From assembly GCA_030141605.1 (NCBI GenBank), contig JAQGDQ010000094.1, positions 590,429-654,428 on the forward strand: a DNA stretch of 64,000 bases, in the 5' to 3' direction. Shown here piece by piece: positions 1-64,000 of the stretch. A model generated the notes under the pieces. The model saw only the letters and a list, made by a program, of their open reading frames with translations, was not told where the DNA came from and did not search any database. Positions within the stretch are counted from its first letter, which is position 1, and each line of letters starts with the position of its first letter. This DNA is from Tubiluchus corallicola. Its lineage: Eukaryota > Priapulida > Priapulimorpha > Priapulimorphida > Tubiluchidae. Made by a program: the position numbers and the translations under genes.

Positions 1-250
1 AGAGGGAAAATAAGAGAGGAAGAGAAGCTTAAACGAACGAAAAAGTATGAATCGGAAGTGGTATCAATTTACTATGCATGAGTTCTGTTTCATATACGCC
101 GTAGCAGCAACGGTATGTCATGCATTTTTAACATCATATAGGTTGCTTTATATTACTATCTCCTATAGTAATTAATAATGTACGAAATAGACGGTCAGTC
201 TTGATTCGATCGTCAGCGTTGCAATTTAGGATAACAGAGAAACGCAACAG
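1..250. other. Gene-free flank, nothing recognised
   Basis: Unique-looking AT-rich sequence leading into the minisatellite. No reading frame with protein character and no RNA gene was seen. Confidence 0.5.
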
Positions 251-585
251 CTTACCGGGCTTTCTACAGCTTACCTGACTTTGTACAGCTTACCCGGTTT
301 TCACAGCTTACTCAGCTTTCTACAGATTACCTGACTTTCTGAAGATTACCAGCCTTTCTGCAACTTACCTGGCTTTCTGCAACTTGCCTGGTTTTCTACA
401 GCTTACCCAGCTGTCGGCCACTTAGATGGCTTTCTACAGTTTACCTGCTCTCTACAGCTTACCCGGCTTTCTGCAACTTACATGGCTTTCTACAGTTTAC
501 CTGGCTTTCTACAGATTACCCGGTTTTCTGCAACTTACATGGCTTTCTACAGTTTACCTGCTTTCTACAGATTACCCGATTTTCT
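251..585. repeat. Degenerate ~22-bp minisatellite
   Basis: About 15 head-to-tail copies of a unit close to ctttctacagcttacccgg. Variable positions are cag/caa/gat before the tac and cgg/tgg/tga after it. Several units are 20-21 bp and one is interrupted (ctgtcggccacttagatgg, near 412-431). A 12-13-residue repeat in a short open frame (426-674) is a by-product of the repeat and is not taken as a gene. Confidence 0.9.
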
Positions 586-2098
586 TTATTGTACATAAAA
601 CGCTTCTGCCTAGTCGTAAATACATGCCACAGTCAATGAAATGTTTAGTGCACTCTATTGGAATAGAAATTTGAGGAAACACTGGTTACGTGGATTTCAA
701 CATTTTGATGACAAGTTATTGCGTTGCCTTCAAGTTCAATTTTTAACTTATTTCACGTTTTTGCGTCTTTCTGCCCATAAGTGTGGGCCACTAGGTTCAA
801 CAAATTATGCGGTTAACAGTTCTAATTTACGTGTGCTTTATTTTTGTATACTACTTATACACAGAAAACGATATATCAGAGTCACAATTAACAAAATAAT
901 AAATTTCACGAGAAATGATGTTGCAACAAGCTAAAAGTTTAAAAAGCCCGCCCAGTCTTACGACACTATGGGAATCCATCTTAGCAGTTATAGCTGAAGT
1001 TACAGTATTGAGATACATAGTGGTACTAATGAGCTATCACCTTGCTCAAAGTCGTTGATTTCTGCATACCATGTAGCGTACCCGTATGCCAATGATTCTA
1101 ACCCTGCAGGCCACGGCCTGTCAACCAGGACTTTTTCAATCTTAGCTTAATTTTATTCTGTGTAGGTTTGCAGTGTATGATGCGTTTTCTGATTTTGATT
1201 TTGAAGCACTGGCTAATGCACGACGTCAATGAGTGTGGTTTCATTGAATTCCCAAAATCCTTTAAGGTGAAATGCACAATAAGTTTAAAAAGAATAAAAA
1301 AGTAAGAAAGAATAATAAAAACTTTTATAAAGTCATATTAAAGGTAAAACAGCTCAACCTTGCAGGTATAAACATGTAAGTGTCCCTAAAGGGTAAATAC
1401 GAACTGAAGCTTTCCTTATAAAGGTCACATTGTCATTCAGTGATTAATCAATTGACTTAGTCTACAAAGCCAGTGGTCATTTTTCAATCGAATTTACGAT
1501 GTGTCACACGACAGTTTATCTACAGTTCGCTTTCACATATTTTACATATTATCCTTTCTCAAACTACATGCTAATGATTTACATTCTATGTTTGAGTAAT
1601 TACGGTATCATGCATATTACATGGCTAGCGTTGTTGTGAGAGTATTTGCAGCGTGATGTGGTTTTTATTGACCGTGCTACTCTCTGTACCTTACGAGAGC
1701 TTGTGCAGCGATATGTCATTGCGCCTGATCTGCATATTTATACAAGCCGAAGCTGAGTGCATGATATGTGTTTAGAATATAATATTGCATGAAATTATGC
1801 TCTCAGAGAGATGGTAAACGTTGAAGTGGACATTTGCTATGATTTATAAGCTATGGGCAGAAAGTTGGACGAACGCCGTTTGCCATGCTATTAATTTCAA
1901 GAAGAAAGTTTTGTTTTCACATTTTAAAGAAATTCCAATTACGTTTAACTGCTGAAAGGCCGCAACGTATACATAATGTGACCAGTTAATTAAAATAAGT
2001 GATGAAAATTCTGCTATCTATTCATTCCAGGCATACAATATGATATTAATATAAACGAGTGTTTAGGCAACAGGAATGGCAGAATGGTTACTATATGT
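586..2098. other. Gene-free stretch, no recognisable gene
   Basis: AT-rich sequence with only short open frames that lack composition or motif support. No tRNA, no long repeat and no clear promoter was seen. Confidence 0.5.
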
Positions 2099-2172
2099 GG
2101 TTGATGACCGAAGTTAAGCAACAATTGCCATAGTCAATAAATGGATGGGTTACCACCGGGAGCAATACTCAT
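2099..2172 (+). repeat. 5S rRNA-derived fragment (pseudogene or 5S-SINE head)
   Basis: The stretch contains gaccgaagttaagcaac followed 21 bases later by tggatgggttaccaccggg. These correspond in order and spacing to the internal promoter (box A and box C) of eukaryotic 5S rRNA. The 5' half of 5S is not recognisable upstream, and box C has two changes from the usual gggtgaccgcc. It is therefore not a functional 5S gene. It could be a decayed 5S pseudogene or the head of a 5S-derived (SINE3-type) element. Confidence 0.7.
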
Positions 2173-5100
2173 TTTAAGTGGTTAAGATTTCACCGCCGTC
2201 TTAGTGTCATCTTGAGGTTAATCCCAATAATTACCTAGATACAGGTCCTGCCACAATGTTAATTAGGCTCTTTCATTGAGTGCTGAATCCCAGTGTGTAA
2301 TGTCCTGAACTTTCTGAAGAATCATCCTACATGTAACATATTTCTTACACAAAAATAACAAGTTTTCCATAGTTTCATTCCTAACGTCGCGTAGCTAATA
2401 AACAAGTTTACAAATAATCAACCATTAACTTTCTCCACCAAATATTAAAAGGTGTATTTCCACACATATCTTAATCTAATTTAAAAAATATATAATAATT
2501 AAATTTTAAAGTTATTAAAGTTAATAAGTAAGTAAAGTTATAATAAGCGTATAGAGTAACATGCACACGCGCCCAAGCACGCACACGCTCATGCACACGC
2601 GGTTAATATGTCTTGGGGTTGTAGGATAACGAATAAATATTGGGCCAGAACCCGTTTTTTAAGTTCAGTTACAAAATGATTTGTCACATGGCTATGGCTA
2701 TGGCCTTGAGCCATGACTATTTGGCTATAGAGTGACTAAGGAGGTGTGTCATGACCCATAGACATCGACCTCGGGACATATAGGCCTCACCTTGTTATTA
2801 GTTAATGAAATTTTACATCTTTGTTGCAGTTCATCTTATTTTCAATAAACATAGCGCTTGTACAAGTCTATAATGTGTTTACTGCATTCTGATAATTACA
2901 CGTAAATTAATATTCCCTTAAACTCTAACTGAATTGTCGTCTGCTGAATTCTACGTACACAATCACATTGTGTGAAGATTGTGGGTTCAACTGTAGCAGC
3001 CTAATTCACTGGCTTCAGAGGAAGAGAAATTATAGTTGCAGCCAGCAAGTGTTATGCTAGTAATAATTAGCACAGCATCTGCCTACTAGTCTATAGTTTC
3101 ATACCTTTGTGCGCATGCGCACACGTACCGGAATTATAAATGCTGCGTGAATTGGAAATGAACGCATTAGACCTGTATAACACCTGTAGAATAAAGGCAC
3201 CAGAACGCCATTAAATGGTGATACTTCATATAACGTAATTGTTTATACTGCGGTGGAAAGTAAATCTGATGTGTAGTATTGGGTATTAGTATCAACACAA
3301 GCGAAATTGGGTTGCCATGTAGAGCGTGACTGCGTTTATCGAATGCAGTAGCCTGGAAGTGGATTTCTTGGCTTCAATTTAAGTGTAGGCATAGGGAGGC
3401 CAGGATAAACAAGATTTATGTGCTGAGGTTGAGAGGTTGACACCGGAACTGTGCAGTGTGAGACTCGCTGAGTCCGTTGCTGTTACCGTTACCTTGGTGA
3501 TTCTGGTATAAGGGCGATTGGATGCTGCAGCCATGGTTACCCCAGCTGATTAGCAGGTATTTGCCCATTGTACGTAATGTTAGGTAGGCATGCTGTACGT
3601 ATTCTCAATTAGCATAGTTATATCAGCCAAAAAATTTTATATAAAAACGCAATTAAAAATGGCTCAGTTGATATTTTGCTAGTGCAATTAAGTAACACAT
3701 TGTGTTGTCTACAAAGCGTTTTTACTGTACATTTACTTTACCTTCTCTTAAAAGGTTTACTTTTAAAGTTAGTTAACATGCAAGTACCGAATTTACTTGC
3801 ATATTAGTATAGTTGAATATACTTGTAGAATCTCAGTATTGTTTCTGAGATCAATGAGAAAGCCAGATCCTCGGAAAGAAAGAAGCCAGCCTGCAACCAA
3901 AAGGAACGCACTGTCATTTCAATTATGAGTTCTTGGTGTATTTTCGGTTGTGTAATTTTAGCTCTGCTAACTGCATGGTTGAAGGTTCTGTTGCTCGCGT
4001 AATGGTTTTCCACAGACCACACAGGAATTTCACGGGAAAAATGTTTGTCCGCGGCAACCAGCTACTATACATAGCCGTGTAGTCGCTTTTAGCTATTTAT
4101 TGTTTTATTCAACATTATAGCTTGCTAGAACTGACTTTTACGTTATTCACAGTATAAATTTTTGTAGCTTTATACTCAAATAAATTCAATTCAATTCAAT
4201 TCTACAAAACCAGTAACGAAATAGTAACAATTTTACACAGTTTTAGGTGAATATTATGCAAATAGAATATCTAAAAACTTTTATTACCTTGGTACTTGCC
4301 AGTAATATCTTTAAGCTGAATAGTAGGTTAGCTGAATAGAATGTAGAACTTTTCTGTATTTATGGTTTGGAGTGCGGAAATTTGAGCATGTAAATGTAAA
4401 TGTGTGGAAAAAATGGAAATGTGGCTTAACAAAAACGTAAAGTTGGATGACCTTTTCAAATTCGATTCGCGTTTTTGCTATGTTCTTGTCTTGGGCTTGT
4501 ACGTGTCGTATAGCAGTATATCTCAGCTTAACTGTGAGAAACCGCACTTTGCCATATTTCTGCTGGTTTTATAGTAACAGAACACCACCATAAATAATTG
4601 AAAAAGCTCACAGTCGGATGTTGATAGCAACTATACTGCGTTCATTCACGTGTGTGTGTTTAATTAGCCGATCAGCATCCCTAGAGAATCATATGAAGCC
4701 ATAATGATACTGCTTGAACTTCATTGTAACACCTAACAGTACTCTGTGTCTCTAGATGTTAGAGGATGCTGAATCTCAAGCGACTTATGGGCAGGTAATT
4801 GGTTCTAATCATCTGGTCGTGTAGATTGTATCCTTGGCTGATTGTGTGTCGCTAAAATTGTCTGAAATAACTGGAAAGATGACAGCCAAGATGGCCGTAA
4901 ATTGAATCAAATTGCAAGATTAGGTGGGTTTCGCTGCGATGTAGAATGTTTGAAAGATGTGCTTGCATGTTAGAAGAGCAAGTTGTAAAAATCATTCACC
5001 AAACTACACTAAGTAGATAAGATGAGAATTTAGACACTAGGGAAGTTGCAAATATGAAAGACGTGGAAGAGATTTAAATAATAACTGGTCACAGTGTTTC

Positions 5101-6765
5101 TGCGTTTCTCAGAATCCTGATATCTCAGCTTTGTATATACTAATTTATGTCATTGCACCTTTGCATGTATGTGTAAGTTACTTAACTTGGTCAAAATGTA
5201 TGCATATGCTGCATAACCCGTGTTCACAATAAGAAACGAATGATTATGATATTAAATATGTAATTAAAATTAATTACGCAATTAAAAATTTGAAAAAGGC
5301 GAAATGTGCTATTGATACGTGATGTGTGATGTGTTTTAATGGTAATGATAAATTTCTCATTTCAGTTAAAAATGGTTTATCAGTACATAAAAGCAACTTA
5401 TTTGTGAACTTTGTAACTAGATTTCGTGTTGAGCGGCTATTCAAAAACTAAATTTAATTTTTTTTATGTATTTCAGTAAACTCTATTATGGAAAGCCTTA
5501 GCGAGATGCTAATATGTAGTTAGATTCAACACACATCAGTAACCGATTTTATACCATACAGTAGCGCCATTAAGGCGTCAGTAAGCCTATTATAATTATT
5601 GAAGTTCATTTTTTATTAAATATTACCTATTTACCCACGCTCGCCTATAATTATATCGTAACTCAATATGTTAATCCATCATTTAGAATTAATCCAACCA
5701 TTTATTTTCAACCTCGTCTCATTTTATCCTTAACTTTCTATCTAGGCTCTACGTTTGTCACACATCCCAGCTTTCACTGTTGCTAAACCTTTCTGCGACT
5801 TAAATGCCATTTATAATAAATGTACTACAATAATGTACACTTGTAATTTTCTTATTAGATATGAATCACATCCGATAAGTTTTGGTATAGGGATTTCTTC
5901 CTGTTGGGAACATCAGTATAATTTATGTTTATGAAAGTATGTAATCTATCTACCATGGATAATCTTAAAACAAAAATACAGTCGAAACGAGTTGCCACCT
6001 TAAACTATAAGACTGGGAGAATGGAACCGAGTAAAACAAGAGGAACTTTTTAAACAATCAGAGAAGGTAATTACATTCCTAGTGCGATATTTCGACAATG
6101 ATAGTTTGTCGTGAGTTGTGAAACATTTGTTAGCTTACTGAAATGATTCCGAGTCAACTGATGGGGATAATTGAAAATTATCACTTGTTGCCCGGCAACT
6201 TCAGCTTCAGCAGCGGCGCCGCGCAATTTTCATCGCCTTTAGTCATCAACTCTACACAATTTCACGACAACAGATGAATTGATTATTATAATTCTTTAAA
6301 ATAAAACTTGTTTATAAAGTAATTTCTTAGCTTGAAACGAACGAATGTCAGAAATATTTTTAAGTATCCTTGGAGGCAAATTAGTTTAGATTAAGAATTT
6401 CATTTCACGTGAAGCGAAGTGAATATCTGCGTGATCACGACGTGTTCTTCGTGACGGAAGTTAAGAACAGGTGAAAAAATGCTCACGCAACCTCAAGCCG
6501 AGCAGTGATTGAGAACTACTTGCAGATATGTTCGACAGCAACAACAATAAGTGGTTTTTGGTACAACGTACCTCTTGCGGCAGCACTTCCTGAAGTTTGC
6601 CATTTTGGGGTTGATTTTATGCTTCCTGTGTAATTTGTTTAGTTCTTTTAATAACAGAGCCAGATTCTTAACGCATTCTACTAATTTCCTCATAAAACGT
6701 TAAAAAAGAGAATAACATTGGCGAAAAATGACGAAAAAAAAAATGATCAAGAAAAACAAACACCA
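2173..6765. other. Gene-free stretch, AT-rich
   Basis: No supported gene. Minor items: a CA/CG-rich patch near 2560-2601, a gtgcgcatgcgcac palindrome near 3110-3123, and an (AATTC)n run near 4182-4201. Short minus-strand open frames (3804-4022, 4311-4547, 6493-6693) show no recognisable domain. Confidence 0.45.
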
Positions 6766-6771
6766 TCACTG

Positions 6772-6810
6772 CAACAACAACAACTACAACAACAACAACA
6801 ACAACAACAA
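6772..6810. repeat. (CAA)n microsatellite
   Basis: A run of CAA triplets with one CTA interruption. It creates a Cys-rich shadow frame on the minus strand that is not a gene. Confidence 0.9.
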
Positions 6811-7318
6811 GTACGTCGATCAAAAAATATCATACTAATTAACATTGCAGGCCTACAGGCTTCTTCTTTAAGCTTAATTTTTTTCCAATAAACATTGATA
6901 CTGCTGCTACTGCAGTGATGTTTTTCCACGATGGGTCGAAAGTTTATACACAATAATTACAAACCCCGCGGTTTATTGACAGTAATCTGTTGTCCAACGA
7001 GTGATTGTTAACCGTCTTTATCGTTCTGCATGGAAGATGCTCTCATGTCCAGCCGTTTCGAGAGGCGGTTGAATAACTTGAATACATGTGACAAAGAAAT
7101 TTCTGCGAATTTATGCTTAATGATGTAAAGTGATTTTATTACTGACACTTCTATATTAACTTGTGGTGTACCTTATAGGCGTTCTGAGCTTGTATGAAAT
7201 TTTAGTTATCTGACCGATCCACTTATGATTGTTTTTGGCTCATAATGGCAACACGAGAAAAGTTTTCACAGTTTATATGACCTGCTATAATTAAGTAAAC
7301 GCACAACAGATGTAACAT

Positions 7319-7321
<3 letters not shown>

Positions 7322-7356
<35 letters not shown>

Positions 7357-7367
7357 GATTATTATTA

Positions 7368-7434
<67 letters not shown>
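7322..7434. repeat. (ATT)n microsatellite
   Basis: About 113 bp of ATT triplets with two small interruptions (atgatt, tttatt). Confidence 0.95.
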
Positions 7435-7435
<1 letters not shown>

Positions 7436-7805
7436 AGAGGCACAATTACTATAATTGTTATTTTGTGATAATAATAATAATCACCATACTAATGCTCTCC
7501 CAACTGCATAGTGACGCCTTCAACTAGTATTTGTTTCAGTAACTGGTAACATTTTCATAACTTTAGATATCTTGCTTTTAACTTTGTTTTTTTAAATTTT
7601 ATGCATAAACACAAAATAGACGCCAACCAATAAATTTCTTACACTTGCCGGCCAAAAACAGACACTGTTAATCAATAGCAAGTTAGTTTAAGATTTTGTT
7701 TTCTGGTGCTGTGTTTAAATTTTCACTTCTTAAGTGTAGTTAATTTGTTTAACTTCTTTGTGTAAAAACATATATTTGCAGGCCTAAATCAACATTTGGG
7801 TTAAT

Positions 7806-8000
7806 TGGCGTTTATGTAGCTTCCGGAATGCGCATGCGTTATGGGAGTGCGAAGTAGATGAAATCAGTTTATATTATTTTCAATGCACCCGTTCATATGA
7901 CCTGCGTTATGCGCTATTTTTTTCTGCAGTTATTTCTTATTAATTTTTTTATTCCGCAGGCGGAAACGCATAACGCGTTCCGGATGCTACATGAACACCA
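7806..8000. mobile_element. MITE-like inverted-repeat element, family A copy 1
   Basis: About 195 bp, bounded by imperfect terminal inverted repeats. The left end reads tggcgtttatgtagcttccg. The right end reads cggatgctacatgaacacca, which is its near reverse complement. The interior is noncoding and pyrimidine-rich (ttctgcagttatttc). A second, diverged copy lies at 35295-35467 with the same ends and interior, which shows that this is a dispersed family. No convincing target-site duplication was seen. Confidence 0.75.
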
Positions 8001-8513
8001 CTAGTCTGCTGTTTAGGAATTCTCACCCGTAACATATTATACGGGTTTACAGATCCCGTCCGGCAAAGAGATTGGGGAATCTACTCGTATGAATATTTCA
8101 TGAGTCTTCAAATATTTCACGAGTGTTCACGGTAACTCCTGGAAAAGCGGGAAACAATATCAATTACTGTAGACTACTTTGATGGCATAAAAACATTTTG
8201 ATATCGCGTTTGCTGCATCAAACAGATATAAAGTAGCACTTTATTGGCCAAAACAACGCGCAAGCAAACACATCGAGAGCCTTGTAGGTGATTTTAACTT
8301 CTGGAAATATCAGTGTAACAAGTGCACAATACGCCAACAACTATTATTCTGATCATTTTTGCTACCGATAACTGCAGCCAAAAAAGAAGGTGCAGACATA
8401 GCACTACTATCATTATTTAATTTCAGCTTAAGTTGTTTAACCAACGATATCATCCCCTCCTCCAGAATCTTTGCACTGATCACGCAGTTAACTATTAGTC
8501 GCTTAATTTAAAT

Positions 8514-8642
8514 ACTAGTGGTAGTGGTAGTAGTGTTGGTAGTGGCAGCGGTAGCGGTAGCGATAGTGTGCAGCAGCAGCAGTGGCAGTGGCAGCAGAAG
8601 CGGCAGCAGCAGTAGCAGTAGCAATAGCAGTACCAGTAATAG
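8514..8642. repeat. Compound GTA/GCA triplet repeat
   Basis: Interrupted GTA, GGTA and AGC/AGT triplets over about 130 bp. The Ser/Gly-rich frame on the plus strand and the Cys/Tyr-rich frame on the minus strand both come from the repeat. Confidence 0.85.
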
Positions 8643-11619
8643 TAACTCAACCTTTTTGCAGAGACACTTAAATAGAACACTTAAATTTGTTTTGACTTCC
8701 TATCAGTCGAATACAATCGTATTGCAATAAAAATACATCATAACGTTTTAATTATATCCATTTGAAATTTCTTTAATTCAACTAATTGTTTGTTAGTGGC
8801 ACAAACTCTGTTATGATTTGTTATAAATCTGTTAATCATAGAATGAATAAAATTGGATCCAATTCCATAGATGATTGAAACTAATGTGATGTAACTGTAT
8901 TTCCATAGCCAAAGATTTTAGTATTGGCTGCAGGGAGCTGCTTAAAGGTGCACCTTAAATTCCGGTTAAATCCAAAACAAGATTTGTAAAACACTTTTCA
9001 GCGGAACACTAAACTGCATTACAATTCGATTAACAGGATGTGCATTCTGCCATCTTAAAGAACTTAGCTTCCCAAAAGTCACCGCGGGACGTCCCATAAT
9101 GCGCTGTTAAGAAAAACATCTCAGCGAGACTGGGCAAAGAAAGGTTTTTCGTACATCTATGTAGACGGTTTGAGATGCAGATGGATGCCACATGCTACGA
9201 AAAAACACATCTCGTTTTAGCTTATCCTTTCCTTATGTTCCTGTGGTGTGGAAGGGAGGTAAGGATGGTTCGGAAGATGTTCTTCGGTTAAATCCATTTT
9301 TAAAATCTTATGTAATAGTCGTTATTAATCGACCAATGTAACTGCGCAATAGCCTACACGATTTGCCGTCCGATAAGGGGTCGCTATCTTGAAAAGTTAT
9401 TATAATTAAAACGGGCTCTAGGCAGTTTGATGTCCTAGGCGAAAACTATTTGTAGCGTCGCCTCCTCAGCGGTCAACCCCCTTCCTTCATGGTTTTCATC
9501 CCACAGCCAAAATTGAATTTTGTTGCATGTATAAGTAGTACTTGTGTGTTAGGCTAATACATGTATTATAATGTGCTAATTAAGTGTAGTTAATTAACTA
9601 TCTACAGCATGTGTTGATTAAATGTAAAATTGAGTTTATGACCCAATTATACGTCCTGGATGTTCAGGAGCAATGAAAATTTCTTCTATTTTGCTAACAC
9701 TTTTCACGTACATGCTTTTGGCTAGATTTTTCCTGAATCTTTCCATCAATAAATTTTTGAAACACCAACTTCTCTTTTTATATCTATTTCACTAGTTTCA
9801 TCGTCTTTACAACCATAACTCTGGTCTGGTTGAAAATACTGACGTAGACATTCGATATAAGTAATTGTACTTCCAAGAGTGGAACTCATTTATTGTTTTA
9901 AACTAACTGTGTTCCTGTTGTATAGTTTTATCTTATGTGTATAGTTTTGTATTCTGCATTTCCTAATCGTTTTATATAGTACTCTACATATTGATTTAAA
10001 TCTAAAATGAAATAAAATAAAATAACATAAACATCTTTAGTGAATTTGTTTGTTGTTTAGTGTCCGCCTTTCGTTTCCTGTATTACGCTTCTGAAGGTAT
10101 ATTCGATTCTTATATGTTTTTCCGCTACAATTAGGCCAAGATTTTCCTATTGCGAAATCTTCTTGTTAGACAAACACTTTTTTATTAACAGGAGTAGATG
10201 CAATATGAACTGTAGGCAAAAGGAGGGAAATAACGTAATATTGGGAAACCAATTAAAACAAAAGTGGAAAGTGTTTTGCTGCAGGTCAGTGTCGATGAAT
10301 CATACATTTTCAAGAAATTTTTGACACAAATTAACACTTTGTACACAAAGAAATTTAGGCACAGTGACACGAGCTGAAGTTGAGTAGTGGTTATTTTGGA
10401 CATACAACACCTTGCAGATCACTCTGCCTGTGATTTTAGTACGAAGACATTTGACAAATAAGGCGAAAGTACAAAACGAGTTTTTTGGAGCTGCTTAAAT
10501 CACAAGAAGACACCCGTCATAAATAAAAAAATTGTCTTGAAATTTTTTGTCATTGTCTTATTGCATACAAACTTGCGCTAGCAGTAACACTGTATAAAAC
10601 TTTTAAATTAAAACTCCCGCGATGACTGTAGGTGTAGCAATTTTAACCATAAGTCGTTTGAAACAAATTTAGATAACATTGCATAAAGTTTGAAAAAATA
10701 ATAATCAGAATAGTTGTAGCACACTTTGTGCTAACTAAGCAAAAGTAAAAAATCACCTTATTTTGTTAGTAAGATCAATAATGTGTTTTGGTCTCGAAAT
10801 TTCCGAAAATTCAGAACGACTGTTCGTATTTCTACATATAAAATTGCAAAAACAGGTTTTTATCGCCGTATTTCAATTCCAATTCTTATATGTTAAATTT
10901 TAAACTTAAATTTACTGTATTTGTTGCTTGTCTATGATAGCACATTGCTGCTTTTTAAACGTTCTACATAAAAGTTTAAAAATTGATACTCAAATTGAAA
11001 ACTTTATCTTTTCCCAATTACTAGCTAAGCAGCATAAGCTAGAGGAAGTGTGTCTGACTCTAAAAGCTGATTATAATTTTGAAGCGGAAGTTTGTACCGA
11101 TGCTTCTTTCGTAATTACTGTGCAATGACCATGTTTCTTTGACGCGAACGTTGCCATATAAGTAATTTTGACTTTTGGAGCACAGTGTAACTTGGACGTC
11201 ACAAAAGCTCTCTGCAAGAATCATTTACAGTCATCCATCACAGCGCAGTCGTTAGTCTGCTGTGTGCTAGTTTAGAAGCCAGAGTTTTTATGGCTTCCCA
11301 AAGATAAATGAATGTTTTCAGCTGCAAGAGCGCGGCCTGACGCAAAAAAGCTAAAAACATCGTTGACCCGGTTTTAATGCCTTTGCGCATGCGGGGCGAA
11401 CATTTTACTTAACATGCAAAATTTGTAAACATATTTTCACTTGTTTTTTGGGTGATGTGACACCTACCATCGTGTATAAACGACTTTGGACTTGCTGAAT
11501 TGTAAAGAAGATTGAACGTTGTTCGGTAACACGGTTACACAGAAATTTAGGTACCTCTTAACTAGCGGATCTTGGTTTAATTACTGTTATTCGTATATCT
11601 GCCAAGCACTCAACTTCTG
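8643..11619. other. Gene-free stretch
   Basis: No gene supported. The stretch near 9415-9540 is more GC-rich and looks like a decayed interspersed repeat, but I could not assign it. Short frames at 10185-10403 (-) and 10928-11128 (+) carry no recognisable motif. Confidence 0.4.
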
Positions 11620-12010
11620 CGCAAATATTTGCTAGGTTTTGCTTAAGTTTTTGTTTAAGTTTTGACGTAAATCACTTACACTTGGCTATACATTTGCTTA
11701 CACTCCTTTCACCAGCTTATTTTTAAATCTGCTTAGGTTACTCATCTACTTTTACTTGCATTAGTTTTGTTAGTATACCTTGATTACATTTGTTTACATT
11801 ATTTACACTTGCCAACAGTTGCACACATTACTTCTGTTAGGTTATTTTGTTTACATTTGTTTATATAGTTACATTTACTTCAATTTGTTGGCATTGCTCC
11901 TATCGTCTTACTTCGTTTACACACGCCTACATCACTTACCTGCTCCACCATACCACTACATTATGTCTGCTAACTTACTTTGTTGAATTTGCTTAGATTA
12001 CTTACCTTAG
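11620..12010. repeat. Degenerate ttacatttgcttac-type low-complexity repeat
   Basis: A loose, irregular recurrence of words such as ttacatttg, gcttac and tacttac over roughly 390 bp. Similar words recur at 24364-24440. The copies are too diverged to define a single unit length by eye. Confidence 0.45.
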
Positions 12011-13954
12011 ATTATAATTCCTTTTCATAGTACAAGAAAAACATAGTATAAAACTTATTCATTTAAACTGTTACCTACGTTTTTATGCATCTTTTTGTGC
12101 AAAAATCGTTCTAATTTTAAAATAGATCAACCAAAAATTTCTAGACTTTGCACAACTCACTTATTGGCTTTCTTTGTTTGCAAAATGTTAAAATGGTTTT
12201 TAATTTGTACTATAATTCTGTAAATATTTATTGTGTTTTACATCCAGCTAATATTTACTAAATTTTTATAAACGTGAAACAATAAATTGAGTTTCAAATA
12301 AAAAAATGTAATAGGAAGTTAATTGTTTCCTAAGAATAAAGGCAGCTGCAGTTCTACTAGCATGAGAATACACGTAATAACATGACATGATCAGTCAAAC
12401 GTCTTGAGAATAATAAATTTCTCGTAAAAGCGTTATTGTCCAGAGTAGATTTATTGTATGTGCAGCTGAGCGTAGTTATACTGAGTATGTAGCCTTGGAC
12501 TATAGTGCGAGAGAGAGAAAGAGAGATTGAAATAATATTTCGAACAGTTAAGTTCATATATTTACAAATCCACGCAATTTCACACAAATACATACATGAA
12601 TAAATGTATACTTGAATAATTAAATAACTTGGTGTCAATATTGTAATGCTGGCGATGGTGTCGATTCACTGCAGTACACTTCATTGTAAAACGTGAATTA
12701 GCGAAAAAACAGAGAATTTTTGTAAAATGAACTGGCCAGAACCCAGTGTGCTCCATGTTAATTCTACGGAACAGGTGCTGAGATGTTAATCGCATCTGTC
12801 AGTCAGCCAGTGGAACCGATGAGACCACTCCATATCACCTACTCATAGCTGCTATTCAATGCCGATATGGAATGGCTTCGTAATGTATTAAACCATCACA
12901 ATGTGGTGGTAGGGGTGAAAAGAAATGTCATTTCGCCGCCGTAACTATTAGCTAAAAGTTTAAACACAATTGCTTTTTCGTTCTCAGCATTACAGACAGA
13001 CAGTTCTAAACAGATTGTGTTGCACTTTGTTGCCTATATAATAAAGTTCCCCACTTCTTTCTAATTATGCATGGTGAAACAGACATCACTTTTAAACATA
13101 CAAATTACATTTGAACTGCTGTTCGTACGGATTAGTAAGCTATTTACATATCTTCTGTGTATTACCACGAATTATTTTAAATTTAGTTGTATAGACATAG
13201 ATCTGCGAAATAGTCGATATAAAATTTTTCAAATCTTCTTTATTTGAATTTTTTCACAAATCTTTGCGTTTGTTTGTTAAAACATCTGTCAGATCATACA
13301 AATCACCAGATATGTTAATGGAATTAAACATAATTGTTATAATTATCACAAAAACGAGACAAAATAGAGATAATTTAAACTAATTTTTAACCTTAAGTAG
13401 CAATAGTTATCCAGAAGCTATGAAAGCAAGACACTGACAATAACTGTAGAGGCAAGCGAATTAAACTCTCTACCGGTACACGCCGAAAAGCCAAGATATG
13501 TATGGTTGTGGAAATGCGACTAACCCTTCTAGTCCTATCACCAGAGGCTCTGAAAGGGCAAATAAAATAACTTGAGTAATGGCTTAAACCGCTTGTTGAC
13601 TTATCGTCAAAAATCTAAATACACTGCACCCTGTAATGGTGCGAGTAATTAATTAGTCAAGCTATAAATAGTACAGCTGCGTCACCGTGCCAATAAGAGA
13701 CTTGAAATGACAGTATTTCTCAAGAATGATTAACATCTCAATGTGAACGCGTTACGAGCAGCTATCTTAAAAGGCGCTGTTATTGCTGAATAAGTCATTT
13801 TGACTTCGATGGTCGAAATGGAATGTCGGGTACCATATCTGACTTCATCATTTACAAATAAGGGAATGATGTGGTATTTTTGATTGATTAAATAAGAAGG
13901 AACGTTGGCTAAACAATGTTGGACGCCCCCTGGGTTTGTAAAACGTCATCTGAA
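12011..13954. other. Gene-free stretch
   Basis: No supported gene or RNA. Overlapping minus-strand open frames at 12357-12795 have no domain signature and no coding-like composition. Confidence 0.4.
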
Positions 13955-14042
13955 GCTTTTAGTCCATTTCTAACTTTTACCCTGGCGACTGGCGTGCTGT
14001 CCATGCTTTTAGTGGGCTTCTAAGTTTTGTCCCAGTGAGATT
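13955..14042. repeat. ~50-bp imperfect tandem duplication
   Basis: The pattern gcttttag, six variable bases, ttctaa, then ttttaccctgg or ttttgtcccag occurs twice, starting near 13955 and 14005. A duplicated and diverged unit is the simplest reading. Confidence 0.5.
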
Positions 14043-16034
14043 TCAACGCTGAAATGTTCGTCTCAGCCTCTTACATCAGTTTATGATTAACGTCATTATC
14101 AAGGAAACGATGCCATGGCATATCGTTGTAGTTCTAAAACTGTGCAAGAAGATGTAATATTCCACAGGCTCTGAAATGCTCTAAAAGTTTTGTTATTGTA
14201 TGGCGAAAGAGGCGAATTCATACATTTAAGCCGCTAGACATAATTTACAGGATTTTTTAGACACGGTACAAGAGCAAAAACTACAGCGTCTATGACTTGA
14301 ATCAAATGAAGACTACACCCATTCAAATGAGTGTAACAAACCACAAGTTAAACTTTCTATCTTCTGTGTGTAAAGCCCCTACTGTGCTCTAGAGTCTAGA
14401 TAATCTGGATCCAGGCGGAAACGCATTTTAATTGATGTTATTAGTTTACTATCTGCTTATATCAAGTATGGCATGGCAACACACTGAACATCTGATAATT
14501 TACACTGACAAGCTGCTCAGTAGGGAAGCCTATACTCCTGTTTAGAATATACATGTCTTCCATGTTGTTTAACAAGCTGCAATCCACTTTTCTAGTTTAT
14601 ATTACTTTATAATTGCAGGGAATACGATATCAGCGGGGGGCATTTCCACCAAGGTAGTCCTGCCAACCTTGTCAACCAAAAAAAGGTTAAACCTTAAATT
14701 GTAAAAAATGTTTTGCAATAATGACGGTGTTGGTGTGAGTAATGTAGATCAGGATGGTGTATCATCTAAGATAATGATCATAGCGATGGTGGAAGCAATT
14801 GTGTTAGGGGTGGTAGTGAGAGCAGCGATGGTGACTGTTATGGTGTAAGAGGGAGTATTAGTGATGAGAATTCTGTAATTTATAAAGGAGACAAATCACT
14901 CAAATCGAACTTGTTGTTAAAGTTTGCAGGGGCAACCTCGCGAATATTCTTTTAGATTCGCCATGATACAAGATTTTTACATTATAGTCACATACGCGAT
15001 TAGTTGCCAATAGCCATTAGGTTCTCTATCGATAGGTATAAATTACACTGCAAACCATAGCTGCCCACAGCGGAAATAGAATCTAACCCATACCCACTAG
15101 CCTGGCTAATCTAGTTTCCAAAATAGCCACATACACATAAACAACCGCGTTCTGTTCTTGTCGTCCGCTAGGCCAAAATACAAACTATATCGCTCAGAGT
15201 AGACGTTTGTTAGGGTTGCCACTTAACAATGTAAGGGTCACTCATGCAATGCGCTGGAATGTATATTGTATTATCCTGTACTTGTATGTCAATTTAATTA
15301 GAAAAGAGTTGGTGACAACAACACGTGACCTGATGTAAAAATATTAAGTAGCTGCCAGGCCGTTGCGCCAAACTCTTTTCTCTGACGTGTGCCGTGATGT
15401 GATATGTAAAGGAATGCAATGCAATGTAGTGCAGTGCAACATATGGTGGAGTAATAGTATACGAACAAAATGATTTGTAATGGTAGTATAAATGGGGACA
15501 GCATTTTATTTCTGAAAATTTTAATTGTTGCTAAATATGTAGCCGAAGCAGCACAAAAAATCAGAAAAACTATGATTTTTTATGTTTTTAACAAAAATTT
15601 AAGCGAAAAGTTTCATAATTCCTTGAATGAGTTATTCGATATGTGGTAAATTTCATCCGAGATTTTTACCAGTGTAACGTTAAACCATACAAAATATTCA
15701 ATATTTAAACTTTTATTATCAGAAAAACATTACTTTTCTTTTTACTATTAGAAAAATTTCGTGAGTTAAACTGATCTAATCTGGAGGACGTGTTTTAAAA
15801 ATGGGGACGCTGAATCCGCAAAAAATGGGCCTATAAATTTTTATCGGCTACATATCGTCAGATAAAATAAATTTGGCTACGGCCCATAAATCACCGTAGA
15901 CGTTGGAAAATCTCTTTAGGTCAAGGTCTGCTGTTGTGCCTGTTGAATCTCCTAGCAACATCTAAAGAACAAGGACATTTATTAAGATGAAAGTGCTATG
16001 ATTGATCGGTGTTAATTTTGGTTCTCCGCTCAGT
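14043..16034. other. Gene-free stretch
   Basis: No supported gene. A GGT/GAT-rich cryptic repeat lies near 14722-14866. The minus-strand frame 15298-15504 has no recognised domain. Confidence 0.4.
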
Positions 16035-16475
16035 AAACTTGCATTTGGTAAACCTGTACGGCTACTGCACTTCCTTCGGTTAGAATTTAATCGACTGATA
16101 AATGTGTGTAGTTGATAGACCTGCACTGCCACTCCATTTTCTGCTGATATCTCTTAGCTGACCTGCTAAAGCTGTTCTGGTAGTCTGCTACTGTATTCCT
16201 ACTGTTAACATTTAGCTGACGGCTAAAAGTGCGCTGCTGTTAAACCTAGAGCTTGCTTCTTAACAACAAGAAGTTCAATAACAATATAGGTTTACCTATT
16301 GAATTTCTTATTGTTAATGTTTAGTTGATTTGATAGTGCGTTGTTGGTAAATATGTACTGAACTTCCTAATATTAGCAAATACCTGACTGCTGTTAGTGT
16401 GTACTGCTCCTAAGTTGTGGTACTACTGCACTTCCGACAGTTAGGATTTACCTAACGTGCTAAGGGCGCATGAGC
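16035..16475. repeat. Degenerate 60-75-bp minisatellite
   Basis: About six diverged units. Each carries, in order, words like tactgcacttcct, gttaacatttagctgac, gctaaaagtg and tgttggtaaa. One unit contains an inverted repeat (about 16262-16318: aacaagaagttcaata, then tattgaatttcttattgtt) that could form a hairpin. The array sits directly upstream of an LTR-like promoter region, so it could be part of a U3-like region. Confidence 0.5.
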
Positions 16476-16539
16476 GACGTTTCATGGTACCCACACACCA
16501 TACTGGTACATGGTACCCACACTGTACCGCCTCTCTATA

Positions 16540-16835
16540 CATTTCTCTTTGTGCGTATGACCTCAGCACCTATATAAAGAGGGGTTACAAATCTCTGCAT
16601 TCAATTCACGCTGTTTTTGGCTTTTTGGCTTGCTAGATCATGTCTGGTTTACTAACTCATCTTTGCTGGCTTGCTACAGCACAGATGAGCAGAGTTATGC
16701 ATCTGTTCAGGCTAGTTATGCATACGTTATGTTCAGCTATGCATAAGTTTAGTACAGCTAGTTCAATCCAGCCTATAAAATTAATAAATTATTATTGGTC
16801 TACCGGCGACAGTTTGGAGGCTTCCTCAACGTGTC
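16540..16835 (+). mobile_element. LTR-retroelement-like remnant (promoter, polyA signal, possible primer-binding site)
   Basis: A TATA box (tatataaa, 16571-16578) in a GC-richer context is followed about 205 bases later by an AATAAA signal (16783-16788). Next come a terminal-CA-like gcgaca (16806-16811) and a tggaggcttcctcaacg stretch (from 16815) resembling a tRNA primer-binding site. That order is typical of an LTR followed by its PBS. No gag/pol coding or second LTR was found nearby. The short frame 16640-16909 lies inside and is probably not a gene. Assignment is by layout only and remains tentative. Confidence 0.35.
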
Positions 16836-18789
16836 GTCCGGAAAAAGTGAAGTCAAATAAATTAGCTATTGATATGATGAACAGCGACATAAGCCACTTA
16901 TCATGCTAATTAATGTAGCGAGAGATGTTTGCAGCCTGGATACGCTTACATAATGTAATTGCTGTGCTTGACTTCATGTAGATAATTATGTGATAATCTA
17001 TATTGGGTAATTTTCATGTAATCTGCATTAACAGATGATTCTTACAAATCGACAGCAGTGATAGAAAGGGTCGGTATCTTTAATACCACAATAGTAAGCA
17101 GTTTTTAACCAGCCTTTCTTCTTAACTTTTTTCACGCCGACAATTTGGTGTGTTTCTTCCATTTTTTTCCTTTTCATCCCGCTTACTTGGTCTGTATGTT
17201 TGCCTATTCTATGGGAACAAAGCCCTGCTGTAGTCTGCTGCTAGAGTGATTAAGCGAAGTTGTGAATTACAGCAAAAAGCTAATGAAAACAAAAAACAAA
17301 AACTGAAGTGTACGATTGTTCAGTATGACATCTTGTTGTACACGCTGTTAACTTAAGAGACAGTAAGGCTGTTTCTTGGCATATAGAAAAAAGTGATTAA
17401 TAGAGTAGTCTTAGTTGCTGCATGAACACCAGAGCTTTTACGTTTCATTATGATTATTACATAAAATTGTTTTTCTAAATTCTCTTATAAGTATGAGGCA
17501 CTTGGTGCTAGCAGTTAAACTGTCCCACAAGTATTTGGTTTATTTAGTGGCATTTTGTGTGTTTTCCCTTCGTGGCGTTTTCTGTGCAAGATTAATGATT
17601 GCGTTTATTGATTTTTTGTCTTTTTCTCATGTGGCTTCTATGTAATCCATGAAAAATTACTGCTGGTGTTATCATTATAAAATTTTCAAAAACAAAATGG
17701 TTACATTTTTTATCCTTTTAACTTTTACATAAAGATAGTTCACAGCGTGAATTGACACGCCGCGTCTTAATTTTCATTTTTTCAACGTGTGTCTTTATCA
17801 ATGACGAGTAAATTACAAAACTAATAGTGCCAAATAAGTAATATTAAAATAAATTTAATGAATACCCAAAAGTCCCATTAGTAGGGAAAAGACTGAGAAT
17901 ATGAAAGTAGCAAAATCATTGGTAGAAGAGTGGCAGCTACTTCTACTGTACATAATGCTGAAAGGACATTAAGTTAGCTGTGGTTAGCAAACCACGCTGA
18001 TTGAATTTGCCCATGTAATCTATAAACTGCTGATAGTTAATTAGAGCTGCGAGGCTGAACACCATGCATAGTTAAAACCAATCGGTCACGTGATCAGTCA
18101 CGTGGTCACTGCTTGGTTTCTCCTGTAGCTGACTCCTTAAATCTGCACAAGCTGCTAAATCCAAATGACAAGCGAATTGCGTCATTTTGCAATTACCGAG
18201 TGTTAAAACAAAATGTTGTTTTTGTACGCTGTTGACAAATTGTTCAAATTTGTGGAAACTGAAAGCAGTTAAGATAACGCATATTTGCCTGTGAAAGGTT
18301 CCTGTTTTGTTACTAAATAGCAAGATTGAAATGAACAATAGAGTAGAAAAAATTTCAAGAAATCGTGAACAAAAACACTTAGAAATGACAAAAAGAGCCA
18401 GAACTGGACTTTTCACAATTTTTGATTATCCTATGATCTAAGTACTGATAACTTCAACTGTATATAGGTCAATAATATAATCACCGATTGTGCCAATTAA
18501 TCACCTTATTACTTATTAGTGATTGGATTTTGTTCTCATAGATTTGTAAATACGCAGGGGAAGAAAGAGGGATGAAAAGAGAAAAAATGTGGGAGGAACA
18601 AATCGAAGTTTCGACGTGAAAAGAGTTAAGAAGAAAAAAATAGGAAAAGAATAAAAACTCGACAACTAGAAAGCCACTCTGTAGAGTTCACTCAGCTCAG
18701 ACTTTTCCATTACAAGAATACACTTAATAAATAAAATAGATTTCCTTTAGTAATTCTTGATCGATAATTAACAAAAATGAAAATCATAC
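16836..18789. other. Gene-free stretch
   Basis: No supported gene. It contains paired CACGTG sites (18087-18092 and 18099-18104). A 114-residue minus-strand frame (18072-18416) has no recognised domain. Confidence 0.4.
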
Positions 18790-18895
18790 CACTCCACAAA
18801 ATTTCAAGGAAATCGGTTAAGTAGTTTTTACGTAATCCTGCTAACAGACAAACCAACAAACCAACGGCTATGAAAGCATACCCTCCATGGCAGTA
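18790..18895 (+). repeat. Probable interspersed-repeat tail (RTE-like 3' end)
   Basis: The words aatttcaaggaaatcggtta, agtagtttttacgt and then acagacaaaccaacaaacc follow the pattern commonly seen at the 3' ends of RTE-type and other dispersed repeats in invertebrate genomes. No coding part is visible upstream. Assignment rests on resemblance only. Confidence 0.4.
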
Positions 18896-21644
18896 GTTGG
18901 GGTGTCAGATTTGTGGAAGGTCGAAAATGTCGGAAAGAAAGCTTGTCCAGAAAAAAGAAAGCTAATATAAAAAGAAATTCAAAAAATGTATAATTTTGTA
19001 TTAATGTTCTGATATTGATAACAGAACGATTTTGAATTTGAAAAATCAGATTTAAAACGGCTATCAGCTTATAAAGCTTCTTCATTCTTGACAACAGAAT
19101 TCACCACGTCATGTCTAATACCAACACTCTTTTCATAATAAAAACAACAAAATCATTGTTGAAAAATTAATTCAGAGTTAATAGATGTTTAATATTTGAA
19201 TTCGGTCTGATTGCAGAGGCGTGTGGACTACTTCACACTGTGAAATAAGCCAGGAAGCTTCTTGTCCTTACCAGGCTTGAAAAAAATTGAAACAAAAAAA
19301 AAGCTGTAGAGGTCGTACGTTACGTACACTGTGACGTTTTCTAGCATCTTTTTAGCATTATTATTTGCTCAGAAAAGAAGCCCACCGGTTTACTGCTACA
19401 TAGCAACAGCGGCATCAGCAGCAACTGCAACAACCGTCTTCGCAATTTTACTTTATTTCTTCAAAAGTCCGTTTTAATTAATTAGGTAAATTTGCTTGTT
19501 ACAGCTTGTAAACAGCTGTGCGCAATTAATTAGTCAAGTCGTTTGCTGAACATGTAAAACTGATCAACCATTACATCTGTTTATTACGTTTATGTAGGGT
19601 GACGTATTCTAATGAATTCCTGTTGGGATTCAACAACAATAATTAAAATTTTATTGCTATGATTTGTGGAAAACCACTATTCATTTCATGTATTTAGTAA
19701 AGTAGATCTGAGATTAAAGTCATGGAGACGGTTTAACCAAATCGGTTTTGAATTTGTTGTGAATTGGGTGGGTGGAATTATGGTATAGAAGTCAAAGAAA
19801 TTCAGTTCATTTCTGGGGTTTATTAAACAAAAATCAATCAAAATTTAAAAGAAGCATTAATCTATATTCAGGAATTTTACGCCGAGGACGCTTCAGTTCT
19901 GATATCAAGATCGAAGACTAATACTGTTAAAGATTTTGTCGGAAAGATAATATGATATCTGCCAAGCTTGATAGAATTACATTATATAGTTAAGTTGGAA
20001 AGTTTAGTTAGCTAAAGCCAGAAATGAGTTGGAGTCAAGCCTTAAGTTACTGAATATTTTTCATTTTTATAGTACAAAAATTCAGAATAGTTTAGTAGTA
20101 TTATTTGATGTACAAATAATTGTAATCTATAGGTTATAGTCTATAATCCATTATTGTAATCTCTCCTGCTTTTACTAAATTTGAAAATATCTAGTGACTT
20201 TAAAAGTGAAATCAAACAAAAATATGGAAACTGTGTCAGAAACACTTAATTCTAATAGTTATGGGTCTTGGCCAGAATAGAATTGAATCACACAGCACGC
20301 ATTTTTGCACCTAGTCCATAGGTTTTGTGAATTTACATGGCAAATAGCCTTAGCAAACATGCGATATTACGATATTATCGATACAACTTTTCGATATTAA
20401 AACGGGTGCTAATGATCAAGGTTTTAGCTAAATGTCAGAAATTTAGATTGATTAGATTAATCGTAATTCTAGACACGTGAAACACGATTTTTTTTGTAAT
20501 TTTAAGATATGCATTTGACAAACAAGTGCTAACAAATGTAAATAAATTGGCACAGGAAAATGTCACACTTAGTAAATATGTGTTTATGGTTAGCGTTACA
20601 GTGGGTGATAATTATTTTAGTTATTTTTATCTTTGCCAAGGAAGTTGCGCTTCAACAAAGTTTGTTTGTCTGTTTGTTTGGTTGCCCTTTGTCAGTTATG
20701 GCAGTAAGCCTACTACGCCAGAACTTGACGACCGAACACTTTGTACAAAAAGCATTCGTGAAGCACTTCGTGGGGGTCTCAGAGGAAATATCTAGTACAT
20801 CTTTTTTGCTATCTCCGCTTAGGCAAACAACTACGAGTTAGTTGCAGTTCCATTCTCGCTTGTATATTAAAACTGTGTAACGCTGCATATAACCTTCACT
20901 TATTAAGGTGTATAACCTAATAAGGTGAGTTACTATATATATATGCTGTCTATGTGTAGAGACACGTATATATTTGTCAGTCTATTAATGCGCCAAAATT
21001 AATGGCTAAAAAGTAGATAAACACTGTGTGGAACGTTCGTGCATTATTGATTATAAATCTATTTAATGAACAAATATTATAAGTCTTTTGCTAGTCTATA
21101 TAACACCAATGCAGGTATATTTTTGTATTACTGCCTGTTTACCTTTGTGTTAAAATTTTTTAATCACCAAAATCAGACGAATAAGTTTACGATTGTTCGG
21201 CTTTGCTAGAGATCTGTTTCTTACTGAGCGCATTCTAGTTTTATTACAGAAATCAAGTACATTAAAATAGCATACATGCCATTTTTCCTGTGTCATTTTT
21301 ACCGCGCACCTGCTAACACGTGTTGAACTTCACCTGCGTGTACCATCATCGTCATCATCGGGCTTCTTATCTTGTAATTCTTAACGGGAAATTTTTTTGT
21401 CTTGATAAACAGAGCCTTGCCAGCTTTCTGAAGGAGATTAATGTAAACCTAATCAAAATAAACTAAGAATTCTAGTTTTGTAGACCGGAATTCATATTTT
21501 CACCCTTCTAATAACCTTCTTACGTTAAGTAGCTACTAGCTTTGTTTGGAGCTAAATTTGTATAGAAAATAAAAATGTAAATTTTAGATTCTTTTGAAGA
21601 AAAATTATTTTAACAGCAATTTACTCTGGGAAAACTTAGAAATT
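18896..21644. other. Gene-free stretch
   Basis: No supported gene. Overlapping plus-strand frames at 20526-20841 encode hydrophobic peptides without a recognisable family. A short TA run lies near 20935-20945. Confidence 0.4.
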
Positions 21645-22235
21645 TGGAATGGAAGTACTAACGTGCTTGGATCCGGCACGTCATATTTGTAGCTCGTTTC
21701 TTGTAAATTTAATGGTTTCTTTAAGCTTTTATTTTTGCCATGGCCCGTTTTATTCGTGAAAATCTACAATTTTGCTACGATGACGAAATGCGTTTGTTTT
21801 TATCAGCACTGTCTATCAGGTATAAAACCGCAGATACATAATGGCCTCGTCGGTTCAGTGGATAGGCAGAAGGTGTTTTTAACAACTCAGCACTTGTTCT
21901 TGTCAGCCAACATGTAGACCTCGAAGTAGATTCCTGGCTAGTCTCTGTTTAAATTCGTGTTTCGAGTTCAATGTGTATCAGCATCATCGTTATAATATAT
22001 TAGAATGACAGAAGCCCAACAATATAATTAATGCCTAGGTCAGATCCATTTAACGGGCATATTTGAGGGCATATTGGGAAAGTGAAAAGTCGGCGTTCGT
22101 TAGGGTCTGCGCAATGGTTTCTATAATGAAATCCGTGGCCTGTGATAGCCTTCAAAGTTAAATGCGACGCAAACACCTTCAATAACATGACCAAGCTTTC
22201 GGTATTTCGTGCTTCGTGCCGGATCCAATAACTAG
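21645..22235. mobile_element. Dispersed repeat family B, copy 1, with inverted ends
   Basis: The left part (21645-21720), with actaacgtgcttggatccgg at its core, is shared with 31538-31619, so it is dispersed. A 14-bp exact inverted match (ttggatccggcacg at 21667-21680 and its reverse complement at 22215-22228) brackets about 560 bp. This suggests a nonautonomous inverted-repeat element or an inverted pair of copies. No transposase frame was seen inside. Confidence 0.45.
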
Positions 22236-23840
22236 TGCATTGTCACACATTTGTTACTTATTCAACGAAGGTCACTTGCTAACCTCTTTTATTGCTACTT
22301 CCATAAAAGTTTCTTCTAATGTAGATGGTGGCTTCGTTGGTCGTCTCATGTTCTTTTACAAGTAGAGTACCTGAAGTAAAGCAAGTCAAATACATAATTT
22401 ATTAGCAACCGATGTGAACTAAAATTTGTAAAAGTTTGTATTTCATCATTAATTCAGTACAAGATTCGGTTTGTATTAGAGCGATCTTATAGTATTCGGT
22501 TCTAATTTTTATTAATTTAACCGCTACAAAATAGTAAATATCTGTATATCAAAAGTTTATGAATAGTTTTTAAAATCCTCATTATCAGTTGTCGATGGAA
22601 AAACACATTATGAATTTCATTTTACTTTTGTAAGTGCAAGTTTACATACTTAAAATAACAACAGTTTGACAAAATCTGTTTATTTCTTCGGTTCTGGCCT
22701 ATAAGTTACTAATGAGAGTCGAATACATTTCCCAATAACAGAGAAATGAGGCAAACGCGCAAAGGCAAATTTGAACGTTTGCCGTAAGAAGCCGCGACCA
22801 TTAGAAATTTGAAGCTGGGAGTGAACAAATATACAGACTACATTAATAATTTAAATCTGTGGAAATCGCTAGTTTTAAAATGATAAAGTTTTGAACATTA
22901 TTAGGCTTCATTCATTAGCAGAAACGTCGCACAGTTAATTCTTATTTTTAACAAGGCATGCGCCATTCTATTCCCTTTATATTAATCTGCAAATTATGTG
23001 GATGAACTAGGTTTATTTATTACATTTTGACACAAAGAACAGCGCACACCAATGATGCAGTGTAAGAATCACACAAACGCATACAATTAGACTAGAAATG
23101 TACACCAAAATATAAAGTACGCATAAAAAGTAATATAAGTCGACGTGTTTATCTGCAAATGTCTACAACTGTAATACGTTTCATGTTGTTTATCAGCCAC
23201 TGCTGTCTACGAAATTGAATGTGGTAAAAACACATTTGTAGAAATTCCTGAAACAGTAGCTACAGGCACTTTTCTAAGAATGTAAATTATGCTCTCAGTA
23301 AAAACTGACATTTTTTGATATTGTTACACGAAGGTCCACTGGCTTCCAGATAAATTTTTCGTAAACTAAGATATTTGTATAATCTTTATATTGTCTCGCT
23401 GTAAGAATGCCACTGAAGCTTGACACGCGCTGCAAAGGGAGGTAGAATATTGTAATTATTATAGACCACTGTTTCACTGAATAATTGATCACGTGATAAC
23501 ATATATACGTCTCTCTCGCTGCTTTCTATCGCTGGGGAGTTAAAACATAATGGAAATTGTATCAAGCTAACCGTAATGGCACATGGGTAGTAAGACTATG
23601 TAGACTTGCTTCAGTGTAACATATTTTAAATGTCTATAGTAAATAGACCTTTAGGCGGTAGTCGACACACGGCTACGGCAATTGTTACTAGTCGTAAAGT
23701 ATAAGATGTGAGGTGTTTATCACCCAAATTAACATATCACGTATTTTATTCATAAATAATTTGAACAACAGTTCAGGACATGTGATGATAGCAAAAGTAC
23801 GTTAAATGAATAAAATTGCCCAGTTTGAGCAGGATAATAC
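22236..23840. other. Gene-free stretch
   Basis: AT-rich; no supported gene, RNA or clear repeat. Confidence 0.4.
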
Positions 23841-23963
23841 ATATAAAACATCACTTTAAAAAAATTACAATATATAAAACTTAGGTTTAAAACAATTACT
23901 ATATATAAAACACAGGTTTCAAACAATTACATTATATAAATATACGTTTAGAACGATTACAAT
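23841..23963. repeat. 31-bp tandem repeat, four copies
   Basis: Four imperfect units begin atataaaa (the last begins atataaat), run through a variable middle (taggttt or caggttt) and end in caattaca or similar. They start near 23841, 23872, 23903 and 23934. Confidence 0.7.
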
Positions 23964-23987
23964 CTAACATTTACACAATTGCATTTA

Positions 23988-24020
23988 TTTATCTATTTAT
24001 TTATTTATTTATTTATTATT
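23988..24020. repeat. (TTTA)n microsatellite
   Basis: A short run of TTTA with one atct interruption. Confidence 0.8.
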
Positions 24021-24627
24021 AACAATTGCGTTTAACAGTAATGCACAAAAAACAATTAAGAAACTAACCAAGTAATAATTACACAGAGAGATGATCTGAA
24101 AATTTGAAATTAGTTAAAAGATAAATGAGATTCTTTTAAAGCTTGGTAAAACACATCGGCAAAATTGAAAGTTTACATTTCGATGTCAAGATGGACTGAG
24201 TCATTCCAACTCGGGTATGCTGTTGAATAGAGAATATGTGGGTAATGTTGTAATCTTTCTTATTTTCTTGAATATTTTTGATGAAAGACTGGTTATAGAT
24301 CTTACCTTGTGTGGTCATTAGTCTTGTTTGGGAGCGTATGTGCACCTTTTATCCTTATTTTACACTTACTTACATTGATTTTCCTGACTTTATTTCATTG
24401 ATCTTAATTAACCTGGTTTGACTTGCTTACGTTGAATTTGTTGTGACATTTGGAGGCTGCTATCGCTACGTTCTTTCGCCAAAATTACAGGCTTCTGTAA
24501 TTTAATTTATAGTTCAAAAAGTCTGTAGTCTTCTAATGAATTTTTTTTAAACTAACAACAAACTGTTATAATTAAGAATTGGGGTAAATTTCTGCATTTC
24601 ACGTTATTTATTGTTTATCTGAATAAA

Positions 24628-25590
24628 AACTACCGTAAAACGGGGTGAGTTCGCCACTTTTTAAGGGTATTTTTTTACATTTCCTGCCTTAGCAAGAGAA
24701 TTAGCCAACCGATTTTCTTAGTTCAAGCTTTATATTGCCCTTCGAATAAAACACTATCGTGGGGTGAATTCGCCGCTAACAATTTAACACTGTTTAATGC
24801 CATTCTAGGCAGCTGAAGTTAACTGGTTGTGATTGGCTGGTTGGGGGTGAGTTCGCCACCCTATGAAAAAATTATAAAAAATGTCTAGTTTTAGTTTTCA
24901 AATATAAACTTCTACGTTGGCAAGGAAGGCTTGAACGTCTTGTGCACTGATCTTATCGCGGTCGCCCTTGATGTTGCCAGCCACTCTGAAAACCAGATTG
25001 TTCCTTCGGGCGAATGATTTGACAAAGTCTATTCCAGGGGTGTTTGCCTTGAATCGTCGTTCCTGGATTCCCTTCGCGTCAAGAACACTCTTAATCAGTA
25101 GTCGGAGATCGATGGCAGTCATTGGGAACCCCCACTCAGCGGCCACTGGGAGTGTACTGGCGATTTCGTGCTCCTCGGCGGCGGAGAACACTGGCTGACT
25201 TCCGGTCTTCTGCGGATGACTTCCGGAGAGTTTGTCAGAAAGGTCTTTCTTGGAACTCCGAATTGCCTCGCCGCTGGGCTGATTGTCCTGTTGGTATTCT
25301 TGACGGCATGTAGGGCAGCTTCCAGAGCTTCTGGGGTATAATTTTGGTATCTATGACCCGGTACAGTGGTGCAGGTGCGTGGCATGTTAAGTAGCCAGAA
25401 ATAGTAGACAAATAATATGTAGCGCAGAATGGAATACTTCTAGTGCGAATTGAAAGAAGATAACTGTCGCAAACTGTTTATAATGACGGTGATCATGATA
25501 TCTGTTCATTAAATACTGAACAATAGTTACAGCAAACCTACAATGGCCATTATGTAAGGGGTGGCGAACTCACCCCGTTTTACGGTAGTT
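24628..25590 (-). mobile_element. Nonautonomous pogo/Tigger-type DNA transposon, internally deleted
   Basis: About 963 bp, bounded by a perfect 30-bp terminal inverted repeat (24628-24657 and 25561-25590; core taccgtaaaacggggtgagt). A TA dinucleotide lies at both inner edges (24631-24632, 25586-25587), so the exact end is uncertain: the family duplicates TA, which would put the ends two or three bases inside. The subterminal motif GGGGTGA(G/A)TTCGCC(A/G)C recurs at 24761-24776 and 24844-24859, both in the left arm. The interior encodes only the DNA-binding part of a transposase on the minus strand. The catalytic DDE domain is absent, so movement would need a transposase supplied in trans. Confidence 0.88.
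24898..25385 (-). pseudogene. Truncated, frameshifted pogo-type transposase (psq HTH plus CENP-B HTH)
   Basis: Translation starts at the ATG at 25385. Residues about 10-48 form a helix-turn-helix of the psq type (EALEAALHAV, then ISPAARQFGVPRKTF). After a one-base deletion near 25231 the reading continues in another frame with a CENP-B/Tc5-type HTH. That part holds the AEEHEIAS stretch, the GFPMTAIDLR stretch and the PGIDFVKSFARRNNL helix, and it ends at 24898. In intact relatives these two domains bind the terminal repeats in the nucleus and are followed by a DDE nuclease of about 200-250 residues, which is missing here. The product, if any, would be a non-catalytic DNA binder. The frameshift makes even that unlikely. 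Confidence 0.85.
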
Positions 25591-26537
25591 ATTTATTTAT
25601 TCACTTGCTAGTACTATGCTGAAATTGATGGAGCAAAATTAGCCAGGATTTGTACTGAAATATGGTCGAGTAAAAGTACAGCGGCTAGCCGTCTCTGGCG
25701 TTGATTAATGCTCTTTCTCGCCTAGATCTCAATGGTCTTTGTTATTTCAGGTTCACACTGTAAATATTGGATGATCAGTCGAGTGGACAAGGGAAAATCC
25801 TTGACCGATCAATACGTGATTGCCAAACCTAATTGATATCGATTACGCTAATCGATGCTGTGACCGTAGTTGTGTTTGCATCTGCCGATGGCTGTTCCCA
25901 CTCAAGAAGACCTTCAGAAAAAGCGGAGCCCTTTTAGTGGGAAGCCCTTTTATTTATAATGAAGCGAGAAGAGCTGTACACGTTCTTGAAGAACCGCATT
26001 TCTTCGGGAAAAACCGAAACGTGATACAATGTAATGGTGCAAAAATAGAAACCTCTATAAACTCACAAGAAAACACGAGCCAACGCTGCGGCAGCTTAAT
26101 TAGTTTTATTGGTGCTAACTCACCTCATTGTGTTGGCGGTAGCGTGATGGATATGAGAGTACGCATGAACATTTTCACGCACCCACCACGGACATGTCGG
26201 TAGTGATTAACATCAGCTGTGCGGACGTAAGTGGTTTCAGTCCTTCGATGTTGACGTAATTAGCAATAACAGCTTCGTGCTAGATTAGATATTAGTGAGC
26301 TTAATCGAGGAAGGTCTACTAACACATGAGACTTGCTGCAGCCACTAATATACTAAAGACTTATTAGTTTATTATAGTGGCACTTGCGTAGTGAGAACGT
26401 AAATTTTTGTGTCTTTCTTTATGTTGCATGACATAGACAAGTCTGTGGTCACATTTGAAGGTAACAAGACTTGGCCCATTGGTTGACAAAATGCATGATA
26501 GTAGTGTAGTGCTAATCAACTACACACATTGATTCTA
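25591..26537. other. Upstream flank of the Kv channel
   Basis: No gene that I can support. A 127-codon plus-strand frame (25820-26203) starts at TTG, not ATG, and has no recognised domain. It may be part of the 5' untranslated or promoter region of the channel gene. No clear TATA box was identified. Confidence 0.4.
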
Positions 26538-28034
26538 ATGGCATTTAATTTTATTCTTGGTAAGCGCCTGGAATCTGTAGCTGAAGGATGCGTTGAACCA
26601 CGGTACGAAAAAGAAAAACGAGAAAAGAGCATGGCAGCCGAGAAAAGGAGAGCAGCACAGGAGTGCCTTTTATTGGAGGAGGATGACAGCAGGGCAGATC
26701 CATCAAAATCCTCGCAGCAGTCAGACACAAACAGACAGAGCAGCGATCTGAACAAGAATGGCGTCATCTGTTCAGATCATCCTAACACACGCATAATGAT
26801 CAACATCAGTGGTTTAAGGTTCGAGACCCGGGTAAAGACGTTACGTCGGTACCCTGATTCTTTGTTGGGTAATCCAGCCAAACGTTGCAAGTACTTCGAC
26901 ACTTTGAGGAACGAGTATTATTTTGACCGACATCGACCTAGCTTTGATGCAATTCTCCATTATTACCAGAGTAAAGGGCGACTGCAGCGACCTGCCAATG
27001 TTCCTATGGACGTATTCATCAGTGAAATCAAATTTTTCCAATTAGGCGAGAAGGTGCTTGAGCAATACTTGGAAGGAGAAGGCATCGTGAAGGAGAAACC
27101 AAGAGCTTTACCAAAAAACCCCACTTTGAGGACAATCTGGAAATTGTTTGAGCACCCAGATGCCGGATGGCCATCACGTATTGTGGCAGTTATATCAATA
27201 TCAGTCATAGTGTTATCTGTGATCACATTCTGTGTGGAAACGTTACCAGAATTTTCTCAAAATAAAACTGTTTTGTTTCAAAATGCCACAAGAGATGAGA
27301 TTGGGGCCTTTCTTTTTAGCGATCCTTTCTTTGTCATTGAGACATTGTGTGTGTGCTGGTTTACATTTGAGTTAATCATGCGTTTTGTGTCGTCGCCAAA
27401 TAAATTTAAGTTCTGGAAAAGTTTTATGAATATTATAGATTTGACTGCCATCGTGCCATACTTCATAGGTCTATCAGTGACATACATCAACAAGTCTGGA
27501 GATATGGGATCGATGAGCTTAGCTGTACTCAGGGTTCTTCGTCTAGTCAGGGTGTTTAGAATATTTAAACTGTCACGACATTACAAAGGTTTGCAAGTCA
27601 TTGGTCAAACTTTACGAGCAAGTATTCCAGAATTAGGATTACTTACTTTCTTTCTCATCATTGGCATGATTCTTTTTGCTAGTGCTGTCTACTTTGCCGA
27701 ACTCGACAAAAGTGACTCTCACTTCACTAGTATTCCAGCCGCATTTTGGTGGGTGGTTGTCACCATGACCACAGTTGGATATGGTGACATGTTTCCACAA
27801 ACAGGTTGGGGAAAGTTGGTGGGATCTCTCTGTGTGATATCCGGTGTTCTGACAATAGCACTTCCTGTGCCTATCATTGTGTCAAATTTTGATTATTATT
27901 ACCACCGTCATTGTGACACTGAAGCTTATACGACAGAAGAGGAGGATCCTCAAGCTGATGGCGATATAGGTACCAGAATAGATTTGGAAGCAGCTGGTAG
28001 CAAAAATGATGATTACGATGAAACACATTGCTGA
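26538..28034 (+). CDS. Voltage-gated potassium channel, Kv1/Shaker type, single exon
   Basis: Encodes one 498-residue subunit of a tetrameric plasma-membrane K+ channel that opens on depolarisation. The ATG at 26538 is chosen; the frame is open a little further but has only a TTG there, and the ATG at 26631 is an alternative. Residues ~86-180 are the T1 tetramerisation domain ([22 protein letters not shown]). S1-S6 follow from ~213. S4 carries the regular arginine ladder ([18 protein letters not shown], ~330-347). The pore has the filter TMTTVGYGD (~409-417), and S6 has the PVP gate motif (443-445). T1 and S1-S6 are closest to the Shaker subfamily. The N-terminus (hydrophobic start, then basic and charged residues) could act as an inactivation ball. 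The C-terminus ends ETHC, reminiscent of the PDZ-binding ETDV of Kv1 relatives. The frame is unbroken, as in the intronless Kv1 genes of many animals. Confidence 0.95.
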
Positions 28035-29128
<1,094 letters not shown>

Positions 29129-30855
29129 TTATTGTATTATTCACGTTCGTATTTAAAAGACTCACTTGACAATCAAATACCGTATGATAACAATCATGAG
29201 CTAAATTATTGTTTTTACAATGGCCTGTTGCTTGAATCTCGTTCCATGCTTATGTCATAATTTAAAAAAATATTTTCACTAATTAACTATTAAATGAGCT
29301 AAGCATGTTCTCTAAATAGTAATAATACATGTAATTGTTGTTTCAACAGAAATCTTTGCTGAAGTCTTTTTTATGCTGATTTCAATAAAACTAAAGACTT
29401 AGGAATCACTTCAGTACATTTCTAATTCAGTAAGCCGTTTTTCATAGAATTATAACTTTATATGTACCTAATTACAGACCCCTTATAAGTACAATTATTA
29501 AACTTTGCATTAAAATTTATACTAAAGTGGAAAGTTGTGCCTCATTAATAATAATTGCAGATTTGCAAGCGTATTTGATTGTCAGGGGATAAAACGATTT
29601 TAATCTAAATGAGAGAAGCAAGTAACAAATCATTGTTTTCCAGTAAACAGGTTCGATTGGTGATTGGACAAATGAGGCTGGGAAATACAAATTTTAAGGC
29701 TTTTCTGCATTTTATAGTATTTTTGAATTCCTTTTTCAGTTTCAATTTAAGAGGATCTCGTGTTGGATCTATTAACTTTTGTTAATGTTTGATAATTTTT
29801 CTTTGAGATTTTTTTGTAGACAAACGTCCCATAATACCACATAATTATAGCTTGAACCATATGTCAATAACGTACTTGCTAATCCTTGGGTTTACGCCGC
29901 TTGACCAGTATTTGCTACTGATAGGAATCGCAGGTATTTACCATTTGTGTATATAGAAATCATAATTACATTACTATGATGTTATTAAAATTAGCTTGTT
30001 GTTTGTTATTGTTATTTCAAGTTTTCAAATTGCTTTGTAACCGCCTGATTCCTCGTGTTGAAAGCACTAATTTTAACTTGTTGCTATTATTGGTTGGTAC
30101 GTAAACGTGCCAGGACTAATATCCATTGTATTATTATTAAAATTTTTACATTAAATATTACCATTCTACCTATGCCATTTTTGTCACTTTTGTAGCCTAC
30201 TGTTCGTATGTTGTAAAAACAGTTTGAAATTACCCGTTTAATTTTTTCTTGTAAAATAATAACGAGATCTTTTAAATTACCTTCTTCTTGATGATAGAAT
30301 CGTTACTGTTTGGTACATAATTTCTATGTATTGTGCAATTCTAACATCCCGGTTTTAAATCAGTATTCCCAATAAACGATTTTTTGTTATAACGTTGAGA
30401 AGTTAAGTGATCATTATACTTTCTGTTGTTATTGTAGCAGTGCACACAATAATTTCCAATCTTTCAACAGTATTTTTTAACAATATTTCAAAGTCAGTTA
30501 TTAATAAAATTTGATTGTTAGACCATCATCGTCGTACGTCCATCACGTTACATCTATTATAGCGCTGGGCATGCAGAATTTTAAAATAAAAAAATCCGCC
30601 CTCGAGATAGCTAAACAAAGCAGTAATCCAGAAAAAACTAGTCACTGCTATTGTGGTGTCTGGTCAGCACCATTTCCGTTCTCTTGAGCATCATTGAAAC
30701 ACTAAAATCTTGTTGGAGAACGCCGTTTACTAGTTGCGACATGCGTGCTGCCATCTAGGGCCTACAAAAAATGTTATTAAGCAAGACAGAAGCTAGTGTT
30801 GTCCTTCCGCGGGTGTAAACGATGTGGTAGAGAAATGAGGTATTTAGGAAATTAA
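29129..30855. other. Gene-free stretch
   Basis: AT-rich; no supported gene, RNA or repeat. Confidence 0.4.
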
Positions 30856-30922
30856 GTTAGATCCGGAATTTGAACGCAAGATCTTTGTCATTCAAAATGC
30901 ACATGCTTCACCGACCAGACAA
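30856..30922 (-). repeat. tRNA-like SINE head
   Basis: On the minus strand a box A-like tggtcggtgaagc is followed about 35 bases later by a box B-like gttcaaattcc. This matches the spacing of an internal RNA polymerase III promoter of a tRNA. The cloverleaf arms are not well paired, so a tRNA-derived SINE fragment is more likely than a working tRNA. Confidence 0.5.
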
Positions 30923-31307
30923 ATGATTGACAACTGTCTCACTGAATGTTATTGAGCTGCTTTGTTTAGAAATATTATGCTTATTTTTTAATTTATTTTT
31001 TATTTTAAATTTGTTTCATACATGTATACATAGCATTGTATAAAAATTAAAAATACTCAACTATACTACAAAATAGCGGTAGAAATAAATAAAATATTTA
31101 CATATGCATACATACACACCCAGACACAAAACATAAAATCACAAGACAGATCACTAAAAATACAATACACAGAGGCATGAAACTCAATAAAACTCACCTT
31201 AAAATGGTAAAAGATGTTGATTTCATAATGCAAAATATAGTTTGTAGTTTGTACCAGTTCGTCCATATAACTGTATTGTGATATGCAGAGTAAACATACA
31301 ATTTATC

Positions 31308-31427
31308 AATAATATTATTAGGTATTTCTGCCAGCCCTTATATAAAGAATCCTGTTATTTTTCGTGTAATAATATTATTAGGTATTTCTGCCAGCCCTTA
31401 TATAAAGAATCCTGTTATCTTTCGTGT
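31308..31427. repeat. 60-bp tandem duplication
   Basis: Two adjacent 60-bp units (31308-31367 and 31368-31427) differ at a single base (gttattttt versus gttatcttt). They are followed by the first part of a third unit. The near identity points to a recent duplication. Confidence 0.92.
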
Positions 31428-31537
31428 AATAATATCATAGTTTGGCTTAAATAAAACACAAGCCCAGTGATATTTGGTTACTTTCATATGTTAAGTTTGT
31501 CCATTACCTTTCATCAGTACTAAACACTGTATAAACT

Positions 31538-31757
31538 AGAATGCAAGCACTAACGTGCTTGGATCCAGCACGTCCAATTTGCTCGTTTGATCTTTTTGTA
31601 AAGACAAAGTTAATGGTTTTCACAAGAAAGTCGCGGGAAGCATTTAGCACAGCATAGAATATGTTTTCCATACTGTTGGGCAAACTGTTTGTTAGACTCA
31701 CGGTTAACAGAATCAGTCGCTTAATTGACTAATAAACGTCTGGTTCGTGCCGCTCCT
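31538..31757. mobile_element. Dispersed repeat family B, copy 2
   Basis: Bases 31538-31619 align with 21645-21720: aatg.aag.actaacgtgc, then ggatcc and gcacgtc, then taatggttt. A weak inverted end (gttcgtgccg, near 31742) may be the other terminus. No transposase frame was seen. Confidence 0.45.
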
Positions 31758-34468
31758 ATTCAAATGTGTATAAAAACTGTCGGCAGTTGATTCAATAACT
31801 CCGCATAACTAGCTCAATTTTTGTAGTTAAAATAAGACACTTGCGATCAAAGAGCGTTTACTACAGCGCGCCTTTGCAAACCATTATTTTCCGTGTTTGT
31901 CGTTTCCACTGCTTCCGCACAGAAAGCCACGTAAACACACGGATACGTACTCTAATAGTCAAACCATTTTTTCTGCGGAGGGACAAGTTCATTTTTATAA
32001 TGGAGAGACTCACACGATGTAGAGATTAAACCTGGTTTGACGACAAGTTAATCCCAAATATAGTCACAGAGATTTTACAAAGGAGCTGTACGTCGAAGTG
32101 CCTATGATGCCTATGAAGTCAATAGTGATTTTAGAATATATCTTGTTTTTGTTATTAAGTTAGCGTTCCCGTAAATTTAGATCTGATTTTGCGATTGCAT
32201 TTTTTAATTCATAGTATATATTTACACGCGCTTTTGCAACAATAGATCTACTTTGCCCTGAAAATGTTCTTTCATAGTTATGTTGTTACAATGAAAAAAA
32301 CTTGTAAGCTTCAAAACATTGTTACCTATATGATAAAAACCGCTTTTTAATTTTCAGTGAAAACAATCGGTCCATTTGAATTCTACTGGAAAGCACGCTG
32401 TAAAATTGCGACTTCTCGGTACGCTTCACGACGAAATGCTTGTGATAACTTTTAAAGATATATTTGACAACAACACCACTAGACAATCTAACCAAGCTTT
32501 AGGGATTACAAAGACAAATGCGTGCCATAGGAAATGACATTAAGTCATTTCGCATCAAATAATAAAATACTATAAACAATAACTGGCAATCGGCCTGTGC
32601 TTAATTTCCAACGTGCTGAAGTATAACTCTACATAACTAATTGGTTTACTTGTCAGATGAATTTAAATTAAATCATATTGTTGATAAGTTCTTAAGGCTT
32701 TAAAACCAGTATTTATTTCCCAGTATTTATTTCACGAAGCTGTTTGTTGTGTTTGTTTTTCTTTTTTCTTTAGCGTTACTACAGCTATTCTTGTTTCTTG
32801 ACTATCACTCACTCACACTGGGCAAATTTTTATGGTGAAAAAAATCGCAAGTAGCGTATCATGTACACACGGAAACATCTGTTGACGCATGCGCGGTATG
32901 CGTGTGTGTCCAATTCGTGCTTTTTTTTTAGAAAATTAGCTGGATCAAGGGCGTATAGACCATTAAGCAAGGGCAAAGAAAACAAACGAAACTGATCCCT
33001 GAAAATCTAGAACAAACACAAAGCTGCCTGATATTGTTTACAAAAAGAAACATGCAAACGTTGTAAACTAACAACCTGTACCACTGTCTGTATTTCAGTC
33101 AAAATATGAAAAGATAAAACGTATATGCAGCACAGAATTAAATTTTAGAGATGAAAAGGGCTAGTTAGAAGATTATGGATAAAAGCACAAAGAGCCAAAG
33201 ATACTTACCGGTGCCTATTAAAAGATAAATGATTATTCAGATTTACATCTTTTAAACGGTTTTTAACAAGTTTGCTACCCTGAGCACACAGCAAAGCAGC
33301 ATCGTCGACAGACCCAGGGAGTTCATTCCAGATTTAATTATTCTATTTGAAAAACTTTTTTGAAATAACCAAGTTGGCGGTGAGTAGGCTGCAACTTTAA
33401 GCGGTGACCCCAGGTTACATCAGATACAAGTGCTTTGCTAAAAATACATATTTGTCTATAGCACTGTCTCCATTTAATATAGGATATGTTGACCAAACAT
33501 ACATCGTTAGATCATACAATGAGATTTGTCAGACTTTACAACGCTCACCAAACGAGATAATGCTACGTACATTTTATATAAAATAAACTAAAGATTGACC
33601 GATTGATTAAAGATAAAGACAAATTAAGTTATTTTGTATTTTTGGTAAAATGCACACTCGCAGGTTTTTTTAGTAAACAGGTATACACTAAACATAAATC
33701 ATTTACTCCGCCAACCCATTGTACGTCGAATCACATCTGATAATAGCTGACTTTAATCAAATTATGCAATTCAGCTAAACTTTGCCAAAATTTTGATTTT
33801 TCAAGGCACTAGCGTCCTCTCCTCACTGCTACAGTTACTACATGTTTACAGCGTGACAGAGACTACACACTACAAGTTGCTCGCGCCATCTGTTGCAAAT
33901 AAATAAAATTTCGCATGGGTGCGATAAGTATAGTACAATCTCTCTTATTGCTACGCACAACATGCATTATTACAGAATTGTACAGTTTTGCAGTTTTGAG
34001 TTACTCGCTTGCGAAGTAATTCTACAGAAAGGTTTGTTTCGCAGTGATGCTGCTATCGTTCTCGATTTTGCATTATCTTTTAATATTGTGACGTCAGAGT
34101 TGACCAACTCCCCACTTCTAAATTTTTACGAAAGAATCGGATTCCATCACATCAGTAAATGGTGTTCTAAATGAGTATTCAGGCAGTTTGGCAGAAAAAC
34201 TCAATAAGCGATTAACACAATGCTTTGCGTTCCAGATTGTTTACATACCACATGTTTATTTGAGCTGATTAAATTTTATCGTTTATTTCTAACGTAATAC
34301 ATAACACAACTACAACTAGCATGAAATTATTGCTGAAATAAGCGCCTCAAAATGTCTCTAAATTGTTCATGTTATTCTTCTCTCTTTTTATTTCACTCTT
34401 TTCGTCCTTTTTTGTCGTTCTCATCATTTCTCATCCTCTCTCCTCTCGTTTCTCTCTTCCATCTCTCT

Positions 34469-34472
<4 letters not shown>
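31758..34472. other. Gene-free stretch
   Basis: No supported gene. The short plus-strand frames at 31841-32029, 33404-33586 and 33893-34174 show no recognised domain. Confidence 0.4.

Positions 34473-34522
<50 letters not shown>
34473..34522. repeat. (TC)25 microsatellite
   Basis: A perfect CT dinucleotide run embedded in a wider pyrimidine-rich tract (about 34377-34600). The Ser/Leu-rich open frames here are by-products. Confidence 0.97.
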
Positions 34523-34526
<4 letters not shown>

Positions 34527-34600
34527 CCCACCTCTCTCTCGTTCCCCGTTCTCTGTGTCTTTTCTTATCTCTTTATCTGTTCACTCAACTCGCCTTTTTT

Positions 34601-35294
34601 CTCTGCTTCAGATGGGGTCTTGAAAATTAGCTCTTATGAATGCATAGGAGTGAACGTGTGAACGTAATGACAGAAACTTATGCTTTTGTACACACCTCTA
34701 CAAACTGTTTTTACCACATCTTGGCCATATTTTATATAAGTTGATTGCCGGTGCAGATGATGAAATCCGATGTTGTTAAAGTCAATAATTTTCAGTTTTA
34801 AAAATCTACAAATTAAAAAGTGGTTGATTATTCGTTTATTTTTCTTTTCTACCAACAGGCACGGGGACGTATCAATAGCTTAAACAATATAAACAATAAT
34901 TTCAAAATCAGAATTTTTTCCGTGTAATTAGACTGCGTTGAGCATTTCAGGGTATGTATATTTTTTGCTGGCTGACAAAATTGGCAGATCATATCAATTT
35001 GTAAAGTAGCCGCGATTAAGGGGTTCAAAATCTTGAAACCTATTAACTTAACTTTCTATTAACTTGTGCGACTTTTTTTGGGGAAGATATTTTTCTGGGA
35101 AATGGTTTTTTCATCATTTGATCGGTACCCGAAGAATTTTGTGATTGTCCGAAAATTTTTTGCCGAATTGGGGGGGGGGGGTGAGGGCTGCAGCTCCCTT
35201 CCCCTTCACTGGTTCGTATGCCTGTACCGTGATCTATATGCACTAAAGTGACCCATGCCTTAAGTGAGGTCATCCATATTGAACCAGTTTTAGG
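34601..35294. other. Gene-free stretch
   Basis: No supported gene; contains a poly-G run (about 35170-35180). Confidence 0.4.
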
Positions 35295-35467
35295 TGACGT
35301 TTAGCATCCAGAATGCGTATGCTGTTTATCTTTTTTTCAATGCGCCCGTTTATCAGACCTGCGTTATGCATTATTTCTTTCTGCAGCTATTTTCTATTGA
35401 TTTTTATTCCGGAACTATTCCGCAGATGGATAACGCATAACGCATTCCGGATGTCTGGTAAACGCCA
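35295..35467. mobile_element. MITE-like inverted-repeat element, family A copy 2
   Basis: About 173 bp, homologous along its length to 7806-8000. The left end is tgacgtttagcatcc and the right end is ggatgtctggtaaacgcca. They share the interior word acctgcgttatgc and ttctgcag. It is shorter and more diverged than copy 1 and noncoding. Confidence 0.75.
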
Positions 35468-35660
35468 CTTTAATGCCATTTGATTATCCGAAGCTCTTTT
35501 AAAAATAATTCTACGTTCCTCCTTGCGAAAGAATGTTAGAATATGCAGGCATAAAAGATTTGTAGGTCTACCATGTCGTCGTGTATAAGAAGACTGAACG
35601 GTGTACTACTGTAAATTAAGATACTTTAGATATTTATTAGTGTCAAAAATACATACAATG

Positions 35661-35748
35661 CAAGAAAAAACAAGGCATACATACAATTTCGATTTTGAAA
35701 TATACAAGAAAAAACAAGACACACATACAATTTCGATTTTGAAATATA
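35661..35748. repeat. 44-bp tandem duplication
   Basis: Two adjacent copies (35661-35704, 35705-35748) differ at two bases. The unit contains acaatttcgattttgaaata. It lies just past the 3' end of the retrotransposon at 35880-38320 and could belong to its 3' UTR. Confidence 0.85.
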
Positions 35749-36168
35749 ATGATACTATATACAAACAAAACAATTACTAATAAAACAAATATTATTAAAT
35801 CTGCTTGTTAGTTGTATTAGTTACTTAAATGAAACGTTCAATGATTAGTATTTAAAATAAATTGTCATTCCTTAGGCCTCATTTTCAATGGTATGATTAT
35901 TACATAGTATATTGTTCTTCATGTCTTAAAAACGCTTTTTCAACATAATCAATAAATGCCTTAATTACTTCCAAATCATTACTTCTCATCAGGAATAAAA
36001 ATTTATCAGCATCGCTCATAAGGAAAAATTCTGGTATAATTACATTGATGCGATTATATAATTTCTTTCTAAAATCATTGTAATATGGGTTTTTATAACA
36101 AAGTGTAATTGGTCTTCGATTTCATTTCTTAAATAGTATGAGCGTATACCATTTCCAGCTGGGATTTT

Positions 36169-36471
36169 TCAAGGTTTAACGTACCTCCCTCTTTCAATAC
36201 ACAAAGTATGAGAGCTGATTCTCAGTTTTGTAAATTTTGTTATAGCATATTTGGAATAACCAGAAAGTAAATAGTTTCCTAGTTGATATTGTTTTTTGAA
36301 GGTACGATACGTTCGCAGTTTGTTTTGTCCATCAGGTTTGTTATTATTATGGATTTCTTCTTCCCAAAACAAAGTATAATCAGTTTTTATGAAGTAGTCG
36401 CTTAGGTGAAAACGTTGTCTGGTTATTCCACACGTGTTCAAAGCTAAATACACATAATGTATACTTAACAA
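36169..36471 (-). pseudogene. Non-LTR retrotransposon C-terminal region fragment
   Basis: The segment KLRTYRTFKKQYQLGNYL, the following LRISSHTLCIERGRY block and, past a stop, an NEIEDQ-like stretch match the region C-terminal to the RT of jockey/I-like elements. That region normally leads to a cysteine/histidine motif. The frame carries stops on both sides. Confidence 0.7.
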
Positions 36472-36542
36472 AAGTAGTCCAACAAAAACAGCTAAGTTTC
36501 GGTTTTCGTTATAAGCAGTGGCGGATTGTATACTTAATTATT

Positions 36543-37199
36543 TTAATAAAAATGGGGGAAACGGCCACGTTCTGCCCTAGTCGCACATTTGCTTGATTTG
36601 TTATCGACATTCAAAAGAAATCTGCATAATTTAATATTGGCATCTTCGCTTGGCGCACTATCAAATTTAGTTTGAATAAGCGGAGAATTGGTTTTAATTT
36701 TAGTAATGCTAGGTCCCCATACACAAGAGCCATACAGCATGATAGGTACTACAGTATGTTCAAATAATTTGATAATAGTAAGTGGATTTGAGATGTACTT
36801 TTTCATGCAGTAAAAAGCTTTTAGGCATTTGTCTTTTAGTTTGGTGCAGCTTTGCCTGAAAGCACCGACCACTAAGTATTCAGAGGATTGGACTATTTTC
36901 AGCTTATCAGACCCATAGGTAAAGTTCAAGTCTTTTAGACTTCTACTTCTGCCTGCTTTGTTAAAAACAATAATTTCTGTCTTTTTAGTGTTAACTTCTA
37001 GAGCCCATTCGCTACAATAATTATTAAGCTTATTTAAGGCATTGTTGCAATCCTGACTGGGAACAAGAAAGTAAGACATATCATCTGCATAGAGAAGACA
37101 TTTGGTTTCAAAATTGCCTAGACTGACGGGATCGCATTCATTAGATGTGAAAACTGTTGGTAAGTCATTGATATACAAGGAAAAGAGAACTGAGCTCAA
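36543..37199 (-). pseudogene. Reverse transcriptase fragment (YADD block and thumb)
   Basis: The 218-codon frame starts in SSVLFSLYINDLP, which precedes the catalytic core in non-LTR reverse transcriptases. It contains LLYADDMSYFLV with the catalytic Asp pair. It continues with WALEVNTKKTEIIVF (motif D) and the thumb region (LFEHTVVPIMLYGSCVWG). It originally copied element RNA at a nicked chromosomal target. The conserved PQG-type motif upstream is disrupted, and flanking stops make it a pseudogene. Confidence 0.88.
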
Positions 37200-37510
37200 C
37201 GTACATCCTTGCTTAACACCTAAGGAGGATGCTATATCTATATACCGCCAGCGATTTTAACGGAGTAATTAGCTTTAGAGTAAATATTTTGCAGAATCTT
37301 AAGAAAATAACCACCTATATTATTTTATAGCAATTTATAGTACAATCCAATTCGCCAAACTGCGTCAAAGGCTTTGCGCAAATCAACGAAATAACAACAA
37401 AGTTTATGATTTGGTTTCAAAAATTTATCAATAAGTGTTTTTAATGTAAACATATGGTCACTGGTACGACAGCCTTTTTTAAATCCTATTTAAAATGCAG
37501 AATGTTATTA

Positions 37511-37711
37511 TTAGGAATTTTCTAACCTGTTATTAAGAATGCTCGCAAATAATTTGCTTAAGCTGCTTGAAATGGCAATTCCGCTATAATTGTTTGGATC
37601 TGTTGCATTTCCACTTTTGTATATTGGGATGATGTGGCTTTGCTTCCACTGGGTAGGATAGCAGGAACCAGAAAAGACCAAATTTATTAATTTACGAAGA
37701 TAGGGAACCAT
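37511..37711 (-). pseudogene. Reverse transcriptase fragment (fingers)
   Basis: The sequence YPTQWKQSHIIPIYKSGNA and the following DPNNYSGIAISSSLSKLFASIL correspond to RT motifs 1-2 (W...I.P..K.G....NYR.I......K..). The normally conserved NYRPI is altered to NYSGI. It is out of frame with the downstream YADD block. Confidence 0.88.
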
Positions 37712-37939
37712 AACTTCGCTTGAAGCATTTCCTTTATTAACCGTCTGTACCAGCAGTTTTGTTATTAAAACTGTTTAATGACAATCAGGATTTCCGTATC
37801 AGTCATTCTATAATCTAACTGAGAAAAAGAAGTGTAATTTTCTTCAATATACTCTGACAATTTTTTAGTTTTTCTCCAATGGCTGTCATTACTATTCAAT
37901 GAACTTCGAAAATGTTCTACCCAAACTATTGGGTCAATG

Positions 37940-38170
37940 TCATCGCCCTTGTTTAAGGTTTTTTTCTGGGTTCTGATTATCTTTCAAGTGTTTGATTAGG
38001 TTCCAAAAGACCTTCGGATTTTTAGTTTCCAGTTCAGTTAGTTGTTTCATAACACGGGCTTGATATTCCCTGTGTGCTTGCTGCTTGATCTTTTTATAAT
38101 ACCTCTGTTCTTTAAAGTACAGTTCTCGTAAGTTTCTATTATAAGGGGCGCTTTGCAATTTAAAATGCAA
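37940..38170 (-). pseudogene. Retrotransposon linker region upstream of RT
   Basis: A basic, coiled-coil-like segment (KEQRYYKKIKQQAHREYQ, then NPKVFWNLIKHLKD) matches the region between endonuclease and reverse transcriptase in jockey/I-like elements. Upstream readable sequence (WPDKKWFNSQWKAAHNRL) continues to about 38280 before similarity is lost. Confidence 0.75.
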
Positions 38171-38329
38171 GTATTTTAGTCGGTTGTGGGCTGCTTTCCA
38201 TTGACTGTTAAACCATTTCTTATCTGGCCAGTGTTTTTGCTGGGCTACGCGTTTATTATTATTTAGAGTATTTCGTTCTTTAATTATCTTAGATGCAGCT
38301 ATAAAGCAAAATGGAATTAATGTTATTTA

Positions 38330-39252
38330 CAGCCGCTTCAATCTCGTTCTCGTTTACATTATAATTAAAGCAATGTAGTATAGTGCATTAAGGCCTTTTT
38401 ATAAATAATCTCTGGATTGTGGCACGTCAAGCTTCGCTAGCGGTTTCTTTACTTGCGTAAACTACATGAAAGTGCGCACATCATTGTCTATTGTTGAGCA
38501 GATGAAACCACAAAATACTATAATTTGTTAAAATCAAACCTGTTGTAGTTTGCCATTTTTTATGAAAGATGAAGTGTAGCCAACCTAAAAGGAGAGAAAG
38601 TAGGTAAATTAGTAAAATTATGGTATTGTGTGCTTTCATTCGCATACATTACCCATCAACTATAGTGAATGATGAAAGCAATTTACCTGTAGCATAAGAC
38701 TTCACCGCCACACTCAACAAAAATTAGAACAACGTCCATACTAACTGAACACAACAGAGTAGCGCCACCTATCAATACTGGCCTTCATTCACTTTGTTAA
38801 ACGAATGCGATTCGCAATGTCTACACAATTATATTACTAGAATTTAATAACCAAGATTTAATAGACAAAATAAGCAACAGAGGAAATGAATTAAAGCAAC
38901 AAGGTTTCTCTCAAAAGCAAGTTTTGAACAACGTGTACGTTGATGACACATCACATCATGCCAGTGATTCCACGTCAGCAGCGCCGCGTCACGTTTTTGC
39001 AGCCATGTGTAAATTTTTACAGACATGTACGAATCTTGATAAGGCAGTTGTAAAGCTGCATGAGTGCATTTCTATTTACGTACTTACGCACCTCATATCT
39101 ATTTATACATTATTATATGAGGTGCATCTAGTTACGTAGGCCTATTCTATTAGTCAAAATAATGCTTAGATGCGCAGTCAAGATTCGTGTTTTCTAAGCT
39201 GAAAGAGTTAGACGGAATTTGCCAACTTTATAAGGCCTTGCTAATTTTTGTA
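38330..39252. other. Upstream flank of the BTB gene
   Basis: No supported gene. Overlapping short frames on both strands (38844-39139) have no recognised domain. A pair of atgaggtgcat / tgcgcacctcat-type words near 39085-39127 forms an inverted repeat. Confidence 0.4.
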
Positions 39253-40590
39253 ATGGCCTGTTCATCGTCCAAAGACTACTCCATAGATATGGCGGCAATA
39301 TGGAAAAGAGCAAACTGGTCTGAAAGATTGTCCAGCCTGTTTGATAGTGGTACGTTGCAAGACGTTGAGTTCATCGTAGGTGAAAAACGCATCACAATAA
39401 GAGCAAATAAACTCGTCTTGTCGTTGGTAAGTCGAGTATTTTTTACAATGTTTTATGGATCACTACCAGAGGTCACTAACACACCTATTGAAGTTCCAGA
39501 TATCAGAGTGAAAGTGTTCAACATTTTTCTCGAATTTGTTTATACCGACAGGATTCCCATAACTGATTGTAGTGTGTTATGTCATGATGGGGTTCCTTCA
39601 GCATTTGAACTAATTTATGTGGCCAAGAAATATGACGTGAGAAGGTTGGAAAGCATTGCGGCTAAGTACATTATGTCACATCTGACAGTTGATAATGTGT
39701 GTGATGTCATTAGAGAAAACTATTTGTACGAAAACCGGGACGTGCACGAACAGTGCTATCAACTAATTGATTTGTACCCGCTGGATGTGTTTACGTCTAA
39801 GAGTTTCACAAAGCTAGCCTACACAGAATTGCTGGAAATAGTTAAGAAAATAAACAACAAAATTTCTGAATTATCAATTTATGAATCAGTTGTTGGATGG
39901 GCGCGGGCTCAATGCGCCCGGAAAACACTGGCGACTTCTACTGGTAACATTCGCAACGAAATGAGCGACGTACTGTACGAAATTCGTTTTCCCTTGATGG
40001 ATCTGCAAGAGTTTGCGGATGGACCCGCTCAGTCCGGCATATTAACCGATAGTGAAGTAGCTAACATTTTCTTAAACAGGCATGGATCATTAAACAAAGT
40101 ACAGCTGATTTTTCCCGGAGAAAATAGGTGCGATTTTATGCTAAACTCACAAGACTTTAGGGGTAGGCCTACGCTTGTCTTTAGAGTGCCAGTACAGCAC
40201 ATTGATGGACTTCAACGCGGAAAAGGAAAGTGGTTTTCCTCTAAACCATGTTATCCTATTGCGGGAGTGTCCTGGGCGCTAGAACTTAGGAAGTGTGGCC
40301 CACTTACCTGTAATTCTGAGACTGAAAAAGGCCAAAGTTGTTGTTTTCATTTCCGGTTTGAACCCCATTGTGCAGCAGAAGAACGAAGAACTAGAACATT
40401 GTTCAGGGAATCCAGGATAGTGCTGGTGAATCTTGATCCACAAAAAAGCATCGAAAAAAAGCTGGCTGAGGACAAAACACCAGCTATTTGGTGGGAAGAC
40501 AACTTCATTTCGTCACGTGACTTGCTGACATTTGAAAGTGGCTTTATTATTGCTGACGTGATTACAGTTTACTTTATACCATGTGTTTAA
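39253..40590 (+). CDS. BTB-BACK protein with C-terminal MATH/TRAF-like domain
   Basis: A 445-residue single-exon protein from the ATG at 39253 (the frame is open a little further but starts there with GTG). Residues ~25-145 form a BTB/POZ domain: LQDVEFIVGEKRITIRANKL, then FFTMFYGSLPE and IEVPDI. The BACK region follows, ending in FPLMDLQEFADGPAQSGILT, a signature of the BTBD1/2/3/6/17 group. The last ~140 residues (VFRVPVQHID, then GVSWALELR, FRESRIVLVN, WWEDNFISSRDLL) resemble a MATH/TRAF-like beta-sandwich more than the PHR domain of BTBD1/2/3/6. The order BTB-BACK-TRAF-like recalls BTBD17. Family members often act as cullin-3 substrate adaptors; that role here is inference. An AATAAA at 40681-40686 lies 91 bases past the stop. 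Confidence 0.9.
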   Translation: MACSSSKDYSIDMAAIWKRANWSERLSSLFDSGTLQDVEFIVGEKRITIRANKLVLSLVSRVFFTMFYGSLPEVTNTPIEVPDIRVKVFNIFLEFVYTDRIPITDCSVLCHDGVPSAFELIYVAKKYDVRRLESIAAKYIMSHLTVDNVCDVIRENYLYENRDVHEQCYQLIDLYPLDVFTSKSFTKLAYTELLEIVKKINNKISELSIYESVVGWARAQCARKTLATSTGNIRNEMSDVLYEIRFPLMDLQEFADGPAQSGILTDSEVANIFLNRHGSLNKVQLIFPGENRCDFMLNSQDFRGRPTLVFRVPVQHIDGLQRGKGKWFSSKPCYPIAGVSWALELRKCGPLTCNSETEKGQSCCFHFRFEPHCAAEERRTRTLFRESRIVLVNLDPQKSIEKKLAEDKTPAIWWEDNFISSRDLLTFESGFIIADVITVYFIPCV

Positions 40591-40680
40591 CTAAGACACT
40601 TCAAGCAAATAATCATGCTAGTGTAATTATAAGAATCCACGCGAAAATAATATTGTAATTTGCATAAAATGAGACAAACT

Positions 40681-40686
40681 AATAAA
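40681..40686 (+). terminator. Polyadenylation signal of the BTB gene
   Basis: A canonical AATAAA 91 bases downstream of the BTB stop codon. No closer one is seen. Confidence 0.5.
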
Positions 40687-41053
40687 GATTAACCGCATGG
40701 CAGCCATTCTAGTGCATGAGACAAAATTTTCATGTTGCGTATTTGTGCAAAATCGTAATGGCTAAAATCTGAAAATCTGAATGTAATGTTTTATTTTTAT
40801 AATGCAACTCAGTTGTGCTGTTTTATAGCCTATTAACTGTTACCGCTGCTGCTGCTGTTGTTGTTACTAAGACTGATAGAATTTTTTTATAACGACGAAT
40901 AAAAACGAACAGTCTTAAATTTTATTATTCTTATTAATACTTAGTCATTCTTTATCTAATTTAAAATTTCAACTTGCTGATTTATGTAGAAATGTAGCGA
41001 GATTAGATTAATTAAATTATGCTCTCAAAACAGAAAGTCCAATGGAAGTGGAA

Positions 41054-41156
41054 GTGTTTTATTAACTAACACTGATTGATTATCTCTGTAAAGTTTTTAT
41101 CGGTGATTATCAATGTATTTTAATGGCAAATAAAGATTATTATATATACATATATA
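41054..41156 (+). mobile_element. Solo 3' end of the 60.4-64 kb retrotransposon family
   Basis: About 97 bp match, with few differences, the reverse complement of 60393-60478, the 3' UTR of the large minus-strand element. Shared words are attaactaacactgattgat, aagtttttatc and aatggcaaataaagattat. Like that element it ends in a TA-rich microsatellite (tatatatacatatata). It is an extremely 5'-truncated insertion and the only other copy of this 3' tip that I found in the window. Confidence 0.88.
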
Positions 41157-41810
41157 AGCAGAATAAAGTTGGAAACAGGTGTTTTGCAGCACATTGATTC
41201 ATTGAATGAATATCTGCACCCTGACATAAAATACTGACTTTCAACACAGCCAATGTAATATCAGTTAGTATTCAATGACTTAAAGTTGATTTTTCTTGAC
41301 CTGTCCGTTAAGAAAAGCAAGCATATGACGGGTGCGGAAATTCATTCAACATATTACAAAAAAAGGGCCGATTCCACGTTTATTCAACATCAAGTTCCAT
41401 CGGTCTTTCAAAGTTAACCTAATATCGCGAAATTTCAACATAATTCAAAACGTGAATTGAAGCGATAACTAAATTTTGACTACCCTGTAGTTCCTTATAA
41501 TAAAATTTACTGCACAGTTTCATATCCAAAAGCATCTGTGTGATTACGTATCATTTAGATCAAGCAGGCAGCAGGTGTGTTTGTATAAGATTTTGTTTGA
41601 GATATCTTTGTTTACCATTGATGCAATAGAGTTGATGTATTTCAGTGTGTAAATAAATTTGATTGTCATCAAACTACATTGTGAAAAATCGATTTGAGCT
41701 GCAAATAAGTAGTTTTTGCAAATGAAAAAGCTACACAAATACAACAATTTCCCACTACGAAACTCATGTTGTAGTGTTCAGACGTGGAAACATCAGACAA
41801 TGTTCCTAAA
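41157..41810. other. Flank upstream of the Gr-like cluster
   Basis: AT-rich, no supported gene. It may hold the promoter of the first large Gr-like exon, but no TATA box or initiator was identified with confidence. Confidence 0.35.
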
Positions 41811-42995
41811 ATGATACCAAGGAAAGTTCATGTCAGAGATATTGATGCAGCATTACACACTGGTTTAAAAAATCAGCAATCAGTTGATAAAGTCAAGAGA
41901 AATGCAAAAAGGTGGTTGCATCCGAAGGTATACACCATCCAGGAAATAGAAAATAAAAGTACAGTGAAACCTGGCGATAACAACTACTATCGTGATTGTT
42001 CAGTAACAAGCAATGAGTTGTATTACAAATTGCACCCACTTTTGAATTCTGCAAGGATTTTCGGTCTCTTTCACCTTCCGAAACATCGGCCCGAAAATGC
42101 TTCTCTGCTTGCCTCTTTTTCTGGAGCCACCTGGTGGTCGCTCGTGACACTGCTGTGTGTTACAGCAATATGTGCAAAGTCATTGAAATCTGACACTGGC
42201 AAAGCTGACCTGACGACAGCCACCGGCATTGCACAGTCGTTTGTCTTGTTCTTGGAGGTAATTCTGGTTTTGGTTAGATGGTTCACATTTGTTGCCGGAT
42301 TCAAAATGGCGAATGTTTTCTCAGAATTTGAGAAACAACTTCCTCGTTATATCAATCACAGTAAAGTTACTAACATCAAATCACTTACACAAACTCTCAG
42401 AGAAAATCGGCTTTCATGGGGATTAACCTTGATGGGCTGGGCGGTGATTATAAGTACTTTTTTGTATGCAACAATAAACAAGGTTTTCGAGAACCTGAAT
42501 TCAACTATAACTCTACGTTTGGTATTTATAAATACGGTTTATGTTATCTATGACAAGTTTCAGTTGGCAACTGTCATTTTTGCTGCATACATCGTCGTCT
42601 CGTTGTGCAAAATATTAAATTCTAAATTTAGTTTTCAACACGATGGCCTACGATTGGATACTGACGAAAAGGTGAATAATTTCTTGGACAAGCAAAGAGG
42701 ATTCATTCTTCTAATTGAAGTTGTGGATGAGACAATATCACCAATGCTTTTGATGATTTGTCTCGGAAGTTTCATGGTGATCGTTGTTCAAATTTATCTT
42801 TACAGCCATAATTATCACTCCGGTATTCCACCAGGTTATTTACAGGAATTTGTCCACGTGTTTTCTACTCTACAAAGTTTCTCATTCCTACTGATTCTTA
42901 TCAGCTGTACAGCTCTGCACGAAAAAGTCATGCAAGTTGAAAGAATTTTACATTCTATAAAACGAAGTCAATTGGGAGAAATGGCCAGATATGAG
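41811..42995 (+). CDS. Gr-like receptor large exon 1 (TM1-TM6)
   Basis: Encodes 395 residues of a gustatory-receptor-like seven-transmembrane ion channel subunit, lacking only the last membrane segment. The ATG at 41811 is the first in frame after a GTG. The intracellular N-tail (~74 residues) leads to YYKLHPLLNSARIFGLFHLP, which is conserved in all five copies. TM1-TM6 follow, including the TTATGIAQSFVLFLEV helix, YDKFQLATVIFAAY in TM4 and MICLGSFMVIVVQIYLYS in TM5. It ends ARYE followed by a GTAAAT donor in phase 0. Its own 3' exons are not found before the next copy at 44129, so it probably splices to 50166-50255 and 50884-51045. Insect relatives are chemosensory cation channels; a cnidarian homologue has a developmental role. 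Ligand and tissue are unknown. Confidence 0.85.
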
Positions 42996-44128
42996 GTAAA
43001 TACATGAAATAATTCTCAGACCTGGCACTCTTCATATGCTATGTAGATTTTTTTTATTTCAGGAAATATAAAGAATAAAAGCAAGCATGTAGTGATGGAA
43101 AGTTAAACAGCTTCTAAGAAAATAAAACAAATTAGAACTGTTTGGAAATTTGCAGCAAGAGTTAGTTGTACAAGTGTACAAGCCACTAGAGCTCTAACAA
43201 TAAGAAAACAAAGGTAACACCTTGCCAAAACACACTCGATGGCTTGAAACACTTTATACGTGAGTGAAGTGCAACAGATAAAAGAAAAATATATATTTTA
43301 CATTAACTGTTGTTCAAAACAATTCATGTGCAGGTATTATTGCCTAAAAGGATGATGTTCTTCTATTCTTAGCCCTTAGCAGTTCCAGTGTTGGAAATTT
43401 TTTTCAAGTTTCTTTCCAGGTCTTTGCATCCGAAAACTGATTACACGTTCAAACTAATAATTAGTTGTCTTTAATTAAGTTACTGCACACTTGATAATTA
43501 ATAATAAAACCATTGCCTCCATACTCAACCAAGATCAGTCTCTGAATCATGTGAGATGCAATTTAAAAACTTTAAGATAGAGTTAATTGCTTACAACAGA
43601 TGTAGAGACGATTGCTGCTTTAATCTGGTACTTTAAGTTAAAAAAGTAAGCGTCTTATATCCAACGCTTATCACATCTTGTTGATTCCTAATATTCCAAT
43701 GCCACCTTCCTGGTGGGTCAATAACTAGATATAGTTGCTGTGCTGCAAATATTAGCAGTGTGACCTGCTAATTTTATTCTATCTGTGAATTATTCCATCC
43801 ATTACATCACTGAGGCACTTATTGCAGTATGCTATTATTTAACAATAAACGCCAACAATAAATGTGTGCAAGGCTGTTATGCATTTGTCTAGCAAATGGT
43901 AAATAGATTGAAATTAAAAGCATTTGTGTTTACACTACTTTGTTCTGCACAACATTAGCAAGCAACAGAAAAACCACCTTATTTATAGCAAAAACAATTC
44001 AGGACTTTTAGATCACGTTCAGAATTATTGCAATCGAGAAGTACTCCTCGTATGCTAGTTCAAGAAAAGGAAATAAATATTACTCAAAGTTAAACAAGAC
44101 AGGTGTTTTCGATTTTTCTACAAATGAT
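42996..44128. other. Intron or spacer between large Gr-like exons 1 and 2
   Basis: Read in all forward frames for a linker exon or a TM7 exon with a T(Y/F)-hydrophobic-QF motif behind a splice acceptor. None was seen. Confidence 0.5.
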
Positions 44129-45241
44129 ATGAAGAAATCTAAAGACGTTTCAAAGCAAGTTGTGAGTACCATAAGTTGCATAGCTTGGAAATCATGTGAT
44201 GACGATCCTTCAATGCCCATCAACCGTGAAATGGAAGAAAAGAATTTCACAGAAATTTTGATGATGAATGATATGTATAAAAGCTTAAAACCTTTGCTGC
44301 AATCTGCCAAAGTTTTTGGATTATTTCACGTACCAAATCAATACCAGGAGAGTTTTCGCATGCTGTCATATTTTTCTAGAAGCACCACTTGGTCGTTCAT
44401 TGTTTTTCTTGGTGTAGTGTCAATTTGCATAAAGTCTTTGGTTGCAGATGTACAACATGCTAACCTTACTACAGCCAGTGGTATTGCACAATCATTCGTC
44501 TTACTGTTGGAAGTAATTCTCACACTTGTGAGATTTTTTGCATTCATTGTTGGGTTCAAGATGAGAAAGGTGTTCATCGAGTTTGACAAGATGGCATGCA
44601 AGAGGAAATCATATTTTGCTAAATCTGATTCAACTACAACCAAAATTTCTGTAACTTTTATATCCTATTTCCTGGCAGTAATTGGATGGGTTACAATGAT
44701 TGTGACATTTGTTTATGCAGCAATTCATAAAGTAAAAGTTCATATCGGCAACGACAATAATACTATGGGCAACATAATTATATCAGCAGCATATCTCATT
44801 TACGACAAATTTCAACTCGCAGTGGTAATATTTCCTGCCTATATCACTACTTGTCTGTGTATCACCTTGATACAAAAATTTAAAAATGCAAAACTTGGTG
44901 AAACCACAGACCAGAATCTTCACGTCTTCTTAGAAAAGCAAACCAAATTCATTCATTTAATCAAAGTTATTGATGAGACAATGTCACCAATGCTTTTGAT
45001 GATTTGTTTCGGAAGCTTCATAGTGGTCGTTGTTCAAATTTATCTTTACAGCCATAATTATCACTGTGACATTCCACCAGGTTATCTACAGGAATTTGTC
45101 CACGTGTTTTCTACTCTGCAAAGTTTTTCATTCCTACTGATTCTTATCAGCTGCACAGCACTTCACGAAAAAGTCATGCAAGCTGAAAAAATTTTACATT
45201 CTATAAAGCGAAGTCAATTGGGAGAAATGGCCAGATATGAG
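44129..45241 (+). CDS. Gr-like receptor large exon 2 (TM1-TM6)
   Basis: Encodes 371 residues from the ATG at 44129. It has the same architecture as its neighbour: a ~53-residue N-tail, YKSLKPLLQSAKVFGLFHVP, TM2 with TTASGIAQSFVLLLEVILT, YDKFQLAVVIFPAY in TM4, and TM5-TM6 ending KRSQLGEMARYE. The phase-0 donor GTAATT starts at 45242. The last ~100 residues are almost identical to those of the 41811 exon, including a 39-base identical stretch in TM5, whereas the first two thirds are much more diverged. No 3' exons were found before 47541; splicing to the exons at 50166 and 50884 is the likely completion. If read through the donor, the protein would end after nine more residues without TM7. Confidence 0.85.
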
Positions 45242-46895
45242 GTAATTACATTAAATAGTATCTTATGCTTATAAGGGACAGTTGTAGATGACGGAATGCT
45301 CAAAAAATCAAATCTCAAGTTCTGTTTTTGCTTGCTAATGGCATTCTAACAAAATATTATAAAGCACCTTTGCAAATACAGTTGCAATTATAAGACCATA
45401 ATAAAATAATTAACTGATCAAATGAATTAATAATTTACGTGTGAATGTTAAAATGTTACAAACTACAACAAAATTGCAAATGCAATGTTGCAAAGGCTAT
45501 AAAGGCTACAAAGGTAGTTTTACAGTCTATTGTTCTGCTGGATTCTGCATATAAACAGATTGAATCACTTGAGCATGTATGTATAGGCTAACAAATTTAA
45601 ATGTAAGCTTCATCCAAGGCTTGAAGGCCTGAAAGGTGGCTGCACATGACAGTATATCAGTTTATCCCCAACAATTATAGTTCTTTGTATTTTAGCCAGT
45701 GCAGTTCATTACACAAGTTGGGGTAATCCAGGTATGAAACTGTCTACACCATTGAGACTTTGCCAGTGGTGTAAATCGTGCCATCAGCTGCAAGTGAAAA
45801 CAGAGGCAATAAGCACATTTACCCGTGACATCACGTAGTGTCACCTTTAAACGCACAAGATTCTTGTACAGATTTTGTAACTTAAAATTAACATTTATTA
45901 TCACGTAAAGTAAAATTTTGCATTTTAGCACACTATATTTCTTTTATAAATTACTCCTAGAGTCACGTCTGAGGACTTCACGTATTTGAAATTGAAAAAT
46001 TACAAAATCGTGTTTATCTTATTTGCAGTTAACTGTGCAAGGTCTGTGAAGACCTTTTTATTGCTAATTTGAAAGAATATGCTTTCGCTCATTGAATCAT
46101 AAATGTTGACAATGCGTTTGTTTGCCGCTCCTCATATTTTTGCTATGGACGTCTCCGAATGCCTAATGTTTGCTTATAAACTCTGCTTTTAACAGAGGCT
46201 TGTTATCTCACTAGTTTTTACCAAAAATTGTTTCCTGTCAACTACAGTTTTACTTGCTTCAAGAAGGTCGACCTATCACTACCAAGTTATTAATAAAAAA
46301 AATTTCTCGCCCTGTTTTTAAACCTGTTTTTTACTGTGGGAATGCCTCAGCATATTACCATAATTCAACGCTGTCAGTTCTTTAGAACTTCTGTCTTTCA
46401 GATTTTATGACATTTCTGACTTAAAAAATGACGAAGAACATGGACATTCAATCGCACACACACATTGTGCATTGCGCCAAAAAAAATTAAAGGGGCAAAT
46501 GCTTTTTTTAATGATTTATTGGCTCTTTGTGTTGCCAACTGATCTATGTTCATCCAGCAGAGGATTAGTGTTGCCTAGTTCAGCTTTAACTCATCCACCA
46601 TAGAAGCCGAGAATAATCGATTAATACGTTCACAAGACTTTGAGTTTTTTCTTAGTTATAGTTTTAGCTGGTAATGAAATACTATTTTTTGAGACATGTC
46701 GAGGACAATCGTGTGAAAGTAACTTCTACAAAGCTCACAACTATTTAAGTATAGTCTTTTTTAATCTGAGTTCAGGGACTATTAGCGATCACCCTGACGA
46801 TTATAAAATTAGTCATGGTAATATGAACACATAATTAATTAGTTAATTAAATTTCGATACCAAACTTGCAAGACAGGCGTGTAAAATATTAGAAA
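45242..46895. other. Intron or spacer between large Gr-like exons 2 and 3
   Basis: No exon with the TM7 motif and no other gene supported. Confidence 0.45.
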
Positions 46896-46963
46896 TACTG
46901 TCTGTATTTGAACCACTGCCCTTCTGCTTACAAGGCAGATGCTTCAGATCAATAAGCTACTTT
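46896..46963 (-). repeat. tRNA-like SINE head
   Basis: On the minus strand a box A-like tagcttattgatctgaagc is followed by a TGT-anticodon-like loop (ccttgtaagcagaagg) and a box B-like ggttcaaatac, with tRNA spacing. The acceptor stem does not pair, so this is best read as a tRNA-derived SINE fragment inside the receptor cluster. Confidence 0.5.
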
Positions 46964-47540
46964 ATTACTCAGCGAAAAGTTTTAACATTTCCTGTCTATA
47001 AACTTTGGTATCAAAATTTAGTTATATGTGTTTTTGTAATATCTTTCATAACAATCTTGACATTACGATTATAATAATTAAAAGTGGTCTTGTTTACTCA
47101 AAACAAAGGCACAGTTAATAAACTTGGTACAACCAAAACAGGTTTAACTGCGAAGGTATAATAGTAGAAAGTACAATTTTAGTGTTTTTCATTCATGCAA
47201 TAATAATTTCTAAAATGAATGCCTTTTTATAATGAATGCTCATTATATAAGTCAGTTTCTTTTTTGACTTCGATCATGGTGTATAGCGTAGGAATTCTAA
47301 AGGAGAGAAGAAATCGCTGCAATTATGGGCAAACTGACTATTTACCCAATTATAAATGTATCAAAAGAAAATGTTCTCCAATGTTTCTTTGTTTGGCATG
47401 CAGCACTCAACCACATTTCCTTTGGCTATTGTGATCTGTTAATGCATCAGCTTGAGGCTTCTACGAAGGAACCTAGGTCACCAGAGTGCTTCAAACACTT
47501 ATACTTGAACGAAGTGATGTTTTTGTTAAATTGTTTCATA

Positions 47541-48677
47541 ATGGGCACCAGAATACCTTCTGCTCCAACAAATACTTTTAAGAACTCAGTAATAAAAAGT
47601 CCAACGAAATGGACACCAATTCAGACAATGGTTGGTGATGGAAAGCTTGCAAATAACGTGATTTCAGAGTCTGGCGACTTCATATTGTTGGACACAGTGA
47701 GTTTTTATAAAAGCTTGCATCCACTTCTAACGTTAGCTAAAGTATTTGGCCTATTTCACATTCCAAGTAGAAAAAACACGCAAAGGAGATTCCAAGCTCT
47801 TCTATGTGGCAGTACGACGTGGTCATTAGCAATGGCTGTTGGAGTCACAATAGTGTGTACCTACGACTTAATTACGGACTTGAGAGCTGCAGACTTGATT
47901 ACTCCAGCTGGTATAGCACAATCATTTGTACTTTTTCTCGAGGTTGTGAATACTATCATTAGATGGTTTGCTTTTGTTTCAGCTTTTAAAGTGACCAAGT
48001 TGTTTTCCAAGTTTGAGTGTACTACAGAAAACAGTGCCGAACGGACAAAACTACTTAGGCTCAAATTGTTTAAACGAGAGCTAAAAGACAGCACTGTCAG
48101 CTGGACATTAGCCTTTGTAGGATGGATTGCGATGAGCTGCACATTTTTAAACGCTTTAGTAGAGAAAGTGAAATATATCTACGAAGATACATCCATTAGG
48201 AGTTGCGTTTTAAATATCGTATTTTTATTCTACGATAAATTACAACTTTCCACGATCATGTTTCCAGCCTTTATTATAGTTGGTGTTTGTTGCACTCTGC
48301 TCTCCTACTTTGAAACTCAAAAGGAACCCCCGAAAGTCAATACCGATAAAAATGTGTTAAGTTATCTGAAGGGACAGTCAGCAATTATAGAAGTTATTGA
48401 AGTCATCGATGCAGCTATATCACCCTCGCTTTTCATGATTTGTTTCGTGAGTTTCATGGTAACTGGATTGCAAGTATATCTCTACAGTCACAACTATCAC
48501 TTTGGTGTACCAAAAGGTTTTATGCAAGAGTTTATATTCGTCTATTCTACTCTGCAAACTGTCTCGTTCTTATTAATTCTGATCGGCTGCACAGCTGTGC
48601 ATGAAAAGATTTTGCAAGCGGAAAGAGCGTTACGCAAAGTTGAACTTTATCAACTGGGTGACGTGGCACGCTATGAG
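47541..48677 (+). CDS. Gr-like receptor large exon 3 (TM1-TM6)
   Basis: Encodes 379 residues if the ATG at 47541 is used. The frame is open to an ATG at 47325, which would add 72 residues, but 47541 gives an N-tail (about 57 residues) like the other copies. It carries SFYKSLHPLLTLAKVFGLFH, a TM2 with TPAGIAQSFVLFLEVVNT, YDKLQLSTIMFPAF in TM4, and TM5-TM6 ending YQLGDVARYE. The phase-0 donor GTATAA lies at 48678. This is the large exon nearest to the recognisable linker and TM7 exons (50166-50255, 50884-51045). Joined in frame they give a complete seven-TM protein of 462 residues. The intervening intron contains a 300-bp triplet microsatellite. Confidence 0.88.
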
Positions 48678-48745
48678 GTATAATATTGGGCCTATACCAA
48701 ATTAATTCTTTTTTTAAGGCATGTCGCCTCTGAAGTGAGGAAAAT

Positions 48746-49056
<311 letters not shown>

Positions 49057-50165
49057 AATTCTTTATTGCTATAAAATTTAGTAGTTTACTACCCATTCAA
49101 AAATTGACAGCATAACCAGTGTTTCCACTGCTGTGAGTATTAGTGTCAGGATAAAATAAAATTATGAGTAAAAACATGAGTGAAGCTATGATCATTACAT
49201 CGATTGCACAAAAGTCTACATTCATTTGACACGGTTCAGCGAGTACTTAACACAATTTACAATATTTGCAAGTAATAGTTTTGTCTAAGATATTAAAATT
49301 GTGTAAATATGAAATTGCATGAGTGGTTTTGATTTTTTTTGAGTTGGTGACACTACAAGTTGAATGTTGATAATAATAAAAAGGTGTGATTTGATATTTT
49401 GTATTAGGTCTTTTTGATGGCTAGCATGTTTTTAGTTCATTTTTGAATCCTTTTAGCGTCACTGCAGATTTTACATTAAATAGCTGAATACTCTTGCTTT
49501 TGTGTTAGTAACGGAAACAACACAGTAAAATTAAATAAAGCAAAAATAAAACAAAGCAAGAATAAAGCTCAGCGAAACAAAGCATAGACATAAAATATTA
49601 CAGCTTCTGAAACACACTGAGACTTGTAAAATCTGCATGTTACGATCAAAATAGAGTTTTGAAAATAATTTGTGTTGCCACTACTCAATGTTTAACGCCT
49701 TCATGCCGATTTTTATTTAGAATAATAGGTAAACAAGCAGAATGAAGCGAAGTATAAAATACACGACAATGTTTAGAGCGGCAAAATAATGTAAAATGGT
49801 CAGAAAAAAGAAAAAAATGCGACATGAAACAATAGTTATAACGAGGCAGCAGTACAATAATCATTATCGTTTATTAATATTATGACGACCAAATACTTAG
49901 CGCCAGTTTATCGATGAACATCACGTTTGTCAAACTGCTTGCCTTTGAATATTAATAAAATTAGGATGCAAATGCAGCTAAGAATTCAAGTTTATTGCAG
50001 CAAAATGTTTATGTTCACGGGTAAAGTCATTGGGTGAACGTAATTATCCGATGAGATTGAAAATGACGATGATGGTGGTGATAATGATTGTGATTGTTAC
50101 TCTGGTAATGACGAAAATGATAGTGATGGTGATAAATGAGAGCCATAATTGAATTGCTTTTGCAG
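49057..50165. other. Rest of the intron before the linker exon
   Basis: AT-rich, no supported gene. A GAT-rich cryptic repeat lies at about 50061-50134, followed by a good pyrimidine tract and acceptor (gctttttgcag, ending 50165). Confidence 0.5.
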
Positions 50166-50255
50166 GTACTTATTCATCTCCAACAACTATCATCAAGATC
50201 TATTGGCCTCACAATCTGGAAATTCTACGTCATCAATCGAAACTTTGCTTTTATC
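50166..50255 (+). CDS. Gr-like linker exon (before TM7), probably shared
   Basis: Thirty codons (VLIHLQQLSSRSIGLTIW, then KFYVINRNFAFI) flanked by a strong acceptor (ttgcag) and a consensus donor (GTGAGT at 50256), both in phase 0. In insect Gr proteins the equivalent segment between TM6 and TM7 has the pattern LQL....ITAxGFFxLDRxLL and sits in its own position relative to phase-0 introns near the C-terminus. The exon joins in frame to the ARYE ends of all five large exons. It is the only such exon I could find in the window. Confidence 0.82.
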
Positions 50256-50370
50256 GTGAGTTCAGTTTGTTGCTATTTTGGAAATATAGCTTCGCCCAGT
50301 TTAATTTTTAAAGTGGAGATTAGATTTTTGATCTTTTCACTGATGAACTCAATAAACAGTTTTGTAACGT

Positions 50371-50452
50371 GAGGCGAGTTGAGTAGCGGAGTGGTCATGG
50401 CATGCGTTTGTCAGTGAATGGCTCGTAAGTGCCCGGGTTTGATGCTCCCTGA
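50371..50452 (+). repeat. tRNA-like SINE head inside the last Gr-like intron
   Basis: Box A-like tagcggagtgg (50384-50394) and box B-like ggtttgatgct (50436-50446) lie 41 bases apart, as in tRNA genes. The 5' and 3' ends do not form an acceptor stem, favouring a tRNA-derived SINE over a tRNA gene. Confidence 0.55.
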
Positions 50453-50883
50453 GGGAAATTTCATTCGCCATGCTAATTTCTTGTTGCGCATATTATACCC
50501 ATCTTCCGTACATATACATATATATGAATGTGATTAAAACAGCTCTACCAGCTCAGTGGTTCATCTTAATGGCTATTCATGATAACGAGTTTGGCATTGA
50601 TCTCCCCAAAAAACAGTGGACCTATTATTAAGAGCTGGATTTTGGGTTGCAATACATTTGCAATGTATTTTATAAAGATTAAAAATAAAAACGTGCTTTA
50701 CCTAAAGCACCTTCATCACAAAACAAATTCATATTTTGCTTTGAGTTCTTGTTGTCAAATAAACTCTTGAATAAAAGTTACCAAGCTAGTTTGTTACTAT
50801 TGCATGATAAATTTATAACTGTTATAACGTTTATAACTGTTGTTGAGTTGCTTAGTTTAACAATAAATGTTGTTGTTTTGCAG

Positions 50884-51045
50884 ATTGTCAGTGGTATCTG
50901 CACGTTTTTCATCGTGATAGTACAATTTCATCAGACAATTATTGGAAAGCAACAGACAAACGTGACACTCCTTATGGACGCCTTTGCCAATGAAGCTTGT
51001 CATATCTGCAGACGATTTCTCAACAACCTTAGTGATCCTGATTAG
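50884..51045 (+). CDS. Gr-like terminal exon with TM7 motif, probably shared
   Basis: Preceded by an acceptor (gttgttttgcag, ending 50883) in phase 0. The exon encodes IVSGICTFFIVIVQFHQ and then a ~36-residue tail ending NLSDPD before the TAG at 51043-51045. TFFIVIVQF is the Gr/Or-superfamily signature T(Y/F)-five hydrophobic-QF of TM7, which lines the pore in the tetrameric insect channels. The intron falls just before the motif, the same place and phase as the ancestral last intron of insect Gr genes. The tail beyond QF is longer than the few residues usual in insects. Confidence 0.88.
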   Translation: MVSGICTFFIVIVQFHQTIIGKQQTNVTLLMDAFANEACHICRRFLNNLSDPD

Positions 51046-52800
51046 AAGCTTCGAGCTTGTCAACTTGCTGCTATAGCTTGACAAAACGCATCTAACTATG
51101 GTGCAAATTCTGCAAATTAAACAATATATGTCACTTTAATATTAACCGAGCAACAAAACGAAGAAAAATGAGATTTTTCTAAGCCCAGGGACAGATTGTA
51201 TATTTTTATCCACTCATATAAGAATGTGTAGGTTTTTTACCTACTCATTTTGCTAATTTGAAATTTGAACCTAATATTCAGACGCATAAGCTTTAGCCAA
51301 ACAAAGACAGCAGAGTTTTATGTTGTGTGTTGTTTTTTATATAAAAATTTATTTCTTTTTTTGAATAATTCAGAAGGACCGAATTTTAGGGTTAAATTAA
51401 AATATCAGTAGGTGGACTACTCTTACCCTGACTGGTATCAAATTGGTATATGGCTAGTGTTTTAAGTAAACTGCATTCTTATTTTTTTTTTATAAAATTC
51501 CATGCATTGCAAGCCAAAATCCAACTTTTAAAAGCAGGTTCATTGTTTTTATGGCGAGAATCACAGCTCAATTCATTACCTGTACTTTTGATAACATTTA
51601 AATTACACTTAATCAAACTACGGTTCTCTTGTTTAAGAATAATCTGAGGATGCGTTCGAAAGCTTTTACATGGAAATTGAGAAACAAGAAGCGAGTTGCT
51701 GTTTTAACTTGCCTATATTCTTGCCTCTACTGAATTGTTATTACCACTTTAGAACTTTAAAAATTTATAGTTTTCAGAATGTTTAGTGTATGTAAAATGA
51801 ATGTATGTATGTATGAATTATTTACGTAAGCCTTCCTTTTACTTATTTGAACTGAATCGAAACTAAAATTTGTAGTGATTTAAAACTTCTTGATTTGATA
51901 GCAAATATCGTATTATGACTATTAGCAGAACGCAGTAGAAATAGCTCGTTTCTATCAGCTCCGGTATCTAAAGTCAAATTAACAATGTTCATATTGTTAG
52001 TGCTACTAATCTTTATTAACACTTATGTTTATTATAATTACATATTTCTTTAGAGAACACGTCTTTGTGCGTTGTGATGTGCACATAACAAATAAAAGTC
52101 CGTTTCTGTATTTGTGGCAGTAGCTGCATTATTGTATTTTGAGTGTGCAGTGGCGATAATGGCATCTCTGTCGAGCAATGCCGAAACGTGCCGATTTATG
52201 ACTAATCAAGTGAATAAGTCTTTAAAATTACGTCTTCATTGGCTTTTAAGCTAACATTAAGCTTTCCAAATCTAAATCACCCATTATTAGAGTCCCTGTA
52301 TATTTAAATATATAGTTGTAAATATATAGTAATTCTATCCATTATTACAGTATGCTGCTATCTTCTGGTGGGAAAAACGCAAAAACAAGACAGGCTAGGG
52401 GATGAAAATAACAGATGACAGAATGAGAATGGCCATTTCGTTTTTGTTGTAAACCGTGACATTTACAAGATTGACATGCTCAAACAAATATGATCACGCA
52501 TAGGCAAATCACATTTATTACATTAAAACGTGCCTGTAATTGTTTGCGATGAATAAACGGTAGCTCGCGTGGATGTCATTGACAATTTAGCTTAATGTTG
52601 GTGTTGGAAATACTTGATTGCTCCTTCTTTCTGGCTAAAGCTGTGAGTTAAACTAAACGTTGTGTCTTCTAATTAATACCGCAGGAACTCATACGACTTA
52701 GACAACTTCATTTGTAGCTACCGAAAAAGTTATCTAGACGTGTTTAGTCATCTTGCTTCGCTAGAAGTGACCTGTTGGTGACACAGTTTTTAAATCCAAA
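51046..52800. other. Spacer between TM7 exon and large exon 4
   Basis: 3' untranslated sequence, presumably with the promoter of the next unit. No gene supported; short frame 51450-51647 has no recognised domain. Confidence 0.4.
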
Positions 52801-53901
52801 ATGAAAGCACATCATAACACATGGACCATCGGACTGACTGGTTCACTTAAAGTCACGAAGGAGCACGTTAAAACACTATCTCCTAGAAAACTCAATACAG
52901 GTTCCCATAATGATTCCAACTGCCAATTTTACCAGAAATTACGTCCACTATTGATTTTTGCCACAATTTTTGGCTTGTTTCACATGCCTAACAGAAAGAC
53001 GCAGAAACGGTTTGGGTTGGTGGTATTGTCCTACAGTACCATGTGGTCTTTGACTATTCAGATTTTCGTCACAGTTCCAACTATATGGTCCCTTATGCGT
53101 GATACCAGTAAAATTGATCTCACAGCAGCAGAAGGAATTGCCCGGTTATTTGTCATGTTTATGGAAGTAACACTCACATGTATAAGATGGTTGGTATTCT
53201 TTGCTGGATTTAAACTGGTAGATGTCTTAGCAGAATGCAGAGAAGTCAGCAAAATTCAATATCCAAATATGCTGGTTACAGTCATCTCTGGGAAACAGAA
53301 GTACTTGGAGAAAGGAATATCATGGATATTTGCCACGTTAGGAGGGATCATAATTGTCTTTTCGATTATTACAGAATCTCACACTTTGTGGAAGCGGTTT
53401 AAAAGCGGAGAAGAAGAAATTTCATTTCTGCCGATTCTGATTATGTATTTGGTTTCTGACAAGCTGCTGTTGGCAACTGTGATGTTTCCTGCTTATATTA
53501 TAACTTGCTTTTCCTACGTGCTAATATCCCATCAAAGATCATTTCAGAAAACAGAAGAAAATCTTTCAGCTGAAGAAGTCATGTTGTTTTTGAAAAGACA
53601 TTCAAAGTACATTCGCGTTGTCAAGGTCATAGACAACGCTATATCTTCTACACTGCTGATGATCTGTCTGGCAAGTTTTATGGTAGTTGTAGTACAAATT
53701 TATCTTTTCAGTCACAATTTCTATGCTAACATTTCCCACGGATATCTGCAACAATATTTGTATGTCTACTCTACCATGCAGTCTGTGTCATTTCTGCTGA
53801 TTCTTGTTAGCTGTACAGCAGTACATGAAAGCGTTATGGAGGCTGAAAATAAGTTACATGCGTTGAACAAAGAGAGCCTGGGGGAGACAGCACGTTATGA
53901 G
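52801..53901 (+). CDS. Gr-like receptor large exon 4 (TM1-TM6)
   Basis: Encodes 367 residues from the ATG at 52801. The N-tail is ~40 residues, followed by FYQKLRPLLIFATIFGLFHM. TM2 has TAAEGIARLFVMFMEVTLTC. TM4 has the variant SDKLLLATVMFPAY (Ser for the usual Tyr), and TM5-TM6 end KESLGETARYE. The phase-0 donor GTAAAT starts at 53902. It belongs with the 55920 copy in a subgroup distinct from the first three (FSHNFY instead of YSHNYH after TM5). It lies downstream of the only recognised linker and TM7 exons, so it needs its own or a later 3' set. None is recognisable before 55920. Confidence 0.85.
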
Positions 53902-55919
53902 GTAAATTTATTGTATTGCATTTGTCTATCAGCAATATTTCACTAATTTCTGTTTTAAATCACTCATGTTTTGTGTGTAGGTTTGTATGTATTTATATAT
54001 TCTCTCCATTATCTATCGTAGTTTTTCGTACTTAGTATTTCTTTGTGTTGTCTTACAAAGAGATGATCTTGCTTACATGATTGCCTCCTGTTCTGAAAGT
54101 AGGGTGGGAGTTTAGCAGCCAAAACCTGAAATTGCTCAAAATATGGATTCCTCCATGGTGACCTTATTTTTGTGTTGGTTTTAGTATTGTTTTTTGTTGA
54201 ATTCTTTTATTCAGATAATAATGCAACACAGCTATCTTGTTGACTTTCATCATTTACACGAAATTTGATGATTATAATCAATTCCAAGCGATAAAGCGGC
54301 TAATGTGGAATTGTACTGTCTAGACATCCTATACCGCAGATCTTCTATTAATTAAATCAAAGCTGATTAAGATTAAATTATTTTTCATTATTGGTCTGCA
54401 GGGTGTAATTAGATTTCACGAAATCTGATCTTGATAAAATCTTTCCGAAATTTTAGTAACTCAGTAAACCGACTCACGTTCTAACTCCTTATTTTAACAG
54501 CTGCAAGAAAACAACAGAAAATAAACACTAGAGGCATTTACCTTTACCAACCCAACTATGAGAAAAATCGCGAATTTCGGATAGTATCTGCTACATAGGC
54601 CCCTGGGTCTATTTGCTCTTAAACCCAAAACATTGAGATCGAATGTTGTACAAGCCAACCGAGGCTATACAACCATAAGTCGTGCTTTAATATGGTGTGC
54701 GGTAAAACCGCACAAGTAAAAATGACACAAGAAAAAAACATGGTAAAAGTGGCACAGGAAAAATGGCACAAATGGAAATCGCACAATTGAAAATGGCATA
54801 TATGTTATTTTGATGCAATTAATTTCTATAAAAAAAACTAGAATGCGCCCAGTAGGAAGCAAATCTCTGCCAAAGGCGAACAATCCTAAACTTATTCGTC
54901 TGATTCCTTTGATTAAAAAAATTTACCCCAAAGATAAACCAAGCAAACATACAAAAATACACCTGTATTGGTATTATATAGACTAGACTCACAAAATATT
55001 TGTTCATTAAACAGATTTATAATCAATAATGCACGAATGTCCCACATACAATTTGAACTAGCCTTCTACACGTATTTTTTCTTCCTTATTGTTTCTTTTT
55101 ATGCATTTTGAATCATGTATTGGTAGTATTGCTGCTGGCACTGCTACCTCTTGTGCTCCAAAAATGTTATAGTCCCAAGTTATTTTTAGTATGCTTTATG
55201 ACTGCCATATAATAATCGTTTTGTTACTTTGTTGTAACACGACAATTAGACTAATACTTTGAGTGACAGATATGAAATTAAATGTGTTGTAGCACAAAGG
55301 GTCAGCAAACAAGAACGTTATCAGCAAATTGGCAAATAACCCGATAGCATGCAGGACAACTTATTGTAACTACAAAGGACAATTATGCTGTGGTGTCTGT
55401 TTGTAGCAGTTGTTTTGAATTGCGATTGTGTTTTGCAACAATATACGATGATGTAAAATAGCCTGTCTCATCAAAAACGCGATAAAGCATTTCTAAAACT
55501 CAATGTAATGAAACAAGAAGTCAAGTTATAATTATTTTGTGCGGACTTCAAGGTTTCCATTGTGATTTGGCCAGTTTAAAAGAAACACCTACCTAATCAG
55601 TCAGAGACGATCATTGGCAAAATTTAGCAATTATTAAAAAGCTTGCTTGCCACTGTCCAGCTTAAGTAAGTTTATGTGTTGACTGTCCTACATTATGTGG
55701 TTCTGTGACACTTGACATTTCTGTTGTTCCATTTAACAAATTGAGCCATAAAAACTGCAGTCTTTTAATCCCGGTCATATTACCAACACCAATTGTATAA
55801 GTACCAAATTTATTGGCAAATAAGCCAATTAAGGAAGCACATAGATTTCTAATATGAACGTGTCTTACTAGTAGCCAAATATAGATCAAGCTCCATTTTG
55901 TCGTCTGAAGATAAGTAAA
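53902..55919. other. Intron or spacer between large Gr-like exons 4 and 5
   Basis: Searched for linker and TM7 exons on the plus strand; none convincing. The minus-strand frames (54665-55007, 55662-55973) have no recognised domain. Near 54710-54800 a gcacaa/atggca-type repetitive stretch is visible. Confidence 0.45.
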
Positions 55920-57047
55920 ATGGAGAAGTCTCGTGATGCAAGGTCCGTTGACTTGGACAATAATCCTAAACATCTAAAGCAAGAAGAGGAGATAAACACT
56001 GAGTCACCTCCCACAAGTGGCAATAACTTCAATGTTATTTTTGAAACTGGTTTGTATCAGCAACTAAGGCCACTGTTGACAAGCGCAATGTTTTTTGGTC
56101 TCTTTCATATTCCTAACTGCAGAAAGAAAAATGCACTATTTGGACTTGTATTGTTGTGCTCTCGTAGCACCATTTGGTCATTAATTAATCTGATCTTTGT
56201 CACTTCAACAACTGTGCTCTTGTTTCTGATTGATTATGAGGATATTGAGACAGTGATACTCACAACGCCAACAGGAATTGCAAAAATGTTTGTCATTTTA
56301 ATGCAGGCAACATTATCTTTGATAAGATGGCTGATCTTCTTTGCTGGTCTCAGAATGGCACACATTATGGAAAAATCATATGAGGTTCAAGAAGCAGAAA
56401 AAATCTATTCTTCTCTTATTCCTACAAAAAAGAACAAGAAGAAAAATTTCGAGAAAAGAATGGTATGGAGCCTGACTGTATTTGGATGGATTGTTATTTT
56501 TTACTCGTCTGTCAAGGAAGTTTTTGTTTTCTGTGAGATATTTGTGGAAGATCTGGAAAAGGGAGCCATTTTTGACATTGTGGCGATAATCATACTTTTC
56601 CTGTATGACAAATTTCTGTTGGCAACCGTCATGTTTCCCGCATTTACCATAACGAGTTTATCTTTTATATTAAAGACTAATCAAAATTTGGCACTGAAAA
56701 TGGAAAATCTCTCAGATGAAGAGATTATGTTATTTTTGAAAAGGCAAACGAAGTATGTTCATCTGGTCAAGGCCATAGACAACGTCATATCTCCGACATT
56801 GTTGATGATCTGTCTGGCAAGTTTTATGGTAGTTGTGGTACAAATTTATCTTTTCAGTCACAATTTCTATTCTGGCATTCCCCCAGGTCATCTGCAGCAA
56901 TATTTGTATGTCTACTCTACCATGCAGTCTGTATCATTTCTGATGATTCTGGTTAGCTGTACAGCAGTACATGAAAGCGTTATGGAGGCTGAAACAAAGT
57001 TACATGAGTTGAATAAAGAAAGTCTGGGGGACACAGTACGTTATGAA
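55920..57047 (+). CDS. Gr-like receptor large exon 5 (TM1-TM6)
   Basis: Encodes 376 residues from the ATG at 55920. It is organised like the other copies: LYQQLRPLLTSAMFFGLFHI after a ~42-residue N-tail, a TM2 with TPTGIAKMFVILMQATLS, YDKFLLATVMFPAF in TM4, and TM5-TM6 ending KESLGDTVRYE. The donor GTAAGT at 57048 is the best consensus of the five, in phase 0. The last ~100 residues nearly match copy 4, with two DNA runs of over 30 identical bases, while the rest is diverged. No linker or TM7 exon was recognised between here and the retrotransposon at 60.4 kb. It may lie beyond the window, or the copy may be incomplete. Confidence 0.85.
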
Positions 57048-58336
57048 GTAAGTTTTTATCATTACCTTGCTGAAGACATTTATAAATGTCCCTCTTGTTT
57101 ACAAGTATGAAGACGATAGTCTAAATGGTAGATTATCTTAAAGAAACGGCCCCAAATGATGGTAATCGTGAACAGAAAGATGTTTTCTTAAAAATGTTTA
57201 TTTATTTTTCACATTATGCGTGCAATCCAACAGTAACAAAACAAAATTCATGCTTGTGAAGCAGCAGTGAGCTAAGGTAATTACGAAAATGTATGAAGAA
57301 ATATCAAGATTAGCAAAGAAAATAAGCAAACAGATTGATTAAACTGTCATATTCCAAATTACTCAAAACAAGCGTTCTAGAGTTATCGAAAGTCAGCACC
57401 AACGAGGTGCATCAGTGGCTTTGTATGAAATGCACAATAGTTAAATGTTTAGAAATTTTGATAGTGTACCACGTGAACACCCAGAATCTCCCATTCTCCC
57501 AGGAAGCTTTAAAAATTCCCCCACGTACATCAGTTTTGGACCACATAAGCAACGCTATACAGCAACTAAATAATAATAACTTCAGCATAGACGTGTTACG
57601 TGATGACACCAGCAAAGGTGTTGATATATATTTTTGAGCTGATCGTTTTGCCCAACTGCTACAATGTGTTAAATTGTTAGGGTACTCTAAACTTGCTGAA
57701 CTATCTTCGTGTGACATCTTCAGCTCAGGTACCCTCAGCGAGTACTTCGTGACCGTGTTCAATACTCTCTCTTGGAGGTTTCATTTAGTATACTATTTTA
57801 AGCTGCCTACTTTGCTGGTTGAGGATAGTTCACCTCTGCCAGCTTAGTGACTTATCTCTGAGAGTTAACATTGAAATAAATTAGGCTCTGGTCTCTTACC
57901 ACAAATATAACAACGAATAGGCCCTGATCTATTCGATGTTTATTCGTTTTCCTACAAAGAGAATCATCTATAAAGCAGCTTATCCAAAGATTTTCTGAAC
58001 TTATTACGCGATAGTATGCCAGCTGACCACCCATCGGTGGACAAGTTAAATAAGATACTGTTATTGTTTCGCCTAGCTAAGATGCTTACAATGACAAGCA
58101 AGAGAGAATATGGTCTTACGTATTTACAGAAATATGATGATAAAGGCTTGAAATCTTAAATTACCCAACTATATTTGCCTGTTAGTCTTAATAATGTGCA
58201 CTTGTGTTAATAGAGTTTGGCAACTAAAAGTTTAGCTTTATCGACCATCAGAAAGTTTTGAAATTAACATATGGGGCTAGTAATTCAATTACTTTACTCA
58301 TGTAAGGTAATCTTATAGCATTGTAAAATGGACATG
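57048..58336. other. Flank downstream of large Gr-like exon 5
   Basis: No recognised exon. Open frames on both strands at 57335-57762 overlap each other and may be a decayed mobile-element fragment; I could not assign a family. Confidence 0.35.
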
Positions 58337-58756
58337 TTAATAAATAAAACAACTCATCTCTACTTTCTTAAAACTACTGATTAAAGATTTGTTTCTAGTA
58401 TCAATGGAAAGCTTATTGCATTCATTTATATAAGACAGGAAGAAACTTGATTGAAAGTAGTTAGAATTGCAAGACATTAACGACAAATTTTCACTATTAT
58501 GCAAATTATAATAAGTTCTATCATAAACATGTAGCACAAGTAGAGAAGTAAGGTAACACGGAGAAGCTCCTTTAACTATTTTATAAAATAAAAGCATTTT
58601 ATGAATGTATCTTTTGTGTGACATGTTTTCCCAAGAAAGATCTTTCAGCAATTTCTCACCGTATGTAACAAAAACAGCCCCTGTCACTACTAACGAAGCA
58701 TGGTACTGAATTTGCTCAACAACTAGAACACTTGCTTCTGAACAATATTTTAGCAA
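58337..58756 (-). pseudogene. Non-LTR retrotransposon C-terminal fragment
   Basis: The 139-codon frame carries VEQIQYHASLVVTGAVF, followed by DLSWENMSHKRYIHKMLLFYKI and, near the end, FFLSYINECNKLS and SSFKK. This order (LE.vQ..AA..ITGA, LGWe.L..RR....l..mYKi, fFPr.i..WN.L, s...FK) is that of the region after the RT thumb in jockey/CR1-type elements. Both the RT core and the rest of the element are absent, so this is a 5'-truncated scrap. It lies antisense to the Gr-like cluster. Confidence 0.82.
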
Positions 58757-60367
58757 TCACAGTATTCAAATGAGAGGATGAGGAAAAATAACTATAATAT
58801 AATATGTTGGGATTTAACGCTGGATATCAGCTCTGAAAAGAAGTCGAGTTAATTACTCTTAGGCGCAGTTTGCAGTTGCACTCAAAGGGATAGACGGCAG
58901 CACATGTCCATTGAGTAAATGAAGCCAGTATTAAGGAATCAGAATCAGAATCAGTGTAAGTTAAGGAAGAATCAGAATCAGTATTAAGTTAAGGGGCGAG
59001 GTCGACTTGTGCGAGCATCAAGTGAAAAATAGTCAAGTTAAAGTCGACCAATACTTTGGTGCTGTCAAGGCACTGAGTCAGTAGGAGAATAAAGAAGTGA
59101 AGTGCGAAAGAATAAAGTATTCAAATATTGGGTGTACCCAAAAACGATGTTGTCACTTCCTGTATCGCCTACTTTCTTCTAGAATTTTGCAGTATAATTT
59201 TGGCGGACAGAAAAGTTAATAATCTGTGCAGAGGATTGTTAATAATCGGTTTTAGTGGTTTTACGTAGTGCGCTCTTCAGTGAAAAACTGTATCATTTAA
59301 ATTTGCTAATCCATGGTTAAAACCTAAGTAACAAATTGTCAATTATTCTTTTTCGAAAATTAAAGACATCGCATCCTTGAATTTTTTTAAATATGTATTC
59401 GATTCAAGATTTTCGTATTTAAGTTTGTGTAAATTTGTTTTTTATAATTATTATTTCTATAGTTACTCAATTGGACCCAAATACCTGCTAGACCCCAAAG
59501 TCATTCAGTACGATTCCGGCTCCTAAACGCAACCATACGAATGGCAAGACTATAATTGTTTGATTGGCCAGATATTAGTAACCGTGTCATTCTGGTATCG
59601 TTCACGTTGCTAGTAAAACAGCAAAGAAGCGAAATTAATAATAATAATAATAAAAAAATAAAAAATAAAATAATTATTATAATTATAATAATAATAATAG
59701 TAACCTTTATTTAAAGTCAGCATTAAATTCAAAAGACAACACAAGTCTGCCACGACGCTTTTGTGGTTTCTATCTCTAATGACCAGTGTTGAAATGCTCA
59801 AATCTTTCTGTGCAAAATCTAAATATGCTAACGTTTGTCCGCCTGCTGTCCTTTCTGGCTGGTTCTATCGTTTGCTGAAGACCTTTAATGAATTAGTTTC
59901 AGGTAGTCAAAGCATATGACCATAGTACCTGGAATATTAATGGTGCATTTTATAGAGTTGGGAATAACACTGTCTCAAAATTTAATGAAGATGGCTTTGT
60001 GGCCTATTTGCCAGTGACATTATTTGTCTAATTGAAGCACATTCTAATTCTAGTCCACAGATTATGCTTAAAATCTATACATGTGTACAAAATTGTCATC
60101 CCAATTCAGATAAGCGCCATTTTGGAGATTGTTCTAGTGAAGAATTCAATTCGCCGCGGTGCAAAATCCATTGACAGTAAATGTTCCGAATATATTTCGT
60201 TAAAATGTTAAAAGATTTCTTTGATCTTGAAAGAGATGTGTATATCAGTGCAACATATGGTATCACCAAGGGATGCGTCTTTTAATTTGCGAAATAATTT
60301 GGATGTTTTTACTTTATTAAAAAATGATATTATTAAATTTAGAATGCAAGATGAACCTGATTTCATT
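58757..60367. other. Gene-free stretch before the large retrotransposon
   Basis: No supported gene. It holds small repeats (aatcagaatcag, 58939-58983) and an AAT/ATT-rich run at 59634-59700. A possible exon-like segment at 59903-60031 is discussed under findings. Confidence 0.4.
59634..59700. repeat. AAT/ATT-rich simple repeat
   Basis: AAT triplets, an A/T stretch, then ATT and AAT triplets over about 67 bp. Confidence 0.85.
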
Positions 60368-60392
60368 TTATATATATATATATATATATAAT
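60368..60392. repeat. (TA)n tail of the retrotransposon
   Basis: A TA dinucleotide run directly after the 3' UTR of the minus-strand element. The related solo 3' end at 41054-41156 also ends in a TA-rich run. Confidence 0.85.
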
Positions 60393-60592
60393 AATCTTTA
60401 TTTGCCATTAAAAACATTGATAATCACTGATAAAAACTTTATAGAGATAATCAATCAGTGTTAGTTAATAAAAACTTACACTGCTGAAGGCAAATGCGTC
60501 AGTGCAATCTAAACTACTGTGCAGTAATGACGAATAAAAGCAAACATATTTACAACTATACACAAAAAAATATAAAAAAAACTATGATTTAA

Positions 60593-61213
60593 TTAATATG
60601 GCCGTGGGTATATGAATTCGGAATTAGTGTGTATGTTGTCGTACTGGTGTGATGGTATTTCATATCTGGTTAATATTAGTGATTTTAATTTTGTTTTAAA
60701 TGCTGATAGGGACTTGATTTGTTTAACCTGTAATGGTAGAGAATTCCAAAGTAAAATTGCTTGTTTGATTACAGAGTTCGTTCCATAGTGGGTATTTGTC
60801 CTAATTTGTTTTAGATTGCTTGTTCTGGAATTAACGATAGGATTTGGAAAAAAGATAAATCTGTTATTCTGGAATGGTTTGCTGATGTTGTTAATATATT
60901 TATATATAAAAAGCAGAGTAAAATATTCTTTGTGTGCTTCAATGATTGGGAATTTTAAAGTTTTTCTCAGGTTAGTTGTTGAAGCTTTGAATTTTTGTCT
61001 ACTTGCCTTGTGTTTGTATGAGTACCCAGCTATCAATCTCAACGCATAGTTTTGAAGGAGATTTAATTTTAAGTAATTTTCTCTTTTGGTTTTTTGAAGT
61101 AGCGTACATCCATATAAGAAGTGTGGTAGAACTAAAGTTTTATATATTAGTGTTTTAGTTTCCTTTGTTAGTTGCCCTTTAACTTGTCGGAGATATGATG
61201 TGCTAGATGCCAT
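60593..61213 (-). pseudogene. Retrotransposon C-terminal region (thumb and beyond)
   Basis: The frame continues the reverse transcriptase after the homopolymer frameshift. Readable sequence runs from KFLGIQVDNNLSWDDHF, through KTLVLPHFLYGCTLL and LQNYALRLIAGYSYK, to SVIKQAILLWNSLPLQVK and LSAFKTKLKSLIL. This is the usual C-terminus of CR1/jockey-type RT proteins. It ends at a stop at 60593-60595, about 200 bases before the TA tail. Confidence 0.88.
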
Positions 61214-61289
61214 TTTTGTGTATATGTTATTAAAGTGATCATCCCATGAAAGATTATTGTCTACTTGTATGCCCAGGAATTTAACATTG

Positions 61290-62885
61290 TTAGTTTTTTT
61301 TGATTACAGCATTATCTATTGTCAAAGTGGTTGATGATGCATCATTAGTATTTAATGAGGGTGACAGTATCATGAATTCTGTTTTGTCATTATTCATTTT
61401 TAGCTTGTAATGACTAAATGCCATATTTATATTTTTTATATCTTCTTCTAAATAATTTTTTGCAGTTTGGACATTTTCATGGGCTATGTAGATTGTAGTG
61501 TCATCAGCGTATTGCGTTATTTGTGAGTGTTTTAATACACTGGATATGTTGTTTATATATAGGCAAAATAATAACGGACCTAGTAGTGTTCCTTGCGGTA
61601 TACCTCTGTTTAACGTGGCCCAGTCAGAAAAGTTGGTTGTATCTAACTTTACTCGTTGTTGTCTATCTTTGAGATAATTTTGTATCAGTTTTAACGATAT
61701 CGAATCTAATCCGATTTGTTTTAAATTATCGTAAAGTAGTTCGTGATTAATGCTATCGAAAGCTTTACTTAAATCCAAAAATGCTGCTAAAATGTATTGC
61801 TTGTTGTCTAAACTATGTCTCCAATTTTCTGTTGTGTGTATTAGGGCGTCAATGGTTGAATGATGTTTACGGAAGCCAAACTGATGTTTTGATAAAAGTT
61901 CATGTTTATTTACATATGAATTTATCTGATCATAAATTACCCTTTCCCAAACTTTGCCGAAACAATGGATTACGGAAATTGGGCGATAATTCATGGGATC
62001 ACATTTTGGATCTTTTTTATGGATTGGAGTCACATTTGCCATTTTACATACCGTTGGAAATTTGCCTCTCATAATTATCTGATTAGCAATGTAAGTCATA
62101 TGCGGGGCTATTACAGATGCGCTATCTTTTAGAATTTTGATAGGAATATCTGATGGTCCACTCCCTTTGTTGGAACTTAGGTTATTTAATATGTCGTTAA
62201 TTTCTCCTACTGTGACGCTTTTGAATGAGAATACTGTGTTAGACGATTTGTTTTTTAATTTATTAATTATATTATTGCTAATATGAGAAGCCACTCCCTT
62301 AAAATTTCCAAGATTCAGGAATATTGCATTTAACGCGTTGGCAATATCTTTGGGTTTTGTAATAACAGTGTTGTTGATCTTAATTTCGTCAACACGCGTT
62401 AGTTTGTTACGGCATTTATTTATTACATTGTTAATAATTTTCCATTTTTCTTTGGTATTTGTTGCGTTTTTACATTGTTGTTGTATATGTTTATTTTTCA
62501 AGCATTTATTAAGATTATTAAATTGATTTCTCTTTTTTTTATAATTGTTATGATTGTTTTTAGTTTTGTTCTTTTCCCATATATTATACATTCTGTTTTT
62601 CGCTATTCTTAGTTTGCCAAGTTCAGGTGTTGTCCAGGTACTTTCGTTATTGAGTTTGCTTTGTTGTGGGATTTGCTTTACGTTTTTATATGGTGCATGT
62701 ACATTAAGGCAATATTCGACATTATATGTCAGAATATTAACTTGTGTATCTATTTTATCAGTCATATATATGGAGGTCCAGTTCATTTTTGCTAAGTCGA
62801 TTAAGTATGAATGTTTGTTGTATTGGGCGTAGTCTCTCATTAAATGCCAGACTGAATTTTGGTTATTATTATGCTGTGGGGTCAT
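61290..62885 (-). CDS. Reverse transcriptase of the non-LTR retrotransposon
   Basis: A 531-codon frame from an ATG at 62885. After an Asn/Lys-rich linker (to ~residue 200) come the RT motifs. They are NVTPIHKKDPKCDPMNYRPI (fingers), HQFGFRKHHSTIDALI, FLDLSKAFDSINHELL (motif A, first catalytic Asp), RGIPQGTLLGPLLFCLYINN (motif B), ITQYADDTTIYIA (motif C, YADD) and LKMNNDKTEFMIL (motif D). All catalytic residues are present. The enzyme copies the element RNA into DNA at a nicked chromosomal site. The frame is closed prematurely by one extra base in an A8 run (61294-61301). With seven A the reading continues directly into the C-terminal region. Confidence 0.93.
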   Translation of the reverse strand: MTPQHNNNQNSVWHLMRDYAQYNKHSYLIDLAKMNWTSIYMTDKIDTQVNILTYNVEYCLNVHAPYKNVKQIPQQSKLNNESTWTTPELGKLRIAKNRMYNIWEKNKTKNNHNNYKKKRNQFNNLNKCLKNKHIQQQCKNATNTKEKWKIINNVINKCRNKLTRVDEIKINNTVITKPKDIANALNAIFLNLGNFKGVASHISNNIINKLKNKSSNTVFSFKSVTVGEINDILNNLSSNKGSGPSDIPIKILKDSASVIAPHMTYIANQIIMRGKFPTVCKMANVTPIHKKDPKCDPMNYRPISVIHCFGKVWERVIYDQINSYVNKHELLSKHQFGFRKHHSTIDALIHTTENWRHSLDNKQYILAAFLDLSKAFDSINHELLYDNLKQIGLDSISLKLIQNYLKDRQQRVKLDTTNFSDWATLNRGIPQGTLLGPLLFCLYINNISSVLKHSQITQYADDTTIYIAHENVQTAKNYLEEDIKNINMAFSHYKLKMNNDKTEFMILSPSLNTNDASSTTLTIDNAVIKKN

Positions 62886-63940
62886 TTATCTACTAATATT
62901 GTGAAATGATGATCTGAATAATCACACGGGAAAGTATCATATGCTACGAAATTATTGTTACTATTCGAAATGAAATGGTCGATTACTGTAGCTGATGTTT
63001 TAGAAATTCGAGTAGGTTTATTGTTGTTAAGTATGTGGACATTATATTGTTTTAAAAGCTCTGTGTATGTTTTGTATGCCAGTGTGTTTGTAGCTAAAAT
63101 ATCAAGGTTGAAATCGCCCATTATAAGAACTTTTTTATTTTCGAAAACACTGCGTTCTAGTTCTTCACTAAAGTATTTGAAAAATGTTTTGTGTTTGAGA
63201 TTGGGTGGTCTATATATGGTTCCTATTACATAGTTCTCAATGCTGCACCAAACAGATTCAATCTTGCCGGTTCTGATGCCTTTCATTTCTTGTGGTCTCA
63301 GGTGTGAAGGTATATACATTGCAACCCCTCCACCTTTCTTATTTTTACATCTATCTCTTCTTATTAATGTGTGATTAGGTAATTCTATAGTGTTGCTAAG
63401 TATTTGTTTATGTAGCCAAGTTTCTGTTGTGCCTACAATCAGATTTTCGGTGGCGTGAATTGTATCTTTCAGCAGCCAGTGTTTTTTGACGAGACTTTGA
63501 ATATTTATATTTAGAAATTTGATGTTCTTTTTATAAGTAATCATGCATTTTTTTAGCTCATCACTGGTATTATTATTGTTGGTGTTATTATTATTATTAT
63601 TTGGCAAAATGGGTCCAGGGTTAGTTGCGATACCACCAAGTATAAGTAGTAAACGAATTATGGTTAAAATGTAAGCCAGTTCAGAACATGAGTATAGAGT
63701 GCTTTCAAATTTAGATGAAATCTGTAATTTTTCCAATTTTTTTAGAGCTACGTATTTTAGATTGACATGACGCATTTGTCTTATAGCACTGAGGTACACA
63801 ACTTTTAAGATGGATACAAATCTTTTTAAAATAAATTGCATAGAGTGTCTTATTCTATCGCTATTTACAGGAAAAGCAATGAAAAAGTTGTTTAAATTAC
63901 CTTTAGTCATTACATTACAAATTACTGTTACGTAGATCAT
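62882..63940 (-). CDS. AP endonuclease domain of the non-LTR retrotransposon, with 2A-like leader
   Basis: A 352-codon frame from an ATG at 63940. The first ~95 residues are basic and hydrophobic and unassigned. Residues 97-110 read LLLILGGIATNPGP, a 2A-like ribosome-skipping motif ending in NPGP. After an Asn-rich linker the endonuclease domain (~135-352) shows NINIQSL, GTTETWL (catalytic Glu), GTIYRPP, LIMGDFNLDI (GDFN), ATVIDHFI and a terminal YSDHHF (SDH). It nicks target DNA to prime reverse transcription. Its stop overlaps the ATG of the RT frame (ATGA, 62882-62885). In relatives both domains are one polyprotein, so this is either a one-base frameshift or a stop-restart junction. The true 5' end may lie past the window edge. 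Confidence 0.92.
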   Translation of the reverse strand: MIYVTVICNVMTKGNLNNFFIAFPVNSDRIRHSMQFILKRFVSILKVVYLSAIRQMRHVNLKYVALKKLEKLQISSKFESTLYSCSELAYILTIIRLLLILGGIATNPGPILPNNNNNNTNNNNTSDELKKCMITYKKNIKFLNINIQSLVKKHWLLKDTIHATENLIVGTTETWLHKQILSNTIELPNHTLIRRDRCKNKKGGGVAMYIPSHLRPQEMKGIRTGKIESVWCSIENYVIGTIYRPPNLKHKTFFKYFSEELERSVFENKKVLIMGDFNLDILATNTLAYKTYTELLKQYNVHILNNNKPTRISKTSATVIDHFISNSNNNFVAYDTFPCDYSDHHFTILVDK

Positions 63941-64000
63941 TTTCAGTTTTAGTATGGATAGTAATGTACGTAGAATAACTAAGACGTAAGCATAGTTACA

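Follow-up and report, generated by a model that had tools for sequence, protein, structure and literature searches.

The stretch of DNA analysed here (64,000 nucleotides; hereafter the window) carries a series of large exons that each encode most of a GR-like protein, and it raises the question of how such exons are completed when a single linker exon and a single TM7 exon can be detected in the whole window. The preliminary description had recognised three large exons and had placed them exactly, each being open, a multiple of three in length and ending in RYE followed by GT; its count fell short, as E4 and E5 had been missed and there are five in all.

41811..42995, + strand: E1, putative alternative large first exon (395 aa), open frame, donor GAG/GTAAAT
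44129..45241, + strand: E2, putative alternative large first exon (371 aa), open frame, donor GAG/GTAATT
47541..48677, + strand: E3, putative alternative large first exon (379 aa from the ATG at 47541), donor GAG/GTATAA
50166..50255, + strand: putative common linker exon (30 aa), AG-led, open, in phase 0 at both ends
50884..51045, + strand: putative common TM7 exon, TFFIVIVQF and stop codon, AG-led, open, phase 0
52801..53901, + strand: E4, fourth large exon (367 aa), donor GAG/GTAAAT
55920..57047, + strand: E5, fifth large exon (376 aa), donor GAA/GTAAGT

Exon anatomy and family membership

The five large exons lie in tandem, each with a start codon and with a donor at the same place: all five finish at one alignment column, LG(E/D)...RYE, followed by GT in identical phase. 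Their ORFs are intact in every case (367 to 395 codons), and local identity between pairs ranges from 36 to 59%. When E1 to E5 were masked and used as tblastn queries against the remainder of the window, nothing better than E 0.44 was found. The start of E3 is uncertain, the frame being open upstream as far as 47301. Splice sites were scored with a generic metazoan matrix and ranked among the 3954 GT (donors) or 3500 AG (acceptors) of the window; on this scale the donors of E1 (99.2 percentile), E2 (98.9), E4 and E5 span 98.9 to 99.2, and that of E3, GTATAA, ranks lowest (91.2). Within the 600 nt upstream of the start codons the top-scoring acceptors reach 0.4 to 2.8, the median of random 600-nt stretches being 3.0, and because none of these acceptors stands out, the large exons behave as first exons.

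The linker and TM7 exons were also described correctly, as open, AG-led and in phase 0, with the stop codon in the latter. The acceptor of the linker exon lies at the 98.3 percentile and its donor at the 95.4, and an alternative in-frame GT at 50265 would lengthen the linker by three residues; the acceptor of the TM7 exon lies at the 99.1 percentile. In this exon model TFFIVIVQF, at 50902, starts exactly six codons past the intron, a spacing that is a feature of the superfamily (PMC2680840). It matches the TM7 motif (T/S)Yhhhhh(Q/K/E)(F/L/M) only if F is allowed for Y, which is described as a conservative substitution of some animal GRLs (PMC7746228). One further C-terminal phase-0 intron lies 5′ of the linker and a third was not found, the reference for the superfamily being that the last two such introns are common throughout and that many members have three.

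By profile and by fold, the locus of E1 to E3 belongs to the insect chemoreceptor superfamily (OR/GR/GRL, 7tm_7). With a large exon alone, E2 (35.1 bits) and E5 (29.4 bits) pass the gathering score of PF08395 (7tm_7; 26.6 bits); E1 and E3 have no match at E up to 10, and E4 has none. Joined to the linker and TM7 exon, E1 reaches 60.6, E2 53.5 and E3 39.5 bits, and these matches end at profile position 369 of 370, beginning at position 1 in E1 and E2 and covering only 218-369 in E3. The linker and TM7 exon by themselves score 21.6 bits (profile 326-369), which is below the cut-off, and a control in which E1 was joined to a hydrophobic decoy taken from the window gave no 7tm_7 match. Because E4, which lies downstream of the same linker and TM7 exon, also gains a full-length match (51.5 bits) when joined to them, the gain indicates that the joined pieces make up a whole GR; it does not single out the large exon that uses the TM7. 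The six membrane segments attributed to each large exon appear as six long helices in an AlphaFold2 model made for E2 only, and this predicted fold agrees with S1 to S6 of the superfamily. S7 forms the pore in the insect chemoreceptor superfamily, and the GR-like products would be expected to function as ion channels, tetrameric ligand-gated cation channels being the type that characterises the superfamily. No relative at E 0.01 or better was found among 5.8 billion proteins, either for E2 (1805 candidates) or for an alignment of the five sequences (4967 candidates), a search that leaves relatives possible because shared 5-residue words were required; the PDB, searched by sequence at E up to 10, gave nothing for either query.

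How the large exons may be completed

The claim that the spacers after E1 and E2 contain no linker or TM7 exon of their own held up in the scans described here. AG-led, phase-0 open stretches were scanned without gaps on both strands, for linkers of 24-40 aa with a GT end (600 and 447 candidates on the two strands) and for TM7 exons with the initial 30 residues of the one at 50884 as the query (881 and 823); the known linker and TM7 exon score 152 and 150, and the best others 35 and 37. A relaxed TM7 motif with a mean hydropathy above 0.6 occurs on the + strand at 50902, in S5 of the five large exons and in poor candidates at 22285 and 50654, and on the − strand at 43215 and 1307; on the + strand it is absent from the spacers after E1 and E2. 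With very loose settings, tblastn with the linker and TM7 sequences gave many weak matches beside the true exons, and with tighter settings the best match other than these had an E-value of 0.52. Between large exons, 30-residue windows score above 40 in 81 of 81 cases over the last ~110 columns in all ten pairs, and therefore the scan would detect any further linker or TM7 exon that had kept the degree of conservation of S5-S6; further upstream this yardstick is weaker (27 of 48 windows for E3/E4 and 34 of 89 for E3/E5), and a second set that evolved much faster might escape the scan. Within that power, one TM7 set lies downstream of E1 to E3 and none between the long exons.

It is accordingly to be considered whether E1 and E2 are ordinary tandem genes with TM7 exons of their own that have diverged too far to be recognised. 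GR sequences do diverge fast, and the yardstick leans on conserved S5-S6, with the lower detection just given for the middle region; against this, the C-terminus is described as the most conserved region in related ORs (PMC6175461), the spacers hold no relaxed motif on the + strand above the hydropathy limit and no candidate above 37, and the spacer following E1 is 1133 nt long. Separate, diverged TM7 exons are therefore quite improbable.

Judged from the sequence, E1, E2 and E3 are probably alternative first exons on the common linker and TM7 exon of one GR-like locus. In this model, transcription would begin at E1, E2 or E3, the donor of the first large exon in the transcript would be joined to the linker at 50166 and the linker in turn to the TM7 exon at 50884, and any intervening large exon, which has no strong acceptor, would leave as part of the intron. 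The products would be three receptors that differ from S1 to S6 and have the linker and the pore helix S7 in common. The distances to be bridged from donor to linker are 7170 nt for E1, 4924 nt for E2 and 1488 nt for E3. Separate promoters are what we infer rather than observe, since the 400 nt upstream of the large exons share no motif (8-mers in at least four of the five, 7-mers in all five). The preliminary reading of alternative 5′ exons is thus the best supported for E1 to E3 by sequence; it does not extend to the full set of five, as E4 and E5 cannot reach 50884 in cis.

E3 is the large exon closest to the linker, yet it has the weakest donor, an observation that counts against the model.

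The sole working gene might instead consist of E3, the linker and the TM7 exon, with E1, E2, E4 and E5 as decaying or silent partial tandem duplicates. The TM7 exon adjoins E3 only, two of the five large exons lie beyond the sole TM7 exon found, and the intron sequence after the donor is not common to the copies compared, all of which would fit silent copies. Ka/Ks is, however, below 1, at 0.33 for E1/E2 and 0.39 for E4/E5 (a comparison of paralogs, with Ks about 1), as expected of long exons under purifying selection, and all five ORFs have stayed intact despite this large synonymous divergence of the two closest pairs. Six further pairs give 0.18 to 0.30 with Ks above 2, close to saturation, and two pairs are not computable; the constraint on E3 rests on pairs of these two kinds. 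Ka/Ks is also below 1 within the recently homogenised tracts described below, on few changes, and donors are retained in all five exons, that of E3 itself being the weakest. That four of the five large exons are silent is accordingly improbable.

The large exons might also yield proteins by themselves. If the donors were read through, a stop would follow 1 to 20 codons later, with 3, 10, 1, 14 and 20 residues added in the five exons, and therefore six-helix proteins are possible in principle. AATAAA or ATTAAA hexamers are present 3′ of every large exon, so that early termination after the large exons may occur at these sites, although such hexamers are common in AT-rich DNA. That six-helix proteins are real products of some large exons is nevertheless very improbable: the added tails, short as they are, differ among the copies and appear intronic, the GT donor is retained in all five, and S7, which such proteins would lack, is the pore of the superfamily.

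E4 and E5 and the homogenised S5-S6 tracts

Both E4 and E5 lie beyond the TM7 exon at 50884-51045, and because of this order their splicing to it in cis is impossible. No TM7 exon was found 3′ of E4 or E5 within the window, which extends 6.95 kb past E5 and carries a reverse-transcriptase ORF on the reverse strand in that interval. Because E4 and E5 are without a TM7 exon in reach, it is less compelling to argue that E1 and E2 must depend on the one that was found. Most simply, E4 and E5 would serve as the first exons of a second such unit, with 3′ exons beyond base 64000. In a tree of the large exons E4 and E5 pair with a bootstrap of 100, E1/E2 are split from the rest (94 with the full alignment, 84 with its first 300 columns), and the midpoint by branch lengths, taken with no outgroup, lies on the E4/E5 stem and parts E1-E3 from E4-E5. 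Trans-splicing of E4 and E5 to the TM7 exon at 50884, as parts of the same gene, would agree with their position downstream of the sole TM7 exon found, with their identical donor place and phase and with the full-length 7tm_7 match of E4 joined to that exon; it is most improbable, as a second 3′ set past the end of the window is the simpler explanation and E4 and E5 pair together in the tree.

The 3′ parts of two pairs of large exons are far more alike at synonymous sites (synonymous divergence, pS) than the parts upstream.

42687..42995, + strand: E1 tract (last 103 codons), homogenised with E2, pS 0.19 versus 0.75 upstream
44933..45241, + strand: E2 tract (last 103 codons), paired with the E1 tract, S5-S6 of the E2 model
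53620..53901, + strand: E4 tract (last 94 codons), homogenised with E5, pS 0.21 versus 0.67 upstream
56766..57047, + strand: E5 tract (last 94 codons), paired with the E4 tract in the pS comparison

The Fisher test at the best break gives 2.7e-15 for E1/E2 and 1.6e-10 for E4/E5, and none of 1000 permutations reached the observed break in either pair, the choice of break being allowed for. The break test covered six of the ten pairs of large exons, and the four others showed weak breaks, with 2dLL of 2.6 to 5.7 as against 64.9 (E1/E2) and 42.5 (E4/E5). These four pairs keep a pS of 0.66 to 0.78 3′ of the break, and on this ground selection acting at synonymous sites was rejected as an explanation of the tracts. 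In the E2 model the tract runs from about residue 269, inside helix 261-313, to the donor, and comprises most of S5 and all of S6. Identity between paired copies drops within about 20 nt past the donor, and because the introns share little sequence beyond that point, the end of the tract at the donor is not taken as a sign of function.

Recent gene conversion, acting where enough similarity remained, would explain the tracts in both pairs, and the homogenisation of S5-S6 may have been favoured for their fit to a common S7. Because conversion would have equalised S5-S6 within the pairs, diversity would be concentrated in S1 to S4. Ka/Ks inside the tracts is 0.32 for E1/E2 (13 synonymous and 16 nonsynonymous differences) and 0.29 for E4/E5 (14 and 15), which suggests, on 29 differences in each pair, that constraint continued after the homogenising event. 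The probable second unit and the paired homogenised tracts go beyond the preliminary description.

Comparable loci, host lineage and significance

The insect genes to which the locus had been likened, Gr39a, Gr23a and Gr28b, are right in kind, being described as alternatively spliced (PMC2204066). In Drosophila Gr39a, tandem large exons that encode six TM segments are each spliced to common small exons with TM7, and the likeness to the locus of E1 to E3 includes the conserved splice sites, an omega below 1 and gene conversion as a possibility considered among the exon copies (PMC2204066). The fly gene differs in having three common small exons where two are present here, in belonging to an insect and in that the expression of its isoforms is reported (PMC2204066), whereas the present likeness is one of description from genomic sequence. 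Gr60a-m of Blattella germanica and other cockroach GRs similarly have many long first exons leading to common short final exons, an arrangement backed in some cases by RNA-seq; they differ in their insect host, in having up to 13 first exons and in their three common final exons (PMC6175461). For Or15, Or24, Or27 and Or31 of Thermobia domestica the arrangement was accepted from the genome, partly without RNA-seq reads, although these are ORs of an insect with four common short exons (PMC6080948). The Grs of Daphnia pulex share C-terminal phase-0 introns and are unlike the present locus in being described as separate tandem genes, the word 'alternative' being absent from the main text (PMC2680840). 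A GR locus of this type was not found reported for a priapulid or other non-arthropod in the literature searched, which comprised mostly the best few of many papers and mainly titles and the beginnings of abstracts. Alternatively spliced GRs have reportedly been found in the amphipod Hyalella. Outside the family, the clustered protocadherins and UGT1A of vertebrates have tandem variable first exons that are each joined to a constant set of 3′ exons, the proteins being unrelated to GRs.

The host was thought not to be an insect, and one other gene of the window, which groups with Priapulus, supports this.

26538-28034: Shaker-type Kv gene; 6550 relatives reach E 1e-10 or better, of which 120 were listed

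Among the 120 relatives listed, two proteins of Priapulus caudatus have the highest identity of the named ones (66% across 90% of the query and 67% across 76%); in order of E-value they come third and sixth in this list, behind fish and tree shrew proteins (58 to 59%) and another at 75%. In a tree of 22 rows, in which the window gene stands with 21 selected from the 120 listed hits and which includes no kinorhynch, nematode or tardigrade by name, the window gene forms a group with a Priapulus tsha2-like protein and one further protein (100/99). The second Priapulus paralog, a row flagged as long, joins next (100/100), and the other 18 rows, including insects, molluscs, an annelid and deuterostomes, stand apart. 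By this one Kv gene, the host is likely to be a priapulid or another scalidophoran and unlikely to be an insect; a cnidarian host, considered at first, was given up on the evidence of the Kv relatives and their tree. By sequence criteria, the locus would thus be of a kind known in insects and placed here in an unexpected lineage.

A more far-reaching and rather doubtful proposal is that alternative first exons on a common pore-end predate the arthropods and persisted, in a priapulid-like lineage, as successive units resembling those of the protocadherins, in which S5-S6 stay uniform by gene conversion and the ligand-side helices alone diversify. If transcripts confirm the model for E1 to E3, receptor diversification by swappable first exons would extend beyond the arthropods to the GRs of a scalidophoran-like animal, and whether it is of convergent or ancient origin would become testable. 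The parts of one protein would then evolve by separate routes, with S1-S4 private to each copy, S5-S6 homogenised within pairs and S7 common to the whole locus, and the locus would provide a natural experiment on which helices serve the choice of ligand and which serve assembly and gating.

Shaker-type channel gene

The potassium channel gene of the window is read from one frame:
26538-28034 (+), intact Shaker-type Kv frame in a single exon

In the tree, this frame groups in the clade that contains Priapulus. The Rfam family K_chan_RES, the potassium channel RNA editing signal, is matched within it at 27774-27887 (87.3 bits), and this match may be a mere reflection of the conserved coding sequence.

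Surroundings of the GR-like exon array

On its upstream side, E1, the first large exon of the GR-like array, is closely preceded by an open frame (39163-40590, +) that encodes BTB and BACK domains and a C-terminal part without a domain assignment. Two copies of a 110-bp repeat, 94.5% identical and opposite in orientation, flank the array, one on each side (41047-41156 and 60375-60482). The spacer between the large exons E2 and E3 carries a weak tRNA match (46893-46966, -; 32.5 bits against a gathering value of 29), perhaps a tRNA-derived repeat, and the intron between E3 and the shared linker exon holds a long run of TAA/TAG-type triplets at about 48745-49025 (+).

Frames resembling mobile elements

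A frame of 150 codons (24898-25350, -), which we take to look like a transposase, gave no match in a Pfam search at 0.01. Two reverse transcriptase ORFs match Pfam RVT_1:
36543-37256 (-), reverse transcriptase ORF
61290-62885 (-), reverse transcriptase ORF

Both are LINE-like in appearance, and the second lies between E5, another large exon of the array, and the end of the window.
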